64,000 nucleotides of DNA from an uncultured Eubacteriales bacterium (lineage in GTDB: Bacteria; Bacillota; Clostridia; Lachnospirales; Lachnospiraceae), in the NCBI GenBank assembly GCA_900314555.1, contig OMVQ01000003.1, positions 62,001-126,000 on the forward strand. Direction: 5' to 3'. The position numbers were made by a program, and so were the translations under genes. The notes under the pieces are model-generated. The model ran no database searches, had not been told where the DNA came from, and was given only the letters and a program-made list of their open reading frames with translations. Of the stretch, positions 1-64,000 are shown piece after piece; the first letter of the stretch is position 1, and every line of letters begins with the position of its first letter.

Positions 1-425
1 AAAGAGGCGATTTATTAGTAGAAGTAGTTGTATCACGTCACCCTATATTTGAAAGACAGGATTACACAATTTATTCAACCTCTCCAATTACTTTTGCACA
101 GGCTGCAATGGGTGGAGATGTAAGAATTAAGACAATTGATGGTGACGTCTTATTTAACATTAAACCGGGTACACAGACTAATACAAAGATTAGATTAAAA
201 GGCAAAGGTATACCTACTCTTAGAAATAAACAGGTACGTGGTGACCATATTGTTACACTTATAGTTCAGGTACCTGAGAGAATGACAGCAGAACAGAAAG
301 AAGCTCTTAAAGCATTTGATGATGCGATGGGCGGAAGTCTTAATGTTGGCAAGGAAGAAAAAGATAAGACCAAAGAAGAAAAGAAGAAAAAAGGTATATT
401 TGATAAAATAAAAGATTCACTGTAA
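1..425 (+). CDS. dnaJ: Chaperone DnaJ, C-terminal part (5' end outside the window)
   Basis: The frame is open from position 3, without a start, and ends with TAA at 423-425. The translation begins [20 protein letters not shown] and continues into [19 protein letters not shown] and [20 protein letters not shown], the second C-terminal substrate-binding barrel of DnaJ/Hsp40. DnaJ delivers unfolded clients to DnaK and stimulates its ATPase. The J domain, Gly/Phe linker and zinc fingers lie upstream and cannot be checked. The last 30 residues are a lysine/glutamate-rich tail ([15 protein letters not shown]) longer than usual for the family. A hairpin terminator follows closely, so this is probably the last gene of a dnaK-dnaJ operon. 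Confidence 0.95.
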
Positions 426-904
426 GAGATATAACATAAGAAATATAATTATAATAACAATGAGAGTCCATATATGATGCATATATGGGCTTTCTTGTGT
501 TAAAAATATGGTTGTTTGTTTCATGTGAAAGTGGATAATATTTATGGCAGATGAGAATTCGCTTGCGTGAATTCTTATCTTTACAATAAATTAGCCGTAA
601 ATACTTACAAATATGACTATATATGTGTTTGATTAAAATAAATGGTTTGCAATGGCTTTTTCTTTGTGTTAAAGTATAATAATGGCGAAAGAATCATTAA
701 ATTTATGATTGAATTACGAAAAGTGATAAGATATACACATTTTCGAGCAGAAAATGTATGATAAATCTAAATAAATCTTTCAAGATATAAGTTTGGTGAT
801 TACGAATAGAGGAAAAGAAAATACGAAAGGAATAGTCTGTTACAGACAGATAATCAGTTATGGAAAAAGTAGAAAACAGATACGTGGTTGGTGGCAAGGT
901 TGAT
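426..904 (+). other. Intergenic region between dnaJ and glgX
   Basis: No credible gene. It holds the dnaJ terminator, then an isolated hairpin at 549-580 (12-bp stem around GAATTC) that resembles the hairpins at 3079-3105. A TATAAT hexamer lies at 675-680, but the nearest -35-like TTGCAA (647-652) is 22 bases away, so a promoter there is only possible. The small minus-strand frame at 703-897 has no recognisable content. Confidence 0.6.
465..498 (+). terminator. Intrinsic terminator after dnaJ
   Basis: A 12-bp stem (465-476 with 480-491, one G-U pair) with a 3-nt loop is followed by a T-rich run, 40 bases after the dnaJ stop. Confidence 0.75.
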
Positions 905-2983
905 ATGAATAAAGTTCATATGAGACCGATTGATGAGGTTAACGGATACCAGATCAGACCGGGTTTATATGAAATGTATGGAGCGACGGCGATTCCGGGC
1001 GGCGTTAATTTTACTGTGCAGTCAACTAATGCGACTTCTTGTGAGTTGTTGCTTTTTAAACCTAGGGAAAGTGAACCATTTGCAACGATTAAGTTTCCAG
1101 AGAAATATAAAATCGGAAATGTATATTCAATGATAGTATTTAAGTTAAATATTGAAGATTTTGAATATGCATACAGGTTAGATGGACCATACGAACCTAA
1201 TAAGGGAATTATTTTCGATAAGAGTAAATTCTTATTAGACCCTTATGCAAAGGCTGTAACAGGACAGAGCGTATGGGGAAGTCCTGTTGGAGATAACTGC
1301 TATAAAGCAAGAGTAGTTAAAGACGACTTTGACTGGGGAGACTTTGCTAATCCATTGATTCCTATGGACGATTTAATTATATATGAGTTGCATGTGCGTG
1401 GCTTTAGTAAAGATGCTTCATCAGGAATTGACGAGAAAGAGAGAGGAACTTTTGAAGCATTAAGAAAGAAGATTCCATATCTGAAAGAATTAGGTATAAA
1501 TGCGGTTGAACTTATGCCGATATTTGAATTCGATGAGACAAGAGACAGAAGAGAAGTTAACGGAGAAGTATTATTAGATTATTGGGGATATAATCCTATA
1601 AGTTTCTTTGCACCTAATACAAGCTATTCTTCAAAATTAGAATTCAACAGAGAGGGTAATGAATTAAAGAAACTTATTAAAGAAATGAATGAAAATGGCA
1701 TAGAAGTATTCTTAGATGTTGTATTTAACCATACGGCAGAGGGAAATGAAAAAGGACCATATATTTCATTTAAAGGTTTTGATAATAATATATACTATAT
1801 GTTAACACCTGACGGATATTATTATAACTTTAGCGGTTGTGGCAACACACTTAACTGTAATAATCCTATTGTACAGCAGATGATACTTGAATGTCTGAGA
1901 TATTGGGTTATCAATTACAGAATCGATGGTTTCAGATTCGACCTTGCTACAATTCTTGGTAGAAATGAAGATGGCTCACCTATGAGTAAGCCACCGCTTT
2001 TACAAAGTCTTGCATTTGACCCGGTTTTAGCAGATGTTAAGTTAATTGCCGAGGCATGGGATGCAGGTGGATTATATCAGGTAGGAACATTCCCATCATG
2101 GAATCGATGGTCAGAATGGAACGGAAGATACAGAGATGACATTAGAGGTTTTCTTAAAGGTGACAGTGGACTTGCTTATGTTGCATCTAACCGTATCACA
2201 GGTTCTACGGACTTATATGACGAGCATTTAAGAGGAAGTAATGCATCGGTTAACTTTATAACCTGCCATGATGGTTTCACATTATATGATTTATATTCTT
2301 ACAATAATAAGCATAATGAGGCAAATGGCTGGAATAATACTGACGGAACAAATGATAATCTAAGTTGGAACTGTGGAGCCGAGGGTGAAACAGATGATAA
2401 AGAAGTAATGAAGCTCCGTAAGAGAATGATTAAAAATGCCTGTACAGTGCTTATGTTAAGCCGAGGAATACCGATGTTTTTCGCTGGTGATGAATTCTGT
2501 AATACAGCATATGGTAATAATAATGCATATTGTCAGGATAATAAAATATCGTGGCTTGACTGGACACTTTTAGAGAAGAATAAAGATATATTTAATTTCT
2601 TCAAATCAACGATAGCATTTAGAAAGAATAACAATGTATTAAGAAGAAATGGACATTTCTGTTCACTTGGTTTTCCGCCGGTAAGTACCCATGGTGTGAA
2701 GGCATTTGAAAACAGATATGATTCTAATACTAAATATATCGGTGTAATGTTTGCAGGAAGAAGCGAAGATGAGAATAGTGAAGATGAGATTATCTATATG
2801 GGCGTTAATACATTCTGGCAGCCTATGAATATAGAACTTCCACCACTTGCAGGCAAATATAAATGGCAGATTATTATTAATACAATGGATGAAGCAGGCT
2901 ATATAGAAGATAAGGCAATATTCTTAATTGGTAACCAGTTTGAAATTCCTGAGAGAACAGTTGTGGTATTTAAAGCAGTTTAA
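905..2983 (+). CDS. glgX: Glycogen debranching enzyme / isoamylase, GH13 (GlgX type)
   Basis: A 692-residue alpha-1,6-glucosidase of the GlgX/isoamylase group, which removes branches from glycogen or limit dextrins. An N-terminal CBM48-like beta-sandwich (IPGGVNFTVQSTNATSCELL) precedes the GH13 barrel. Barrel motifs: DVVFNH, then GFRFDLA with the nucleophile Asp at about residue 346, IAEAWD with the acid/base Glu at about 383, and TCHDGFTLYDL with the transition-state Asp at about 456. Start choice: the frame opens at ATG 860, but no ribosome site precedes it, whereas ATG 905 has AAGG five bases upstream and gives MNKVHMRPIDEVNGYQIRPG, a typical family N-terminus. It stands alone between dnaJ and prmA, so it is probably monocistronic. 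Confidence 0.9.
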   Translation: MNKVHMRPIDEVNGYQIRPGLYEMYGATAIPGGVNFTVQSTNATSCELLLFKPRESEPFATIKFPEKYKIGNVYSMIVFKLNIEDFEYAYRLDGPYEPNKGIIFDKSKFLLDPYAKAVTGQSVWGSPVGDNCYKARVVKDDFDWGDFANPLIPMDDLIIYELHVRGFSKDASSGIDEKERGTFEALRKKIPYLKELGINAVELMPIFEFDETRDRREVNGEVLLDYWGYNPISFFAPNTSYSSKLEFNREGNELKKLIKEMNENGIEVFLDVVFNHTAEGNEKGPYISFKGFDNNIYYMLTPDGYYYNFSGCGNTLNCNNPIVQQMILECLRYWVINYRIDGFRFDLATILGRNEDGSPMSKPPLLQSLAFDPVLADVKLIAEAWDAGGLYQVGTFPSWNRWSEWNGRYRDDIRGFLKGDSGLAYVASNRITGSTDLYDEHLRGSNASVNFITCHDGFTLYDLYSYNNKHNEANGWNNTDGTNDNLSWNCGAEGETDDKEVMKLRKRMIKNACTVLMLSRGIPMFFAGDEFCNTAYGNNNAYCQDNKISWLDWTLLEKNKDIFNFFKSTIAFRKNNNVLRRNGHFCSLGFPPVSTHGVKAFENRYDSNTKYIGVMFAGRSEDENSEDEIIYMGVNTFWQPMNIELPPLAGKYKWQIIINTMDEAGYIEDKAIFLIGNQFEIPERTVVVFKAV

Positions 2984-3000
2984 AATGAAATTGGAATAGT

Positions 3001-3284
3001 GTGAAAAATAATGCTGATGCGATTATTTTTCACACAGCTATTTGTTTCGGAGCGAAAGCAAATAGCCATTATGGCATATGAGAAATCGCCTACGCGAATT
3101 TCTCATCGCCTCCTCGCGAATAATTCGCTCGGAAATGAGGATAATGTGAAAAATAATGCTGATGCGATTATTTTTCGCACAGCTAAATGTGCCGCAGACG
3201 TCACATTTAGCCCTTATCGCAGAGCAAAATCTGAAATTTTGCTCGCGATTCCTACGACGTAAACGTCTGCGGAATGGAGATAAT
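3001..3284 (+). repeat. Tandem array of palindromic hairpins in front of prmA
   Basis: Two units of about 145 and 139 bases lie in tandem. Each begins with the same 40-base segment (3001-3040 and 3146-3185, one mismatch), itself a 12-bp hairpin with GTGAAAAATAAT as the left arm. Further hairpins follow: 3037-3066, 3079-3105 and 3109-3140 in unit 1; 3182-3211 (10-bp perfect stem) and 3216-3249 in unit 2. Arm 3192-3201 can instead pair perfectly with 3263-3272, just ahead of the prmA ribosome site. Each unit ends in a similar GGAAATGAGGATAAT-type sequence, and the second copy supplies the prmA Shine-Dalgarno. No protein is encoded. Confidence 0.8.
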
Positions 3285-4244
3285 ATGCAGTGGAAGAAAT
3301 TTACGCTTGAGACAACAACGGATGCTGTTGATTTAGTCAGTGGTGCATTAATGGAAGCAGGAATCGACAGTTTTGAAATAGAAGACAAGAAGCAGATTAG
3401 TGAAGCTGAGAAAGAAGCTATGTATATAGATATACTTCCGGAGTTAGTAGATGATGGAGTAGCAAGAATAATATTCTATATGGATATTGATACAAGTGCT
3501 AAAGAAGAGCATGAGATTCTTGATAACATTAATACACAGCTTGAGGAGTTGAGAACATTTGTAGATGTTGGTTCAGGCAAGATAACAGAGGGAACAACAG
3601 AGGACAAGGATTGGATAAATAAATGGAAAGAATTCTTTAAACCATTTGCAATTGATGACATTTTAGTAAAGCCAACCTGGGAAAATGTAGAAGATACTGA
3701 TAAATATAAGATGGTAATTGAAATTGATCCGGGAACAGCATTTGGAACAGGACTTCACGAGACAACACAGCTTTGTATAAGACAGCTTAGAAAATATATA
3801 ACAAATGATACGAATCTCTTAGATGTAGGCTGTGGAAGTGGAATCTTATCAATTATCGGAAGAAAATTAGGTGCTAAAAATGCATTTGGAATCGATATAG
3901 ACGAAGCTGCGGTAACAGCATCAATTGAGAATGCTAAGGTTAATGGTGTAGACAATAATATTGAATTTATCGAGGGAAATATTATTGATGATAAAGAAAT
4001 TAAAGATAAGGCAGGATATGAGTGTTACGATATAGTGGTTGCTAATATTTTAGCAGACATAATAATTCCTTTATCTAAAGTAATTGCACCACATCTTAAG
4101 AAAGGTGGATTATTCATTACATCAGGAATTATTTATAATAAAGAGGCTGATGTGGTAAAGGCAATAGAAGAAAATGAGCAGTTAGAAGTTAAAGAGATAA
4201 CCAGACAGAAAGACTGGGTAAGTGTAACTGCTGTTAGAAAATAA
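3285..4244 (+). CDS. prmA: Ribosomal protein L11 methyltransferase PrmA
   Basis: SAM-dependent enzyme that methylates ribosomal protein L11. The 319-residue product begins MQWKKFTLETTTDAVDLVSG, a typical PrmA N-terminal domain, and carries the SAM-binding motif LLDVGCGSGILSI and the NPPF-like motif in its VVANILADI form, which is typical of protein-methylating PrmA. The open frame extends upstream to 3156, but that stretch is the palindromic repeat. ATG 3285 has GGAG at 3276-3279 and matches the family start. It sits 13 bases upstream of rsmE, a pairing that is very common in Firmicutes. Confidence 0.93.
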   Translation: MQWKKFTLETTTDAVDLVSGALMEAGIDSFEIEDKKQISEAEKEAMYIDILPELVDDGVARIIFYMDIDTSAKEEHEILDNINTQLEELRTFVDVGSGKITEGTTEDKDWINKWKEFFKPFAIDDILVKPTWENVEDTDKYKMVIEIDPGTAFGTGLHETTQLCIRQLRKYITNDTNLLDVGCGSGILSIIGRKLGAKNAFGIDIDEAAVTASIENAKVNGVDNNIEFIEGNIIDDKEIKDKAGYECYDIVVANILADIIIPLSKVIAPHLKKGGLFITSGIIYNKEADVVKAIEENEQLEVKEITRQKDWVSVTAVRK

Positions 4245-4257
4245 TTGGAGGATTAAG

Positions 4258-5004
4258 GTGCATCATTTTTTTGTAACAGAGAATCAGGTTAATACAGAGA
4301 ATAAAGAGATAATAATTACCGGAAGTGACGTTAATCATATTATTAATGTGCTTAGAATGAAAGCTGGTGAAGAAGTATTAATAAGTGATGGCAACGGAAA
4401 TGATTATCTTGGCAGGATTAGAGACGGTTCAGATAGAGATAAAGTGTTAGTGGATATCACTGATGAGAAATACGAGGGTTCTGAATTGCCATCTAAAATA
4501 TATCTTTTTCAGGGATTGCCAAAGAGTGATAAGATGGAAATGATTATACAAAAAGCTGTTGAGCTAGGTGTATATGAAATTATTCCTGTAGCTACGAAGA
4601 GGGCAGTAGTGAAGTTAGATGCTAAAAAAGAAAGTGCAAAGCTTAAGAGATGGAATGGTATCTCTGAAAGTGCAGCAAAACAGTCCAGAAGAAGTATAAT
4701 TCCTAAGGTAAATAATGTTATGAGCTTCAAAGAAGCGATAAATTATGCAAAAACACTTGACATAAATTTAATTCCGTATGAAAATTACAAGGATATGTCT
4801 GAAACTAAGGAAGTCATTGCAAATGTGAAGAAGGGAATGTCGGTCGGAATATTTATTGGACCTGAGGGTGGCTTTGATGAAGCAGAAATAGATGCGGCAG
4901 TAGAATCAGGCATTAACAGAATTTCATTAGGAAAGAGAATATTAAGAACGGAGACAGCAGGATTAATGATAGTCTCTGTATTAATGTTTAAATTAGAAGA
5001 TTAA
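4258..5004 (+). CDS. rsmE: 16S rRNA m3U1498 methyltransferase RsmE
   Basis: 248-residue SPOUT-class methyltransferase that modifies U1498 of 16S rRNA. The N-terminal PUA-like part contains HIINVLRMKAGEEVLISDGNG. The C-terminal knot contains IYLFQGLPKSDKMEMIIQKAVELGV, IGPEGGFDEAEI and SLGKRILRTETAGL, all diagnostic. It starts at GTG 4258, seven bases after GGAGG (4247-4251), and is co-transcribed with prmA. No terminator follows; the next 130 bases are a very AT-rich spacer. Confidence 0.95.
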   Translation: MHHFFVTENQVNTENKEIIITGSDVNHIINVLRMKAGEEVLISDGNGNDYLGRIRDGSDRDKVLVDITDEKYEGSELPSKIYLFQGLPKSDKMEMIIQKAVELGVYEIIPVATKRAVVKLDAKKESAKLKRWNGISESAAKQSRRSIIPKVNNVMSFKEAINYAKTLDINLIPYENYKDMSETKEVIANVKKGMSVGIFIGPEGGFDEAEIDAAVESGINRISLGKRILRTETAGLMIVSVLMFKLED

Positions 5005-5135
5005 TTATAAAATTAGTCATTAGTTTATTAAGTAATTAATTAAATTATTTATGCATTTATTAATTAAGTTATACATTCATTAAATTATTTATCAGATGGA
5101 AAATTATACAAAATATTATACAGAAAGGTACGAAA
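5005..5135 (+). other. AT-rich spacer
   Basis: About 130 bases of almost pure A and T, with several imperfect copies of TTAATTAAATTATTTAT. The ribosome site AGAAAGG for the next gene lies at its end. I see no clear promoter or terminator. Confidence 0.4.
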
Positions 5136-6290
5136 ATGGAAGCATATTTAGACAATTCCGCAACAACTAAAGTATTTGATGAAGTCAAAGACATAATGGT
5201 AGAGACGATGTTAAAAGATTATGGTAATCCGTCCTCTATGCATCTTCGAGGAGTTGAAGCGGAGAAGTATGTGAAAGAAGCAAGAGAAAATATAGCTAAG
5301 ACACTTAAAGTTGATGAGAAAGAGGTAGTATTTACATCAGGCGGAACAGAGTCTAATAATATGGCTATCATAGGAACTGCATTAGCTAATAGAAGAGCAG
5401 GTAATCACATAATCACTACAGCGGTTGAGCATGCATCGGTTCATAATACAATGGAATTTTTAGCTGAACAGGGCTTTAGGATAACATATCTTCATGTAAA
5501 TGAAGCAGGCGTTATTAATATAAAAGAGTTAGAAGATGCGATATGCGATGATACAATTCTTATATCAGTTATGTATGTTAATAATGAAATCGGTTCAGTG
5601 ATGCCAATTAGTGAGATAGCCGGAGTGATAAAGGCTAAGAAGCCTGATATAATCTTTCATGTAGATGCAATACAGGCATATGGTAAATATCACATTTATC
5701 CTAGAAGAATGGGTATAGACCTGTTATCGGTAAGTGGACATAAGATTCATGGACCTAAGGGTTCAGGTTTTCTTTATGTTAAAGATAAATTAAAAATCAA
5801 GCCTATAATCTATGGCGGCGGACAACAGAAAGGAATGCGTTCCGGAACTGAAAATGTACCGGGAATTGCAGGAATTGGTGTAGCTGCTAAGAAAATCTAT
5901 GAAAATTTTGATGAAAATATAGACAGACTCTATGAATTAAAAGATTATCTTATTGATGAGCTGTCTAAGATAGAAGATGTGAAGATTCATAGTAAGAAAG
6001 GAAGAGATTCTGCACCACAGATAGTCAATGCAAGTTTTGTTGGTGTACGAAGCGAGGTACTCTTACATTCATTAGAGGACAGGGAAATATATGTATCAGC
6101 AGGTTCAGCATGTAGTACGAATAAACATACTGTCAGTGCTACTCTTAAGGGTATAGGACTTGATTTTGATGAAATAGAGTCAGCTATAAGATTCAGCTTC
6201 TGTATATTTACTACCAAAGAGGAGATAGATTATACAGTAGGTGTGATTAACGAGTTATTACCAAGATTAAGATTGTTTAAACGTAAATAA
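5136..6290 (+). CDS. Cysteine desulfurase (NifS/IscS family)
   Basis: 384-residue pyridoxal-phosphate enzyme that takes sulfur from cysteine onto an active-site cysteine. It shows YLDNSATTKV at the N-terminus, the FTSGGTESNN cofactor loop, HVDAIQAYGK, the PLP-binding lysine in SVSGHKIHGPKG (about residue 203) and the catalytic cysteine in SAGSACST (about 326). Its short catalytic loop and its place 80 bases before thiI suggest it is the dedicated sulfur donor for ThiI, like NifZ of Bacillus subtilis. No iscU/sufU scaffold gene is nearby. The exact symbol (nifZ or iscS-like) cannot be fixed from sequence alone. Confidence 0.92.
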   Translation: MEAYLDNSATTKVFDEVKDIMVETMLKDYGNPSSMHLRGVEAEKYVKEARENIAKTLKVDEKEVVFTSGGTESNNMAIIGTALANRRAGNHIITTAVEHASVHNTMEFLAEQGFRITYLHVNEAGVINIKELEDAICDDTILISVMYVNNEIGSVMPISEIAGVIKAKKPDIIFHVDAIQAYGKYHIYPRRMGIDLLSVSGHKIHGPKGSGFLYVKDKLKIKPIIYGGGQQKGMRSGTENVPGIAGIGVAAKKIYENFDENIDRLYELKDYLIDELSKIEDVKIHSKKGRDSAPQIVNASFVGVRSEVLLHSLEDREIYVSAGSACSTNKHTVSATLKGIGLDFDEIESAIRFSFCIFTTKEEIDYTVGVINELLPRLRLFKRK

Positions 6291-6372
6291 GATATATAAA
6301 TTTATTTGCAGGGTATATATGTAATGCCTTGCGACTTTAGACGAAACAGTTAATAGAAAATGGAGGAAAAAG

Positions 6373-7551
6373 ATGTTTAAAGCATTTTTATTAAAATACG
6401 CTGAAATCGGTGTTAAAGGCAAAAACAGATATATATTTGAAGATGCATTAGTTAAACAGATTCAGATTGCACTTGAGAAAGTCGATGGTGAATTCGAAAT
6501 TGTAAAGGTATCGGGAAGAATATATGCTATTGCAAAAGATGAATTCGATTATGACGAGACAGTTTCAGCACTTACTAAAGTATTTGGTATAGTAGGAATC
6601 TGTCCGTTAGTACAGATAGAAGATAATGGCTTTGATGATTTAAGTGAGAGAGTTATAGACTATCTTAAGAAGATGTATTCCGGTAAGGATTACACATTCA
6701 AGGTTAATGCCAGAAGAGCAAGAAAGAATTATCCATTATCATCACCGGAGATTAATATGGAATTAGGTGGAAGAATACTTGATGCAATTCCTAATGCAAA
6801 AGTAGATGTTCATAATCCTGATATAATGGTAAATGTAGAAATCAGAGAGAAGATTAATATATATACAGAGACAATTAAGGGCGCGGGCGGTATGCCAATA
6901 GGTACTGCAGGTAAAGCCATGTTACTTTTATCTGGTGGAATAGACAGCCCTGTTGCAGGTTATATGATTGCAAAACGTGGTGTTACCTTAGAGGCAACTT
7001 ATTTCCACGCACCACCTTATACAAGCGAGAGAGCAAAACAGAAAGTTATAGATTTAGCTAAAATAGTTGCAAAATACTCAGGACCAATTAAGTTAAATAT
7101 TGTGAATTTTACAGATCCACAGTTATATATCTATGAGGTGTGTCCACATGAAGAATTAACAATTATTATGAGAAGATATATGATGAGAATAGCTGAACAT
7201 TTCGCTAAAGAATCAGGCTGTCTCGGACTTATCACAGGTGAAAGTATCGGTCAGGTGGCAAGCCAGACAATGCAGTCATTAAATGCTACAAATGAAGTCT
7301 GTGAATTACCTGTATACAGACCAGTTATAGCTTTTGATAAACAGGATATAATTGATATATCAAATAATATAGGAACATATGAGACATCAATACTTCCATT
7401 CGAGGATTGCTGTACAATATTCGTGGCAAAACACCCTGTTACAAAGCCAAATGTAAATATTATTAGAAATTCAGAGGCAAAACTTGGTGAGAAAATGGAC
7501 GAATTGGTTAAAAAGGCAATTGAAACAGTAGAAGTTGTGATGTGTGAATAA
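6373..7551 (+). CDS. thiI: tRNA 4-thiouridine synthase ThiI
   Basis: 392 residues. An N-terminal ferredoxin-like region begins FLLKYAEIGVKGKNR, followed by a THUMP RNA-binding domain and a PP-loop ATPase with LLLSGGIDSPVAGY. It adenylates U8 of tRNA and transfers sulfur to give 4-thiouridine. There is no C-terminal rhodanese domain, as in most Firmicutes, where the partner desulfurase gives sulfur directly. That fits the desulfurase gene just upstream. ATG follows GGAGGAAAAAG. Confidence 0.95.
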   Translation: MFKAFLLKYAEIGVKGKNRYIFEDALVKQIQIALEKVDGEFEIVKVSGRIYAIAKDEFDYDETVSALTKVFGIVGICPLVQIEDNGFDDLSERVIDYLKKMYSGKDYTFKVNARRARKNYPLSSPEINMELGGRILDAIPNAKVDVHNPDIMVNVEIREKINIYTETIKGAGGMPIGTAGKAMLLLSGGIDSPVAGYMIAKRGVTLEATYFHAPPYTSERAKQKVIDLAKIVAKYSGPIKLNIVNFTDPQLYIYEVCPHEELTIIMRRYMMRIAEHFAKESGCLGLITGESIGQVASQTMQSLNATNEVCELPVYRPVIAFDKQDIIDISNNIGTYETSILPFEDCCTIFVAKHPVTKPNVNIIRNSEAKLGEKMDELVKKAIETVEVVMCE

Positions 7552-7574
7552 AATGGAATAAATAATGTAGGTAT

Positions 7575-7761
7575 TATAAATCAGTTAGTATTTATGTCTA
7601 ACGAAAACAAACTCATTTTCGCGTTTTGCTGCGTCGTCTAGTGAAAGCTGTTACGCAAACTCGCCTCAGGCTCAAACAGTGCTTCACAGCTTTCACTATA
7701 CTCGCAAAACTTCAAAAATTAAGCTATGTTTTCTTATATATATAAATACTAACTGATTATA
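7575..7761. repeat. Large nested palindromic element between convergent genes
   Basis: Outer arms 7575-7595 and 7742-7761 are inverted repeats differing by a single base insertion. Inside, 7603-7608 pairs with 7728-7733, 7623-7629 with 7704-7710, and 7639-7651 perfectly with 7686-7698. The element is about 187 bases, non-coding, and lies between thiI (+) and the minus-strand HPr-like gene. It could be a MITE-like insertion or a bidirectional terminator. No transposase or clear target duplication was seen. Confidence 0.75.
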
Positions 7762-7777
7762 AACTACATTAATGGCA

Positions 7778-7810
7778 AGAAAAAAACTGCTACACAATGT
7801 GTAACAGTTT
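7778..7810 (-). terminator. Intrinsic terminator of the HPr-like gene
   Basis: Read on the minus strand, a stem (AAACTG.TACAC against its complement, 7784-7810) is followed by seven T, 14 bases after the stop of the minus-strand gene. Confidence 0.85.
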
Positions 7811-7823
7811 CAATATGTACTGA

Positions 7824-8057
7824 TTATTCAACGATGTATGGTTTTAATACAGATAAAATCTCATCGATGTTATCTTCAGCGTGAATATTTAAATCAATAT
7901 TTTTAGATAAATCTAAGCTGAAAATTCCCATGATAGATTTTGCATCGATAACATATCTTCCTGATACTAAATCAAAATCAGAATCGAATTTTGTAATATC
8001 ATTTACGAATGCCTTTACCTTGTCGATTGAATTTAAACATATTTTAACTGTTTTCAT
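7824..8057 (-). CDS. HPr-like protein without the phosphorylatable histidine
   Basis: 77 residues with the HPr fold signature FDSDFDLVSGRYVIDAKSIMGIF, which matches the region around Ser46 of the phosphotransferase protein HPr. The segment that should carry GIHARPA reads NSIDKVKAFVND, so the His15 equivalent is missing and it cannot relay phosphate in sugar uptake. The serine in AKSIMG is kept, so it resembles Crh, a regulatory HPr homologue. Phosphorylation by HPr kinase and a role with CcpA are only possibilities. It has a perfect AGGAGG ribosome site and its own terminator, and is the only minus-strand gene in the window. Confidence 0.8.
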   Translation of the reverse strand: MKTVKICLNSIDKVKAFVNDITKFDSDFDLVSGRYVIDAKSIMGIFSLDLSKNIDLNIHAEDNIDEILSVLKPYIVE

Positions 8058-8116
8058 TTAAAATACCTCCTATCACAATATAGTAATCTTTTTGAACTAG
8101 TGATATATGTGATTAT

Positions 8117-8128
8117 GTGATTAATCAC
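8117..8128. promoter_or_regulatory. 12-bp palindrome between divergent genes
   Basis: GTGATTAATCAC is a perfect palindrome in the 168-base gap between the divergent HPr-like gene and mtaB. A further TGTGATT half-site lies just upstream (8108-8114). The shape suggests a CRP/FNR-family or other dimer operator. The regulator is unknown. Confidence 0.35.
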
Positions 8129-8225
8129 TACATTTATATACTACATTTTATATGGATAAAAGTCAACTAAAAAATAATTATAGTACAAAATATAAACAAC
8201 AAATATAGGAAATGAGGAAGTAAAA

Positions 8226-9539
8226 TTGAAGAAAAAAGTCGCATTGCATAATTTAGGTTGTAAGGTTAATGCATATGAAACAGAGGCAATGGGGGAAGAA
8301 TTAGCTAATAGTGGATACGAGATAGTACCTTTTGAAGAGGGTGCAGACATTTATATTATAAATACATGTACGGTAACTAATATTGCGGACAGAAAATCAA
8401 GACAGATGCTTCATAAAGCAAAGAAGATGAATAAAGATGCAATAGTAGTAGCGGTAGGCTGTTATGCGCAGGCGGCTTCAGAGAAGTTAGAGAAAGATGA
8501 AGCTATTGATATAATTGTCGGTAACGATATGAAAAAGGACATTGTTAATATAATCAATAATTGTGTTGATAAAAAAGTATCCGTTGTTGATATAAATGAT
8601 ACAAAGGTTAAAAGGGAATATGAAGAGTTAAATATTGCCAGTATGGAAGAACATACAAGGGCATATATTAAGATTCAGGACGGCTGTAACCAGTTCTGCA
8701 CATATTGTATAATTCCTTATGCGAGGGGCAGGGTGAGAAGCAGAAAGTTAGAGAATATAATAAATGAAGTAAAGAGATTATCTGATAAAGGATATAAAGA
8801 GATAGTTTTAACAGGTATTCATCTTAGTTCATACGGCATTGACTTTAAGGACGAAAATGTTTCGCTTATAGATGTAATAGAAGAAATAGGTAAAAATGAA
8901 GGAATAAAGAGAATAAGATTAGGTTCATTAGAGCCTAGAATAATAACTGAAGAATTCTTAGAAAGACTTACTAAGATAGAAGCATTTTGTCCACATTTTC
9001 ATCTGTCATTACAAAGTGGCTGCGATGAAACTTTAAAGAGAATGAACAGAAGATATACTTCTGAGGAATATTTAGAGGGTTGTAAATTAATAAGAAAATA
9101 TTATCCTAAAGCAGCGATTACTACAGATGTTATCGTTGGTTTTCCGGGAGAAACCGAAGAAGAATTTGATAAATGTAAGAATTTCTTAGAAGAAGTGAAT
9201 TTTGCACAGATGCATATATTCAAGTATTCAAGAAGAGAGGGTACTAAGGCGGCTGTAATGCCTGAACAGATAAGAGATGAAGTTAAGGCTTTAAGAAGTG
9301 ATGTACTTATTGAATTGAATGAAAGACTTCATAAAGACTATCTTAACAGCTTCATAGGTGACACTAAAGAGGTGTTATTTGAAGAAAAAGTTAAGATAAA
9401 TGATAAAGAATATTTCATTGGACATACTATGGAATATGTTAAAGTTGCAATAGATACAGATGAGAATTTAGAGAATAAAATAGCAGCGGTAAAACTTAAA
9501 GAATTATTAAATAATGAAATAGTACTTGCTATGTTTTAA
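8226..9539 (+). CDS. mtaB: tRNA N6-threonylcarbamoyladenosine(37) methylthiotransferase MtaB
   Basis: 437-residue radical-SAM methylthiotransferase that converts t6A37 of tRNA to ms2t6A. The N-terminal UPF0004 domain supplies three cluster cysteines (LGCKVN, NTCTV, VGCYAQ). The radical-SAM motif is CNQFCTYC, followed by IPYARGRVRSR, and a TRAM domain ends the protein. MALHNLGCKVN-type starts are typical of MtaB rather than MiaB or RimO. The start is TTG 8226 with GAGG about ten bases upstream. Confidence 0.93.
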   Translation: MKKKVALHNLGCKVNAYETEAMGEELANSGYEIVPFEEGADIYIINTCTVTNIADRKSRQMLHKAKKMNKDAIVVAVGCYAQAASEKLEKDEAIDIIVGNDMKKDIVNIINNCVDKKVSVVDINDTKVKREYEELNIASMEEHTRAYIKIQDGCNQFCTYCIIPYARGRVRSRKLENIINEVKRLSDKGYKEIVLTGIHLSSYGIDFKDENVSLIDVIEEIGKNEGIKRIRLGSLEPRIITEEFLERLTKIEAFCPHFHLSLQSGCDETLKRMNRRYTSEEYLEGCKLIRKYYPKAAITTDVIVGFPGETEEEFDKCKNFLEEVNFAQMHIFKYSRREGTKAAVMPEQIRDEVKALRSDVLIELNERLHKDYLNSFIGDTKEVLFEEKVKINDKEYFIGHTMEYVKVAIDTDENLENKIAAVKLKELLNNEIVLAMF

Positions 9540-9620
9540 ATTTTATATTAGAATAATGAAAGATATTTTTGAGCGTGATATGTATGAGTTAAAGATATTT
9601 ATAAATTAAAATTAATATAA

Positions 9621-9698
9621 AGCGAAAGAAAAATAATAGTAAAGGAAAATAACTGCCGAGAACTTTCTTTCGTTATAAATGGCAGTATCGCATATGCG
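9621..9698 (+). promoter_or_regulatory. Structured leader (possible pseudoknot) before ireB
   Basis: Stem 1 pairs 9621-9631 with 9664-9674 (11 bp, one G-U). Stem 2 pairs ACTGCC 9652-9657, in the loop of stem 1, with GGCAGT 9681-9686 beyond it, which is the layout of an H-type pseudoknot. A perfect palindrome CGCATATGCG follows at 9689-9698. The ireB start at 9716 has no clear ribosome site of its own. I do not recognise a known riboswitch family. Confidence 0.45.
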
Positions 9699-9715
9699 GT
9701 AAATGGTATGAATAG

Positions 9716-9979
9716 ATGAATAACAATGTTAATAATACACAGTATTTTAGAGCGCCGGCAGAGGCTAAACTTGAAGTAGGACAGATTTTAGAGTGTGTGT
9801 ACAAGGCACTTGTTGAAAAGGGATATAATCCTGTTAATCAGATAGTGGGATATATTATGTCCGGAGATCCAACTTATATAACAAGTCACAATAATGCCAG
9901 AAGTCTCATAATGCGTGTTGAAAGAGATGAACTTATCGAAGAGGCTTTAACATATTACATAAATAATAAGCTTAAATAA
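9716..9979 (+). CDS. ireB: IreB family regulatory phosphoprotein (UPF0297)
   Basis: 87-residue small protein with the family pattern [35 protein letters not shown]. In Enterococcus, IreB is phosphorylated by the Ser/Thr kinase IreK and affects cephalosporin resistance; its biochemical function is otherwise unclear. It leads the conserved cluster ireB-ruvX-DUF1292, with 17 bases to ruvX. The ribosome site is weak and the leader is highly structured. Confidence 0.92.
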
Positions 9980-9996
9980 TAGAAATGAGGTATATT

Positions 9997-10422
9997 ATGC
10001 GAATAATGGGCTTGGACTTTGGCTCTAAGACCGTTGGGGTAGCGGTTTCTGATCCGCTTTATATTACAGCGCAGGGTGTTGAGATTATCCGCAGAGAGCA
10101 GGAGAATAAACTTAGAAAGACACTTGCAAGGATAGAAGAATTAGTTAAAGAATATGAAGTAGAAGAAATCGTACTTGGACTTCCGAAGAATATGAATAAT
10201 TCAATTGGTGAACGTGCAGAAAAGACCTTAGAATTCAAAGCAATGTTAGAGAGAAGAACAGGACTTAATGTTGTTATGTGGGACGAAAGATTAACAACTG
10301 TAGCTGCCGATAAGACTATGATGGAAGTCGGTGTCAGAAGAGAAAACAGAAAGAAATATGTAGATCAGATAGCTGCAACATTTATATTGCAGGGCTATTT
10401 AGATTCGCGTGACGGACAATAA
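9997..10422 (+). CDS. ruvX: Holliday junction resolvase-like / pre-16S rRNA nuclease RuvX (YqgF)
   Basis: 141-residue RNase H-fold protein. [17 protein letters not shown] holds the first catalytic Asp, [12 protein letters not shown] the Glu region, and [12 protein letters not shown] the second acidic motif. YqgF homologues process the 5' end of pre-16S rRNA and resemble junction resolvases. An ATG at 9985 is in frame, but its own bases form the GAGG (9987-9990) that lies six bases before ATG 9997, so 9997 is the likely start. Confidence 0.93.
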
Positions 10423-10504
10423 ATATAAGTGTATACGTGGTGTAGTCTGCTTATGGGCGAGGGCAGATTATGTGTATTAATGTCGCCAGGAAAAGAGGTT
10501 AATT

Positions 10505-10780
10505 ATGTCACAGACAATTAAATTTACAGATGTTGAAACAAACGAAGAGATAGAATTTGAAGTTGTAGAAGAAACAAGAGTTAATAATGTTAATTATCTG
10601 TTAGTTACAGAAAGTAATGTACCTGTAGATGCATCAGATGATGAAGTTGCATATATTTTAAAAGATTTATCATCACCTGAAGATACAGAGGCTAAATATG
10701 AAATTGTTGAAGATGATGACGAACTGGAATATATTTCTAAAATTTTTGAAGAACTTTTAGAAGATGTAGATATAAATTAA
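10505..10780 (+). CDS. DUF1292 domain protein (YrzB family)
   Basis: 91-residue, very acidic protein with the DUF1292 pattern IKFTDVETNEEIEFEVVEE and YEIVEDDDELEYISKIFEEL. Its function is unknown, but it almost always follows ireB and ruvX in Firmicutes. It has an AGAGG ribosome site and lies 19 bases before the RNase J start. Confidence 0.9.
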   Translation: MSQTIKFTDVETNEEIEFEVVEETRVNNVNYLLVTESNVPVDASDDEVAYILKDLSSPEDTEAKYEIVEDDDELEYISKIFEELLEDVDIN

Positions 10781-10799
10781 TTTGAATGGAGGAAATGCT

Positions 10800-12467
10800 G
10801 TGAAACAGGATAGCACAGAAAAAATAAAAATAATACCACTTGGTGGATTAGAGCAGATTGGTATGAATATCACTGCTTTTGAATACGAGGACAGTATAAT
10901 TGTAGTGGATTGCGGACTTGCATTCCCTGATGATGAGATGTTAGGTATCGACCTTGTAATACCTGATATCACATATTTGAAAGATAATATCGAGAAAGTT
11001 AAAGGTTTCGTAATAACACATGGTCATGAGGACCATATAGGTGCATTACCATATGTATTATCGGAGATTAATGTACCGGTTTATGCTACAAAGCTTACAC
11101 TTGGCATAATAGAGGGTAAGTTAAAGGAACACAATCTTACGAAATCAGTTAAGAGAAAAGTTGTAAAATATGGTCAGTCAATTAATCTTGGCTGCTTCAG
11201 AGTGGAATTCATAAGAACAAACCACAGTATTGTAGATGCGGCAGCACTTGCAATATTTACACCTGCAGGAACAATCGTTCATACAGGAGACTTTAAGATT
11301 GACTACACACCTGTATTTGGTGATGCGATTGACCTTACAAGATTCGGTGAATTAGGTAAGAAAGGTGTACTTGCACTTATGTGTGACAGTACAAACGTCT
11401 TAAAACCCGGCTTTACAATGTCAGAGAGAACAGTAGGAAAGACATTTGACCATATATTTGCTGAGAATACTAACAGAAGAATTATTATTGCAACATTTGC
11501 ATCTAATGTGGACAGAGTTCAGCAGATTATCAATACTTCTTATAAATTTGGACGAAAAGTTATTATCGAAGGAAGAAGTATGGTAAATGTAATCAATACT
11601 GCAAGTGAGTTAGGTTACATTAACATTCCTGATAATACACTTATAGATATAGAACAGATGAAGAACTACCTTGATGAACAGATTGTACTTATTACAACAG
11701 GAAGTCAGGGAGAGGCAATGGCTGCACTTTCTAGAATGGCAGCATCTATCCATAGAAAAGTAACTATTAATAAAGATGATACTGTAATTTTAAGCTCTAC
11801 ACCTATTCCGGGTAATGAGAAAGCTGTATCAAGAGTAATTAATGAGCTTACAAGAAAGGGAGCCAATGTTATTTTCCAGGATACACACGTATCAGGACAT
11901 GCGTGCCAGGAAGAAATCAAGCTTATATATTCACTTGTTAAGCCTAAATATTCAATTCCTGTACATGGTGAGTACAGACATTTAATCGCACAGGGAGAAC
12001 TTGCTAAGACAATGGGCGTTGAAGAGGATAACGTAATTATCTTATCTTCAGGAAATGTTTTAGAGATAGGTTACGAGGGTGCTAAAGTAATAGACCAGGT
12101 TCCTGCCGGAGGAATCTTAGTAGACGGACTTGGCGTAGGTGACGTAGGTAACATTGTATTAAGAGACAGACAGAACCTTGCTGAAAACGGAATTATCATT
12201 GTCGTAATGACATTAGAGAAATATAGTAACCAGTTACTTGCAGGACCTGACATTGTTACAAGAGGTTTTGTATATGTAAGAGAATCAGAGAATCTTATAG
12301 ATGAAGCTAAACAGGTTGTTACAGAGGCAGTAGACGAGTGTCTTGATAAGCATGTAACAGACTGGGGCAAGATTAAGATGGTTGTTAAAGACAGTCTTAG
12401 TGATTATCTCTGGAAGAAGATGAAACGTAATCCTATGATATTACCTATCATTATGGAAGTGGAATAG
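10800..12467 (+). CDS. rnj: Ribonuclease J
   Basis: 555 residues, the same length as B. subtilis RNase J1. The metallo-beta-lactamase site reads THGHEDHIG (about residues 73-81), followed by the NHSIVDA and HTGDFKID metal ligands, the beta-CASP region with SGHACQEE, and VHGEYRH. It is a 5'-3' exonuclease and endonuclease for mRNA decay and rRNA maturation. The frame opens at TTG 10782, but GGAGG (10788-10792) lies seven bases before GTG 10800, giving KQDSTEKIKIIPLGGLEQIG. It is probably transcribed with the DUF1292 gene. Confidence 0.95.
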   Translation: MKQDSTEKIKIIPLGGLEQIGMNITAFEYEDSIIVVDCGLAFPDDEMLGIDLVIPDITYLKDNIEKVKGFVITHGHEDHIGALPYVLSEINVPVYATKLTLGIIEGKLKEHNLTKSVKRKVVKYGQSINLGCFRVEFIRTNHSIVDAAALAIFTPAGTIVHTGDFKIDYTPVFGDAIDLTRFGELGKKGVLALMCDSTNVLKPGFTMSERTVGKTFDHIFAENTNRRIIIATFASNVDRVQQIINTSYKFGRKVIIEGRSMVNVINTASELGYINIPDNTLIDIEQMKNYLDEQIVLITTGSQGEAMAALSRMAASIHRKVTINKDDTVILSSTPIPGNEKAVSRVINELTRKGANVIFQDTHVSGHACQEEIKLIYSLVKPKYSIPVHGEYRHLIAQGELAKTMGVEEDNVIILSSGNVLEIGYEGAKVIDQVPAGGILVDGLGVGDVGNIVLRDRQNLAENGIIIVVMTLEKYSNQLLAGPDIVTRGFVYVRESENLIDEAKQVVTEAVDECLDKHVTDWGKIKMVVKDSLSDYLWKKMKRNPMILPIIMEVE

Positions 12468-12488
12468 AATAATGAGGAGTAATTGAAA

Positions 12489-12812
12489 ATGTACGAAAAA
12501 GCTTATGAATTATCAAATGCCATTTTAGAAAGTGATGTATATAAAAGATTTATAAATGCAAGGGATAACTTGAAAAAGCATGAAGATTTATGTGCAAAAG
12601 CCAATGAATACAGGCATAAAAATTTTATGATACAGAACAGCACTTCGCATAACAGAGTAGATGAATTAAGAGAACTTGAAAATGAGTATAGAGATATACT
12701 GAGAAATACAATAGTTCGCGAATATCTTAATGCTGAATTGTTACTGTGTCGTACAATTCAAAAGATAAATGAGATAATAGTTGATGGATTAGATATGGAT
12801 ATTGATTTTTAA
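12489..12812 (+). CDS. YlbF/YmcA family protein
   Basis: 107 residues, mainly helical, with AYELSNAILESDVYKRF and LENEYRDILRNTIVREYLNAE typical of the YlbF/YmcA (DUF964) family. In Bacillus, the YlbF-YmcA-YaaT complex works with RNase Y in mRNA processing and affects biofilm and competence. The neighbouring RNase J gene fits a role in RNA turnover. ATG 12489 is nine bases after GAGGAG; an in-frame TTG at 12483 is too close to it. Confidence 0.8.
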   Translation: MYEKAYELSNAILESDVYKRFINARDNLKKHEDLCAKANEYRHKNFMIQNSTSHNRVDELRELENEYRDILRNTIVREYLNAELLLCRTIQKINEIIVDGLDMDIDF

Positions 12813-12882
12813 GATTAAAGTATTCTTAAGAAATTTGATAACTATTTGATAACTTTATCAAATATAAGAAATGAGGTTTGAA

Positions 12883-13329
12883 ATGAGTTCAAAACAGACA
12901 TCAAGAAGTATATCACAGATAACTTCAAGTAAAACAATATCAAATAAATCAAAAAAAGCATCAAATAAAAAAGTACAGAATATGGCAAACATTTCTGTTA
13001 AAATATGCATATATACAGTATTTATAGCTTTGCTCATTATATTATCAGTTAAAGGTTATAAATTCGGTAAAAGTGTATTTTCAGAAAAAGGCTATGATGA
13101 AAAGCCGGGTACAGATGTAACTATAACCGTAGATTCAGGAGAGGGCATTATGTCTGTAGGCAGTAAACTTGTAGATAATGGTGTCATAGAGGACAGATTA
13201 GTATTCTATGTGCAGACGATATTATATGAAGGCAAGTTTAAAGTAGGAACATATACGGTTAATACTTCTGATTCACCTGAAGAGATTATTAACATTTTAT
13301 CGGCTGAGAAGTCGACAGAAGAAGAGTAA
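12883..13329 (+). CDS. Truncated MltG-like (YceG N-terminal domain) membrane protein
   Basis: 148 residues: a Ser/Lys-rich cytoplasmic start, one membrane span (about residues 36-58, ICIYTVFIALLIILSVKGY) and an outside domain with VTITVDSGEGIMSVGSKLVD and FKVGTYTVNTSDSPEEII. That domain is the LysM-like N-terminal part of the endolytic transglycosylase MltG. The catalytic YceG domain, about 200 residues, is absent and no remnant is visible before trmR. The gene keeps the mltG position (mltG-trmR-U32 peptidase, as yrrL-yrrM-yrrNO in Bacillus), so a wall-binding or regulatory role is possible. ATG 12883 follows GAGG by six bases. Confidence 0.75.
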   Translation: MSSKQTSRSISQITSSKTISNKSKKASNKKVQNMANISVKICIYTVFIALLIILSVKGYKFGKSVFSEKGYDEKPGTDVTITVDSGEGIMSVGSKLVDNGVIEDRLVFYVQTILYEGKFKVGTYTVNTSDSPEEIINILSAEKSTEEE

Positions 13330-13357
13330 TATATGAATTTATTAAAGGAATAGAAAG

Positions 13358-14002
13358 ATGATAGTAAATGAAAGAATTGTATCATATATACATTCATTAG
13401 AGAGAAGTAATGGAGAAGTATGTGATGAAATCGAAGAATTTGCTCATCAGACAAATGTGCCGATTATCCGCAAAGAAATGGAAAGTTTTCTAAGAGTTCT
13501 GATAGAGATAAAGAAACCGAAAAGGATATTAGAACTTGGAACAGCCATAGGATATTCGGCAATTTTAATGGCAAATTCAATGCCTGAGGATTGCAGGATT
13601 ACAACAATTGAGAATTATGATAAGCGAATACCGATAGCTAAAGAGAATTTTAAACGTGCCGGTGTAGAGGATAAAGTAGAACTTCTAGAGGGTGATGCAC
13701 TTAAAATATTGCAAAAATTAAATGTGCCTTATGATTTCGTATTTATGGATGCTGCCAAGGCGCAATATCCGGTATATTTAAAAGAGATAATGAGACTACT
13801 TCCTGTAGGCGGCATACTTGTTGCTGATAATGTGTTACAGGACGGAGAATTAGTTGAGAGCAGATATGCAGTTGAAAGACGTAATAGAACCATTCATAGC
13901 AGAATGAGAGAATATCTGTATGAAGTAAAGAATATGGAAGAGTTAGAGACAACGATTATACCGATAGGCGACGGAATAACATTGAGTGTCAGAAAGGATT
14001 AA
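13358..14002 (+). CDS. trmR: tRNA 5-hydroxyuridine methyltransferase TrmR (O-methyltransferase family 3)
   Basis: 214-residue SAM methyltransferase with ILELGTAIGYSAILMA, VELLEGDALKIL, the metal-site motif YDFVFMDAAKAQY and VADNVLQDGEL. In B. subtilis the homologue YrrM methylates 5-hydroxyuridine at tRNA position 34 to 5-methoxyuridine. Its partner, the U32 family protein that makes the hydroxyuridine, is encoded directly downstream. That strongly supports this role over a general catechol-type O-methyltransferase. Confidence 0.88.
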   Translation: MIVNERIVSYIHSLERSNGEVCDEIEEFAHQTNVPIIRKEMESFLRVLIEIKKPKRILELGTAIGYSAILMANSMPEDCRITTIENYDKRIPIAKENFKRAGVEDKVELLEGDALKILQKLNVPYDFVFMDAAKAQYPVYLKEIMRLLPVGGILVADNVLQDGELVESRYAVERRNRTIHSRMREYLYEVKNMEELETTIIPIGDGITLSVRKD

Positions 14003-14006
14003 GTTT

Positions 14007-15293
14007 ATGGAAAATTTTGTTAGTGACAATAAACAGAGAAGACATCCGGAACTTCTTATTCCGGCAAGCAGTCTTGAAGTTCTGAAAGTAGCAGTTATAT
14101 TTGGAGCAGATGCGGTATACATCGGTGGAGAGGCTTTCGGACTCAGAGCCAAAGCTAAGAATTTCACACTTGAAGAGATGAAAGAGGGAGTGGAATTTGC
14201 ACATGAACATAATGTAAAAGTATATGTTACTGCAAATATCTTAGCACACAATAGAGACTTAGAGGGTGCATATGAATACTTTGAAGAGCTTAAAGATGTT
14301 AAGCCTGATGCATTAATAATTTCGGACCCTGCCATATTTACAATAGCGAAAGAAGTATTGCCTGATATGGAGATTCATATAAGTACACAGGCTAATAATA
14401 CTAACTATGGAACATTTAATTTCTGGTATAAACAGGGAGCAAAGAGAGTTGTAACAGCAAGGGAACTTTCACTTGAGGAAATCAAAGAGATAAGAAGAAA
14501 CATACCTGATGACTTAGAGATTGAAACCTTTGTGCATGGTGCAATGTGTATCTCATATTCCGGAAGATGCCTGCTTAGCAGTTTTATGGCAGGAAGAGAT
14601 GCTAATCAGGGAGCCTGTACACATCCTTGCAGATGGAAATATTCGGTTGTAGAGGAATCAAGACCGGGACAATATATGCCTGTATATGAAAATGAAAGAG
14701 GAACATATATCTTTAACTCAAAAGATTTATGTATGATTGAACATATTAAGGAATTAGTTGAATCAGGAATTGACAGTCTTAAGATAGAGGGAAGAATGAA
14801 AACAGCTCTTTATGTCGCAACAGTTGCAAGAACCTACAGAATGGCTCTTGATGATTATAAAGAGAGTGAAGAGTTATATAGGTCAAGACTTCCGTTCTAT
14901 AAAGAAGAGATTGCTAAATGTACTTACAGACAGTACACAACAGGCTTCTTCTTTGGTAAACCTGATGAGAATACACAGATATATGATTCAAACACATATA
15001 TTAAAGAGTATACTTATCTTGGAATCGTTGGAAATGAAGTGGATAGAAGTAGTATTGTTAAAGATGACAGTGCAGGAGTGTTATACGAAATTGAACAGCG
15101 TAACAAGTTCACTGTCGGAGAGCAGATAGAATTAATGAAGCCTGATGGAACAAATGTGGAAGTAACAGTTATGGAAATATTTGATGAAGATGGCAATAAG
15201 ATGGAATCTGCACCACATCCAAAACAGAAATTATTCATTAATTTAGGAACAAAATTAGATAAATATGACATATTAAGAAGAAAAGAAAAATAA
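14007..15293 (+). CDS. trhP: U32 peptidase family protein, tRNA uridine-34 hydroxylation (TrhP type)
   Basis: 428 residues of the peptidase U32 family: PELLIPASSLEVLKVAVIFG at the start, IETFVHGAMCISYSGRCLLS, a cysteine set (GACTHPCRW) and SLKIEGRMK. Family members YrrN/YrrO/TrhP are needed to form 5-hydroxyuridine at wobble uridine 34, which TrmR then methylates. One gene is seen here where Bacillus has two. The open frame overlaps trmR from 13986, but AAAGGA lies seven bases before ATG 14007, which is the likely start. Confidence 0.88.
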   Translation: MENFVSDNKQRRHPELLIPASSLEVLKVAVIFGADAVYIGGEAFGLRAKAKNFTLEEMKEGVEFAHEHNVKVYVTANILAHNRDLEGAYEYFEELKDVKPDALIISDPAIFTIAKEVLPDMEIHISTQANNTNYGTFNFWYKQGAKRVVTARELSLEEIKEIRRNIPDDLEIETFVHGAMCISYSGRCLLSSFMAGRDANQGACTHPCRWKYSVVEESRPGQYMPVYENERGTYIFNSKDLCMIEHIKELVESGIDSLKIEGRMKTALYVATVARTYRMALDDYKESEELYRSRLPFYKEEIAKCTYRQYTTGFFFGKPDENTQIYDSNTYIKEYTYLGIVGNEVDRSSIVKDDSAGVLYEIEQRNKFTVGEQIELMKPDGTNVEVTVMEIFDEDGNKMESAPHPKQKLFINLGTKLDKYDILRRKEK

Positions 15294-15363
15294 AATCATT
15301 AGGAAAGGCACTAATAAGCGTTTTGAATCATAAATTATAGTAAAATGCTTAGAGGTGCTTTCT

Positions 15364-15987
15364 TTGAAAACATTTATGGAGCCACTTAGCAAAGAAGAGG
15401 AAGAGTATTATTTAAAGCGCTTTAAAGATGGTGACAAGAAGGCTAAAGAAGTGCTTATAGAGAGAAATTTGCGCCTTGTAGCACATGTGGTAAAGAAATA
15501 TGTAAGTACAGATATGGATAGAAGCTTAGAAGATATGATATCTGTGGGAACTATCGGACTTATTAAGGCGATAACCAGTTTTAATATGGAAAAAGGTAAG
15601 CTGTCTACTTATGCTGCCAAATGCATTGATAATGAATTATTAATGATGTTGAGATATGATAAGAAGAAGTCAAAGGAAGTATCGTTATACGAACCGATAG
15701 GAACCGACCATGAGGGCAATGAAATAAGCCTCTTCGATGTTATTGAAAGTGATGAGAACTGCATAGAAAGCCAATGCGAATTACAGGAAGATTTAGGCAG
15801 GCTGTCTTATGTAATTAAGAAAGAACTTACACACAGAGAATACGAGATTATCAAGATGCGTTACGGACTGATGGGCGGGGAAGAAGTAACGCAGCGTGAA
15901 GTGGCTAAAATAATGGGAATATCAAGAAGCTATGTGAGCAGAATTGAGAAAAGAGCATTGGAGAAATTAAGAAAGGCAATTGAGTGA
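15364..15987 (+). CDS. sigK: RNA polymerase sigma factor SigK family
   Basis: 207-residue sigma-70 factor. Region 2 contains LIERNLRLVAHVVKKY and DMISVGTIGLIKAI; region 4 contains LTHREYEIIKMRYGL and TQREVAKIMGISRSYVSRIEKRAL. Closest in type to sporulation sigma-K/sigma-E. The gene is intact, with no skin-type insertion and little sign of the pro-sequence found in Bacillus. The likely start is TTG 15364, eight bases after AGAGG; GTG 15355 overlaps that site. Its presence hints at a sporulation programme or a retained remnant of one. Confidence 0.85.
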   Translation: MKTFMEPLSKEEEEYYLKRFKDGDKKAKEVLIERNLRLVAHVVKKYVSTDMDRSLEDMISVGTIGLIKAITSFNMEKGKLSTYAAKCIDNELLMMLRYDKKKSKEVSLYEPIGTDHEGNEISLFDVIESDENCIESQCELQEDLGRLSYVIKKELTHREYEIIKMRYGLMGGEEVTQREVAKIMGISRSYVSRIEKRALEKLRKAIE

Positions 15988-16135
15988 TTAAGAAATATAC
16001 TTGATAAAGCCAATTGAAAAATTAAGTGTAATCGATAATTTATAAAATGCTAAAATATATGTTTTGGGTGTCAAAAGATTCTGTGGGGAATAATCATAAC
16101 ACATATATGAATTGATAAAATATGTCGATTGCAAG

Positions 16136-16163
16136 TTGACATCGTGCTTTATTGTGTTAAAAT
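16136..16163 (+). promoter_or_regulatory. Sigma-A promoter of the antiporter gene
   Basis: TTGACA (16136-16141), a 16-base spacer and TAAAAT (16158-16163) with an extended TG at 16155-16156. Transcription would start near 16170, which rules out the in-frame upstream start at 16129 and supports ATG 16216. Confidence 0.75.
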
Positions 16164-16215
16164 TACGTTTGGAAATAAAAAAAGAAAAATACTTAAGCTA
16201 AGGAGTGGCTTTAAA

Positions 16216-17385
16216 ATGGAAACTTATGAAATATTTAAAGATTTAGCAATTATAATTATTGCAGCAAAATGTTGTGGATTACTGGCAAGAAAACTCCATG
16301 CCCCTATGGTTGCAGGTGAGATTGTGGCAGGTCTGCTTATCGGACCAAGTGTGTTAGGAATTGTGGCACAGACAGACTTCTTATCACAGATGGCTGAAAT
16401 CGGTGTATTACTGCTTATGTTTGGTGCAGGACTTGAAACTGATTTAAAAGACCTTATTAAGACAGGACCTAAAGCTGTTCTGATTGCGTGTGCAGGTGTT
16501 GCTACACCATTAGTTGGCGGTTATCTGTTATATAGCTGTTATTATGGATTTGCGCCTAATGGTTCTGATAAATTCTATGAAGCATTATTTATCGGTGTTA
16601 TCTTAACAGCCACATCAGTAAGTATTACAGTGGAAACTTTAAGAGAATTAGGTAAATTAAAAGGTGAAGTAGGAACCACAATTCTCAGTGCTGCAATTGT
16701 AGATGATATTATCGGAATTATTGTTCTTACATTTGTAATCGGTTTTAAGAGTTCAAGTGTATCACCATCTAAAGTTGTAATTAATACAGTATTATTTTTC
16801 GTATTTGCAATATGTGTAGGAATGATTATATATTATTTATTTAAGTTATTAGATAGCAAACGACCACATAGCAGAAGAATACCGATATTTGGTCTGGCAC
16901 TTTGCTTCATTATGGCATACGTTGCTGAGAAATATTTCGGAATAGCAGATATAACAGGTGCGTTCGTTGCAGGAATAATCCTCTGCAGTATTAAGGATTC
17001 AGAATATATCGCAGAAAAGATGGATATAAGTTCGTATATGTTATTTGGACCTGTATTCTTTGCAAGTATTGGTCTTAAGACAAATATTGACGGAATTTCA
17101 ACTAAATTATTGATATTTTCAATATTATTTGTTATTGTAGGATTGATAACGAAGATAATTGGCTGTGGCTTGATGGCGAAGCTTTGCAGATTTAAGAATA
17201 AAGATGCATTAAGAATTGGTGTCGGAATGATGACGAGAGGCGAGGTTGCTCTTATCGTGGCCCAGAAAGGTCTTGCAGTAAAGATGATAGATTCAGTATT
17301 CTTTACAACTGTTATTCTGTTAATCATTGTATCATCTCTTATAACACCTATCGCTATGAAGCTTCTATATAAAAGTGGAGATTAA
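16216..17385 (+). CDS. Cation/proton antiporter (CPA2, Kef/NapA-type)
   Basis: 389 residues with about 12 predicted membrane spans. It shows the CPA2 pattern HAPMVAGEIVAGLLIGPSVLG near the N-terminus, LTATSVSITVETL, and AAIVDDIIGIIVL with the paired Asp-Asp of electrogenic exchangers. It exchanges Na+ or K+ for protons. There is no C-terminal TrkA-N domain, so regulation by NAD-binding domains as in KefB/C is not expected. ATG 16216 is ten bases after AGGAG and downstream of a strong promoter. Confidence 0.85.
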   Translation: METYEIFKDLAIIIIAAKCCGLLARKLHAPMVAGEIVAGLLIGPSVLGIVAQTDFLSQMAEIGVLLLMFGAGLETDLKDLIKTGPKAVLIACAGVATPLVGGYLLYSCYYGFAPNGSDKFYEALFIGVILTATSVSITVETLRELGKLKGEVGTTILSAAIVDDIIGIIVLTFVIGFKSSSVSPSKVVINTVLFFVFAICVGMIIYYLFKLLDSKRPHSRRIPIFGLALCFIMAYVAEKYFGIADITGAFVAGIILCSIKDSEYIAEKMDISSYMLFGPVFFASIGLKTNIDGISTKLLIFSILFVIVGLITKIIGCGLMAKLCRFKNKDALRIGVGMMTRGEVALIVAQKGLAVKMIDSVFFTTVILLIIVSSLITPIAMKLLYKSGD

Positions 17386-17388
17386 TGA

Positions 17389-17826
17389 ATGGAATCAAGC
17401 AGGAAAGAACTTGCGAAAATGAAAGAGGAGCAGTTAAAGCTCCAGAGAGAACTACATAGAAGAGAAAGAAAACTAAAATTTTTACAGGAAGATTTAGAGA
17501 AAAGAGAGCAAATGTTCAAAACACAGTGGGCGTTGTTAGAACATGAGCTTTCTTTGTTTGCTAAAGAAAGAGAAGCATTTGAACGAGAGATAAAAAAGCA
17601 GCAGTATAGGTCAAAACTTGAAAATGAGAAAACAATCTATAAAGCAAATGGCAGAATAAATGCGGGAATGTACTTCTTAGGTGTACATGACGAATTGTCA
17701 CTTAAGAAAAGATACAGAGACCTGTTAAAGTTATTTCATCCTGACAGTATGAATGGTGACGTTGATGCTATGCAGGCGATTAATAGTGAGTATGCAAAGC
17801 TTAAGAAGAAATATGAGGAGATGTAG
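17389..17826 (+). CDS. Coiled-coil protein with a C-terminal J domain
   Basis: 145 residues. Residues 1-85 are charged heptads (KMKEEQLKLQRELHRRERK) that predict a coiled coil. Residues 95-145 form a short J domain with LSLKKRYRDLLKLFHPDSM, including the HPD motif that stimulates DnaK. The zinc and substrate domains of DnaJ are absent, so it may recruit DnaK to a specific partner. It starts three bases after the antiporter stop and six bases before the next gene, so the three genes form one operon. No specific family is recognised. Confidence 0.75.
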   Translation: MESSRKELAKMKEEQLKLQRELHRRERKLKFLQEDLEKREQMFKTQWALLEHELSLFAKEREAFEREIKKQQYRSKLENEKTIYKANGRINAGMYFLGVHDELSLKKRYRDLLKLFHPDSMNGDVDAMQAINSEYAKLKKKYEEM

Positions 17827-17832
17827 AGGAAA

Positions 17833-19149
17833 ATGTATCAGAAGTTGAAAGAATGTAAGTCGCTAAAAGAGATATATGAAGTTATACCGGAAGAATTCTA
17901 TGAGAAATGTGCAGTGGTACTTATATTCTTTATGAATATGGTTATTGTGGTGGAGAGTCTGACAAGATTAATAACACATAGAACTTCATTTGAGACTATG
18001 GTTAGAAATTATTATATAGTTGGTACATTATCTGTTATTTATGCAGTTATCTATATTGTAGGTAAATTGTATAAGTTTACATTTGGAGAAATAAAGGAGT
18101 ATTTTAAAAATAATATATGGGAAGTATTTTTTCTGATATTATTTTTGCTTGCAACATTATCGATTGTGGCAGCAGGTGATAAACAGAAAGCATTTCAAGG
18201 TCACTGGTTCAGACAGAATGGAATCAGATCCTATTGTATATATCTGTCATTGTATATTGCAGGTAAAACATTAAGCAGTAATAAGAGCAGAAAAACAATA
18301 TTATGGACCATAGCCATAACATCAACAATACAGGATATCATTATTCTGATGAAATATCTGGGATATTATGGTTCGTATTCGGGTGGCTTTTATAATTCAA
18401 ATCATAGTGGATATTATATTACAATGGCAATATTTGCACTAGCAGGTTTAGTTATTTTCGAACAAAAATATATATTTAAAATTAATGCAGCTATATTATA
18501 TGCATTTAATATAATGTGTCTGGTTATTAATAATACATTTGGCTGTTATGTAGCTGTTATGTTTGGGATTGCTTTTATGTTCATTTTGACAGTAGTGAAA
18601 TATGCAGGTGTTTCGTCTGGCTGTGTAATGATGATAGTAATATTCTTAATAATGAGTATCGTAATGAATAGGGAAACTGGAAATATTTCACATAATTTTA
18701 ATATTACCAGTAATGATATAGAAAATATAAGTAAAAGAAATGGGGAAGCTAAAAATGCAGGAACAGGAAGAATGGAGCTTTGGATGAGTGCAATTGATGT
18801 TATAAGTCATAAGTCTGTTATGGGATGTGGAGCTGAAAATATTGAGGATGAAACTGAATGCATTGGAGTACCACATAATGAATTCTTGCAAATAGCTGCT
18901 GAATACGGAGTATTTGCCTGCTTATCATATATAGTCGGATTAATTACATTAATGATTAGTAAGACAAGAAATCTTAAAAATGAAAGTGAATATACAATTA
19001 TCTGTGGTGCTATAGTATTTGTATATCTGGTATCTTCAATGTTTGGCGTAATGATGTTCTACACAGCGGTTTTCTATTATACATTTCTTGGAATTGTATC
19101 GAATGATGGAAATTCGACACAATGTGACAATATTGGGGGAAATACATAA
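17833..19149 (+). CDS. O-antigen ligase-like (Wzy/WaaL/PglL superfamily) membrane protein
   Basis: 438 residues with about 11-12 membrane spans. The superfamily signature is in the large loop: TGRMELWMSAIDVISHKSVMG, then VPHNEFLQIAAEYGVFACLS. Members polymerise or transfer undecaprenyl-linked sugars to lipid, wall or protein acceptors, including pilins in some bacteria. It ends with a terminator 100 bases before the pilus operon. The acceptor cannot be told from sequence; pilin glycosylation is a possibility because of position only. Confidence 0.78.
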   Translation: MYQKLKECKSLKEIYEVIPEEFYEKCAVVLIFFMNMVIVVESLTRLITHRTSFETMVRNYYIVGTLSVIYAVIYIVGKLYKFTFGEIKEYFKNNIWEVFFLILFLLATLSIVAAGDKQKAFQGHWFRQNGIRSYCIYLSLYIAGKTLSSNKSRKTILWTIAITSTIQDIIILMKYLGYYGSYSGGFYNSNHSGYYITMAIFALAGLVIFEQKYIFKINAAILYAFNIMCLVINNTFGCYVAVMFGIAFMFILTVVKYAGVSSGCVMMIVIFLIMSIVMNRETGNISHNFNITSNDIENISKRNGEAKNAGTGRMELWMSAIDVISHKSVMGCGAENIEDETECIGVPHNEFLQIAAEYGVFACLSYIVGLITLMISKTRNLKNESEYTIICGAIVFVYLVSSMFGVMMFYTAVFYYTFLGIVSNDGNSTQCDNIGGNT

Positions 19150-19162
19150 AAAATGAATGTAT

Positions 19163-19199
19163 AAAGTAGTTTTTTTGGTAAAAACTACTTTATTTTTTG
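19163..19199 (+). terminator. Intrinsic terminator before the pilus operon
   Basis: A 12-bp perfect stem (AAAGTAGTTTTT with its complement, 19163-19191) followed by ATTTTTT. Confidence 0.9.
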
Positions 19200-19208
19200 T
19201 ACTTTTTA

Positions 19209-19217
19209 TGGTACACT
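19209..19217 (+). promoter_or_regulatory. Possible extended -10 promoter of pilB
   Basis: TGGTACACT matches an extended -10 (TGnTAnnnT), 35 bases before pilB and just after the terminator. No good -35 is visible. A promoter is expected here because the terminator isolates the operon. Confidence 0.35.
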
Positions 19218-19251
19218 ATACCAAGAAAATCGAGAATGAGGGTAAGAAGTT

Positions 19252-20961
19252 ATGGCTAGATACAATAAGATACGACTAGGTGACTGCCTGGTACAAAAGG
19301 GTATGATTACAGAAGAACAGTTGTCAGAAGCCTTAGTTAAGCAGAAAGAGAATGGCGCTAAGCTTGGTGAGACGATTGTGGAACTGGGTTATGTCTCTGA
19401 AAATGATATGATTGATGTATTAGTCGAGCAGCTTGGAATTGAGTATGTTGATGTTAGAAAGATAAAAGTAGATGAGAATGCAGCAAGGTTATTGAAAGAA
19501 GATTTTATGCGTAAGAATAGTCTTATACCAATTGCGTTTGATGAACTTTTACCAAACGTCATCAGAGTTGCTATGGCTGATCCGATGGATATTATAGCAA
19601 TAGATGATATTTCTATTATAACCAATATGCAGGTAGATCCTGTATTATCTACTAAGGGCCAGATAAATATGGCTATAGATAAGATATTTGGTGCAACGCA
19701 GGCTATGCAGGCTGCTGAACAGTATAGAAAAGAACGTGAAAGAGATAGAGAAAAAGCAGGACTCAATATGGACGAGGAAGAGGGAGATTCGGAACTTGAT
19801 AATTCTCCAATCGTTCAGTTGGTTCGAAGTATATTAGAACAGGGCGTAAGAAGAAGAGCCAGTGATATACATATTGAAGCACTTGAGTTTCAGGTAAGAG
19901 TCAGATTTAGAATTGATGGTGCTTTAGTTCAGGTAATGACATATGATATAGATTTATTGCCGGCAATTGTTGCCAGAATTAAGATTATCGGTGGTATGGA
20001 TATATCAGAGAAGAGAAAACCACAGGATGGTCGTATTGCTATGACAGTCGATAGACGAGATTACGATGTCCGTGTATCTATATTACCAACTATTAACGGC
20101 GAGAAAGTCGTTATGCGTTTAACTTCTAAAGAGAATCTTACAAGAGATAAGAAAAACTTAGGTTTTTCTGAAGAAGAATTAGAAAAGTTTGACAGAATAT
20201 TAAAGAATCCACATGGAATAATCCTTGTAACAGGACCTACAGGCTCAGGTAAATCCACAACATTATACACAGCATTAAGTGAACTTAATACAGAAGATGT
20301 TAATATTATAACAGTTGAAGACCCTGTAGAAGCGAATATGGAGGGGATTAACCAGGTACATGTTAATGAAAAAGCGGGACTTACATTTGCAAGTGCATTA
20401 AGGTCTATCCTCCGTCAGGATCCGGATATAATTATGATAGGTGAAATTCGAGACGGTGAGACTGCAGGTATAGCTGTAAAGGCAGCTATCACAGGACATT
20501 TAGTTGTTAGTACATTACATACAAATGGTACAGCAAGTACAGTAACCCGTCTTGTAGATATGGGTATGGAACCTTACTTGATAGGCGATGCGTTAGTAGG
20601 CGTTATAGCTCAGCGACTTGTAAGAAGACTTTGCCCTGAGTGCAAACGACTTGTTTACGCAAGTGAAGACGAGAAGAGATTATTAGGCGTTACAACACCT
20701 GGTGATTTACCTATATATGAACCGGTTGGTTGCGAAGCTTGTGGTGATACAGGTTACCATGGACGAATCGGTGTATACGAGATAATGCCTGTTACAAATG
20801 ATTTAAGAATAAAGATTGCTGCAGGAGCAAGAGCTGACGAGATTAAAGAACAGGCGGTTAGTGAAGGTATGAACACATTAAGTGTAAGTGCAGCAAAATT
20901 ATGTGTGCAAGGTGTAACTTCATTTAAAGAGGCACTTAAGATAGCATATGAATCAGAATAA
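19252..20961 (+). CDS. pilB: Type IV pilus assembly ATPase PilB
   Basis: 569-residue cytoplasmic hexameric ATPase that powers pilus extension. The N-terminal MshEN domain (LGDCLVQKGMITEEQLSEAL) may bind cyclic di-GMP in related ATPases. The motor domain has Walker A GPTGSGKSTT (from residue 328), the Asp box and Walker B (DPDIIMIGEIRDGETA), a His box, and the zinc cysteines CPEC (461, 464) and CEAC (494, 497) typical of PilB/GspE but not PilT. It heads the pilus operon. Confidence 0.95.
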   Translation: MARYNKIRLGDCLVQKGMITEEQLSEALVKQKENGAKLGETIVELGYVSENDMIDVLVEQLGIEYVDVRKIKVDENAARLLKEDFMRKNSLIPIAFDELLPNVIRVAMADPMDIIAIDDISIITNMQVDPVLSTKGQINMAIDKIFGATQAMQAAEQYRKERERDREKAGLNMDEEEGDSELDNSPIVQLVRSILEQGVRRRASDIHIEALEFQVRVRFRIDGALVQVMTYDIDLLPAIVARIKIIGGMDISEKRKPQDGRIAMTVDRRDYDVRVSILPTINGEKVVMRLTSKENLTRDKKNLGFSEEELEKFDRILKNPHGIILVTGPTGSGKSTTLYTALSELNTEDVNIITVEDPVEANMEGINQVHVNEKAGLTFASALRSILRQDPDIIMIGEIRDGETAGIAVKAAITGHLVVSTLHTNGTASTVTRLVDMGMEPYLIGDALVGVIAQRLVRRLCPECKRLVYASEDEKRLLGVTTPGDLPIYEPVGCEACGDTGYHGRIGVYEIMPVTNDLRIKIAAGARADEIKEQAVSEGMNTLSVSAAKLCVQGVTSFKEALKIAYESE

Positions 20962-20976
20962 GGAGGCAGTTGGAAA

Positions 20977-22041
20977 ATGATATCTATCGAAGAATTACTA
21001 AATGTTGCGGCCGAACATAATGCGTCCGATGTACATATTACGGTTGGAGTTCCACCTAAGATGAGAGTGAATGGTGATTTGCTTGATATGGATTATCCAA
21101 GACTGATGCCTGATGATGCAGAGAACATTATTATGAGCATACTTGATAAGAGGCATAAAGCTATATTTGATGAGAAAGGTGAAGTGGATTTCTCAATATC
21201 TATACCTATGGTAGGAAGATACCGTGTTAATATATTTAGGCAGAGAGGGTCAATGGCAGCAGCACTTCGTGTGGTTGGTACAGAGATTCCTAATCCGGAT
21301 AAGTTAGGTGTTCCTAAGGCAGTACAGGACTTACATAAGAGAAAGAGAGGACTTGTGTTAGTAACAGGACCTACAGGTTCAGGTAAATCTACAACACTTG
21401 CTTCTATTATAGATTTGGTTAATACAAATACATCTTCACATATTATTACATTAGAAGATCCTATCGAATATATGCACAAGCATAAGAAAGCTATGGTTAA
21501 CCAGAGGGAGATTGGATTGGACTCTATGTCATATAATAATGCATTAAGAGCTGCACTCCGTGAAGATCCTGATGTAATCCTTGTTGGTGAGATGCGTGAC
21601 TTCGAGACAATTTCGATTGCGGTAACGGCAGCAGAAACAGGACACCTTGTATTCTCTACATTACATACAATTGGTGCCGCAGCAACAATCGACCGTATTA
21701 TTGATGTATTCCCTACACATCAACAGCAACAGATAAGAGTTCAGTTATCAATGGTGTTAGAGGCAGTTATATCTCAACAGCTTATTCCAACAGCTGACCA
21801 TAAACGAAGAGTTGCAGCATTTGAAGTAATGATAACAAATCCTGCGATTAAAAATCTTATTCGTGAAGGTAAGACATATCAGATTCAATCTATGATTCAG
21901 ACAAATAAGAAATTAGGAATGCAGACTATGGATGATGCACTTTATGATTTATATAGACGTGGAGAGATAACGGGCGAGAAATGTGCTTCATATGCACAGG
22001 ATATCGTGGCTATGGACAAGCGTTTGAGAGGACTTATCTAG
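20977..22041 (+). CDS. pilT: Type IV pilus retraction ATPase PilT
   Basis: 354 residues. It starts directly with the PAS-like domain (LLNVAAEHNASDVHITVGVPP), has Walker A GPTGSGKSTT (from residue 131), Walker B DPDVILVGEMRD and the PilT-specific C-terminal motif AIKNLIREGKTYQI. It lacks the zinc cysteines. It drives pilus retraction, so the system should support twitching or uptake, not only static adhesion. AGGAGG precedes the start, 15 bases after pilB. Confidence 0.95.
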   Translation: MISIEELLNVAAEHNASDVHITVGVPPKMRVNGDLLDMDYPRLMPDDAENIIMSILDKRHKAIFDEKGEVDFSISIPMVGRYRVNIFRQRGSMAAALRVVGTEIPNPDKLGVPKAVQDLHKRKRGLVLVTGPTGSGKSTTLASIIDLVNTNTSSHIITLEDPIEYMHKHKKAMVNQREIGLDSMSYNNALRAALREDPDVILVGEMRDFETISIAVTAAETGHLVFSTLHTIGAAATIDRIIDVFPTHQQQQIRVQLSMVLEAVISQQLIPTADHKRRVAAFEVMITNPAIKNLIREGKTYQIQSMIQTNKKLGMQTMDDALYDLYRRGEITGEKCASYAQDIVAMDKRLRGLI

Positions 22042-22110
22042 AAAATATGATTGGATATTTGGATAATATTACTAAATATGCAACAAGACATTGTGCAAAT
22101 GGTCGAAAAT

Positions 22111-22127
22111 ATTAACAAATTGTTAAT
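22111..22127. promoter_or_regulatory. Palindromic operator-like site upstream of pilC
   Basis: ATTAACAAATTGTTAAT is a perfect 8+1+8 inverted repeat, about 40 bases upstream of a -10 element. It looks like a dimer-binding site; the regulator is unknown. Confidence 0.4.
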
Positions 22128-22161
22128 AAAGTCAAAACAAGTGGTAAATAAAAAGAAAATA

Positions 22162-22170
22162 TGATATAAT
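22162..22170 (+). promoter_or_regulatory. Extended -10 promoter in front of pilC
   Basis: TGATATAAT fits a consensus extended -10 element. The -35 (TGGTAA, 22142-22147) is poor. It would give pilC, the pilins and downstream genes a second promoter. Confidence 0.5.
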
Positions 22171-22220
22171 TTGTACATAATTTAGTACAAGATTAAAAAC
22201 TCTTAGAGAGGAGTGGAAAG

Positions 22221-23444
22221 ATGCCAAGTTATAAATATACCGCATATGGTAAAGATGGCAAAGAAATAAAAGGCTCTGTCGAAGCAGACGACAAAGAAAC
22301 TGCTTTACAACAGATAAAGAATGCCGGAAACATTCCAATAAATGTTTCGGAAGAAGGTCTTTTTGATAAAGATATTAACATTTCATTTGGTGGCAAGAAA
22401 GTATCAGCGAGAGATTTAAGTATCTTCTGTAGGCAGTTCGTTAGTATATCAGGAGCGGGTGTGGCTATAGTAGATGCCTTAGAGATGTTAGCGGATCAGA
22501 CAGAAAGCAAAGAGTTAAAAGCAGCGATAATCGATGTAAAAGTGTCTGTTCAGAAAGGTGAGACACTTGCTAACAGTATGAGAAAGCAAGGTAAAATATT
22601 TCCACCTATTATGATAAATATGATTGAGGCAGGCGAAGCTTCAGGTAACTTAGAAGTATCATTTGATCGAATGGCTACACAGTTCGAAAAACAGACAAAA
22701 TTGCAGTCATTAGTAAAAAAATCAATGATATATCCCATTGCTTTACTAGTAATAGTTATAGGTGTAGTTATTGCAATGATGATTTTAGTTATTCCGTCGT
22801 TTGCAGATATGTATGCAGATATGGATCAACAGTTACCGGTTCTTACAAGAGCGTTAATGGCTTGTAGTGATTTTATTGTTGGAAAATGGTATATATTACT
22901 GGCAGTAATAGCACTTATAGTTGTAGCGTTTAAAGTATTTGCTGCAAGTGAGAAAGGTACATATATATTAGCCAATATGTCAATGAAAGCACCTATATTT
23001 GGTAAACTTACAGTAAAGTCAGCGTCAGCACAGTTTGCAAGAACACTTTCAACACTTACGGCATCTGGTATATCTATGATAGATGCATTAGAGATTGCTG
23101 GTAAGACTATGAAGAATGTAATATTCAGAGATGCTGTTATGGAAGCAAGAGAAAAGGTTGCACAAGGTAGACCACTATCTGAACCACTTAAGAATGGTAA
23201 AGTGTTCCCTAATATGATTGTACATATGATAGGAATTGGAGAAGAAACAGGTAATATGGAAGATATGCTTGTTACAGCTGCATCTTATTATGAAGAAGAA
23301 GTGGAAGTTGCTACTGAAGCAACAGCTGCAGTAATAGAACCACTTATAATAGTAGTTATGGCAGCAATAGTAGGTACGATTATTATGGCGATTCTGATAC
23401 CGATGTTTGGTATGTATGACTTAGCTGGTGGTGGAGAAGTATAA
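22221..23444 (+). CDS. pilC: Type IV pilus inner-membrane platform protein PilC
   Basis: 407 residues with two T2SSF domains, each ending in membrane spans. Starts PSYKYTAYGKDGKEIKGSVEAD; repeated motifs are FCRQFVSISGAGVAIVDALE and FARTLSTLTASGISMIDALE, plus MIEAGEASGNL and MIGIGEETGNMEDML. It forms the rotary platform between PilB/PilT and the growing pilus. The 180-base gap before it holds a palindrome and a promoter-like site. AGAGAGGAG precedes the start. Confidence 0.95.
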   Translation: MPSYKYTAYGKDGKEIKGSVEADDKETALQQIKNAGNIPINVSEEGLFDKDINISFGGKKVSARDLSIFCRQFVSISGAGVAIVDALEMLADQTESKELKAAIIDVKVSVQKGETLANSMRKQGKIFPPIMINMIEAGEASGNLEVSFDRMATQFEKQTKLQSLVKKSMIYPIALLVIVIGVVIAMMILVIPSFADMYADMDQQLPVLTRALMACSDFIVGKWYILLAVIALIVVAFKVFAASEKGTYILANMSMKAPIFGKLTVKSASAQFARTLSTLTASGISMIDALEIAGKTMKNVIFRDAVMEAREKVAQGRPLSEPLKNGKVFPNMIVHMIGIGEETGNMEDMLVTAASYYEEEVEVATEATAAVIEPLIIVVMAAIVGTIIMAILIPMFGMYDLAGGGEV

Positions 23445-23461
23445 AAATACTTGCGATATAA

Positions 23462-23495
23462 AATCATTCTTGATATATACCCCATTAGAATGATT
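23462..23495 (+). promoter_or_regulatory. Hairpin between pilC and the pilin genes
   Basis: A 9-bp perfect stem (AATCATTCT with AGAATGATT) without a T run. A TTGATA hexamer (23470-23475) lies in it, with AT-rich -10-like sequence 18-19 bases on. It may protect or start a pilin-specific transcript so that pilin outnumbers the assembly proteins. Confidence 0.4.
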
Positions 23496-23537
23496 TATAT
23501 ATAAATAAAAATAATATATAAAAAGGAGATTGATATC

Positions 23538-23960
23538 ATGAAGAAAATGAACAACAAAGGTTTCTCGTTAATCGAGCTTATTATCGTTATTGCTATTATG
23601 GCAGTATTAGTTGCAATTATTGCACCAAACTTAACAAAATATTTAGGTAAATCTAAACAGCAGACAGATAAGACAAATCGTGAAGAAATCAAGAAACAGG
23701 TTAAAAACTGTATTTCAGAAGCTACAACAGATGATATAGCAGTACAGCAAACAGATGGAACAAAGGCAACATATGTTATTAATGGTGCCAATTGTTCAGC
23801 AAGTACAGGTGGAACAACTGCTTTCGCTAATCTTATTGCAAATGTATTAGATCCTGATAATAATTCGAAGAGTAAAGCTGAGCCAACAAAGACAACTATG
23901 GTTGTAGAAATCACAGGTACTACAAGTGGCGGATATTCTATAGCAGTTGATTTCTCATAA
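23538..23960 (+). CDS. pilA: Major type IV pilin (PilA1)
   Basis: 140 residues. Short basic leader MKKMNNKG, cleavage before Phe, then FSLIELIIVIAIMAVLVAII with Glu at position 5 of the mature protein, the classic class III prepilin N-terminus. The remainder is a small globular domain with two cysteines, about 34 residues apart (KNCISE and NGANCSAS), that could form a disulfide. It has a strong AAGGAG ribosome site after the leader hairpin, so it is probably the main pilin. Confidence 0.92.
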   Translation: MKKMNNKGFSLIELIIVIAIMAVLVAIIAPNLTKYLGKSKQQTDKTNREEIKKQVKNCISEATTDDIAVQQTDGTKATYVINGANCSASTGGTTAFANLIANVLDPDNNSKSKAEPTKTTMVVEITGTTSGGYSIAVDFS

Positions 23961-23971
23961 GATAATTTGAT

Positions 23972-24412
23972 ATGAATAAAAATGGTGGTTTTTCACTTAT
24001 CGAACTTATAATAGTTATTGCTATAATGGCAGTATTAGTCGCGATTGTCACACCGAATTTAATACAATATATTGATAAAGGTAAAAGGTCAGCGGATATT
24101 AAGAATTTGGATGAAGTGAAACATCAGGTTACTTCTTGCATTGCAAATGCTTCAATAAATAATATTGATATTATAGCTTTAGAAGATGGTGTTAAAAATG
24201 CAGAGTATTTAATTTCATATAATTCTTCACAGGATGAATCAATTATAGTTGCAAAACAAAATGGCACATTAGAATTTGCTGAAATGCTAAAAGATTTGTT
24301 CTGTGAAGAAAAAATAGAAAGTAAAGCTGATAAGAAATACAATAAAGTATTGATTGTCATATCAGGGATAAAAAGTGCCGGTTATTCTGTAGAAGTAAAA
24401 TATGTAAGTTGA
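23972..24412 (+). CDS. Second type IV pilin (PilA2)
   Basis: 146 residues, with leader MNKNGG and mature FSLIELIIVIAIMAVLVAIV, nearly identical to PilA1 in the first 25 residues, then divergent. Probably a tandem duplication that has diverged outside the assembly helix. It lies 11 bases after pilA1 and has no clear Shine-Dalgarno, so its level is probably lower and coupled to pilA1. It could be an alternative or an initiating pilin. Confidence 0.88.
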   Translation: MNKNGGFSLIELIIVIAIMAVLVAIVTPNLIQYIDKGKRSADIKNLDEVKHQVTSCIANASINNIDIIALEDGVKNAEYLISYNSSQDESIIVAKQNGTLEFAEMLKDLFCEEKIESKADKKYNKVLIVISGIKSAGYSVEVKYVS

Positions 24413-24427
24413 GACAAAGGTGAAATT

Positions 24428-25186
24428 ATGCAATTAGAAACATTTTTAATAATAGTAATAACTATATATGGAGTTATCATTGGGAGTTTCCTTAATGTAT
24501 GTATATATAGAATTCCTAAGAATGAAAGTATAATTGTAAATAGATCTCATTGTATGAATTGTGGTAAACAGATTAAATGGTATGATTTAGTACCAATTGT
24601 GAGTTACCTTATTCTAGGTGGAAAGTGTAGATATTGTAAGACTAAACTTTCTATACAGTATCCATTGGTTGAGTTTGTTAATGGGCTGGGGTATGCATTA
24701 ATACTAATATCTAATGGAGTTAATATTAAGAGTATATTATTTTGCCTTTGCTCATCTGCATTATTGGCACTGAGTGTTATTGACTGGAGAACATTTGAGA
24801 TTCCGGTAGCCTTTAATATTTTCATCGGTATTTTAGGCATTATAAGATTATTTACAGATTTAGAACATTGGTATGTATATATCATTGGTTTCTTTGCAGT
24901 AAGTGGTTTTTTATATTTATTATTTTTAATTACTAAAGGAAGAGGTATTGGCGGTGGTGACATTAAATTAATGGCTGCTGCAGGCTTACTCATAGGCTGG
25001 AAGGATATTATTCTTGCTTTGGGAATAGGATGCGTATTAGGTTCGATCATTCATGTTATTCTGATGAAAGTCCAGAATAAGGAAAGAGTGCTTGCATTCG
25101 GACCATACCTGTCATTAGGCATATATATATCTATGCTATATGGTAACCAGATTATTGAATGGTATATAAATACGTTTATTTATTAA
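24428..25186 (+). CDS. pilD: Prepilin peptidase / N-methyltransferase PilD
   Basis: 252-residue membrane aspartyl protease that cleaves prepilin leaders after Gly and methylates the new N-terminus. The first part has GSFLNVCIYRIP and zinc-type pairs CMNC (42, 45) and CRYC (67, 70), found in bifunctional enzymes. Catalytic aspartates are in VIDWRTFEIP (about 119) and GGGDIKLM (about 178). It should process all six prepilins encoded here. Confidence 0.94.
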   Translation: MQLETFLIIVITIYGVIIGSFLNVCIYRIPKNESIIVNRSHCMNCGKQIKWYDLVPIVSYLILGGKCRYCKTKLSIQYPLVEFVNGLGYALILISNGVNIKSILFCLCSSALLALSVIDWRTFEIPVAFNIFIGILGIIRLFTDLEHWYVYIIGFFAVSGFLYLLFLITKGRGIGGGDIKLMAAAGLLIGWKDIILALGIGCVLGSIIHVILMKVQNKERVLAFGPYLSLGIYISMLYGNQIIEWYINTFIY

Positions 25187-25212
25187 TAAAAACTATTGAG
25201 GGAGGCTAAGAG

Positions 25213-26799
25213 ATGGCATCTAAAACATTAACCATTGAAATTGGTAATGAATTCATTAAAGTCTGTGAAGCACAGGTTAATAAGAATAATGTAATGGTTC
25301 ATCATGCAATTTCAGTACAGACACCACAGGATACCGTAGAAGATGGATTTGTTAAGGATATTACTCAGGTATCAGAAGCTATAGGAAGAGCATTAACACA
25401 GGAGCAGATTACAGCTAAGGAAGTTACATTCGTACTTAACTCATCAAGAGTAGCAACGAAAGAAGTAATTATTCCTTATGTTAAGATGGACAAGGTTCAG
25501 GAATTAATTAATGCAAATGCTTCAGAATATTTCCCTGTTAATATTGATGATTATGTATTATCTTATACAATTCTTGAGGCTAAGAGAACTAAGGAAGAGC
25601 AGAAGATGAGAGTTCTTGTCTATGCTGCACCTGAGAGAATGGTAGAAAGCTATTTCAATCTTGCAAATCTTCTTGGAATGAGAGTTAAGGCAGTAGATTA
25701 TGCCGGCAACAGTACATTACAGTTGATTAAGATTCAGATTGATGAAAGACCAACCTTAGTAGTTCAGTTAGGTATGGATACAACTATCGTATCTGTTATG
25801 AATAATAATGTATTACAGTTACAGAGAACTATTCCATATGGTGAATCACTTTTACTTAACTCTGTAATGGAAAGTAGAAATGTTAAGGCTAATGTAGCTA
25901 TGGAATTATTAGCGTCAGCACAGATTGTCAAGAATTCTCTTGAAGAAGATGAGACTACTAATTCATTAAAATATCTTATAAGTAATGTAAACAGAGTTAT
26001 TGAATATTATTCAAGTAGAAATACAGAAGCACCACTTCAGAAGATTGTAATTATCGGTGAGGGTGCAGATGTACTTGGAATGGATGTTCTGTTCTCTAAT
26101 GAAACAAGTCTTCCGGCAGAACGTTTAACGTTATTAAAGAATGTTGAATCATATAATAGAATTAAGTTATCAACATCATTATTGAAACAGTATATGGCAA
26201 ATGTAGGTGCAGCACTTAATCCTATACATTTACAACCTAAGAAGTCAATAGGTGGAAAAGTCGAAAAGGGTGCAAATGTTAATATAGTACCATATGTAGC
26301 GACTATGGCAGTGATGCTTGCAGCTTCGGTTGTACTTGCGGTAATTCCACTTACGAGATATACTGTTAAGAATAATGAGAAGAAAGACATGGAAAAAGGA
26401 ATTAAAAATTTATCTAGTGTAAATGAAATATATAGTGAATATTATAACGCTGAGGATAAATTAGCTGATTTAAAAGCATTCTATTTGTCAACATGTAACA
26501 ATACCGAATGGGTATATAACCTATTTGAATTTTTAGAAAAGGATATGCCAAAGAATATGTTATTTGATACTTTGGCAGTTGATTCTGGAAATGTAGCTAT
26601 ATCAGGTGCTACTATCTATGAATATGAACTTGCGGGTGTGCTTAATTCATTGGAGCAGGAGACACATATTAGTAACATTGTAACAAGTGGATATAAACGT
26701 AATAAGGATAGAGGAACAGTTACTTTTGATTTAAGCTTCAGTATAGTTAGTGATGATTTAGCAGAAGTTGAGACTACAAATGGAGAGGAGGCTAACTAA
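25213..26799 (+). CDS. pilMN: Fused PilM-PilN pilus alignment protein
   Basis: 528 residues, far longer than PilM alone (about 350). Residues 1-345 form the actin-like PilM domain (TLTIEIGNEFIKVCEAQV; VVQLGMDTTIVSVM). A linker with NVNIVPYVATM, which resembles the INLLP peptide by which free PilN binds PilM, leads into a membrane span (about 360-385) and a PilN-like periplasmic-type domain (NTEWVYNLFEFLEKDMPKNM). The fusion ties the cytoplasmic ring to the envelope part. A pilMN fusion is also known in Clostridioides difficile. GGGAGG ribosome site. Confidence 0.9.
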   Translation: MASKTLTIEIGNEFIKVCEAQVNKNNVMVHHAISVQTPQDTVEDGFVKDITQVSEAIGRALTQEQITAKEVTFVLNSSRVATKEVIIPYVKMDKVQELINANASEYFPVNIDDYVLSYTILEAKRTKEEQKMRVLVYAAPERMVESYFNLANLLGMRVKAVDYAGNSTLQLIKIQIDERPTLVVQLGMDTTIVSVMNNNVLQLQRTIPYGESLLLNSVMESRNVKANVAMELLASAQIVKNSLEEDETTNSLKYLISNVNRVIEYYSSRNTEAPLQKIVIIGEGADVLGMDVLFSNETSLPAERLTLLKNVESYNRIKLSTSLLKQYMANVGAALNPIHLQPKKSIGGKVEKGANVNIVPYVATMAVMLAASVVLAVIPLTRYTVKNNEKKDMEKGIKNLSSVNEIYSEYYNAEDKLADLKAFYLSTCNNTEWVYNLFEFLEKDMPKNMLFDTLAVDSGNVAISGATIYEYELAGVLNSLEQETHISNIVTSGYKRNKDRGTVTFDLSFSIVSDDLAEVETTNGEEAN

Positions 26800-26800
26800 T

Positions 26801-27496
26801 ATGAGTGAAAATGGAAATAATATGAATAATTTAAGATATGTATTTATATTAATAGGTGTGTTAGCGCTATTGGCATCATATTTCTTAGTGTTTACTAAAT
26901 ATAATACTAAGATAAATGATATTTCAGACGAGATAAAGACTCTTAAAACAGAAAGAGACAGACTCAAGGAATTAGATGCTAATAAAGATAATGTAAAGTC
27001 TCAGACAGTAACACTTGAGAGTGACATAGATAAAGAATTAAGTAAGTATGATGGTGGATTGTCATATAAAGCAGAGATTATGGATACATATAATATGACA
27101 CAGGACTTGAGTGTTGATGTTTCTTCGCTTACTTTAAATGCAAAGGAAGTACCATATACATTTGGACAGCTTGCCTCTGTAAATCCAAATGGTGGTTCTA
27201 GTGATGTTGGAAAGTATACAAGTGAATCAATGAGTTATGATATTTCAGCGACAGGTACATATGACCAGCTGAAACAGATTATTAAATATATAATGGATAC
27301 AAAGGGAAAGAGAAAAACGTTAAGAACGATATCTATATCTGGTGGTGGACAAGAGCAATTAAATATGAGTTTATCATTAACGGAATATGCAATTGCCGGT
27401 GAAGACAGAGAAATCCAGAAAGTCGAGATACCAGATTATGAACAATCTACAAACAATTTATTCTTCAATCAAGTTATTGTAAGAGTAGCAGAATAA
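26801..27496 (+). CDS. pilO: Pilus alignment protein PilO-like
   Basis: 231 residues: a short cytoplasmic start, one membrane span (about residues 11-30, YVFILIGVLALLASYFLVF), a coiled coil (KINDISDEIKTLKTERDRLK) and a ferredoxin-like domain with YDQLKQIIKYIMDTKGKRKTL, all as in PilO. It pairs with PilN to connect the platform to the outside. The frame extends upstream over the end of pilMN, but GAGGAGG is nine bases before ATG 26801, one base after the pilMN stop. Confidence 0.85.
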   Translation: MSENGNNMNNLRYVFILIGVLALLASYFLVFTKYNTKINDISDEIKTLKTERDRLKELDANKDNVKSQTVTLESDIDKELSKYDGGLSYKAEIMDTYNMTQDLSVDVSSLTLNAKEVPYTFGQLASVNPNGGSSDVGKYTSESMSYDISATGTYDQLKQIIKYIMDTKGKRKTLRTISISGGGQEQLNMSLSLTEYAIAGEDREIQKVEIPDYEQSTNNLFFNQVIVRVAE

Positions 27497-27501
27497 AAAC
27501 A

Positions 27502-27528
27502 TCTTAGCCAGTGAAATTCACTGGCTAA
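27502..27528 (+). promoter_or_regulatory. Strong hairpin between pilO and the minor pilins
   Basis: A 13-bp perfect stem (CTTAGCCAGTGAA with its complement) with one unpaired base, six bases after the pilO stop, followed by GTGATTAAAT with no T run. More likely an mRNA stabiliser or partial attenuator than a full terminator, since the pilus locus continues. Confidence 0.6.
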
Positions 27529-27582
27529 GTGATTAAATATGAGAATAATTAGGAAACCTTTTAAGAAGGGAGAATTTAGTAA

Positions 27583-28677
27583 ATGAACTATGAAAAAAAA
27601 ATAAATAGGAACAACAAAGGTTTTACGTTACTAGAGGTATTATTGACGGTTGTTATATTAGCTTTAGTAACGGCTCCCTTTTTAAGTAGTTTCGTTTCGG
27701 CATCCAAAGCAAATCTGAAATCAAAACGCATACAGGAAGCTAATGAATTGGGAGAATATATTATTGAACAGTTCAAAGCGACTTCAGTAGATCAATTAGT
27801 AACAACATATAAATTAACACCAGATTATACATATGTAATTGATTCAGCGACTGGTTCAGCATATAGTAAAAAGTCTACTAAATACACAGGTAAAGTATCA
27901 AAAAATCCTGCTGATGCGGCATTACCGGCTGGTATGAGAAAAGGTTATACAGCGGAACTTACTCTTACACCTGCTAAGAATGTAGTAAATGCAGATTATG
28001 CAATACCGGTAATAGATAATTTAGATAAGAAAGTATGTGCAGTTTTCAATAAAAATATCACTAAATATGATACTTTGTATACAGGTGCATCATCAAGAAA
28101 GGTTACTATTGAAGTTGGAAAAGGTGCTACAAAATATACAGTAAAATTGACGGTAGATATTAAGAATGTTTCGGGCAGTATATTAGGTACTAATTCGATA
28201 ACATGGGAATATGATACTGTACCATCAGTTTATGTGTTGTATAAACCATTAAGCGTAAATGATGAAATTGAAATTAAGAACAATATATATAATGCTGCTG
28301 ATTTTAAAGTGGCAGGTGAAACGAAGAATGTTGGAGTATATATTATTAATCAAAAAGATTCAACCGGGTTGTATTACAATAGTATGCCAGCTTCAAGAGT
28401 TAAAGTATATGAGGCATCTTCAGCTATATCAGGTAATACATACACATTAAATAATCTTATCAGTTCAACTAGTACATCGTCTATGTTAACTAACACAACG
28501 TTATATACTAATATAGGAGATGTTAAGAATAACCTTTCAGCAAGTAAAGATAATGGAAATGTAAATGATACAGTTAAGATGATTAAAATTGATACAGTTT
28601 ATAACTTAGATGTAACCGTTAAATATGAAGGAAAAAAAGTTTCTGATTATAATTCAACGAAAGTTGTCGGAGAATAG
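27583..28677 (+). CDS. Minor pilin, PilV/GspI-like
   Basis: 364 residues with leader NNKG and mature start FTLLEVLLTVVILALVTAPF, which keeps Glu5. The pattern FTLLEVL is typical of GspI/PilV minor pilins. The globular part (about 320 residues) is much larger than in proteobacterial PilV. First of four different minor pilins in a row, which suggests it is part of the initiating tip complex. AAGGGAG ribosome site. Confidence 0.82.
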   Translation: MNYEKKINRNNKGFTLLEVLLTVVILALVTAPFLSSFVSASKANLKSKRIQEANELGEYIIEQFKATSVDQLVTTYKLTPDYTYVIDSATGSAYSKKSTKYTGKVSKNPADAALPAGMRKGYTAELTLTPAKNVVNADYAIPVIDNLDKKVCAVFNKNITKYDTLYTGASSRKVTIEVGKGATKYTVKLTVDIKNVSGSILGTNSITWEYDTVPSVYVLYKPLSVNDEIEIKNNIYNAADFKVAGETKNVGVYIINQKDSTGLYYNSMPASRVKVYEASSAISGNTYTLNNLISSTSTSSMLTNTTLYTNIGDVKNNLSASKDNGNVNDTVKMIKIDTVYNLDVTVKYEGKKVSDYNSTKVVGE

Positions 28678-28692
28678 GAGGTGGCAGAGTCA

Positions 28693-31242
28693 ATGTTTAA
28701 AATTAAAAAGCTAAATAATAAAGGTGATACTTTAGTAATTGTGCTCATAGGTATATTTGTATTATCAATTCTAGGTACACTTATTTTAGGTGTAACTGCC
28801 ACTAACTTATCTATGAAAGCAAATGAAAACAAGAATGAGAAAACATTTTATTATGCAGAGAAAGCTGTGGACGAATTATATGCAGGTATTGGTGAAGAAG
28901 TAATGGATGCCGTACAGGAATCCTATAACGAAGTACTTGTTAATTATGTAAGCTATGGTTCAGGTGTTAATGCAAATGATAAAATGGTAGAATTGCTGAA
29001 TAATAGACTTGTCAAACTATATGATAATAAGAAAATAGATAAAACAGCATCAGGATTAGATGTTAAAAAAGTAATAGAAAGATGTGTAAGTAATGGATAC
29101 ATTAATAGTGTAACCGGATATACATTTAATTGTACAGCACCTACTGGTTATGCTGATGTTGTATTTTATGAGAAAGCAGCTGGAAGTGCAGGATATACTG
29201 AATTAACAGGAAGTGTTATTGATGTAAAAGATATAGATAGAATATCTATAAAAAATATCGAAGTAAAGTGCATATCAAATCAGGGATATTCTTCAAAGAT
29301 TAAGACAGATATAGATATCAATATTCCAGAGTTTAATATTGATTTTACAGATTCAGATACTACTATGGATTTACAGGATTTATTAAAATATAGTCTTATA
29401 TGTCAAGGTGGAAATTTATCAAAAGATGTGGCTAAAGATGGTGCTGTAAATAGAATACATCCGGCAATTGAGATTGCAAATGGTGCCAATGTAACTATTT
29501 CAGGTAATTTGTATGCTGATGGAACAGCATATGATGCAAATAAAGTTACTAATGCGTCAGGAACCGAATATTGGGTTAATAAATCACCAAAGGTAGTTGT
29601 AAATAAAAATCAATCTATAAAAATTGATAATTCAGCTACATTAAGATTGAATTCTAAAATTGTTAACTGTAATAATGATATTGAAGTTGGTGATAACTCT
29701 GGTCTTATCATAAGAAATAGAAATGGTGAGGAGAAAACGGATACAACGGATACAATGCAGTTATTTGCTGATAATATTATTACTAAAGCAGGAACATCTA
29801 ATGCAACAATAGATATTGTTGGTAACACAATGTTAAAAGATGACTTGCAACTTGATGGAAATAAATCTAATGTTAAGATAAAGGGAAATTACTTTGGATA
29901 TGGTTATCGTGATGATGATAATGATGGTAATGAAGATGATACTGGAGCAATAACAGGTTTCGTTGATAAAGGATTAACTACGACCGAGCATGAAAGAAGT
30001 AGTGCAATTGTAATAAACGGTACAGGTGCAAATGTAGATATGTTAGGTGTCAATAAGTTAATATTAGCTGGTAGAGCTTATATTGATTTAGATGCAAGTG
30101 GTAAAAATACATCCTATATGACAGGTGAATCTGTATCATTTAAAGGAAATCAGAAAATGTATCTTGCTGATACAGAGTTATCAGGAAGTAAAGTAGCAGG
30201 AACTAATCCAATATCATATTCTGAGTTATTATCAAAAGCAGGTATAGCAGATGGTGATGAGATTACATATTCAAACTTGAATCTTCAAGATGAGAATAGT
30301 GTTGTGGCAAAGAAAATTAAATTTGACGATATGGTATATTTCTATGTGAAAAATAATAATCCTGTAACACAGACTCAGTATTTTGTTAATGCATACCATA
30401 ATAATATTGATAAAAGAAAGGATTTAAAGACTCAGGTTGAAAAATTAGATGTTCAACAGGTATCATTTTCAAATTCCGTTAAAGCCTATACAGCAGGTGC
30501 ATTAATGCAGGTTGGTAGGACAACATCTAATAATATAGAGATAACAAATCCAGTATCAGGTGCATTAGGAATTACTAAAAATGAAGCACTTAGTTTAATG
30601 GAAGTTATTAAAAACAGACTTAATAATTTAACACCTTCACTTAAGGATGTTAGTGAGAATTATATATTAGGTCAGGATAATACGTTGGTAGCTGGTTCTA
30701 CAAGTGATGAATTACCATTTGATTATCTTATCAATAGAGAGAAATTATATGATAAATGTGGTACTGGAAGATTAACAAAAGAGATAGATTTACATAATCC
30801 GACATCAGGTGTTCTTACAGCTGAAGGCTTAACATCAGACGAGCAGCAACAATTCATAATGAAAGCCAGAGATTTACTTAATAACTATGCAGGTGGATGG
30901 GTTGGTAAAAAATTCGGATTTGTACTCAGTTGTGAGGGTGGTATGGGAAATTCTCCAATTGAATTAGATGCTGGTGTTATAATTACAGATACACCTTATC
31001 AGATAAATAAGAATTTTACCGGTTTAATAATATGCAATGGAAAAATGACAGTAAGTGGAAATGTAAATATTCAGGCATGTGAAGAACTTAGTGAGTTATT
31101 ATTTACATATATTCCATCATTACAAGATGTTTTAGGCCCATCATTTAATAAAAAAGGTGTGGCTGAAGATGGCACAATAGTTAATGTAAATGCACTTAAA
31201 TATACAGACATTGTAGATAAATCAAATTGGCAGAAAGATTAA
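28693..31242 (+). CDS. Oversized PilX/GspK-like minor pilin
   Basis: 849 residues. The leader KKLNNKG precedes DTLVIVLIGIFVLSILGTLI; the residue at +5 is Ile, not Glu, as in GspK, the pilin at the very tip of type II pseudopili. The rest is a long beta-rich region with repeated short strands (ANVTISGNLYADG, NSATLRL-type, SNVKIKGNYFGYG) that looks like a right-handed beta-helix, and an acidic DDDNDGNEDD loop that may bind calcium. AGGAGG overlaps an in-frame GTG at 28681; ATG 28693 fits better. It begins 15 bases after the previous minor pilin. Confidence 0.75.
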   Translation: MFKIKKLNNKGDTLVIVLIGIFVLSILGTLILGVTATNLSMKANENKNEKTFYYAEKAVDELYAGIGEEVMDAVQESYNEVLVNYVSYGSGVNANDKMVELLNNRLVKLYDNKKIDKTASGLDVKKVIERCVSNGYINSVTGYTFNCTAPTGYADVVFYEKAAGSAGYTELTGSVIDVKDIDRISIKNIEVKCISNQGYSSKIKTDIDINIPEFNIDFTDSDTTMDLQDLLKYSLICQGGNLSKDVAKDGAVNRIHPAIEIANGANVTISGNLYADGTAYDANKVTNASGTEYWVNKSPKVVVNKNQSIKIDNSATLRLNSKIVNCNNDIEVGDNSGLIIRNRNGEEKTDTTDTMQLFADNIITKAGTSNATIDIVGNTMLKDDLQLDGNKSNVKIKGNYFGYGYRDDDNDGNEDDTGAITGFVDKGLTTTEHERSSAIVINGTGANVDMLGVNKLILAGRAYIDLDASGKNTSYMTGESVSFKGNQKMYLADTELSGSKVAGTNPISYSELLSKAGIADGDEITYSNLNLQDENSVVAKKIKFDDMVYFYVKNNNPVTQTQYFVNAYHNNIDKRKDLKTQVEKLDVQQVSFSNSVKAYTAGALMQVGRTTSNNIEITNPVSGALGITKNEALSLMEVIKNRLNNLTPSLKDVSENYILGQDNTLVAGSTSDELPFDYLINREKLYDKCGTGRLTKEIDLHNPTSGVLTAEGLTSDEQQQFIMKARDLLNNYAGGWVGKKFGFVLSCEGGMGNSPIELDAGVIITDTPYQINKNFTGLIICNGKMTVSGNVNIQACEELSELLFTYIPSLQDVLGPSFNKKGVAEDGTIVNVNALKYTDIVDKSNWQKD

Positions 31243-31312
31243 TACATCATTATCAATTATATTATTAGACGACAATTATAGAATTATAAATGTAAAGGAG
31301 AGGAATTTTATC

Positions 31313-31843
31313 GTGAATAGAAAGAATAATAATAGAGGATTTTCATTGATTGAAATAATCGTGACTATTGCAATTATGGCGGTTGTTACAGCCGGAGCGG
31401 TTTCAATATATTCATTGATAAATTCCTCAAAATTAAAATCAATGGCGGGTAAAGTTAATGATGCTATTAGTGATGTAAGGTCAGATACCTTAACTAAAGA
31501 AGGCGTATATGGTTATTTGATGAAATATGATAATACAGAAAAATGTTGTACCATATATCTATATAAAGATGGAAATACAGCTAATCCTTATAAGAAGATT
31601 TCATTAGGTAGTTCAGGTCGTTATTATGTAAAAGATAAATCTGGAAATCCATATTACCTTGATAAAGTTGATACAAATGGTCTTAATTTTGAATTTGAGA
31701 AGTCAGATGGCTCGTTTAAATTTATTAAGGCAACATCATCTGGTACAGCAATAGATATGGACAATTACATATATGTTTCATATTCCGGAAAAGTTAAGAA
31801 AATTAAGTTGGTAAAATTAACAGGCAAACATTATATAGAATAG
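31313..31843 (+). CDS. Minor pilin, FimT/GspH-like
   Basis: 176 residues with leader NNRG and mature FSLIEIIVTIAIMAVVTAGA (Glu5 present), followed by a compact domain with short strands, the size of GspH/FimT pseudopilins. Start at GTG 31313 after AGGAGAGG. Part of the four-gene minor pilin set. Confidence 0.82.
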   Translation: MNRKNNNRGFSLIEIIVTIAIMAVVTAGAVSIYSLINSSKLKSMAGKVNDAISDVRSDTLTKEGVYGYLMKYDNTEKCCTIYLYKDGNTANPYKKISLGSSGRYYVKDKSGNPYYLDKVDTNGLNFEFEKSDGSFKFIKATSSGTAIDMDNYIYVSYSGKVKKIKLVKLTGKHYIE

Positions 31844-31883
31844 TAGTTGATTTACAATACATATTAAATGAAAGGGATAGTTT

Positions 31884-32447
31884 ATGAGAAGTAAAAATTT
31901 CAAAGACAATAATAGCGGTTTAACCTTAATGGAATTAATCATTGGTCTTGCAATTTCTCTTATAGTAATTGTAGCTGCATTTTCATTTGTTAATATTGGA
32001 ATCAGCTCATATGATAATACTAACAAGACCACAACTTTACAGCAGGAAGTATCATTTATAAATAATATACTTGGTAATGGTATAAGAAGTGGTTCAAAGG
32101 ATCAAGTAACCATAGTTAAATATTCCACAGGAAATAAGGCCCTTTATACAGGTACAAAAGTATTTTATTATAATGCAAATAAGGAATCTTTGTACATATA
32201 CGAGGGTACTGACTGGGGAACTCCAGCAATCACATCGGATAATGATGATAATCTGGTATCTAAATATGTAAAATCATTTGATGTAAATTATGAGAAAACG
32301 GATACTACAACTACAACACCAACGACATATGATAATGGACTTGAATATACCGGATATTCAAATCTGTTAAATGTTCATATGGAAGTAAAGGTGAAAAATA
32401 AAACGGATGAATCGCAAATTATTTATAATATTAGAAATAATAGTTAA
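31884..32447 (+). CDS. Minor pilin, PilW/GspJ-like
   Basis: 187 residues with leader DNNSG and mature LTLMELIIGLAISLIVIVAA. LTLMELII with a following serine-rich helix is the GspJ/PilW pattern. The cleavage-site residue is Leu rather than Phe, which is tolerated. A Thr-rich run (TDTTTTTPTT, about residues 138-147) links parts of the globular domain. Confidence 0.82.
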   Translation: MRSKNFKDNNSGLTLMELIIGLAISLIVIVAAFSFVNIGISSYDNTNKTTTLQQEVSFINNILGNGIRSGSKDQVTIVKYSTGNKALYTGTKVFYYNANKESLYIYEGTDWGTPAITSDNDDNLVSKYVKSFDVNYEKTDTTTTTPTTYDNGLEYTGYSNLLNVHMEVKVKNKTDESQIIYNIRNNS

Positions 32448-32475
32448 TATTTAGAGATAAGGAGGAAGAAAGAAT

Positions 32476-35400
32476 ATGGCAATTAAGAATTTTATAGTTA
32501 AGAATAAAAAGAAAAGTATTTGTTTTCTTACAGCTTTGATAATATGTATTGTATCGGTTTTTTCAGTTATTATTGTCAAACAGATTAATGCCGGTGTATT
32601 CAGAAAAGATGAGAACGGAAATACAGTTGCAGTTAATGAAATCAAAATTCTTGAAATTGTTGCAAGAGAAGGAGAGCAGGTTCTTGGTTATACTGTAGAA
32701 GGCCAGGAGCCTATTAGTGTTTCTGATATTGAAAGTTATAAGGGAAACATGGATTTAGATGTTACTGATTTTAAGAATGCAACAGGATATGATGTGACAA
32801 AGAAAGCTAATAACGATGGAACATTTAGTTATAAAGTAAATGGTTCAGAACTTAATAGAACATTTAATAATAATGTGCTTGGTGAATCAATGTCAAAAGG
32901 TGAGATACAGGTTAAAGCTATTCAGGCTGCAGATATTAAAGTAAGTGATGTTGAATGGGCTGATTTAATCTATATTAACTCAAATGATTATAACAGTAAT
33001 CTTATGTATTATTATGACCAGTTTGTATGTAATGGTTCTATGGGGATTGAGCCTGGACAACTTGGTCAGAATTATAATGATGTATATTTAGTAAATCAGG
33101 ATAAATTATATAGTTCAATTGATAAGATTATCCGTTCAGTAGGTAATAAGAAAGTTGCGGATACACTTACAAACGAAGATTTTGAATATGTTCAGATTAA
33201 ACTTGCTAATCAGGAAGGAATTAATGCTAATCTTTCTAATTATAAAGAATATAATTTAAGTTATTATAGAGAAAAGTTTGGAAGTCTGAACGAAGAGATA
33301 TCAGATAATATTGAAGAGGGGATTACAAGAATTAATAAATTATTAAGCGATATTAACAGTGAAGCAGAAGAAACAGCATTAGGTAAGTTATATGATTTAC
33401 AAGGCAGAACCCTAACAGATGAAGAAAAGGAAGAAAATAAAGTATATTTCTTACCAGCAGGATTTAGTAATTATTTAGAATTTAATGCAGATAAGTATTT
33501 TAATGAAATTTCTACATATACACTTGGAATTACAGCAACTAATATTAAAGCGATAATTAATAATGTGAATGCAGATGTTTCTGTAGAATCATTAAAGACA
33601 TTACTACAGTATAAGAATAAGGCTGTTCAGGCATTGAATAATCCACCTGTCGATCCGGAAGCAGATAAATACGGATTCACACAGGATGATTATGATACAA
33701 TTTCAGAATGCTTTAAAAAGGTTAATCTTGGAAATATAAATGATGGAATATTATTTAATTATACAGATGCATTCCTAGATGAATCATTTGAATTTACAAC
33801 TGCTAATGCAGATGCTCTAAGAGGACTTATTGAAAGTGTTAATAAGGCTAAACAGGATGAGGTATTAGATGAATTAGCAAATGCAGTTGCAGATGAAGAG
33901 AAAATGAACAATTTCTGTGATAATGCAGAGAGTAATTTTGAATATGCAGATATTAATGGATATGATAAATATTATGTTAATAATTATATAGATGCATTAA
34001 AGCAGCTTACAATAGCAGATGCATTTAAAACAGATGGAAAATGTGATTTAGCTAAAATCGAAAAATTCATTGATGATGTAAATAAGAATACAGAAGTATT
34101 TGAAGATGTTGAAGTATCATGTGATTTAGTATGGAAAGTTGCAGCATCTATTTACAATAAGGCAATGAGCGAAGATGTTGCATTGATGTATAATACAGAG
34201 TTACTTACTAATAAGACACTTGGTGATTATACACAGGATTTAACAGAAGTAGCGAAAGCTAATGAAAATGTTATAAATTTAGCTGACAGAGAAAAAGTAG
34301 ATAATACTAATAACGTTTATAAATTACTTTTATTATTAAGACAGATTAGAGATTCTTACTACTCAGACAATTTAGCTGCTAAGATAGATGTTAGTGGTGT
34401 ATATTATCCAGCAGGATTAGATGGGGAAGCAGAGGGTATTAATAGTTGGAATATGCATACATTTGATGGAAATGATGGAAATGTAAGTGATACATCTATT
34501 AATTACACAAAATATCGTGAGCCGGAAGTTGTTGGTCAGACATATGGTGCTGATGGTACAAAAGGTTTAGCAACTAATTATGTATATAAGAGAATATACA
34601 GCTTTACAGGAGACCAGTTCTTTGGTGGAGCTAAATTCACATCAGATGCTATTTCGAGTGATACAAGTTATATAATTACTGCTAATAGTGGCTATTCGGA
34701 TTCGGCAACAGATTCAATTGTTACTTCGGATTTAGAAAAAGATAATTATATATTAATTAGTGCAGAAAATAATGCAATATATCAGACAAATGATTGCATA
34801 TATGCACATTTCTGGGATGATAATAATATTGAGTATAAGGAAAGATTTGTAAAGGTATCAGGCGAAGTTAAAGGGACAAATGGTAAATATGTATTATATA
34901 AAGTTTGTGTTCCTAAAGGATACAGACATATGCTGATAACTAATATAGCATCATGGACAGGCAATGTTCAAACATCAGATTACATATTACCTTCTGATTA
35001 CAAAGGAAAACTTTTCTATCTTACTGGAACTGGGATTAAACAGGATACAACAGGAAGAAAGAATTATGTATTAGCAGGTATTACTAATTCTAAATTAAAT
35101 GATACAGTGGCATTTAATGGTTCAATGGAAATGAAGTTCTGGGCATACAATAATGATGATGCAAATAATAATTTTACAGCATCATATAGATTGTATGTAG
35201 GTGATACTGTTATTTTCAGTAGTAATGTCGCAGGTTACCATTATCTAGAAGGTACATCTAATGCTGGAAATCAGCCATTTACGATGAACGATACAATAAA
35301 GATAAAAGATGCACAAACAGTAATCGTAGGTGATGATGAGATTAAGTTATATGCTAATGATGGTCAGAACTTCCGCGGACAGCTCCTAAGCCTTTCATCT

Positions 35401-38400
35401 AGTAATAAACTTAAGATAGAACTTAATTATACTGATGTATCAGGTGTAACACATACGAGCAACTATTATTACCAGATGGTAAAACCGACATATGATTTTA
35501 AGGTTACTAACTTTATTAAAGATGGTCAGGTTGAATATGTTAATTTTGCAAATTTACAATTCATATATTCTAATATGACATCTGTACGTTATGCGATAGA
35601 TAATAGTCCGTTTGTTGATATAACATCAAGCAATGAAGTAATAAGCATTGGTGCTGATAAGAATATTGGTGATGTAACTAGACTTATGGTTGCATATACA
35701 CCGGTTGGTGGTGACGAAATTGTTGTTACAACAACATTAAAGAAGTCAGAGTTAGCAAGTGCTGAGCATAATTATTTGTCAACAAATACAGCAACTAATA
35801 GTTCAGGACTTACAAATGATCCTTTATTAACTACTACTGAGAATAGTGCTATAGTTGGTAAGACTAAGGGTGATGTATTAGTATACTTATTAAGAGTATC
35901 CCTTATGAATGTTAATTATCCAATTAATGTATTAGAGGTACAGCCTCAGGCTCGTGCGACTGATTTAGATAATGCTGATATGGCTAAGAAAATTCTTCAG
36001 GCACTTAAGGTTGATATACCAAGTGATATTAACAAGAATTATAAGAAGTATGTAAATGTAACAAGTATGAGTGTAAAAGAGTTTAATACAAGAAATGATG
36101 AGTTGACAGCAACTTATGATTTAATATACTTTGGTATTAACCCTGGATATCAATATGTATCAACAAGTGGCAAGACAAAGGGCAGAACAAAGTATAATGA
36201 TAGTTCAATGGATGGACTTATTTATACAGGTATTGGTGATAAATATACTATTCATTCTGCATTTGGCGGTATGGCTGCATCAGATTACGAATATATTGAT
36301 AATAACTCAGTATATAGAATTTCATCAGCAGTTAATAAAACATTTGGACTTGATGCGAATGGCGATGGTAAAACATCAGGAACTAATATAATTTGTTATA
36401 ATACTTCACAAACTTTTACAATTCATAATTCAGGAACATATAATGGTGAAGAAATTGTAAAAATAGAAAGAAATAATCTGTATATTGGTGTTAAAAACGA
36501 AAGTGCAGATGATCCTAATAAGGTAAATGTTGAGTTAAGAACAAAGGATGATAACAACACATTCTGCCAATGGATAATGCATAGAAATTCAGATGGTACT
36601 GTATCATTTGAAAATTATGGCTATAGATTAAGTAAAAATAAAGCATATTGCATAGATTTGAATAATGCTAATGCACAAAATTGTGAGAATATCCAGATAT
36701 ATCAGAGCGAAAATAACAAGGCACAGAAATGGATTTTGGAAGCAAGAGGAAATAATGTTAATAGTGGAATGTCAGATGAGTTGTATAACACATGGAAGAA
36801 GTATTATACAACAGGTATGACAGGAAATAGTAATTCTTCTTGGAATCTTAATATGTTAGATAGCACTTCAGGACGTTATTATATGAAAAATGAAATGAAG
36901 ACAACAAGAATTGGTGGTAATGATATTACTGTCAGAAAAATGAATGAATTGTTAGAATATCTTAAGAGTGGATATCCGATTTTATTAGCTGATGAGATTA
37001 TGAATTGTGATAATTCAGACATTTATGACGATAATAATGGATATGAAAAAAATAAGAATACATATACTAATAATGTAAGCAGATGGCCTTATGTAGATCA
37101 TAATTCTAAGATGTATAATTTCATTTTACAGGCTAAAGCATTAGGTAAAGATGAAAATGGCAATTATACTGGACTTGATAGTGATGGCAATAAGGTATTT
37201 ATGGATAATAAGTCATATGCAAGTTTGGTATCTATATCTAAAATGAGTGAAGGTTCAAATCCTGAGTATTTGTCATCAGACGATAAATTTGAAGGTGGAT
37301 TAAGATTTGCTTTCAAGAGAGTTGAGATTCTTAACTTTGAGTTTAAGAGTGGACCAAAACAGTATGATGAAGGTGTAAGTGCAGGTAGTACAGGTAAATA
37401 TATTGAAGCTAATGAGCAGGAACATAGTTCATATGATATCAATTTAGGATTTAAAGATGGAGCTAAAATTAATGAAAATCAAATTGATGGAAAATATATT
37501 TATAAAGTATACATAGATAAATCTGGTGTTGGTAAATTTGAAGATGCTGATACAGTAGAATTATCACCTGAATATGAATTAATTAAAGATAATGACGGAT
37601 ATGTAACAGGTGTACGTATATATGGAAATTGGCCAGAGAATATTGAAGGATTTATTCCTTGGAAAGTAGAAGCTGTTGATGCGAATAATGCTGGTCTTAA
37701 ATATACATATATTGGAAATTCAGCATTTAGACGTAAAGAAGCTAAAGATGTCTATGTTTTATGGATTAAAGCACAGGAAGATAAGTGTACATTAGATTTC
37801 TACAATACTGTTAAAAATTATTCAGGTGATTTCAGTAATGATTATAGAATTCATCTTATAACTATGTATTTAACAGATTTTAATGCATATTACAGTAAAG
37901 ACGTAAATTGTGATGAATTCCGTGATAATAAAGATTTGATTTTTACTGCTGATACTTCTAAATTAAAAGTTAAATCTGTATGGAATTATGCAAAGACAAA
38001 ATCAGCTTATGCAAGAAACAATTATAATATGGGTTCTAATGGAAATAGTAAAGAAGATGCAATTGATACAAAAAAATTAAATGAATTGAGTGATAGTACA
38101 GAATTAGATATGATTGTATGTGGTTTCTGTGATTCATATGCTCAGCTTGATATTAATGATATTGCAGCTTTAAAGAATATTGAATATTTTGTTAATTCAG
38201 GTCATTCGCTATTATATTCACATGATAATTCATCATTTAATAGTACAATACACAGATATTCAAAAAATGGATATATTTCTCAGGGTGGAACAGACTGGGC
38301 AAGATATGAGACATATTTCCTTAAGACTTTGGTTGGACAGGATAGGTATGGTATAACAGCTAGTGAGTCTGATTTACCTGAAGAATATGTAAATGCAAGA

Positions 38401-39417
38401 AAGTATTTGGATACAAGTAAAATTGAACAGGCAGATTTACGAGGAATGACAGAAACCTGGACATTTATAAGTAATGGCTGGGGCGGAGATAAGCAAGGTA
38501 ACAAGCTATATGTAAAGGACATTGGTTCAAGTGAATATGTAAATATTAGTACATTTGCAACTACTACAAAGATTCTTCAGATGAATAAAGGTCAGATAAC
38601 GGCATATCCATTTGTTTTACCTGATTCTTCTAAGTTTTCAGTAGCAACTACACATACGCAGTATAGTGAATTGAATCTGGAAGATAGTGAAGTAACAGTA
38701 TGGTATGCACTTGATTCACAACAGAATACAAAGAATATATATTATTATACTAAGGGTGATGGTTGCAACAACTATTATATTTATTCAAAAGGCAATGTAA
38801 CTTACACAGGTGCCGGACATTCGAAGATTTCAGGAATTGATGAGCAGAAATTATTCGTAAATACATTGGTTGCTTCAATTAAGACAGGTAACTATGCACC
38901 GGTTGTTAAGGTTAATAATGCAATCAGTATAACGACGACAGAGAAAATCATTAATCATTATAAAGATAGTGGTGCAACAGTAACATTTACAGTTTCAGAT
39001 TATGATTTGAAAGACAATGAAGAAAATGGATTCTCAGATTTCAGAATCTACATAGATGTAAATGGAAATGATATATATGATGAAGGTGATATTTTAATTA
39101 ATGATCCAGATAATGCAGACATTTCTGATAATACATATATGAGAGATACAAATGATGAAAATGTTAAAATTAATATTACAAAAGACAATTTAAGGAATAA
39201 AGTAACTTATTCATTCTATTTGTCAGATGGTGATATTAAAGCGTTAGAGGCAAGATTAGGTAATAAGATAGAAAACTATAATATTGTAGTTGAAGCTGTT
39301 GATAATGGTTACTTAAAAGCTAAAGATGATGTATACAGAGAAGCTACTAAGATTAAGGCTTCAGATAAGTTTAAGTTAAAAGAAAGAGAAGAAGCTAAGT
39401 TATTCGACTTAAATTAA
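32476..39417 (+). CDS. Giant membrane-anchored surface protein, candidate pilus tip adhesin
   Basis: 2313 residues, not recognised as a whole. Basic start, then one hydrophobic segment (about 14-37) acting as signal peptide or anchor. Residues 150-640 are acidic and largely helical; 650-1150 look beta-rich. A segment opening INVLEVQPQA (about 1150) with YDLIYFGINPG echoes KILEIVAREGE and DLIYIN near the N-terminus. Residues 1310-1425 resemble a ricin-type lectin domain with QW repeats (CQWIM, about 1364; AQKWIL, about 1416). DMIVCGFCDSY and GHSLLYSHDNSSF suggest an amidotransferase-like fold. Calcium-type loops are at 1293 (DANGDGK) and 2194 (DVNGNDIYDEGD). No LPXTG motif. It may match an uncharacterised surface DUF (DUF5057 is one I would test). 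Last gene of the pilus locus, 28 bases after the PilW-like gene. Confidence 0.7.
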   Translation: MAIKNFIVKNKKKSICFLTALIICIVSVFSVIIVKQINAGVFRKDENGNTVAVNEIKILEIVAREGEQVLGYTVEGQEPISVSDIESYKGNMDLDVTDFKNATGYDVTKKANNDGTFSYKVNGSELNRTFNNNVLGESMSKGEIQVKAIQAADIKVSDVEWADLIYINSNDYNSNLMYYYDQFVCNGSMGIEPGQLGQNYNDVYLVNQDKLYSSIDKIIRSVGNKKVADTLTNEDFEYVQIKLANQEGINANLSNYKEYNLSYYREKFGSLNEEISDNIEEGITRINKLLSDINSEAEETALGKLYDLQGRTLTDEEKEENKVYFLPAGFSNYLEFNADKYFNEISTYTLGITATNIKAIINNVNADVSVESLKTLLQYKNKAVQALNNPPVDPEADKYGFTQDDYDTISECFKKVNLGNINDGILFNYTDAFLDESFEFTTANADALRGLIESVNKAKQDEVLDELANAVADEEKMNNFCDNAESNFEYADINGYDKYYVNNYIDALKQLTIADAFKTDGKCDLAKIEKFIDDVNKNTEVFEDVEVSCDLVWKVAASIYNKAMSEDVALMYNTELLTNKTLGDYTQDLTEVAKANENVINLADREKVDNTNNVYKLLLLLRQIRDSYYSDNLAAKIDVSGVYYPAGLDGEAEGINSWNMHTFDGNDGNVSDTSINYTKYREPEVVGQTYGADGTKGLATNYVYKRIYSFTGDQFFGGAKFTSDAISSDTSYIITANSGYSDSATDSIVTSDLEKDNYILISAENNAIYQTNDCIYAHFWDDNNIEYKERFVKVSGEVKGTNGKYVLYKVCVPKGYRHMLITNIASWTGNVQTSDYILPSDYKGKLFYLTGTGIKQDTTGRKNYVLAGITNSKLNDTVAFNGSMEMKFWAYNNDDANNNFTASYRLYVGDTVIFSSNVAGYHYLEGTSNAGNQPFTMNDTIKIKDAQTVIVGDDEIKLYANDGQNFRGQLLSLSSSNKLKIELNYTDVSGVTHTSNYYYQMVKPTYDFKVTNFIKDGQVEYVNFANLQFIYSNMTSVRYAIDNSPFVDITSSNEVISIGADKNIGDVTRLMVAYTPVGGDEIVVTTTLKKSELASAEHNYLSTNTATNSSGLTNDPLLTTTENSAIVGKTKGDVLVYLLRVSLMNVNYPINVLEVQPQARATDLDNADMAKKILQALKVDIPSDINKNYKKYVNVTSMSVKEFNTRNDELTATYDLIYFGINPGYQYVSTSGKTKGRTKYNDSSMDGLIYTGIGDKYTIHSAFGGMAASDYEYIDNNSVYRISSAVNKTFGLDANGDGKTSGTNIICYNTSQTFTIHNSGTYNGEEIVKIERNNLYIGVKNESADDPNKVNVELRTKDDNNTFCQWIMHRNSDGTVSFENYGYRLSKNKAYCIDLNNANAQNCENIQIYQSENNKAQKWILEARGNNVNSGMSDELYNTWKKYYTTGMTGNSNSSWNLNMLDSTSGRYYMKNEMKTTRIGGNDITVRKMNELLEYLKSGYPILLADEIMNCDNSDIYDDNNGYEKNKNTYTNNVSRWPYVDHNSKMYNFILQAKALGKDENGNYTGLDSDGNKVFMDNKSYASLVSISKMSEGSNPEYLSSDDKFEGGLRFAFKRVEILNFEFKSGPKQYDEGVSAGSTGKYIEANEQEHSSYDINLGFKDGAKINENQIDGKYIYKVYIDKSGVGKFEDADTVELSPEYELIKDNDGYVTGVRIYGNWPENIEGFIPWKVEAVDANNAGLKYTYIGNSAFRRKEAKDVYVLWIKAQEDKCTLDFYNTVKNYSGDFSNDYRIHLITMYLTDFNAYYSKDVNCDEFRDNKDLIFTADTSKLKVKSVWNYAKTKSAYARNNYNMGSNGNSKEDAIDTKKLNELSDSTELDMIVCGFCDSYAQLDINDIAALKNIEYFVNSGHSLLYSHDNSSFNSTIHRYSKNGYISQGGTDWARYETYFLKTLVGQDRYGITASESDLPEEYVNARKYLDTSKIEQADLRGMTETWTFISNGWGGDKQGNKLYVKDIGSSEYVNISTFATTTKILQMNKGQITAYPFVLPDSSKFSVATTHTQYSELNLEDSEVTVWYALDSQQNTKNIYYYTKGDGCNNYYIYSKGNVTYTGAGHSKISGIDEQKLFVNTLVASIKTGNYAPVVKVNNAISITTTEKIINHYKDSGATVTFTVSDYDLKDNEENGFSDFRIYIDVNGNDIYDEGDILINDPDNADISDNTYMRDTNDENVKINITKDNLRNKVTYSFYLSDGDIKALEARLGNKIENYNIVVEAVDNGYLKAKDDVYREATKIKASDKFKLKEREEAKLFDLN

Positions 39418-39492
39418 TATCTAACTAATTCTTATCAATTAATCCTATAGAAATAAATCTATAGAAACATAATTTCTATTAAATCAAAACTT

Positions 39493-39545
39493 AACCGACT
39501 TCTAAGAAACGGACAGAGTTCCGGGACTTAGAGGTCGGTTTTTGT
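39493..39545 (+). terminator. Intrinsic terminator of the pilus operon
   Basis: A 14-bp outer stem (39493-39506 with 39527-39540, one G-U) with an inner CGGA/TCCG stem, then TTTTT. Confidence 0.9.
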
Positions 39546-39565
39546 ATTAAATTTTTAATTATATC

Positions 39566-39594
39566 TTGACAAATAAATTAAAAAGATATATCAT
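39566..39594 (+). promoter_or_regulatory. Sigma-A promoter of comM-dprA-topA
   Basis: TTGACA (39566-39571), 17 bases, TATCAT (39589-39594). A TATAAT at 39594-39599 is closer to consensus but 22 bases away. Confidence 0.6.
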
Positions 39595-39730
39595 ATAATC
39601 AATAAGTAACACAACAAATTTTGAATTCAACAAATTTATTAAATTCAAAATACATATTAACTAAAGTATTTGTTATATATGGCAGTAGTACACATATATA
39701 AATGATTAACCAGTTATTATAATTAAAGGA

Positions 39731-41263
39731 GTGATATATATTTATTGTTGTATAAATAGTGGTGCGATATGGGGAATAGAGCCGTATGTTGTAAAGGTAG
39801 AGGCGGATATATCACAGGGTATGCCTTGTTTTAATATGGTAGGATTATTAGCATCGGAAGTAAGGGAAGCCAGGGAAAGAGTGAGGAGTGCAATTAAGAA
39901 TAGTGGAGAAAGTTTACCGATGTACAGAGTAACTGTTAATTTATCTCCGGCAGACAGGAGAAAGGAGGGGACAGGCTATGATTTACCTATTGCATTATCG
40001 CTTTTGTGTGCAATGGGCAGACTAGATGTAAGCAGATTTGATAATACACTTATAATGGGTGAATTAGGACTTGACGGAAATATTAACAGAGTGAATGGAA
40101 TTCTTCCTATTATAAATATGGCGAAGAGATTAGGCTTTAGTAAGTGCATTATTCCTAAAGAAAATACTAATGAGGCAAGATATGCAGATAATATAAAAGT
40201 CTATACCTTTTCTACACTTAGAGAAGTAATAGAATATTTTAATAATATACATAATGAAGAAAGTGAGATTATAGATAATACTAATAGAGAAGAGGTATCA
40301 GAGCAAAGTGAAAATGATTTTTCTGATATATATGGACAGGAGAGTGTTAAGAGGGCAATTATGATTGCTGTATCCGGGTGGCATAATATGCTGATGATTG
40401 GTGCACCGGGAGTCGGTAAATCAATGTTAGCATACAGAATACCATATATTATGACAGAGATGAGTGAGGAGGAGAAAAGAGAAGTTCTAAATATACAGAG
40501 TATATGTGGATTAATTGGAAATAATGATTACATTTTGAAGAGGCCATATTCTGCACCGCATCATACTATTACCAAAGCAGCATTGATAGGAGGAGGTAAA
40601 GAACCAAGACCGGGAGAGATAACAATTGCTCACAGAGGTGTAATGTTTCTTGATGAATTACCGGAATTTTCTCCAATTGTATTAGATTCATTAAGGCAGC
40701 CTTTAGAAGAAAAGGTTGTTAAGATTCACAGAATGAATGGTAATTATGAATTTCCTGCCAATTGTCTTATTATTGCAGCGATGAATCCTTGCAAATGTGG
40801 ATATTATCCAGACAGGAACAGGTGTAAATGTTCTGAGACAGAGGTGATGAATTACTTAAATAGAATAAGCGGGCCAATTATTGACCGGATTGATATGAGT
40901 GTTGAAGTGCCGAGAGTAGATGCAGAGGATATTGGCAGTTTAGATAATAATATGAGTAGTAAAGAGATGAAAGAAGTGATAGAAAAAGCGGTTGACATAC
41001 AACGAAAGAGGCAGAATGGCAAATATAACAGTCAGTTGTCAACAGATGAAATCAGAAGATATTGTAAGCTTGGAAGAGAAGAAACTGTATTTATGAAAGA
41101 GGCCTATAAGAAATTTGGGCTAAGTATGAGAGGATATTATAAGATTGTGAAGATAGCCAGAACCATTGCTGATATAGAAGGCGAAAGTATAATTAATATC
41201 AATCATCTTGCAGAAAGCTTAGGATACAGAATTTCAGATAATAAGTATTACAATAATATATAG
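39731..41263 (+). CDS. comM: ComM/YifB family Mg-chelatase-like AAA+ ATPase
   Basis: 510 residues at most. The N-terminal domain (AIWGIEPYVVKVEADIS; FNMVGLLASEVREARERVRSA; VNLSPADRRKEGTGYDLPIAL) and the AAA+ core with Walker A GAPGVGKSM, MFLDELPEF and the CKCGYYPD cysteine motif are typical. In Vibrio, ComM is a branch-migration helicase that helps integrate transforming DNA. Start problem: GTG 39731 touches AAAGGA with no spacing, and the only well-placed codon (39740, eight bases after AGGAG) is ATT. It forms an operon with dprA. Confidence 0.9.
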   Translation: MIYIYCCINSGAIWGIEPYVVKVEADISQGMPCFNMVGLLASEVREARERVRSAIKNSGESLPMYRVTVNLSPADRRKEGTGYDLPIALSLLCAMGRLDVSRFDNTLIMGELGLDGNINRVNGILPIINMAKRLGFSKCIIPKENTNEARYADNIKVYTFSTLREVIEYFNNIHNEESEIIDNTNREEVSEQSENDFSDIYGQESVKRAIMIAVSGWHNMLMIGAPGVGKSMLAYRIPYIMTEMSEEEKREVLNIQSICGLIGNNDYILKRPYSAPHHTITKAALIGGGKEPRPGEITIAHRGVMFLDELPEFSPIVLDSLRQPLEEKVVKIHRMNGNYEFPANCLIIAAMNPCKCGYYPDRNRCKCSETEVMNYLNRISGPIIDRIDMSVEVPRVDAEDIGSLDNNMSSKEMKEVIEKAVDIQRKRQNGKYNSQLSTDEIRRYCKLGREETVFMKEAYKKFGLSMRGYYKIVKIARTIADIEGESIININHLAESLGYRISDNKYYNNI

Positions 41264-41287
41264 TATTAAAATAAATGGAGGACATAA

Positions 41288-42391
41288 TTGAATAATGAAG
41301 AATATTGGTATTGGATATGTAATATAGAAAATGTGTGGAATGGTACTATTAAAAAGCTGCTTGAGATTTTTAAATCGCCAAAGGAGATTTATGAATGTAG
41401 CGAGTGTGAACTGCCAAGATACATAAATAGTAAAAATTTTAAGAATCATAATGAGCTAATAAGGAGCATTGTTAAATCACGAAACGAATATTTAATAAAG
41501 GATAGTTATAATAAATTATATAAGATGGGAATATGTTTCATAAGTATTGATAATGATAAATATCCTGACAGATTAAGACTTATAGAAAATTATCCGTATG
41601 GAATATATGTAAAGGGAAATATAAGCGCATTAGCAAAAAAGACTGTTGCAATAGTTGGTGCAAGAAATTGTACAACATATGGTAAGAAGATTGCTAAGGA
41701 TATCGGATTTGAGTTGGCAACTAATGGTGTGAATGTTATAAGTGGATTAGCAAGAGGGATTGATTCGGCAGGATTATGGGGAGCAGTAGATGCTAATGGA
41801 ATTGCAGGAGCAGTATTAGGTTGTGGCGTAGATATATGTTATCCGAGGGAGAATATAGAATTGTATGAGTTAATTAAAGAAAATGGATTCATTTTATCGG
41901 ATTATCCTATTGGAACAAAACCTTTAGCATGGCAGTTTCCACTAAGAAACAGAATAATTAGTGGTCTGGCAGATATTGTCATGGTGGTAGAGGCAAGAGA
42001 GAGAAGTGGCTCACTAATAACAGTTGAATATGCATTGGAACAGGGTAAAGATGTATGTGCAGTACCGGGAAGGGTTGGAGATGGACTTAGCAGCGGTTGT
42101 AACAGATTAATTAAAGAGGGTGCAGCTATGGTTTTATCAGCAAATGACATACTACATGAGCTTGGAATTAATAATGAGAGTAATACTAAATTTTTTAGAA
42201 AAAATGATATTGTACTTGAAAAAGAAATAGAAACGTTGTATAGTTATGTGGATTTCATTCCAAAGAATATACAGCAATTGATGAACGAAACTGGTATGAG
42301 TTCGTCTGAAATATTAAGAGGATTGATAAAATTACAAATGATGAATTATATAGAAGAACCATCGAAAAACTACTATTCAAGGAAGATTTAG
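41288..42391 (+). CDS. dprA: DNA processing protein DprA
   Basis: 367 residues with the Rossmann-like DprA core: VAIVGARNCTTYGKKIA, VISGLARGIDSAG, GAVLGCGVDICYP and FPLRNRIISGLADIVMVVEA, then a winged-helix C-terminus (QQLMNETGMSSSEILRGLIKLQ). It binds incoming single-stranded DNA and loads RecA during transformation. Start TTG 41288, six bases after GGAGGA. Confidence 0.94.
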   Translation: MNNEEYWYWICNIENVWNGTIKKLLEIFKSPKEIYECSECELPRYINSKNFKNHNELIRSIVKSRNEYLIKDSYNKLYKMGICFISIDNDKYPDRLRLIENYPYGIYVKGNISALAKKTVAIVGARNCTTYGKKIAKDIGFELATNGVNVISGLARGIDSAGLWGAVDANGIAGAVLGCGVDICYPRENIELYELIKENGFILSDYPIGTKPLAWQFPLRNRIISGLADIVMVVEARERSGSLITVEYALEQGKDVCAVPGRVGDGLSSGCNRLIKEGAAMVLSANDILHELGINNESNTKFFRKNDIVLEKEIETLYSYVDFIPKNIQQLMNETGMSSSEILRGLIKLQMMNYIEEPSKNYYSRKI

Positions 42392-42406
42392 AAAAGGGGA
42401 TTTATT

Positions 42407-44491
42407 ATGCCAAAGTATTTAGTTATTGTAGAATCGCCAGCTAAAGTTAAAACAATTAAAAAGTTCTTAGGAGCAAATTACAATGTAGTTGCTTCAAATG
42501 GACATGTACGTGATTTGCCAAAAAGTACATTAGGTGTTGACATTGAAAATGATTATGAACCTAAATATATAACTATCAGAGGAAAAGGAGATAAGCTTGC
42601 AGAACTTCGTAAGGAAGTGAAGAAAGTTGACAAGGTATATCTTGCAACTGACCCTGACCGCGAGGGAGAAGCTATTTCTTGGCATTTAGCAACAGCTCTG
42701 AAGTTAGAAGATAAAAAGATGAGCCGAATTACATTTAATGAAATTACTAAGAATGCAGTTAAGGCTTCATTAAAGAATCCAAGAACTATTGATATGAATC
42801 TTGTGGATGCACAACAGGCCAGAAGAATGTTAGACAGAATGGTAGGATATACTATAAGTCCGCTTCTCTGGCAGAAAGTAAAAAGAGGTCTGAGTGCAGG
42901 TAGAGTACAGTCAGTAGCATTAAGAATGATTTGTGACAGAGAAGAGGAGATTAATGAATTTATTCCGGAAGAATACTGGACTTTAGACGTTAATCTATTA
43001 CCTGGTGGACATAAGAAACCAATTGTTGCAAAATTACATGGATATAAGAATAAGAAGATTGAGATTAAGAACAGAAGTGAAATGGACGAAGTGCTTGCAG
43101 CTATAGATAATGCTACATATAGCATTTCAGAGATAAAGAAAGGTGAGAGAATTAAGAAATCACCATTGCCATTTACTACAAGTACATTGCAGCAGGAGGC
43201 TTCTAAGACACTTAATTTCTCAACACAGAAGACTATGAGAATTGCCCAGCAGTTATATGAGGGAATTGATATAAAAGGACAGGGAACAATAGGTATAATT
43301 TCCTATTTGAGAACTGATTCTACCAGAGTATCTGAGGAAGCTGATAATATAGCCAGAGAGTTTATCAGTAAGAATTATGGTGAAAACTATTTATCAAAGC
43401 AGGATACACAGAAGAAAAGTGATAATAAGATTCAAGATGCACATGAAGCTATAAGACCTACTAATATGGATTTAACACCTGCAAGAATTAAAGATGATTT
43501 ATCCAGAGACCAGTTTAGATTATATCAGTTAATATGGAAGAGATTCACTGCGAGCAGAATGGAGAATGCTAGATATGAGACAACTTCCATAAAGATATTG
43601 GCAGGAGATTATGACTTTGTGTGTTCAGCTTCTAAGTTAGCATTTGACGGCTTTATGTCAGTATATATGACTGAAGATGACAAGGAAGAGAATAAATCAA
43701 ATGTTCTAATGAAAAATATTGATAAAGATACAACATTACAGTTTGTAGAGCATTTAGAGAAACAGCATTTTACACAGCCACCGGCACATTATACTGAGGC
43801 AGGTTTGGTAAAAGCATTAGAGGAACAGGGAATAGGAAGACCTAGTACCTATGCCCCTACAATTTCAACTATAATAGCCAGAAGATATATTGTTAAAGAA
43901 AATAAAAACTTATATGTAACTGAATTAGGGGAGATAGTAAATGAGATAATGAAAACAGCATTTCCAGCTATAGTTGATTCCAGCTTCACAGCCAACTTAG
44001 AATCTTTATTAGACGGAATCGAAGCAGGTAATATACAGTGGAAAACAGTAGTAAGAAACTTTTATCCTGATTTGGCAGAAGCTGTAAGTAATGCTGAAAA
44101 GGTACTTGAGAAAATCAAGATAGAAGATGAAGTTACAGATGTAGTCTGTGAAGAATGTGGAAGAAATATGGTTATAAAATATGGACCACATGGTAAGTTT
44201 CTTGCTTGTCCAGGATTCCCTGAATGCAGATTTACAAAACCATATTTTGAGAAAACAGGTATTAAATGTCCAAAATGTGATGGCGAATTAGTTATAAAAA
44301 AGACTAAGAAAGGTAGAAAATATTATGGCTGTGAGAATGCTCCGGAATGTGATTTTATGTCATGGCAGAAGCCTTTAGAAGAGAAATGTCCGGAATGTGG
44401 AAGCTATATGATTCAAAAAGGTAGCAAGACCGTATGTTCAAATGAAACATGTGGCTATGTGAAGGTAATAAATAAGAAAGAAAATGAGTAA
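42407..44491 (+). CDS. topA: DNA topoisomerase I
   Basis: 694 residues. The Toprim domain (YLVIVESPAKVKTIKKFLG; DPDREGEAISWHLA), active-site Tyr in ISYLRTDSTRV (about residue 300), HEAIRPT and GRPSTYAPTI are all present. Three C-terminal zinc ribbons follow, each built on CxxC pairs (CEECGRN, CPKCDGE, CPECGSY). It relaxes negative supercoils. Sixteen bases from dprA and two from codY, in the conserved dprA-topA-codY order. Confidence 0.96.
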   Translation: MPKYLVIVESPAKVKTIKKFLGANYNVVASNGHVRDLPKSTLGVDIENDYEPKYITIRGKGDKLAELRKEVKKVDKVYLATDPDREGEAISWHLATALKLEDKKMSRITFNEITKNAVKASLKNPRTIDMNLVDAQQARRMLDRMVGYTISPLLWQKVKRGLSAGRVQSVALRMICDREEEINEFIPEEYWTLDVNLLPGGHKKPIVAKLHGYKNKKIEIKNRSEMDEVLAAIDNATYSISEIKKGERIKKSPLPFTTSTLQQEASKTLNFSTQKTMRIAQQLYEGIDIKGQGTIGIISYLRTDSTRVSEEADNIAREFISKNYGENYLSKQDTQKKSDNKIQDAHEAIRPTNMDLTPARIKDDLSRDQFRLYQLIWKRFTASRMENARYETTSIKILAGDYDFVCSASKLAFDGFMSVYMTEDDKEENKSNVLMKNIDKDTTLQFVEHLEKQHFTQPPAHYTEAGLVKALEEQGIGRPSTYAPTISTIIARRYIVKENKNLYVTELGEIVNEIMKTAFPAIVDSSFTANLESLLDGIEAGNIQWKTVVRNFYPDLAEAVSNAEKVLEKIKIEDEVTDVVCEECGRNMVIKYGPHGKFLACPGFPECRFTKPYFEKTGIKCPKCDGELVIKKTKKGRKYYGCENAPECDFMSWQKPLEEKCPECGSYMIQKGSKTVCSNETCGYVKVINKKENE

Positions 44492-44493
44492 AT

Positions 44494-45267
44494 ATGAGTG
44501 TTCAATTATTAGATAAAACAAGAAAAATTAATAAATTACTTCATAATTATAATTCCAGCAAGATTGTATTCAGTGACATTTGTGATGTATTAAGTGAAAT
44601 ATTGGATTCAAATGTTGTTGTTATTGCAAAAAGCGGAAAAATATTAGGAATAAGCAGATGTAATGAAATTGAACCTATAGAAACCGAGATGGGAGATAAT
44701 TCAGTAGGAACATATGTAGATAAAATGATTAACGAGAGATTGTTAGAAGTTTTATCTACTAAGGAAAATGTTAATTTAATGACTTTGGGCTTTGAATCTA
44801 ATAAAAGTAAACAATATGATGCCATAATTACTCCAATAGACATTGCTTGTGAGAGACTTGGGACTATATTTATTTATAGAATTAAGAAACCTTATGACAT
44901 AGATGATATAATATTAAGTGAATATGGAAGTGTAGTAATCGGATTAGAGATGACCAGGTCTGTAAGTGAGGAAGAAGAGGATAATTCAAGAAAACGTACA
45001 TTGTTAAATGTTGCTATTAATTCGCTATCTGAATCAGAGAAAAAAGCAGTAAGATGCGTATTAAAAGAACTTAATGGTAAAGAGGGTGTGGTAATCACCA
45101 GTAAGATTGCCGAAAGAGAGGGTATAACAAGGTCAGTATTAATAAATGCACTTAGGAAATTTGAAAGTGGAAGAATTATTGAATCACATTCTAATGGAAT
45201 GAGGGGCACTTACATAAAAGTTGTAAATGATATAGCATATGAAGTGCTTGGTATAGACAATATGTAG
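44494..45267 (+). CDS. codY: Global transcription regulator CodY
   Basis: 257 residues. The N-terminal GAF domain that binds branched-chain amino acids (LLDKTRKINKLLHNY; SNVVVIAKSGKILGI) is followed by a winged helix with SKIAEREGITRSVLINALRKF and MRGTYIKV. CodY senses GTP and branched-chain amino acids and represses stationary-phase genes in rich conditions, including motility genes in Bacillus. It lies directly upstream of the fla/che operon, a conserved arrangement, and CodY-like boxes are present there. Confidence 0.96.
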   Translation: MSVQLLDKTRKINKLLHNYNSSKIVFSDICDVLSEILDSNVVVIAKSGKILGISRCNEIEPIETEMGDNSVGTYVDKMINERLLEVLSTKENVNLMTLGFESNKSKQYDAIITPIDIACERLGTIFIYRIKKPYDIDDIILSEYGSVVIGLEMTRSVSEEEEDNSRKRTLLNVAINSLSESEKKAVRCVLKELNGKEGVVITSKIAEREGITRSVLINALRKFESGRIIESHSNGMRGTYIKVVNDIAYEVLGIDNM

Positions 45268-45399
45268 AAAATGATGTATAATATAAGATATTAAATACAA
45301 CATAAGAGTAAAAAATTACGATATGAAAATGAATGTAAAATTTTCCGATATATATCGTAATTACATATTAAATTTTAATATTTCATAAATGGATTTATG

Positions 45400-45463
45400 G
45401 ACTGTCTTGAAAGTGTAATGGATTACGGAATTAATTACATATATAATCAGGGCGGTCTTTTTA
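45400..45463 (+). terminator. Terminator after codY
   Basis: An outer 8-bp stem (45400-45407 with 45450-45457, rich in G-U pairs), an inner TGTAAT/ATTACA stem, then TTTTTATATTTT. Confidence 0.65.
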
Positions 45464-45524
45464 TATTTTATTATGTCTATGTTTTTCATATGTTTTATAT
45501 TAGACGTTAATATATAAAAATTGC

Positions 45525-45553
45525 TTGATATTTTTCTAGAATAATTTTATAAT
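45525..45553 (+). promoter_or_regulatory. Sigma-A promoter of the fla/che operon
   Basis: TTGATA (45525-45530), exactly 17 bases, TATAAT (45548-45553). Transcription near 45560 would give a 170-base leader before flgB. Confidence 0.8.
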
Positions 45554-45674
45554 AAAATGTGAGTGATTTTGTCAAAAATTGTGCAAATATGCTATATGAA
45601 TAGATTTTATTGTAATAGTTGGTTGAAGATATTGTTGTAAATGTTGCTAAGATAATATCAATGCCTTTAGTTAA

Positions 45675-45702
45675 TATTTTTAGATAATATTTTCAGATAA
45701 CT
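45675..45702 (+). promoter_or_regulatory. Two adjoining CodY-box-like sites in the flgB leader
   Basis: TATTTTCAGATAACT (45688-45702) matches the CodY consensus AATTTTCWGAAAATT at 12 of 15 positions. TATTTTTAGATAATA (45675-45689) matches at 11 and overlaps it by two bases. They lie 115-150 bases downstream of the predicted transcription start, where CodY could act as a roadblock. Confidence 0.5.
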
Positions 45703-45731
45703 GTGCATAGTAACAAAAAGGAGGTAATATA

Positions 45732-46121
45732 ATGATTAACTCTAGTATATATAATTACGTTAATGTATTAGACAAAGCCGCTGATGCATCGTGGATTCGC
45801 AATGAAGTTATAAGCAATAATATTGCAAATGTAGATACACCTAATTATAAGAGACAAGATGTTGAATTTGAATCATATCTTTTAGCACAGCTTGAAGGTG
45901 CGAATTCTTCATCGCTTAAGAAAACAGTAGCAGGTATAGATTTAGATAGCTTAACATCTACGATATATACTGATTCAAATTCATTGTTTTACAGACTTGA
46001 TGGTAATAATGTAGATATAGATACAGAGAATGTTGAATTGGCATCAAACCAGTTAAAATATCAGGCATTAATAAGCAGCATCAGTAACGAATTTAGTATG
46101 ATCAAGAGTGCAATGCAGTAG
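45732..46121 (+). CDS. flgB: Flagellar basal-body rod protein FlgB
   Basis: 129 residues with the rod-protein N-terminus RNEVISNNIANVDTPNYKRQDVEFE and a C-terminal helix (NQLKYQALISSISNEFSMIKSAM). It forms the proximal rod with FlgC. First gene of the fla/che operon, with AAAAGGAGG upstream. Confidence 0.95.
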   Translation: MINSSIYNYVNVLDKAADASWIRNEVISNNIANVDTPNYKRQDVEFESYLLAQLEGANSSSLKKTVAGIDLDSLTSTIYTDSNSLFYRLDGNNVDIDTENVELASNQLKYQALISSISNEFSMIKSAMQ

Positions 46122-46235
46122 CAGAATCAAAAACAATTTTGGATAATTAAAAATGCAATGAGGTAGAAGATTTAGAAGGATTGTGTTAATTAATATTGCA
46201 ATGCAGCAATAGAAAAATCAGAAATGGAGGATAAA

Positions 46236-46673
46236 ATGGCTTTATTTTCATCATTTGATATAAGTGCATCAGGTATGACTGCACAGAGATTAAGATCAGA
46301 TACTATTTCACAGAATTTAGCTAATGTTAATACAACAAGAACCAGTGATGGTGGCCCTTATGTAAGAAAAACAGTTGTATTTACGGAGAGACAGAGTACG
46401 CCATTTGACCAGGTACTTTTAACAACTTCAGGAAGAATGGGTAACGGAGTTAAAGTTACATCTGTTATAGAGGATACTGAGACACCTATGAATATGGTAT
46501 ATGATCCATCACATCCGGATGCTGATGAGAATGGATATGTTACATATCCAAATGTGAGTACAATAACAGAGATGACTAACTTAATTGATGCGTCAAGAGC
46601 GTATGAAGCGAATGTTACAGCATTTGATGCTGCAAAGACAATGGCTTTAAAAGGATTAGAAATTAATAAATAA
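46236..46673 (+). CDS. flgC: Flagellar basal-body rod protein FlgC
   Basis: 145 residues, with FSSFDISASGMTAQRLRSDTI, QNLANVNTTRT and the C-terminal EMTNLIDASRAYEANVTAFDA. Proximal rod component. The frame opens at ATG 46224, but that codon precedes the GGAGG (46226-46230) used for ATG 46236, five bases on. Confidence 0.95.
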   Translation: MALFSSFDISASGMTAQRLRSDTISQNLANVNTTRTSDGGPYVRKTVVFTERQSTPFDQVLLTTSGRMGNGVKVTSVIEDTETPMNMVYDPSHPDADENGYVTYPNVSTITEMTNLIDASRAYEANVTAFDAAKTMALKGLEINK

Positions 46674-46711
46674 AAAAGTATCTAAATTGTATAAAGAAAT
46701 GAGGTATAGAT

Positions 46712-47035
46712 ATGTCAGATGTAACTTCAGTTAGTAATTTGGCAACACAATATATAAATGAGGCACTCAGGCCATCAACTACAGAAACAGGTAAAACTAA
46801 TAATAAAGAAGCGTTTTCAGATTTATTATCTTCTGCAATGCAGATGATAAAAGAAACAAATGATTTATCAAATGCTGCAAATGCAGAGCAGATGAATTTT
46901 GCACTTGGATATTCAGATAATACACATGATTTAGCAATTGCCCAGCAAAAAGCAGCATTGTCATTACAGTATACAGTAGCTGTAAAGAATAAAGTGTTAG
47001 AGGCATATAAAGAGATTATGAATATGCAAATATAA
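46712..47035 (+). CDS. fliE: Flagellar hook-basal body protein FliE
   Basis: 107 residues. FSDLLSSAMQMIKETNDLSNAA and the C-terminal HDLAIAQQKAALSLQYTVAVKNKVLEAYKEIMNMQI are the FliE signature. FliE joins the rod to the MS ring. GAGG ribosome site. Confidence 0.94.
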   Translation: MSDVTSVSNLATQYINEALRPSTTETGKTNNKEAFSDLLSSAMQMIKETNDLSNAANAEQMNFALGYSDNTHDLAIAQQKAALSLQYTVAVKNKVLEAYKEIMNMQI

Positions 47036-47066
47036 TACATAATATACAGGCATTAGGAGAATTTTC

Positions 47067-48668
47067 ATGAATGAAAGGTTGAAAGCTGTCCAGAAACGAG
47101 CTGTAGATTTCTGGAATAAGTACAATAGAAAACAAAAGACGATGATGATAAGCATTACGTTAGCAGTAATTATTCTGTTAATTGTAATGGTTGTTATGTT
47201 TACAAAACCAACCTATGTTACTTTGGTAGAATGTGATTCGGCATCCACAGCATCAGATGTAAAAGATTCATTGAATGATGCAGGAATATCCTTTACTATA
47301 ACTAATAATTATGTAGTTAAAGTTAAGAGCGAGGATAAAGTAGAAGCTGAAATGGCAATTGCTACATCGGGTGTTATTGCTAAAGAATATACAATAGACC
47401 AGGCTCTTTCAGGTGGAATGAGTACAACAGAAGCTGATAAGCAGAAGCGATATAAGGCATATTTAGAGGATAGATTAAGAGTATCCTTAGAAAAATTACA
47501 ATATGTTAAAGCTGCAAGAGTACAGATTACTGTTCCAGAGAGTAAGTTAAGTGTGTTAGATTCTAAAGAAGAATCAACAGCAGCAGTTGTACTTAATCTT
47601 AAGAAAAGTATGAGCTCGGAACAGGCTGAGAATGTGGCACAGTGGATAGCTACATCACTTGGTAACGATACAATGGCTTCGGTAACTATTATTGATACAG
47701 ATGGTAATATGTTATTTAGAGGAACTGATTATACTGAAGGTGATTTCTCAGGAGGTTCAAAAAGTGAAATTCAGCAGGCTGCGATGGATTTAGTATCTAC
47801 AAATGTTAAGAAATTATTTGAAGCTGCTGAATTATATCAGTCAGTAGAAGTATCGCCACATTTGGATATGAGCTTTGATACTGTTGAAAGAACACAGATA
47901 TCATATGATACTGGAGACAGAGAGCAAGGACCGTATCTTACATCATATGAAGTTGAACAGGAGGGTTCTTCAGGAGCAAGTGGTGTTCCGGGAACTGATT
48001 CTAATGATGAGGATATAACATATAATATTCAGACTGATGAAGGTTCTTCGAGTACATATGCATTAAAAAAATATGAGTATGCAGTTAACCAGATTATAGA
48101 AAAGACAACATTAGGCAGAGGAACTATTGATTATACAGATTCAACACTTAGTATTGTAGCACGTACATATAATGTATATGAAGAAGATAAAGTAAGAAAA
48201 CAGGGATTGTTAGATGGTATCACATGGGAACAGTTCAAAGAACAGAATAGAGACAATGTACAGTTAGATGTTCCGGCAGATTTATATCAGATGGTATCGA
48301 CTGCAACAGGATTTACAACAGATAATATTACAATTCTTGCGTATAGGGTACCACAATTTGTAGATGCTGAAAGCACATCGTCAAAAGGATTTACTGATTA
48401 TCTTCCGATAATACTTGCAGTAGTAATATTTGGATTACTTGCATTTGTAGTATTTAAGAGTACAAGACCGGTTGAGGTACTTGAAACAGAACCTGAACTT
48501 TCGGTTGAAGCATTACTTGCATCTACTAAGGAGAATCAGCAGCCGGTTGAAGATATTGATTTGAATGATAAGTCAGAGACCAGAAAGGCAATAGAGAAAT
48601 TTGTTGATGAAAATCCGGAGGCGGTTGCATTATTACTTAGAAACTGGTTAGAAGATGATTGGAATTAA
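47067..48668 (+). CDS. fliF: Flagellar MS-ring protein FliF
   Basis: 533 residues with an N-terminal membrane span (about 27-47), ring-building domains (IATSGVIAKEYTID; RVSLEKLQYVKAARVQITVPE), a second span (about 445-465, LPIILAVVIFGLLAFVVF) and a C-terminal cytoplasmic tail ending in LLRNWLEDDWN that binds FliG. It forms the membrane base of the motor. Confidence 0.96.
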   Translation: MNERLKAVQKRAVDFWNKYNRKQKTMMISITLAVIILLIVMVVMFTKPTYVTLVECDSASTASDVKDSLNDAGISFTITNNYVVKVKSEDKVEAEMAIATSGVIAKEYTIDQALSGGMSTTEADKQKRYKAYLEDRLRVSLEKLQYVKAARVQITVPESKLSVLDSKEESTAAVVLNLKKSMSSEQAENVAQWIATSLGNDTMASVTIIDTDGNMLFRGTDYTEGDFSGGSKSEIQQAAMDLVSTNVKKLFEAAELYQSVEVSPHLDMSFDTVERTQISYDTGDREQGPYLTSYEVEQEGSSGASGVPGTDSNDEDITYNIQTDEGSSSTYALKKYEYAVNQIIEKTTLGRGTIDYTDSTLSIVARTYNVYEEDKVRKQGLLDGITWEQFKEQNRDNVQLDVPADLYQMVSTATGFTTDNITILAYRVPQFVDAESTSSKGFTDYLPIILAVVIFGLLAFVVFKSTRPVEVLETEPELSVEALLASTKENQQPVEDIDLNDKSETRKAIEKFVDENPEAVALLLRNWLEDDWN

Positions 48669-48687
48669 TTGAAAGGCATGGATTATT

Positions 48688-49698
48688 ATGGCAAAAAGTA
48701 ATGAAATGATGGGCATTCAGAAGGCAGCAATACTTTTGATAGCCTTAGGACCTGAGAAATCTGCGACTATATTTAAACATTTAAAAGAAGATGAAATAGA
48801 AGAACTCACACTTGAAATTGCCAATACAAGAAGTGTATCGCCACAGACTAAGGAAGAAGTTTTAGATGAATTCTATGAAGTTTGTCTTGCACAGCAATAT
48901 ATTGCTGAAGGTGGTATAGATTATGCTAAAGACTTATTAGAGAAGGCATTAGGACAGGATAAGGCTCATGATGTTATAAGTAAGCTTACTGCTTCATTAC
49001 AGGTCAGACCGTTTGAATTCATCAGAAAGACAGATGCTTCACAGCTTCTTAACTTTATACAGGATGAACATCCACAGACGATTGCACTTATCTTATCGTA
49101 TCTGCCGGCAGGACAGGCCTCGGCTGTAATTTCAGCATTACCACTTGATAAACAGGCAGATGTAGCAAGAAGAATTGCACAGATGGATAGAACATCTCCT
49201 GATGTGATTAAAGAAGTAGAACGCGTACTTGAAAGAAAGCTGGCTTCATTAGTAAATCAGGATTACACAATTGTTGGTGGTGTAGATGCCATTGTTGAAA
49301 TTCTTAATTATGTTGACAGAGGAACAGAGAAACATATTATGGAAAATCTTGAAGTTGAGGAACCTGAACTTGCAGATGAAATCAAACGTAAAATGTTCGT
49401 ATTTGAAGATATTCTTTCTCTTGATGATAAAACAATACAGCGTGTATTACGAGATGTTGACAATAATGATCTTGGAATTGCACTTAAAGGAACGAGTGAA
49501 GAAGTTCAGAATGTTATATTTAACAATTTATCAAAACGTCTTGCTGCAATGATAAGAGAGGATATGGACTTTATGGGACCTGTTCGTATGAAAGACGTTG
49601 AAGAAGCACAGCAGAAGATTGTAAATATTATTCGTAGATTAGAGGATACGGGTGAAATTATCATTGCTCGTGGTGGAGGTGACGAAATAGTTGTCTAA
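48688..49698 (+). CDS. fliG: Flagellar motor switch protein FliG
   Basis: 336 residues with MGIQKAAILLIALGPEKSA, the middle-domain EHPQTIALILSYL (EHPQT motif) and the torque-generating C-terminal part (FVFEDILSLDDKTIQRVLRDV; DFMGPVRMKDVEEAQQKIV) that interacts with MotA. It overlaps fliH by eight bases. Confidence 0.97.
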   Translation: MAKSNEMMGIQKAAILLIALGPEKSATIFKHLKEDEIEELTLEIANTRSVSPQTKEEVLDEFYEVCLAQQYIAEGGIDYAKDLLEKALGQDKAHDVISKLTASLQVRPFEFIRKTDASQLLNFIQDEHPQTIALILSYLPAGQASAVISALPLDKQADVARRIAQMDRTSPDVIKEVERVLERKLASLVNQDYTIVGGVDAIVEILNYVDRGTEKHIMENLEVEEPELADEIKRKMFVFEDILSLDDKTIQRVLRDVDNNDLGIALKGTSEEVQNVIFNNLSKRLAAMIREDMDFMGPVRMKDVEEAQQKIVNIIRRLEDTGEIIIARGGGDEIVV

Positions 49699-50497
49699 TT
49701 TAGTTAAATCCAGAAACATCGTATGTGATAGTAATGATAAAAAGATAATTGATTATAATGAACTAATTTCAGCTAAATTATCCATGATTAAGGATAACAT
49801 AAAGTATCAGCCTGAACCATTAGAAATAGTGGATGGTGTAGATGCTGATTCTGTACAGGAATTATTAGAAGATAATGCATCAGATACAATGCTTGAAAAT
49901 GCTAATGTACAGGCAGAGAGAATAATTGCAAGAGCAAATGAAGATGCAAAAGCCATTATTGAGAGAGCGAAGGAAGAATCGGATATAATAAGAGCTGACA
50001 GTGCTAATATTGGTAGAAATGAAGGTTATGAAGAAGGACATAAAAAAGCAGAGATAGAATTAGCTGCTTTAAAGAAATCTGTTGAAGATGAAAAAGTTCA
50101 GATGGAAATAGAATATAACCAGAGATTAAATGAAATGGAACCGATGCTTGTAGAGACAATACTTACAGTTTTTGAAAAGGTAACACATGTACTGGCAGAA
50201 GACAAAAAAGATTTGGTACTACAGCTAGTTAATGATGTTCTTAGTAAAACGGAAATCAGTAAAGAATTCCTTATCAGAGTTTCATCATCCGACTATAAAT
50301 TTATGCTTGACAACAGAGAAAGAATTAATGGTGTTGTTTCAAAACAGGTACAGATAGAGATAGTTGAGGATCCAACATTTAAAAAAGGTCAGTGTATGAT
50401 TGAAAGCGACAGCGGAATATATGATTGCAGTTTAGATATTCAATTAGAAAATCTTATTTCAGCAATAAAGACAATGGCATGTTTAGTAAGTGACTAG
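49691..50497 (+). CDS. fliH: Flagellar export regulator FliH
   Basis: 268 residues. A charged helical N-terminal half (ERIIARANEDAKAIIERAKEE) is followed by a GxxxG-like region and the FliH/V-ATPase E C-terminal domain (FKKGQCMIESDSGIYDCSL). It binds and regulates the ATPase FliI. Start TTG 49691, inside fliG, about ten bases after GGAGGTGA, so translation is coupled. Confidence 0.9.
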   Translation: MSNLVKSRNIVCDSNDKKIIDYNELISAKLSMIKDNIKYQPEPLEIVDGVDADSVQELLEDNASDTMLENANVQAERIIARANEDAKAIIERAKEESDIIRADSANIGRNEGYEEGHKKAEIELAALKKSVEDEKVQMEIEYNQRLNEMEPMLVETILTVFEKVTHVLAEDKKDLVLQLVNDVLSKTEISKEFLIRVSSSDYKFMLDNRERINGVVSKQVQIEIVEDPTFKKGQCMIESDSGIYDCSLDIQLENLISAIKTMACLVSD

Positions 50498-50517
50498 ATA
50501 ACAAAGGAAAGTAGCAA

Positions 50518-51828
50518 ATGGTAGTAGATACAGATAAATATCTTAAATTAATAGAAAAGACATATGTAAATAAACTTGGCAAAGTTGTCAAAATAGTTGG
50601 TCTTACAATTGAGTCAGTCGGACCAGATGCTAATCTTGGTGATGTGTGTAAGATAAAGTCAAGAGAAGACCGGGATACTTATGTTAAGGCTGAAGTAGTT
50701 GGTTTTAAAGATAAAAGGGTATTGCTTATGCCATTTGACAATATTGACGGGATTGGCCCGGGAAGTATTGTAGAGAATACCGGAAAACCATTAAAAGTAA
50801 AAGTAAGTGATGATTTGCTTGGAAATACTGTTGATGGACTAGGTGTACCACTTGATGGTTATGAAATTAAGAATTATAAGAAATATTCAGTAGAAGCAAA
50901 ACCACCAGATCCAATGTCGAGGGCAATCATAAGTGAAGTGCTTCCGTTAGGAGTTAAGGCTGTTGATGGACTTATTACCGTTGGTAAAGGACAGAGAATT
51001 GGTATATTTGCAGGAAGTGGTGTTGGAAAGAGTACATTACTTGGTATGTTTGCAAGAAATACAAAGGCAGATATAAATGTTATCGCACTTATCGGAGAAC
51101 GAGGAAGAGAGGTCAGAGAGTTCATAGAACGAGACCTTGGTGAAGAGGGTATGAAACGAAGTATAGTTGTCGTGGCAACCTCTGATAAACCGGCACTTAT
51201 CCGTAACAAAGCTGCCAAGACAGCAACCGCGATAGCTGAATATTTCAGAGATAAAGGTAAAGATGTACTTCTTATGATGGACTCTTTGACCAGATTTTCA
51301 ATGGCACAAAGAGAGATAGGCTTAGCTTCAGGTGAACCACCTGTCACAAGAGGATATCCACCAAGTGTGTATAGTGAGATGCCTAAACTCCTTGAAAGAG
51401 CCGGCAATTCATCGGTCGGTTCAATCACAGGATTGTATACAGTTCTTGTAGATGGCGATGATTTTAATGAGCCGATAACGGATACAGCAAGAGGAATCTT
51501 AGATGGACATATAATTTTATCAAGAAAACTTGGTCATAAGAATCATTATCCTGCGATTGACATTTTACAGAGTATATCGCGTGTAATGAGTTCGATTGCA
51601 AGCAGAGAGCATAAGAAGGCGGCAGGAAAACTTAAAAATGTATTAGCAACTTATAATGAAGCAGAAGATTTGATAAATATTGGAGCTTATAAAGAGGGTT
51701 CTAATAAGAATATCGATTATGCAATATCTAAAATAGACGAAGTTAATGATTTCCTGATACAGGGTGTTGATGAGAAATATAACTTTGATGATGTTGTTAA
51801 TATGCTAGAGAAGATATTTGAAGATTAA
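50518..51828 (+). CDS. fliI: Flagellum-specific export ATPase FliI
   Basis: 436 residues related to the F1 beta subunit: Walker A GSGVGKST (about 166-173), LIGERGREVREF, MMDSLTRFSMAQREIGLA and GYPPSVYSEMPKLLERAG. It forms a hexamer at the export gate and helps engage substrates. GAAAGTAG precedes the ATG. Confidence 0.97.
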   Translation: MVVDTDKYLKLIEKTYVNKLGKVVKIVGLTIESVGPDANLGDVCKIKSREDRDTYVKAEVVGFKDKRVLLMPFDNIDGIGPGSIVENTGKPLKVKVSDDLLGNTVDGLGVPLDGYEIKNYKKYSVEAKPPDPMSRAIISEVLPLGVKAVDGLITVGKGQRIGIFAGSGVGKSTLLGMFARNTKADINVIALIGERGREVREFIERDLGEEGMKRSIVVVATSDKPALIRNKAAKTATAIAEYFRDKGKDVLLMMDSLTRFSMAQREIGLASGEPPVTRGYPPSVYSEMPKLLERAGNSSVGSITGLYTVLVDGDDFNEPITDTARGILDGHIILSRKLGHKNHYPAIDILQSISRVMSSIASREHKKAAGKLKNVLATYNEAEDLINIGAYKEGSNKNIDYAISKIDEVNDFLIQGVDEKYNFDDVVNMLEKIFED

Positions 51829-51960
51829 TTTATTTATAAATATAAATAGCAAGCGAAATAGCAGGCTAAGGAATAAATATAAATTTGAACTAAAATGCTA
51901 GTGCATTAATTTAAGCAACAGATATAATATTTTAATAAATGCAAAGAGTTGAGGAAGATT

Positions 51961-52404
51961 ATGGCGAAATTTGTATATAAGATGCAAAATATTTTAGAGA
52001 TAAAGTACAAATTAGAGACTCAGGCAAAGACTGCTTATGCAGAAGCTAATAACAGACTTAACGATGAATTATTTAAGTTGCAATGCATTTATGACGATAT
52101 AAATAAATATGAAGATGAAATAAGAGAACTCAATAGCGGAACATTAGATGTAAGACGGCTCAGATGGTGTTATGAAGCTATTGAGATTAAGAAGATAGAA
52201 GCAGAAAAACAGAAAAAAGCCGTAGATAAGGCAAGAAAGGGCGTTGAATTAGCCAGGATAAAACTTAATGAAGTTATGGTGGATAGAAAGACGCATGAGA
52301 AACTTAGAGAAAAAGCATTTGAAGACTTTAAAGTTGAAATTGCCGAGGAAGAAAAGAAAGAAGTAGACGAACTGGTTAGTTTCAGTTTTAATAAATCGGA
52401 ATAG
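51961..52404 (+). CDS. fliJ: Flagellar export chaperone FliJ
   Basis: 147 residues, nearly all coiled coil (FVYKMQNILEIKYKLETQAK to the end), the FliJ pattern. It acts as the central stalk of the FliI ring. The frame opens at TTG 51949, but GAGGA follows that codon and lies just before ATG 51961. The gap after fliI is 130 bases and AT-rich. Confidence 0.88.
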   Translation: MAKFVYKMQNILEIKYKLETQAKTAYAEANNRLNDELFKLQCIYDDINKYEDEIRELNSGTLDVRRLRWCYEAIEIKKIEAEKQKKAVDKARKGVELARIKLNEVMVDRKTHEKLREKAFEDFKVEIAEEEKKEVDELVSFSFNKSE

Positions 52405-52416
52405 TGGGTGACATAT

Positions 52417-53208
52417 ATGGCAAAGAAACAGAATGATAACATAGATAATGACAATTTGAATGATATTTTAGGTGATGATGTAATTGCTAACAGTGAGCCT
52501 AAAAAGGAAAATAAACCATTATCGATATTGATAACTGCATTGATTATATTGATATGGTTAGGAATATTTGTTGCACTCATTAAATTAGATGTGGGTGGCT
52601 TCGGAAGTAAAGTATTGACACCTGTTCTGAAAGATGTTCCGGTTATTAATAAGATTTTACCTAAGTCAGCAAATAAGACATCTGATGAAGATATTCCATA
52701 TAAGAGTATTGCAGAGTGCGCAGCGTATATTAAAGAATTAGAAAGCGAATTAGCAGGATATCAACAGTCAGAAAATGATAAGGATACACAGATAGCTGAT
52801 TTACAGGCAGAGGTTGACAGACTTAAACAATTTGAGGATAATCAGGCAGAATTCGAAAAATTAAAGGCTCAATTCTATGAAGAAGTAGTGTTTGGAGATA
52901 AAGCAATTGATCCATCTAATTACATACAATACTATCAGTCTATAGATAAAGAAAATGCAGATTTGCTATATCAGAGAGCAATAGAAAAATATGCATATGA
53001 CGAACAGGTTAAAGAAAGAGCTAAATATTACAGTTCTATGAAGCCTGCAAAAGCAGCACAGATTTTCTGTGAAATGACTGGAGATTTAGATATTGTTGTA
53101 TCTTTGTTAAACAGTATGAATGCAGATGAAAGTGGTGCAATAATAGCTGCCATAAGTGATATCGATTCGGTATTTGCGGCTAAAGTAACAAAGAAATTAA
53201 TGCCTTAA
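52417..53208 (+). CDS. MotE-like protein (YlxF family, MgtE N-like domain)
   Basis: 263 residues: an acidic start, one membrane span (about 35-56, ILITALIILIWLGIFVALI), a coiled coil (AAYIKELESELAGYQQ to about 160) and a helical C-terminal domain with YYSSMKPAKAAQIFCEMTGD and LLNSMNADESGAIIAAISD, like the MgtE N domain. Genes of this type between fliJ and fliK are called motE/ylxF and are linked to stator or basal-body assembly. ATG 52417 follows GGGTGA; the frame also opens at GTG 52408. Confidence 0.78.
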   Translation: MAKKQNDNIDNDNLNDILGDDVIANSEPKKENKPLSILITALIILIWLGIFVALIKLDVGGFGSKVLTPVLKDVPVINKILPKSANKTSDEDIPYKSIAECAAYIKELESELAGYQQSENDKDTQIADLQAEVDRLKQFEDNQAEFEKLKAQFYEEVVFGDKAIDPSNYIQYYQSIDKENADLLYQRAIEKYAYDEQVKERAKYYSSMKPAKAAQIFCEMTGDLDIVVSLLNSMNADESGAIIAAISDIDSVFAAKVTKKLMP

Positions 53209-53282
53209 ATTGGTGATTATGGTAACAAAGAAATTAATTTCTTATTAAAAATGTCTCATATTTGATAAGAATTAATTATATA

Positions 53283-53361
53283 GCCGGATATTATGGAAGA
53301 TGCAAGGTATAAAGCCGTACATATAAGAAGAATCCGGCATTCTGATCGAAGATTGGTCAGA
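53283..53361 (+). other. Leader hairpins before fliK
   Basis: GCCGGAT (from 53283) pairs with ATCCGGC (ending 53338), and CTGATC pairs with GGTCAG at about 53342-53360. They lie in the 206-base gap before fliK. There is no T run, so a processing or regulatory role is more likely than termination. Confidence 0.4.
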
Positions 53362-53414
53362 CACCTAATCATTAATGAATGATTAGAGAAAATTATGATG
53401 AAAGGAGGAAGAGA

Positions 53415-54740
53415 ATGGTAAGTGCGAATATTTCAGGTAAATTCAAAGTAGATTTTCTAAACAGTTCTAATGATACTAATTCTGTTAAAAAGTCATCGGA
53501 CAGCGATTTTACTAAAATATTAAGCAGTCATACTACTAACGACAGTAAAGAAACATTTAAAACTGACAACAATGATAAGAACAGTGATGTAAAGAATGTC
53601 ATTAAGAAGTTCTATTCAGACAAGCCACAGATTAGTGACAATGAAACAAAGATTGATGATACAGATATCGAAAAAGCTGTTGCAGAAACATATTCACAGA
53701 TTGTAAATGTAATAGCTGACACACTTAATGCTAATCCTGATGAGATTAAGGATATTATTAATGAACTTGATATTAATCTGAGTGATTTATCAGATAGTCA
53801 GAGTGTTGTTAAGATAGTCAGTGAATATTTAGGTATTAGTAATCCGGTAAATGTTCTGACTAATGATGAGGCTATTAATGCTGTTAAAGAAATTAATCAG
53901 GCAATTGATGAAATTATTGATGATTTCAAAGACGAATTTGTGATTACAGATGATGAACTTAGTGATTTATTTAACAAATTTGATGTTACACAGGATACTG
54001 AAATTATTGAAGATGTTGTAATTGATGAGACAGGAAATGCCACATCAGATGATACAGTTAAAGTTTCTGATGAAAATGATAACAAAATTAATATGGATTC
54101 AGAAAATGATAATATAGTGCCTGAGAAAACGACAGTTAAGAATGAAGAAAGTGCAAATGCCGATAATAACAGGGAATTTCATAATGACAGAGAAAGTAAA
54201 TCAGAACTTTATCCAAATGAAAATGGAATGGAAAGTATAGTTTCTAATCTTAAGAATACTATTGTGGATAACATTTCGGCAGAAGATGGAATTGCAGATA
54301 AGATTATTAAGCAGATTACTGATGATATAAGATTATATGCGAAGGCTGATACAACATCACTTGAGATTCAGTTAGAACCTGAAACACTTGGTAAGGTAGG
54401 AATTACTGTTACGAGTAAGGCAGGAACTGTTACGGCACAGTTAGTGGTTCAAAATGAAGTTGCGAAAGAAGCAATCGAAAGCCAGATGGCAACACTTAAA
54501 GATAGTTTTGCAAGTCAGGATATAAAAGTAGATGCAGTAGAAGTAACGATTGCAAGCAAAGAATTTGAACAGAACCTTGATAAAGGTGCGGGAAATTCTT
54601 CAGAACAGAATGAAAATAAGAGAAGAAGACATATTTCAGCAGAAGAACTTGCAGAAATTAATGGAACTGTAACGGAGAAAGAGATGACAATTGATAATGT
54701 CCTTAAAGAAATGGGAACAACAGTCAATTATTCAGCTTAA
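53415..54740 (+). CDS. fliK: Flagellar hook-length control protein FliK
   Basis: 441 residues. The first 300 are a low-complexity Asp/Asn/Ser/Lys-rich ruler region without cysteine. The C-terminal FliK domain is clear: [22 protein letters not shown] and [21 protein letters not shown]. It measures the hook and switches export specificity. ATG 53415 is six bases after AAAGGAGG; the frame opens earlier, at 53379. Confidence 0.9.
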
Positions 54741-54763
54741 ATAAAGTGAAAGGAGAGAGAAGA

Positions 54764-55297
54764 ATGGCAGTAGCTAATATAGTAAATGGAGAAGTTATAG
54801 CAGAAACAACTCCTACAAACAGCTCAAAGAATACAGTAGGCAAAAATGAACTTGGTAAAGATGCATTTATGACATTACTTGTAGCACAGATGCAGAATCA
54901 GGACCCATTAAATCCATCAACAGATACAGAATTCATAAGCCAGCTAGCACAGTTTAGCAGCCTTGAACAGATGCAGAATCTTAATACTACACTTAATAAC
55001 CAGAATGCATTTGGACTTGTAGGAAAGAATGTCATTATTAATGTAGGCTCATCTAAAGGAGAAACTACAAATACTGTTGCAGGATATGTGCAATATGTTG
55101 AAATGAAAGACGGTAAGGCTTATCTGGCAATTAATGAAGAACTGTATTCAATTGATGATTTGTACACAGTAATTGATAAAGACTATCTGGATAAAATCAT
55201 CAATGATAATAAGAAAAATGATTCTGCAAACACAGAAGACAAATCAGACGATACAAAGACAGATGATAAAACAGATAACATTGGCAAGGAAGAGTAA
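54764..55297 (+). CDS. flgD: Flagellar hook capping protein FlgD
   Basis: 177 residues. [22 protein letters not shown] and [19 protein letters not shown] are the FlgD signature, and [18 protein letters not shown] follows. It is a scaffold for hook polymerisation. The last 30 residues are a charged Asp/Lys/Thr tail. ATG 54764 follows AGGAGAG; the frame opens at GTG 54746. Confidence 0.93.
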
Positions 55298-55315
55298 TGA
55301 GTGGAGGTACCGAAA

Positions 55316-55705
55316 GTGAATATTAATGGTAGTTTTTCTTCTATAGAACAAATTACTGGTGCATATTTAAACAATAAGGTACAAAAAAATGTCATTGAAT
55401 CAAAGGATTCGGATAATTCATTTCAGAAGATATTACAACAGAAAGCAACAGAGGGTTTAAAATTCTCTAAGCATGCCGGAGAAAGACTTGAAGAAAGAAA
55501 TATAACTTTATCTAATGAGCAGATGAAGAGATTAGAAGAGGCGACTGTAAGAGCTGATGAAAAAGGAATAAAAGAATCATTAATGCTAATGGATAATATG
55601 GCGTTTATTGTGAATGTAAAAAATAGCACAGTAATTACGGCTATGGATCAGACAGATAATAAAGATAATATATTTACAAATATTGATGGAGCAGTCATAG
55701 TATAG
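55316..55705 (+). CDS. Flagellar operon protein, TIGR02530 family
   Basis: 129 residues. FQKILQQKATEGLKFSKHAGERLEERNITLSNEQ is typical of the TIGR02530 flagellar operon family, found next to flgD and flgE in Firmicutes and spirochaetes. Its role is not established; hook assembly is likely from position. GGAGGT (55303-55308) favours GTG 55316 over the GTG at 55301. Confidence 0.82.
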   Translation: MNINGSFSSIEQITGAYLNNKVQKNVIESKDSDNSFQKILQQKATEGLKFSKHAGERLEERNITLSNEQMKRLEEATVRADEKGIKESLMLMDNMAFIVNVKNSTVITAMDQTDNKDNIFTNIDGAVIV

Positions 55706-55800
55706 AGCCGGACCTTTATGGAAGCTTATGATTTCTGAATGACAGATGAAATCAGATATGACATGCGATTACAGGTAAATGAATTGGAGGTCGTTTAATT

Positions 55801-57087
55801 ATGATGAGATCATTGTATTCCGGTGTATCCGGATTAAAAGTTCATCAGACAAAGATGGACGTTATAGGTAATAATATTTCGAATGTTAATACAGTTGGTT
55901 TTAAAGCATCGAGAGTAACATTCAGTGAATTATTCTACCAGACAACACAGACAGCAACAGGTCCTAATGCACAGACTAATACAGGTGGACAGAATGCTAA
56001 ACAGATTGGTCTTGGTGCTTCTTTAGCATCTATCAGTGTTGATGTAACAGGTGAGGGTGGTAACCAGTCAACAAACAGACCGTTTGACTTAAAGATTAAT
56101 GGTAACAGTTTCTTTATCGTTAATAGCAATGGTTCTACATATTTTACAAAAGCAGGTAACTTCGCTAAAGATGAAGCAGGTAATTTAGTTACTGATACAG
56201 GTGCATTTGTAATGGGATATGTAGCAGATACTCCGGGTGCTGCTTTACAGACAGACCAATTAAGACCTATTCAGGTATATGCTTCTAAGTATGTAAATAC
56301 AGAACCATCGGCAACATCAGCAGCTAACTTCTCAGGTAATATTAATAAAGAAGATTCAAACTTTGCGTCAGGATTACCAATTACAAGAAATATATATGTA
56401 TATGATAACTTAGGTTATCAGTACGGCGTACAGGTTCAGATTTCTAAAGTATCTGATACAGAATATAGTGTTACAACTAATGGCGTATATTCAGGTACAA
56501 AGCTTGTTGAGGGACTTAACGCAACAATGAATGGAACACTTACATTTGATGCTGCTACAGGTAAGCTTGCATCTGATACTAAATTAGATTTATCAATTAC
56601 AGGAAGTGACTCATTTACAGTTGATCCTATAGAAGTTGATTTCAGTAAAATTACATCATATGGTACAGAGACAACTATTGATAGTGCAAGAGGTACATAT
56701 GATGGAGAGGGTACAGGTAAAAAAGTAGGTGTTATGACAAGTGTCGGAATCGATGCTTCAGGTAATGTAGTAGCTGCATACGATAACGGTGATAACGAAA
56801 TAATCGGACAGATAGCGGTTGCAACATTCTCTAACCCTGCAGGTCTTGAGAAAGTTGGACAGAATATGTTCGCTGCAACACTTAACTCAGGTGAATTTAA
56901 TGGAATAGGTCAGGATATCAACGCTACAGGTGGTTCGTTCTCACCTGGTGTACTTGAGATGTCGAATGTAGACTTAGCAACAGAGTTTACAGATATGATT
57001 GTTACACAAAGAGGTTTCCAGGCTAATTCAAGAGTTATTACTACATCAGATACAATGCTTGAAGAATTATTAAGTCTTAAGAGATAA
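55801..57087 (+). CDS. flgE: Flagellar hook protein FlgE
   Basis: 428 residues with the N-terminal SLYSGVSGLKVHQTKMDVIGNN and ISNVNTVGFKASRVTFSE, a hook-specific middle domain (ATSAANFSGNIN; YVYDNLGYQYGVQVQ) and the C-terminal MSNVDLATEFTDMIVTQRGF. It builds the flexible hook. Two adjacent ATG codons (55801, 55804) follow GGAGG; the first is better spaced. Confidence 0.95.
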   Translation: MMRSLYSGVSGLKVHQTKMDVIGNNISNVNTVGFKASRVTFSELFYQTTQTATGPNAQTNTGGQNAKQIGLGASLASISVDVTGEGGNQSTNRPFDLKINGNSFFIVNSNGSTYFTKAGNFAKDEAGNLVTDTGAFVMGYVADTPGAALQTDQLRPIQVYASKYVNTEPSATSAANFSGNINKEDSNFASGLPITRNIYVYDNLGYQYGVQVQISKVSDTEYSVTTNGVYSGTKLVEGLNATMNGTLTFDAATGKLASDTKLDLSITGSDSFTVDPIEVDFSKITSYGTETTIDSARGTYDGEGTGKKVGVMTSVGIDASGNVVAAYDNGDNEIIGQIAVATFSNPAGLEKVGQNMFAATLNSGEFNGIGQDINATGGSFSPGVLEMSNVDLATEFTDMIVTQRGFQANSRVITTSDTMLEELLSLKR

Positions 57088-57091
57088 TTAA

Positions 57092-57128
57092 ATGGGAGAA
57101 TCTCATAAAGAGGTTCTCCCATATTTTG
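57092..57128 (+). terminator. Hairpin after flgE
   Basis: A 13-bp stem (57092-57104 with 57110-57122, one G-U) and a 5-base loop, followed by ATTTTG. The tail is short, so it may only partly stop transcription within the operon. Confidence 0.6.
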
Positions 57129-57174
57129 CCAAAACGATTAGATATACATCAGGAAAGGAGTTAAGAAGTAATCG

Positions 57175-57360
57175 ATGATAGAATTAACAAGGTTAAATGG
57201 TAAAAATATTATGATTAACTGTGAACTTATTCAATATATAGAAGAAACGCCTGATACAGTGATTACATTTAATAATGGAACTAAAATACTTGTCAAAGAA
57301 GAATGTGATGAGATAAAAGAAAAGGTTCTCGAATATAAAAGAGAAATTATGAGGTTTTAA
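57175..57360 (+). CDS. flbD: Flagellar protein FlbD (SwrD family)
   Basis: 61 residues matching FlbD: MIELTRLNGKNIMINCELIQ, YIEETPDTVITFNNG and ILVKEECDEI. In B. subtilis the homologue SwrD raises motor torque. AGGAAAGGAG lies 14 bases before the ATG, slightly long spacing. A 160-base gap before motA is AT-rich. Confidence 0.92.
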   Translation: MIELTRLNGKNIMINCELIQYIEETPDTVITFNNGTKILVKEECDEIKEKVLEYKREIMRF

Positions 57361-57519
57361 AGTTATATCAGGCATTTTTACAGCATATTAATAAAACCAA
57401 TATAAAAAATGTCATATTCGTCAAAAAAATGTCATAAAGTGTTTGGCTAATTGGTAATTTTGTGGTAGAATATTAGTCAGTATTATTATGCAAAAAAATG
57501 TTTTAGGTAGGTGAAAAAG

Positions 57520-58317
57520 ATGGATATTGCTTCAGTTGTCGGATTAGTAGTGTGTATCGGAATGGTTATCATGGGTATCGTTACGGGTGATGAAGGTGCA
57601 GCAGCCTTAGGTAACTTCGTGGATTATAAGTCAGCTTTGATAACATTTGGTGGTGCGTTTGCGAGTGTAATGGTTTTTTATTCAATAAAAGATTTCGTAA
57701 ATTCCCTAAAAGCATTTAAGATAGCCTTAAAAGCACCGGCTAATAAAGACACAGAGACAATTAAGAATATAATCGATTTATCAAATGTAGCACGTAAAGA
57801 GGGACTTTTAGCGCTTGAAGAAGCAGCTAATGACCTTGAAGATGAATTCCTTAAGAAAGGAATCCTGTTAGTAGTAGATGGTACTGATCCTGAATTAGTG
57901 CGAGCTATTATGGAGACAGATATGATATGTGTGGAGAATAGACATAAGAAAGTAATAAGTTTCTATGAATCTGTTGCTTCGATGGGACCTGCCTGGGGTA
58001 TGATTGGTACACTTATTGGTCTTATTAATATGTTGAAAAATCTTAGTGATATTTCGTCAGTCGGACCTAATATGTCAGTAGCGCTTATTACTACATTATA
58101 TGGTTCGTTACTTGCTAACTGGATAGCAACTCCGATAGCTTCAAAACTTAAATATAACAATGATTTAGAGATAATGCTAAAGGAAGTAACTATAGAGGGT
58201 CTGTTATCGATACAGGCTGGAGAAAATCCAAGAGTTATTGAAGAAAAACTCAAATCCTTCCTCTCTCCTGAACAAAGAGTTGGATTTGGTGAGTCAGAAG
58301 ATGGCGGAGGTGAGTAG
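57520..58317 (+). CDS. motA: Flagellar motor stator protein MotA
   Basis: 265 residues with four membrane spans: DIASVVGLVVCIGMVIMGI, FGGAFASVMVFYSI, and the third and fourth around SMGPAWGMIGTLIGLINML and VALITTLYGSLLANW. The cytoplasmic loop has charged residues for contact with FliG. With MotB it forms the proton channel. ATG 57520 (MDIASVV) is five bases after AGGTGA; GTG 57511 is also in frame. Confidence 0.95.
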   Translation: MDIASVVGLVVCIGMVIMGIVTGDEGAAALGNFVDYKSALITFGGAFASVMVFYSIKDFVNSLKAFKIALKAPANKDTETIKNIIDLSNVARKEGLLALEEAANDLEDEFLKKGILLVVDGTDPELVRAIMETDMICVENRHKKVISFYESVASMGPAWGMIGTLIGLINMLKNLSDISSVGPNMSVALITTLYGSLLANWIATPIASKLKYNNDLEIMLKEVTIEGLLSIQAGENPRVIEEKLKSFLSPEQRVGFGESEDGGGE

Positions 58318-58319
58318 AA

Positions 58320-59150
58320 TTGGCAAGACGAAAAGAAGAACAGTCAGGCTCAGGTTCACCGGCATGGATGGCAACATTTAGTGATTTGATGAACTTATTA
58401 CTGTGTTTCTTTGTATTGTTATTTGCTATGTCAAGTATTGATGAAGATAAGTTCGAGGAACTTGTCGCTTCGCTTTCAGCAAGCTTTGGTGTGTTAGATG
58501 GTGGCTCTACTTCAGTGATAGAAGGAACTGTTATCGCAGCAGGTGTTAATGACCTTAATGATTTGAATGATTATTACCAGAGTATGGGCCTTAATGATAC
58601 AGGTACAGATGTTGCGCAGGACCCGGATATTTATGAATATGACGGAAGTCAGTTATTAGAAGTGTTAAAGGACAAAGGTGCCGAAGAATCAGAGAAGATG
58701 GCTGAAGAGATAAAGAGTGAAGCTACAGAGATGCAGATTGCAGATAGCATAGATGTTGATTTTACATCGCAGTATGTTACAATTACTTTAAATGGTGCAT
58801 TGTTGTTTGATTCAGCGAAAGCATACATAAGGTCAGAATCATTACCATTAGTAGACAGAGTGGGAAATATTTTAAAAAATTACTCATCATCAATGATAGA
58901 GATAACAGGATATACAGATAGTGTTCCACTTTTAGATGATCCTAAGTATGATGATAACTGGGACTTATCAAGTGCGAGAGCTAAAACAGTGCTTATGTAC
59001 CTTGTTGAGAATAAGGGTATGGACCTTACTAAGATGAAATCATCAGGCAGAGGAGAAAATGATCCGATTGCCTCTAATGATACAGCCGAGGGCAGGGCAC
59101 AGAACCGACGAGTTGAAATAAAAATCTATAATGAATATAGTATGGAATAG
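58320..59150 (+). CDS. motB: Flagellar motor stator protein MotB
   Basis: 276 residues. One membrane span (about 18-38) includes the proton-carrying Asp in FSDLMNLLLCFFVLLF (about residue 22). The C-terminal OmpA-like domain binds peptidoglycan (IEITGYTDSVP; WDLSSARAKTVLMYL; AQNRRVEIKI). Start TTG 58320, six bases after GGAGGTGA at the end of motA. Confidence 0.95.
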   Translation: MARRKEEQSGSGSPAWMATFSDLMNLLLCFFVLLFAMSSIDEDKFEELVASLSASFGVLDGGSTSVIEGTVIAAGVNDLNDLNDYYQSMGLNDTGTDVAQDPDIYEYDGSQLLEVLKDKGAEESEKMAEEIKSEATEMQIADSIDVDFTSQYVTITLNGALLFDSAKAYIRSESLPLVDRVGNILKNYSSSMIEITGYTDSVPLLDDPKYDDNWDLSSARAKTVLMYLVENKGMDLTKMKSSGRGENDPIASNDTAEGRAQNRRVEIKIYNEYSME

Positions 59151-59168
59151 ACAACGGAGGATAGGACA

Positions 59169-59678
59169 TTGAAGAAAAGCTTATTGAATATTATAACGAT
59201 AGTATTAGTATTGACAAATACAATATTAACAACAATAATGCTATTTGTGGTAGTTCCGGGAATGCAGGATTCTAACCGCATAATTAAAAAAGTTGCTCAG
59301 GCAGTTAATCTTGAATTAGATACCAGAGAGACAGATGTTTCTGATGTACCACTTGAAGAATGTGAGACATTTGATTTAGAGACTAAATTAACTATTGCAC
59401 TCAAGAAAGGTTCAGATGGAAAAGATCATTATGCAGTGATTTATCCAACATTACTGCTCTACAAGAATGGTAGTAACTATTCAAAGAATTTAGCAACTCT
59501 TACAGAGAAGAAAGCACTTGCAACACAGCATATACAGGAGATTGTACAGAAGTATACAGCTACAGAGCTTCAGACTAATCCAGATGCTGTAAGAGAAGAA
59601 GCAAAAGCTGATTTGCAGGAAATTTTCGGAAAGGGATTTATTGTTCAGGTAGTATTTGGAACAACTACAATCCAATAA
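59169..59678 (+). CDS. fliL: Flagellar basal-body-associated protein FliL
   Basis: 169 residues: a short cytoplasmic start, one membrane span (about 6-30), then an extracellular stomatin-like domain ending in IFGKGFIVQVVFGTTTIQ. It surrounds and supports the stator. Sequence similarity is weak, as is usual, but the position between motB and fliM is decisive. TTG start after GGAGG. Confidence 0.85.
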   Translation: MKKSLLNIITIVLVLTNTILTTIMLFVVVPGMQDSNRIIKKVAQAVNLELDTRETDVSDVPLEECETFDLETKLTIALKKGSDGKDHYAVIYPTLLLYKNGSNYSKNLATLTEKKALATQHIQEIVQKYTATELQTNPDAVREEAKADLQEIFGKGFIVQVVFGTTTIQ

Positions 59679-59715
59679 CATGATACATAAATTTAGACAT
59701 AGGAGGTGATGATGC

Positions 59716-60693
59716 GTGAGCGAGGTATTATCTCAGAGTGAGATAGATAATCTGCTGAAAGCATTAAGCTCCGGGGAATTAGACGTCAATGAGTATGCAG
59801 ACGCTAACGAAACCCAGGTTAAAAATTATGATTTTGCACGTCCGGCAAAGTTTTCAAAAGAACATCTGCGTACGTTAGAAATAATATTTGAACATTATGG
59901 CAGATTATTATATACCAATTTACCGGCTTATTTAAGAAAAAATGTCCAGGTTGAGGTTGTGAATTCAGAAGCTGTAGCATATTCTGAATTTGCTAACGCA
60001 TTATCAAATCCGGTAATACTTGGAATAGTTAATTTTGAGCCGTTAAAAGGAAATGTTTTGATGGAACTTGCACCTAGTCTTGGATATGCAATTATTGACA
60101 GGTTATTAGGTGGAAGTGGTGAAACATTAGAGAAGAAAAGAGATTTTTCTGAAATAGAGATAACCATTATAGAAAGAATAATTTCTATATGTATTGACTT
60201 ATTAAGAGAACCGTGGAAGAATGTTGTTGAACTGAATCCTAGGTTGGAGAAAATCGAAACAAATTCACAGTTTGCACAGATTATTTCACCAAGTGAGATG
60301 ATTGCAATTGTTACTTTGAATTTGAAAATAGGGGATGTCGAAGGATTGATGAATATTTGTCTTCCATATTTGACACTCGAGCCTGTTATGGATAAGCTGA
60401 ATACAAAATATTGGTATTCAACAATGCAGGATAAAGAAGAAAGTGAATATGAAGATAAGATAGAAGCTCTTATTTCAAGAGCTGTGGTACCATTAAAAGC
60501 TGTACTAGGTACCAGTACAATATCTGTCAGTGATTTTGCAAATCTGCAAAAAGGTGACATAATAAAATTAGACTCAGGGATTGAAGATGAGCTTACGGTT
60601 TTTGTTGGAAACATAGGTAAATTTAAAGCACTACCGGGTTCGGCAAAAGATAATTATGCTGTAAGAATTACATCGATAATCAGAGAGGAGTAA
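59716..60693 (+). CDS. fliM: Flagellar motor switch protein FliM
   Basis: 325 residues. The N-terminal CheY-P-binding peptide (EVLSQSEIDNLLKAL), the CheC-like middle (GNVLMELAPSLGYAIIDRLLGG) and the C-terminal SpoA domain are all present. GTG 59716 follows a perfect AGGAGGTGAT. Confidence 0.96.
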   Translation: MSEVLSQSEIDNLLKALSSGELDVNEYADANETQVKNYDFARPAKFSKEHLRTLEIIFEHYGRLLYTNLPAYLRKNVQVEVVNSEAVAYSEFANALSNPVILGIVNFEPLKGNVLMELAPSLGYAIIDRLLGGSGETLEKKRDFSEIEITIIERIISICIDLLREPWKNVVELNPRLEKIETNSQFAQIISPSEMIAIVTLNLKIGDVEGLMNICLPYLTLEPVMDKLNTKYWYSTMQDKEESEYEDKIEALISRAVVPLKAVLGTSTISVSDFANLQKGDIIKLDSGIEDELTVFVGNIGKFKALPGSAKDNYAVRITSIIREE

Positions 60694-60699
60694 GGCAAA

Positions 60700-62004
60700 A
60701 TGGACGGAATGCTATCACAAGAAGAAATTAATGCATTACTGAATGGAATGAATACAGACGCAGATTCTGGTACAGACGGCGCATCAGCAGATACTGCCAC
60801 ATCAGAAGAAGTGAATACAGGTAATTCAGATAATTCAGTTAATGAAGATTTCCTTACAGATATAGAAAAAGATACTGTAGGCGAGATATCCAACATAAGC
60901 ATGGGAACAGCAGCCACGACATTATCTTCGTTGGTTAATCAGAAAGTAAATATAAGTATTCCTGTTGTTACATATGCAACATGGGACGATTTGGTGAAAA
61001 GCTATGACAGACCATGCGTTTTCCTTCAGATTAAATACAAAGAAGGCCTTGATGGAAATAACATATTAATATTAAAAGAAAATGATGTTAAAATAATCGC
61101 AGATTTGATGATGGGCGGAGATGGTACTAATACAGATGGAGAACTTACAGAATTACATCTCAGTGCCATTTGTGAAGCAATGAACCAGATGATGGGTTCG
61201 GCTTCAACATCACTTTCATCAATGCTCAACATAAAGATTGATATTAGTCCACCAACAGCTAGTCTGGTTGATTTAAATGATAATTTAGGTCAAAATGAAA
61301 TATCTGATTTCTTATCAAAAGGTTTTGTTAAGAATGCATTTAAGTTAACAATAGGTGACTTGGTTGACAGTGAGATAATGCAATTATTCCCTGTTGAATT
61401 CGCTAAGAATTTATGTAGACGTTTTGAAAATGGAGCTGACGAGGAACCTGCTTCATTACCTGAAGAATCAGTTAGTGAACCTGTTATACAGCAGGATAAG
61501 CCTCAGGTACAGCAGCAACAACAACCACTACAACAGCCACAACAGACAATGCAGCAGCCTATGGGTGGACAGCAGATGACACCACCACCTGTTAATATGA
61601 ATCAGGCGGGATATGGTATGCCAACCGGCTATCCTATGGGAGCAATGGGTGCTATGCCTGGTTATAATGGAGTTCCATACCAGCAGATGCAGCCACAGAT
61701 GATGCAGGAAGTGAATGTACAGCCTGCACAGTTCCAGGCATTTTCTAATGATTTAGCGGCTATTACACAGAAAGAGAATATTAATCTCATTATGGACGTT
61801 CCATTAGAGGTTACAGTTGAGCTTGGACGTACAACTAAATCCATAAAGGAAATTCTTGAATTCGCACCGGGAACAATTATTGAATTAGATAAAATAGCCG
61901 GTGAACCAATAGACGTATTAGTTAATGGAAAATATGTAGCTAAAGGCGAAGTTGTCGTAATTGAAGAAAGTTTCGGCATACGTGTTACAGAAATTATAAA
62001 ATAG
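60700..62004 (+). CDS. fliY: Flagellar motor switch phosphatase FliY (FliN domain)
   Basis: 434 residues. The N-terminal CheY-binding peptide (GMLSQEEINALLNGM), a CheC-like phosphatase region with two active-site helices (DTVGEISNISMGTAATTLSS; ICEAMNQMMGSASTSLSSML), a Gln/Pro/Met-rich linker (about 265-345) and a C-terminal FliN/SpoA domain (LEVTVELGRTTKSIKEILEF). It dephosphorylates CheY-P at the switch. The long glutamine-rich linker is unusual. Seven bases after fliM. Confidence 0.95.
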   Translation: MDGMLSQEEINALLNGMNTDADSGTDGASADTATSEEVNTGNSDNSVNEDFLTDIEKDTVGEISNISMGTAATTLSSLVNQKVNISIPVVTYATWDDLVKSYDRPCVFLQIKYKEGLDGNNILILKENDVKIIADLMMGGDGTNTDGELTELHLSAICEAMNQMMGSASTSLSSMLNIKIDISPPTASLVDLNDNLGQNEISDFLSKGFVKNAFKLTIGDLVDSEIMQLFPVEFAKNLCRRFENGADEEPASLPEESVSEPVIQQDKPQVQQQQQPLQQPQQTMQQPMGGQQMTPPPVNMNQAGYGMPTGYPMGAMGAMPGYNGVPYQQMQPQMMQEVNVQPAQFQAFSNDLAAITQKENINLIMDVPLEVTVELGRTTKSIKEILEFAPGTIIELDKIAGEPIDVLVNGKYVAKGEVVVIEESFGIRVTEIIK

Positions 62005-62029
62005 AACAGTGAGATAGGAGAGAAGAGAG

Positions 62030-62392
62030 ATGGCAAAAAATATTATGATATGTGATGATGCTGCATTTATGAGAATGATGATTAAGGACATTTTAACTAA
62101 AAATGGTTATAATGTTGCAGCAGAAGCAGAAAATGGAGCAAAAGCAGTAGAAAAATATTCTGATGTAAAACCTGATTTAGTTATGATGGATATAACAATG
62201 CCAGAGATGGATGGTATTCAGGCACTTAAGAAGATTAAGGAACTTGACCCGGGAGCTACAGTAATTATGTGTTCTGCAATGGGACAGCAGGCAATGGTTA
62301 TTGAATCAATCCAGTCAGGAGCTAAGGACTTTATCGTTAAACCTTTCCAGGCAGACAGAGTTATTGAAGCAGTTAAAAAAGCTATAGGCTAG
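62030..62392 (+). CDS. cheY: Chemotaxis response regulator CheY
   Basis: 120 residues, a single receiver domain: acidic pair Asp9/Asp10 (ICDDAAFMRMM), phosphoacceptor Asp54 (VMMDITMPEMDG), Ser82 and Lys104 (FIVKPFQ). Phosphorylated by CheA (not in the window), it binds FliM and FliY. The fliY-cheY-fliO order matches Bacillus. Confidence 0.97.
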   Translation: MAKNIMICDDAAFMRMMIKDILTKNGYNVAAEAENGAKAVEKYSDVKPDLVMMDITMPEMDGIQALKKIKELDPGATVIMCSAMGQQAMVIESIQSGAKDFIVKPFQADRVIEAVKKAIG

Positions 62393-62396
62393 ACAA

Positions 62397-62825
62397 ATGA
62401 CGGTAATGAATTGCATTATGGCTGCTTCACGTGTAAACAGTTTTGTTCAGTTCATAACATTATTAATTGTATTTGTTATAGTATTGTTCTTAACATACTA
62501 TACGACGAAATTCATCGGTAATTACCAGAGAGTCAGTAACAGATATACGAATTTTGAGGTTGTTGAGACTTATAGAATTTCTAATAATAAATATATTCAA
62601 ATTATAAAAGTAAGTGGTAAATATATTCTTATATCAGTAACAAAGGATAATGTTACAATGCTTACTGAATTAGATAAGAAAAATGTTGTGAAGCCTGAAT
62701 ATACTACAGGACAGCAGTCTTTTTCGGAAATACTAGATAAATTTAAAAATCTAAAAAAACATACTGTAAATAGTGCAGATGAAAATGAGGAGCAAGGCAA
62801 TGAAGAAGATAAACAGACTAAGTAA
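62397..62825 (+). CDS. fliO: Flagellar export protein FliO (FliZ)
   Basis: 142 residues: one membrane span (about 17-37, VQFITLLIVFVIVLFLTYY), then a small domain with VETYRISNNKYIQIIKVSGKYILISVTKDNV as in FliO/FliZ, and a charged tail. It assists FliP assembly. The ribosome site is weak. It overlaps fliP by 26 bases. Confidence 0.88.
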   Translation: MTVMNCIMAASRVNSFVQFITLLIVFVIVLFLTYYTTKFIGNYQRVSNRYTNFEVVETYRISNNKYIQIIKVSGKYILISVTKDNVTMLTELDKKNVVKPEYTTGQQSFSEILDKFKNLKKHTVNSADENEEQGNEEDKQTK

Positions 62826-63648
62826 AATAATGAAAAACACATTTAAGTTTATCTGTCTGCTTGTACTCATTTGTAATCTTGTAATATGTTATAGTGTATC
62901 AGCTAAAGCCACAACAACAGGAGGCTCTTCTAATGGAAGCTCATCGCCTGTTGTTACGGATACTGATAATAATACGGGAAATATTCTTGGAGTCAACATA
63001 TCAACAGATGGAGAGGGTGGATTATCAGGAGCGCTTCAGATAGTGCTTGTCCTTACGGTAATTGCATTATGTCCGTCAATATTAATTATGTTGACTTCTT
63101 TTACGCGAATAATAATTGTTCTGCATTTTACAAGAGCTGCATTAAATACACAGACAGCACCACCTAATCAGGTATTAGTCGGATTGGCGTTGTTTCTGAC
63201 ATTCTTCATAATGTCGCCTGTTTTCAATCAGGTATATACAGATGCAATCAAACCTCTGAATGAGGGAACTATAACGCAGGAAGAAGCATACAAGGCGGGA
63301 ATTAAGCCGTTAAGAACATTTATGCTCAATCAGGTTAAGGATAAAGATTTAGACGCGATGGCCTCAATTGCAGGGATGGATAATATTTCATCGAAAGATG
63401 ATATACCACTTACGGTACTTATTCCAAGTTTTATCTTAAGTGAATTAAGAATCGCTTTCTGGATAGGTTTCCTTATCTATATACCATTTATAGTTATAGA
63501 TATGGTTGTGGCATCAACGCTTATGTCAATGGGTATGATGATGTTGCCACCGACAACAATATCATTACCATTCAAAATTCTTCTATTTGTATTAGCAGAT
63601 GGATGGAATCTTATAATTGTTAATCTGATGAAGACATTTGTAACCTGA
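62800..63648 (+). CDS. fliP: Flagellar export gate protein FliP
   Basis: 282 residues. A signal peptide (ends about SVSAKA) is followed by a Gly/Ser/Asn-rich stretch and the FliP core: TSFTRIIIVLHFTRAALNTQ, PNQVLVGLALFLTFFIMSPV, FILSELRIAFWIGFLIYIPF and MMMLPPTTISLPFK. It forms the FliP5-FliQ4-FliR1 export gate. ATG 62800 follows GAGGAG by seven bases; earlier in-frame ATGs lack such a site. Confidence 0.95.
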   Translation: MKKINRLSKIMKNTFKFICLLVLICNLVICYSVSAKATTTGGSSNGSSSPVVTDTDNNTGNILGVNISTDGEGGLSGALQIVLVLTVIALCPSILIMLTSFTRIIIVLHFTRAALNTQTAPPNQVLVGLALFLTFFIMSPVFNQVYTDAIKPLNEGTITQEEAYKAGIKPLRTFMLNQVKDKDLDAMASIAGMDNISSKDDIPLTVLIPSFILSELRIAFWIGFLIYIPFIVIDMVVASTLMSMGMMMLPPTTISLPFKILLFVLADGWNLIIVNLMKTFVT

Positions 63649-63696
63649 TAGTATAAAGGTGATTAAAAATCTTTTATTGTATAATGGAGATATGAT

Positions 63697-63966
63697 ATGA
63701 CAGAAGAAGCAATTTTAAATATTGCAAGTGATGCAATATGGACAATAATAATCTCAGCAGGACCATTATTAATTGTATCATTGATAATCGGACTTATTGT
63801 AAGTATTTTTCAGACTGTAACATCTATACAGGAGCAGACACTTACATTTATTCCTAAATTAATTGGAATCTTTATGGTTCTTATATTAATGGGTTCATTT
63901 ATTTTGAATAATATGGTTTCATTTATGAGCAATCTTTGGTCTAGTTTTGGAGATTATGTTTTATGA
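63697..63966 (+). CDS. fliQ: Flagellar export gate protein FliQ
   Basis: 89 residues with two membrane spans: AGPLLIVSLIIGLIVSIFQT and LTFIPKLIGIFMVLILMG. VTSIQEQTLTFIPK is the FliQ signature. It shares an ATGA overlap with fliR. Confidence 0.95.
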   Translation: MTEEAILNIASDAIWTIIISAGPLLIVSLIIGLIVSIFQTVTSIQEQTLTFIPKLIGIFMVLILMGSFILNNMVSFMSNLWSSFGDYVL

Positions 63967-64000
63967 TTCAGATTACATTTAATCAGAACACAATAGAATA
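63963..64000 (+). CDS. fliR: Flagellar export gate protein FliR (N-terminal fragment)
   Basis: ATG 63963 overlaps the fliQ stop as ATGA. Only 12 residues are visible (MIQITFNQNTIE). The assignment rests on the invariant fliP-fliQ-fliR order; the rest lies beyond the window. Confidence 0.75.
   Translation, partial: MIQITFNQNTIE

Follow-up and report, generated by a model that had tools for sequence, protein, structure and literature searches.

The leader of ireB in the window, by which we mean the whole 64,000-nucleotide stretch of DNA analysed here, is perhaps best read as a split ribosome-binding site that three species of the genus have in common and that is more elaborate in the window, a reading for which we hold belief and doubt to be about evenly balanced. 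The window leader itself is likely a lineage-specific form of such a site. We infer that the 30S subunit docks on AAAGGA, a Shine-Dalgarno (SD) match at 9641-9646 that is absent from the first-pass annotation, and that two tandem hairpins (9652-9686 and 9687-9700) leave 5 + 2 = 7 unpaired nt before the AUG at 9703, which is a normal SD-to-AUG distance. The first-pass annotation had proposed a pseudoknot RNA leader upstream of ireB; a structured leader and a true ireB are indeed present, but the pseudoknot finds no support among relatives.

The gene order of the locus is thiI-like gene, HPr-like gene (opposite strand), radical SAM gene, a gene-free interval (9540-9715), ireB, ruvX, DUF1292 gene and RNase J gene. 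We take the radical SAM gene to be of the MtaB type (mtaB-like), and ireB is presumably of the reoM/yrzL type. The product of 9716-9979 matches the Pfam IreB family (E 2.2e-36), identifying a true ireB, and its start is fixed at 9716 with none further up because an in-frame TAG precedes the AUG. The closest named relatives of this ireB, among the matches listed, are labelled Lachnospiraceae, and the ireB upstream DNA of one named Lachnospiraceae relative (L036) is identical to that of a genome of the window's genus. A protein-seeded scan found no ireB relatives in viral contigs, and the open-access literature searched yielded no account of a leader of ireB or reoM. IreB/ReoM has been described as having a role in cell-wall synthesis in Firmicutes (PMC7286690).

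A promoter-like site (Table 1) predicts a transcript start at ~9561. Promoter patterns in the scan are about as numerous as expected by chance, and it returned no + strand site between this block and ireB. All 13 leaders compared have TTGC and, 14-20 nt further on, TATTA at the same place, the end of the upstream gene, and 11 of the 13 have TATTA(A/G)AAT. The stems begin ~60 nt inside the transcript predicted from this block, so a transcript starting after the stems, which had been raised as an objection to the proposed leader, is not what the sequence and its conservation in relatives suggest. Within the predicted 5' hairpin, GAGCGTGA at 9571-9578 is by alignment the counterpart of the family's GGACGTGA box.

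Table 1. Features of the ireB leader and adjoining genes, in window coordinates
Feature	Position	Strand	Basis or remark
Promoter-like site TTGCTA, 17 nt, TAGAAT	9526-9554	+	Pattern scan; overlaps end of mtaB-like gene
Predicted 5' hairpin of transcript	9561-9600	+	MFE fold
Stem 1, 5' arm	9621-9631	+	
SD match AAAGGA	9641-9646	+	Anti-SD duplex; in pseudoknot loop 1; matches GAAAGGA of L008/L009
Stem 2, 5' arm	9652-9658	+	Insertion relative to L008/L009 begins here
Stem 1, 3' arm	9664-9674	+	
Stem 2, 3' arm	9680-9686	+	
Terminal hairpin ATCGC-ATAT-GCGGT	9687-9700	+	Counterpart of TTCGC-NNNN-GCGAA in L008/L009; pair probabilities 0.98-0.99
Two-codon ORF AUG GUA UGA	9703-9711	+	Bridged distance from SD (7 unpaired nt)
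Second micro-ORF AUG AAU AGA UGA	9708-9719	+	Stop overlaps ireB start (AUGA); read from sequence
ireB	9716-9979	+	87 aa; in-frame TAG directly upstream
ruvX, next in cluster	9985-10422	+	

At least 150 ireB loci were collected, a non-random set picked by closeness to the window's IreB, which yielded 139 distinct upstream regions for scoring alongside 8 duplicates and 3 that were too short. A near SD, defined as 16S-tail pairing of -6 kcal/mol or better within -14 to -2, is present in 135/139 of these regions. The remaining four are the window, L008 and L009 (-4.1 kcal/mol each), which are loci in the window's genus, and L081 (-0.8 kcal/mol). The earlier remark that ireB has no obvious ribosome site holds for the bases immediately preceding ATG 9716, where the best near SD pairs at -3.1 kcal/mol. 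This lack is unusual for the window, as 47/56 of its large ORFs are preceded by a near SD scoring -7 or better, a count for which the choice of starts favoured an SD and from which a 90-codon cut excludes ireB.

The survey also returned other leader types. In L081, a -10-like TAAAAT stands 7 nt before the ireB ATG (upstream of 2501) without an SD, and this message is probably leaderless. The motif GG(A/G)CGTGA, which differs from the extended SD GGAGGUGA at one position, occurs within 40 nt before ireB in 73/141 distinct upstream regions (scan of L001-L030, L036-L115 and L128-L167). In three leaders of the window's genus (L005, L006 and L013), CGTGA persists shortly after the promoter-like block with a separate GGAGG as the SD, as if it had another role. 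Roseburia-like leaders (L044, L054, L058, L066 and L164) tend to have the order TGCTTTT, variable hairpin, GAGCAG or a near variant, TAAGGGCGTGA and ireB, with L043 following the pattern in part and lacking TGCTTTT; these are a candidate structured leader.

The leaders of L008 and L009 consist of GTGAAAGGAAAA, then TTCGC-NNNN-GCGAA, then AATGGTAAGAAAAATG, with both ATGs in frame with ireB, and the window leader of TAAAGGAAAATA, ~35 extra nt, ATCGC-ATAT-GCGGT and AAATGGTATGAATAGATG. The alignment score of the window leader with either one is reached by 2/1000 shuffles, and within one mismatch TCGCATATGCG is restricted to these three of the 139 upstream regions. Their common architecture is AAAGGA-(5 nt)-folded spacer-(1-2 nt)-AUG, and the common part (AAAGGA, terminal hairpin and AUGG) speaks for an arrangement that serves translation initiation, not for a pseudoknot that binds a ligand. 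In two trees L008 and L009 group as sisters, so that the three species represent at most two independent cases, and neither tree resolves the position of the window among its 9 congeners; the split site may thus be ancestral and since lost in some lineages, exchanged between them, or gained twice. The clade of L008 and L009 also includes L005, whose leader is short and of the ordinary type. At the outer pair of the terminal hairpin, two species have U-A where the window has A-U, a covariation that amounts to one double change in 3 sequences and is reached by 177/500 shuffles. Searching 397 family genomes, a sample without G006 and G008, for an SD-TTCGC-hairpin-ATG pattern that is incapable of matching the window gave one match (L168) versus 2 for the reversed control. 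A looser pattern applied to the 9 genus genomes matched the ireB leaders of G006 and G008 only, with one control match in G005, and misses the window because the hairpin is further from AAAGGA there.

Folded alone, the window spacer between AAAGGA and AUG 9703 consists of 5 unpaired nt, two successive hairpins and 2 unpaired nt, reducing 56 nt to 7, and that of L008 and L009 of 5 unpaired nt, one hairpin and 1 unpaired nt, reducing 20 nt to 6. Single-base shuffles of the spacer fold equally well in 6/500 cases for the window, 4/500 for L008 and 0/500 for L009; in the full-leader MFE fold of L009 the hairpin is reduced to 4 bp. The extra 35-36 nt of the window relative to L008 and L009 have stem 2 at both ends, so that this insert forms a second hairpin directly abutting the terminal one and preserves the effective spacing. 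The AUG of ireB itself (9716) is 20 unpaired nt from the SD. In L008 and L009 the single hairpin would bridge to an AUG in frame with ireB, adding MVRK to the protein. The corresponding AUG at 9703 is out of frame in the window due to a length change between the two AUGs. Because it opens AUG-GUA-UGA only, the far SD would feed AUG 9703 (or 9708) and ribosomes would reach ireB by re-initiation, the stop of the two-codon ORF being 4 nt before the ireB AUG. IreB output obtained by this route would probably be low and of a set level.

The leaders of the genus vary greatly in length and sequence, as might be expected if the leader were neutral, that is, a fast-changing spacer folding by chance, with idle hairpins and with SD-independent initiation of ireB at an unstructured, U/A-rich start. 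Elsewhere in the cluster, the spacer preceding the DUF1292 gene likewise varies among species and folds into unrelated hairpins, and pseudoknot-like pairings of equal strength are found elsewhere in the window and before ireB in L018 and L028. We nevertheless consider a neutral leader rather unlikely, because the window shares its SD block, hairpin and AUGG with L008 and L009 to a degree matched by 2/1000 shuffles, and because the near SD has been lost in just these three leaders (and L081). A far SD with a spacer folding to 3-10 unpaired nt, in a search extended to AUGs as far as 20 nt upstream, is present in 12/139 leaders, comprising the window, L008, L009 and 9/135 near-SD leaders, the latter fraction being a point in favour of chance folding. 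The split-like arrangement is therefore found in 3/4 leaders without a near SD versus 9/135 with one (hypergeometric probability 0.002, the true weight of which is lower because L008 and L009 are sisters). Among the nine is L004 of the same genus, in which AAAGGA is followed by a TTCGC...GCGAA pair with 40 nt inside and an ordinary GGAGG also precedes the ATG; this leader was rejected as support, its alignment to the window being reached by 785/1000 shuffles.

The interlocking stems of 11 and 6 bp and the 10-base palindrome of the first-pass annotation are present exactly where it had placed them. Stem 1 pairs AGCGAAAGAAA with TTTCTTTCGTT through 11 pairs including one G-U, its arms being an A-rich and a U-rich run. 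Stem 2 pairs ACTGCC (9652-9657) with GGCAGT (9681-9686) through 6 pairs, or 7 with a possible G9658-U9680; with this G-U pair counted, the interlocked stems have loops of 20, 5 and 5 nt. The palindrome, CGCATATGCG at 9689-9698, extends to the 5-bp terminal hairpin. The best H-type pair in 9540-9720 has a stacking sum of -30.4, which 0/300 dinucleotide shuffles reach (mean -17.3, sd 2.7). It ranks third on the + strand of the whole window, with one better place on the - strand (1064 tiles of 181 nt per strand), and third among the 139 ireB upstream regions, after L018 and L028. The pairing is thus unusual and strong, but with better-scoring places elsewhere in the window and in two ireB leaders it is not unique.

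The best-scoring pairings of the window scan belong to a 13-bp stem at 7639-7698, seen on both strands between the convergent thiI-like and HPr-like genes, which may be a terminator. A second H-type pairing before the DUF1292 gene (10434-10495; AGTCTGC/GCAGATT with GGGCGA/TCGCC) looks species-specific, as the sequence upstream of this gene differs and folds otherwise in 11 relatives (gene found in 11/12 queried). The other 8 genus leaders score -13.7 to -25.1 in bulk scoring that allowed any letters, versus -30.4 in the window. The second-best of the genus, at -25.1, is L010 (G007), whose long leader contains, ~125 nt before ireB, a 10-bp hairpin (TAAAGAAAAC/GTTTTCTTTA) similar to stem 1 in composition; it too was set aside as support, since its alignment to the window is reached by 842/1000 shuffles.

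Nested folding, which cannot represent pseudoknots, gives z = -2.09 for 9600-9740 (8/200 shuffles at least equal), and in 9561-9760 puts stem 1 ahead of stem 2 by 4.6 kcal/mol, the probability of stem 2 being 0.0. As the nested fold prefers stem 1, bridging in the window would need the pseudoknot, a change of fold or help. For a split site, stem 1 is predicted to join the region 5' of the SD to the first hairpin's loop; enclosure of the SD by this stem may tune the site.

The same stems could instead form a regulatory pseudoknot or switch, in which a ligand, protein or temperature alternates or interlocks stems 1 and 2 so that the SD is closed (OFF) or presented bridged (ON). The location of the SD in pseudoknot loop 1, the exclusion of stem 2 from nested folds containing stem 1 and a combined pairing strength reached by none of 300 shuffles are all consistent with this. 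Control of ireB level may also matter, as the reoM ribosome site was mutated in a Listeria gpsB suppressor strain, an effect of this mutation on expression being unclear according to the authors (PMC7286690). A switch is clearly unlikely, however, given that the two stem-1 arms together (up to 2 mismatches allowed) and the exact hairpin of stem 2 each occur in 1/139 ireB upstream regions, that of the window, and that an Rfam search gave no match in the window. The stem-1 5' arm alone is present at the same limit in L008, L009 and seven other leaders, from which the 3' arm is absent. The window DNA of 9605-9725 has matches of 19-43 bases, and none longer, in 31/298 other family genomes searched. 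A conserved pseudoknot riboswitch is not supported by these comparisons. With E values up to 10 allowed, Rfam returned SCARNA7 alone for 9520-10000, at 8.1 bits versus a gathering score of 65. A riboswitch of known class was accordingly rejected, in agreement with the earlier statement that the leader matches no known riboswitch. A repeated element was also rejected, since the 9540-9725 DNA occurs once in its own genome and other matches have E values of 0.12 or worse.

A self-bridging translational switch would combine these elements. Stem 1 alone would enclose the SD, far from any AUG, in the OFF state; in the ON state the pseudoknot, or stem 2 and the terminal hairpin stacked coaxially, would bring the SD to the two-codon ORF, with re-initiation at ireB. 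Taken jointly, we regard the two states and re-initiation as a long shot. Translational riboswitches of the preQ1 type are likewise built on an H-type pseudoknot with the SD in or beside it, but their stem lengths, loop sequences and position are unlike those of the window leader, the pseudoknot of which, unlike theirs, has neither an Rfam match nor conservation in the 139 upstream regions.

In the E. coli thrS leader, through which threonyl-tRNA synthetase represses, the SD adjoins the AUG, with single-stranded RNA further upstream as an additional place for docking. That leader has been described as a split site in which ribosome binding depends on an upstream single-stranded stretch and a long hairpin can be accommodated (PMC3936740), and the window leader resembles it in having a single-stranded ribosome site and a hairpin. 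A protein operator, with a repressor binding the split-site hairpins as threonyl-tRNA synthetase does on thrS, is nonetheless most improbable, considering that the terminal loops differ between the window, L008 and L009 (ATAT, ATAA and ATTT).

We return to the split ribosome-binding site, an arrangement best known from phage T4, where a hairpin cuts the SD-AUG spacing from 22 to 5 nt in gene 38 and from 27 to 11 nt in gene 25, with mutational support (PMC3014915). As in these genes, the SD of the window is too distant from the AUG and the spacing would be restored by folded RNA between them. Unlike them, the window case concerns a chromosomal regulatory gene of a Lachnospiraceae genus, read from sequence alone, and has two tandem hairpins over 56 nt, a pseudoknot-capable upstream arm and a two-codon ORF. 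The gene 25 arrangement is limited to close T-even phages (PMC3014915). If the split-site reading is true, a far SD and folded spacer have taken the place of an ordinary site in some species, whereas related species retain the ordinary kind, which would provide a natural series for the origin of such sites, and we infer that gene finders based on a near SD could misjudge starts of this kind. Should the self-bridging switch be true, the amount of IreB/ReoM, a brake on cell-wall synthesis, would be set by RNA folding.

Follow-up and report, generated by a model that had tools for sequence, protein, structure and literature searches.

DUF5057 proteins encoded beside minor pilins are candidate non-pilin tip effectors of type IV pili in Lachnospiraceae

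A type IV pilus locus closed by a giant gene

The window, the whole 64,000-nucleotide stretch of DNA analyzed here, sits on a 142-kb contig of a 2.66-Mb genome whose closest named relatives, according to a scan of named genomes, are Lachnospira-like Lachnospiraceae. Between positions 19252 and 39417 the genes run in one direction and encode PilB, PilT, PilC, two PilA-like pilins, PilD, PilM with a PilN tail, a PilN/O-like protein, four minor prepilins, and a very large protein (herein the giant); this is a complete type IV pilus (T4P) locus, closed by the four prepilin genes and the giant gene. The portion from PilB through the PilN/O-like gene occupies positions 19252 through 27496 of the + strand. 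PilB, PilT, PilC, PilA, and PilD were named by reading the sequences, and Pfam identifies PilM and PilN in the PilM protein with its PilN tail (PilM_2, 84.7 bits; PilN, 23.8 bits). A hairpin without a U-run (27503 through 27529, + strand) lies between the PilN/O-like gene and the minor-pilin block.

The remaining five open reading frames, all on the + strand, are present exactly where an earlier note on this DNA had placed them. Its description of the first four as consecutive prepilins holds: I, H, and J have the class III signal peptide and hydrophobic helix (G↓F/L...E5, the arrow marking cleavage) and exceed the Pfam N_methyl cut-off of 21.2 bits, and K has a PilX_N match below the cut-off (18.5 versus 25.5 bits). 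The I-type prepilin (27583 through 28677; 364 aa; N_methyl, 30.3 bits) has a GspI/PilV-like N terminus with weak N-terminal matches to ComGE, PilV, and GspI, and its profile matches the N termini of solved pilins. The K-type prepilin (28681 through 31242; 853 aa) has a large head and the leader G↓DTLVIVLIG; it lacks Glu5, which is absent from K-type minor pilins, and a K profile was derived from 23 orthologs. The H-type (GspH-like; 31313 through 31843; 176 aa; N_methyl, 35.6 bits) and J-type (GspJ-like; 31884 through 32447; 187 aa; N_methyl, 25.2 bits) prepilins follow, with profile matches to solved pilins at E values of 1.6e-9 and 1e-4, respectively. The H, I, and J typing reflects NCBIfam matches to the N termini only, and the heads mostly have no match in the Protein Data Bank (PDB).

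The giant gene (32476 through 39417, + strand) encodes an exported non-pilin of 2313 residues, a candidate pilus-tip effector. The 28 bp that separate it from the J gene are free of hairpins and include a good ribosome-binding site, and a strong intrinsic terminator-like hairpin with a U-run (39493 through 39545, + strand; −26.8 kcal/mol, z −4.9) lies 3′ of the giant, in agreement with the earlier observation that no terminator intervenes between J and giant. Given the single direction of the locus, the lack of a separator between J and giant, and the hairpin after the giant, the five-gene arrangement is confirmed, and membership of the giant in an operon with the minor pilins is well supported. 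Genes for comM-like and dprA products lie directly downstream. A profile search of 32476 through 39417, which the earlier note had proposed, places the giant above the curated cut-off for DUF5057 (PF16480), with a match at residues 1482 through 1917 (36919 through 38226, + strand; 97.5 bits versus a cut-off of 27.9; E = 1.4e-27); the source genome has a single DUF5057 gene. To our knowledge, this Pfam family has no assigned function, and no paper in the literature searched names it.

Conserved linkage of DUF5057 to minor pilins

The scan of named genomes yielded 79 DUF5057 loci, 11 of which are cut by contig ends and were left out. Minor pilins lie directly upstream, in the order K-H-J-giant, in 64 of the 68 informative loci, including those of Roseburia faecis, Lachnospira multipara, Lachnoclostridium phytofermentans, and Catonella morbi. 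The giant of L. multipara (L127) is a naturally shorter one of 858 aa. Two of the four unlinked cases are fragments (L132 and L140); the others are an orphan second copy (L139) and a gene beside comM/dprA without pilin genes (L163). The idea put forward in the earlier note, that giant and pilus belong together, thus survived a scan for giants located away from pilus genes. The order PilA-PilD-PilM-PilN/O-I-K-H-J-giant is nearly unchanged across 20-kb neighborhoods, and the gap between J and giant has a median of 19.5 bp, overlaps included, so that the two genes are placed in one operon. Proteins of 1000 to 1200 aa at three further loci (L063, L064, and L065) match the last ~45 positions of DUF5057 only, have no pilus context, and were rejected.

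A family-level survey covered 150 Lachnospiraceae genera. DUF5057 is found in 32 of these and the K pilin profile matches 44; Pfam PilM_2 was abandoned as a marker of T4P loci on account of too many FtsA-type matches, and the K profile was used instead. Both are present in 31 genera, DUF5057 without K in 1, K without DUF5057 in 13, and neither in 105 (Fisher p ~1e-20, a value that overstates the association since genera are not independent). The co-occurrence, for which the earlier note had suggested a survey, is thus nearly absolute (31 of 32 DUF5057 genera with a K pilin), and the sole DUF5057 genus without K (G025) has a truncated locus. A sub-cutoff DUF5057 match without T4P genes (G191) was left uncounted. 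Beyond Lachnospiraceae, DUF5057 occurs in a few other Clostridia and three Bacilli genomes, with all over-cutoff cases within T4P loci. The Bacilli gene is divergently oriented, between pilB and the minor pilins; this different arrangement shows that the link goes beyond a common gene order within an operon and that the association has outlived rearrangement.

In 6 of the 13 genera with K and no DUF5057 match, another protein occupies the slot of the giant. Those of L095 and L097 are similar to domain 1 of the giants (1e-15 and 3e-13) and have LFDLD or LFNLE as their last residues, those of L088 and L090 are related to the giants by motifs only, that of L183 is a diverged giant of 2847 aa, and that of L184 is interrupted where its contig stops. 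No giant fills the slot in G004, G044, G073, G078, G101, G116, or G120, where K is nevertheless present, so a giant is not required for building every such pilus. The K proteins of G004, G044, G073, G078, G116, and G120 match the profile in their N-terminal part only, leaving G101 as a true exception with a K pilin and no giant. The loci with N-terminal-only K matches had no slot protein; this pattern, recognized post hoc, points to a pairing of the giant with the C-terminal half of the K head.

Export signal, domains, and C-terminal tail of the giant

Residues 1 through 39 of the giant (32476 through 32592, + strand) form a probable cleaved signal peptide with a hydrophobic core of 3.04 at residue 18. 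This is the single N-terminal hydrophobic stretch of the protein; it ends INA↓GVF, and a cleavage-type site, [V/I/T]-x-A↓G/S/D, is conserved in close relatives (VIA↓GVF, TLA↓GLF, ILA↓GVF, TKA↓DVF, and TNA↓SVY), among which the hydrophobic core itself is variable. The N terminus shows a Sec-type signal in place of a prepilin motif. None of 72 giants has an LPxTG motif, and one of the 72 has a second hydrophobic segment. With a single hydrophobic stretch, a conserved A↓G-type site, no LPxTG, and a second segment only exceptionally, a cleaved signal peptide appears likelier than a membrane anchor for the window giant, cleavage being predicted from these features rather than by SignalP; export is well supported. 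The description of the giant as anchored in the earlier note is therefore probably wrong. We consider it quite unlikely that the giant is a surface protein anchored in the membrane and linked to the pilus by co-regulation alone, as an envelope scaffold for pilus passage or a wall-remodelling partner. A long uncleaved hydrophobic N terminus would indeed anchor it and make a sorting signal unnecessary, but the signal-peptidase-like A↓G site is conserved in close relatives, profile scans detected no wall-binding or enzyme domain in the giant, and a surface scaffold leaves its near-invariant free C terminus, described below, unexplained.

AlphaFold models were obtained for the C-terminal half (mc6d12c683709; pLDDT 80.5, pTM 0.82) and the N-terminal half (m01db61a90ceb; pLDDT 73, pTM 0.47); because of the latter pTM, the N-terminal domain arrangement is not relied on. 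From its model, the C-terminal half is read as a ThuA-like domain, a β-sandwich, a second ThuA-like domain, and one or more β-sandwiches. The first ThuA-like domain (domain 2; 35920 through 37005, + strand; VLEVQP ... YDLIYFG ... GNDIT ... SGYPILLA) is split by a lectin-like insert. The second (domain 3; 37744 through 38877, + strand; pLDDT mostly >85) has the signature NNYYIYSKGN...GH...KLFVNT, and the terminal β-sandwich domain(s) span 38902 through 39387 (+ strand). Domains 2 and 3 are homologous repeats (hhalign probability 96.7, E = 4.6e-10), and the ThuA label is based on sub-threshold Pfam ThuA matches in 4 of 47 members together with motif order. In the N-terminal half, domain 1 (32638 through 34425, + strand) has an ILEIVP motif and a large helical insertion at approximately residues 197 through 510; since its similarity to domain 2 is weak (probability 54) and comparison with domain 3 gives no support, a third ThuA-like repeat is not claimed. 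A tandem β-sandwich region follows (residues ~757 through 1090; 34744 through 35745, + strand) and looks stalk-like in the model, with local Foldseek matches to an RTX adhesin extender, SraP, cadherins, and Sas6 at low overall TM. PDB sequence and fold searches returned no homolog of the giant core, the matches being local, mostly to β-sandwiches, and with low TM-scores.

The homologous ThuA-like repeats and their weak ThuA matches, together with the adjacent comM-like and dprA genes, could be taken to mean that the giant is an enzyme or a sugar-sensing protein, its ThuA-like domains being catalytic or ligand-binding and its pilus link reflecting uptake (including that of DNA) or sensing. We judge this highly improbable: the ThuA similarity is sub-threshold, and no catalytic residues were identified. 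Moreover, comM-dprA also flanks a giant that has no pilus genes near it (L163) and does not accompany many other giants, so its proximity may be positional only.

The insert within domain 2 (residues 1289 through 1440; 36340 through 36795, + strand) is R-type-lectin-like and falls in a low-confidence part of the model. The ricin-type segment named in the earlier note is present but marginal: RicinB_lectin_2 scores 35.4 bits when residues 1289 through 1440 are scanned alone and 22.3 bits, below the 25.6 cut-off, in the whole protein, and the segment has one true QxW. The lectin, a leading clue in the note, is peculiar to the window giant; because none of the other giants examined has it, it was dropped as a defining feature. 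In a Roseburia relative (L142), a CBM26-like starch-binding match falls just short of its cut-off (28.0 versus 28.1). These two marginal cases lend slender support to a conserved scaffold on which glycan-binding modules are exchanged. The calcium-type loops noted earlier are found at residues 1293 (DANGDGKT) and 2194 (DVNGNDIY); a further loop, YxDx[ND]xDGxF, recurs in 35 of 72 relatives and is degenerate in the window giant (1681, DKSGVGKF).

Two ThuA-like domains, β-sandwiches, and a C-terminal tail are conserved across the giants. The tail lies at the extreme C terminus of the window giant (EEAKLFDLN; 39388 through 39414, + strand), and its type, L-F-x-L-D/E/N, is shared by 70 to 76 of 79 relatives, depending on the pattern. 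At the C termini of these 79 giants, Leu is found at −5 in 58, Phe at −4 in 67, Leu at −2 in 75, and Asp, Glu, or Asn at −1 in 64. Under the strict pattern LFxL[DNE], 43 giants match and none of the 779 neighboring open reading frames does; four background matches to a loose pattern are paralogous giants or pieces of them. The tail is loosely modelled in the monomer (pLDDT ~58), and conservation combined with a loose model is as would be expected of a docking peptide. It differs in Bacilli and some other Clostridia.

A proposed place at the pilus tip

We think it fairly probable that the giant is a Sec-exported non-pilin effector of the T4P tip, C-terminally docked on the minor-pilin complex, and a non-homologous monoderm counterpart of PilY1. 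After Sec export and cleavage of the signal peptide, the giant would remain outside the membrane and dock, probably via its L-F-x-L-D/E/N tail, on the assembly-priming complex formed by I, K, H, and J, with the large K subunit as its likeliest partner. Addition of major pilin below would carry it out at the pilus tip, where the scaffold of ThuA-like repeats and β-sandwiches would present variable modules, here an R-type-lectin-like one, for binding to a surface or glycan, and PilT retraction would pull the cell to whatever is bound.

TcpF and CofJ, partners of tip minor pilins in type IVb systems, are small, dock by an N-terminal segment, and are released. They resemble the giant as Sec-exported soluble proteins of pilus operons, and they bind a minor pilin; they differ in size, docking, and release, and no sequence relation to the giant was seen. 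A soluble giant that the T4P machine secretes in this way, riding on a tip minor pilin and then released as a colonization factor or matrix protein, would suit the signal peptide, the minor-pilin operon, and a matrix-type β-sandwich resemblance found by Foldseek (for example, to RbmA). We regard it as unlikely, because giants of 800 to 2850 aa with a conserved C-terminal tail are unlike small factors that dock N-terminally, and a permanent partner better explains why the giant and a large K head occur together so strictly. The precedent is TcpF, which PMC9565799 describes as encoded in the pilus operon and interacting with a minor pilin.

In diderms, the HIJK complex at the tip bears PilC/PilY1, a very large non-pilin described as “absent in monoderms” (PMC9934059). 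The giant is likewise very large, exported, non-pilin, and encoded with minor pilins; like PilC/PilY1 it has a conserved C-terminal half, variable binding modules, and calcium-type loops, and docking on the K/X subunit, proposed here for the giant, is predicted for PilY1. PilY1, whose C-terminal half is conserved and whose N-terminal half is variable, is predicted to dock on PilX by β-strand complementation (PMC13190605), which makes the same mode a natural hypothesis for the tail of the giant. The differences are equally clear: the giant belongs to a monoderm, has a conserved free C-terminal tail, and combines ThuA-like repeats with β-sandwiches in its modelled C-terminal half, and a Pfam scan of it gave no match to PF05567, the C-terminal seven-bladed β-propeller of PilC/PilY1. 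Because this defining β-propeller is missing, the giant is not PilY1; the comparison drawn in the earlier note stands in the sense that the giant may work like PilY1, not that it is one. A genome-wide PF05567 search was silent in controls too and was set aside as uninformative. In the literature searched, with most subscription papers outside its scope, no description of a non-pilin monoderm counterpart of PilY1 was found.

Several observations run counter to a tip role. A folded protein of 250 kDa would have to cross the thick monoderm wall on the pilus, a crossing that is hypothetical. Some genera have K and no giant, and the L139 and L163 copies lie away from pilin genes. The lectin-like insert is confined to one protein with a marginal score, and the tail is different in Bacilli and in some other Clostridia.

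If the tip role is correct, a widespread non-pilin tied to minor pilins would fill the supposed PilC/PilY1 gap in Gram-positive bacteria, DUF5057 would gain a function, and the nine-residue tail would offer a direct handle on the docking of a tip protein. It would also hint at how abundant gut commensals hold mucus or plant glycans, the gut carriers being Roseburia, Lachnospira, Agathobacter, and Butyrivibrio-type genera. To the broader generalization we give even chances: that monoderm T4P possess a separate class of giant tip adhesins, not homologous to PilY1 and characterized by ThuA-like repeats, β-sandwich stalks, a K-binding L-F-x-L-D/E/N docking peptide, and lineage-specific glycan-binding inserts, which fills the PilY1 role by independent means.

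Work on monoderm T4P looks to modular pilins instead of PilC/PilY1, and PilC of Streptococcus sanguinis has a lectin module (PMC9934059). S. sanguinis PilB and PilC resemble the giant as monoderm T4P effectors with a predicted tip location, but both are pilins and have class III signal peptides. The giant lacks such a peptide and is therefore not a modular pilin. Several giant-less loci encode enlarged pilins: their J proteins measure 416 to 862 aa, and the I-type pilin of L091 has 2475 aa, as though a pilin had there taken over as effector.

Gene order around the giant gene

In the window, the PilN/O-like gene is followed, ahead of the I-type pilin gene, by a 12-bp perfect hairpin (27503-27529; z = -5.9), with no U-run on the plus strand; it is perhaps an RNA-processing or attenuation point dividing the machine genes from the tip genes. 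Directly 3' of the giant gene, which encodes the 2313-residue DUF5057 protein, a comM-like Mg-chelatase gene and dprA are found, followed by topA-sized and codY-sized genes and flagellar-type genes (all within 39731-45267); comM and dprA are among the genes of natural transformation. The PilA-like major pilin genes form a tandem pair (23538-24412).

Variant giant loci

In four loci from Pseudobutyrivibrio-like genomes (L153, L166, L167, and L168), one minor-pilin set is followed by duplicate giants in tandem, which are possible alternative tips. The locus of genus G025 (L039) is truncated; the C-terminal part of a giant directly follows PilB, PilT, and PilC, and all genes between PilC and this part are missing. 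Three Bacilli type IV pilus loci (L084-L086) have DUF5057 proteins of ∼1540 aa, which differ at the C terminus (NRY/DRY) and whose genes are divergent from pilB.

Enlarged pilins

The I-type prepilin of L091, a type IV pilus locus without a giant, is a modular pilin of extraordinary size (2475 aa; L091:6223-13650, minus strand). J-type minor pilins of 676 to 1057 aa with unknown extra domains are found in L031, L037, L050, L092, and L175-L182. These enlarged forms, which gave a single, weak CofB_C match, occur in about a quarter of loci; ordinary J-type pilins of ∼200 aa are also present.
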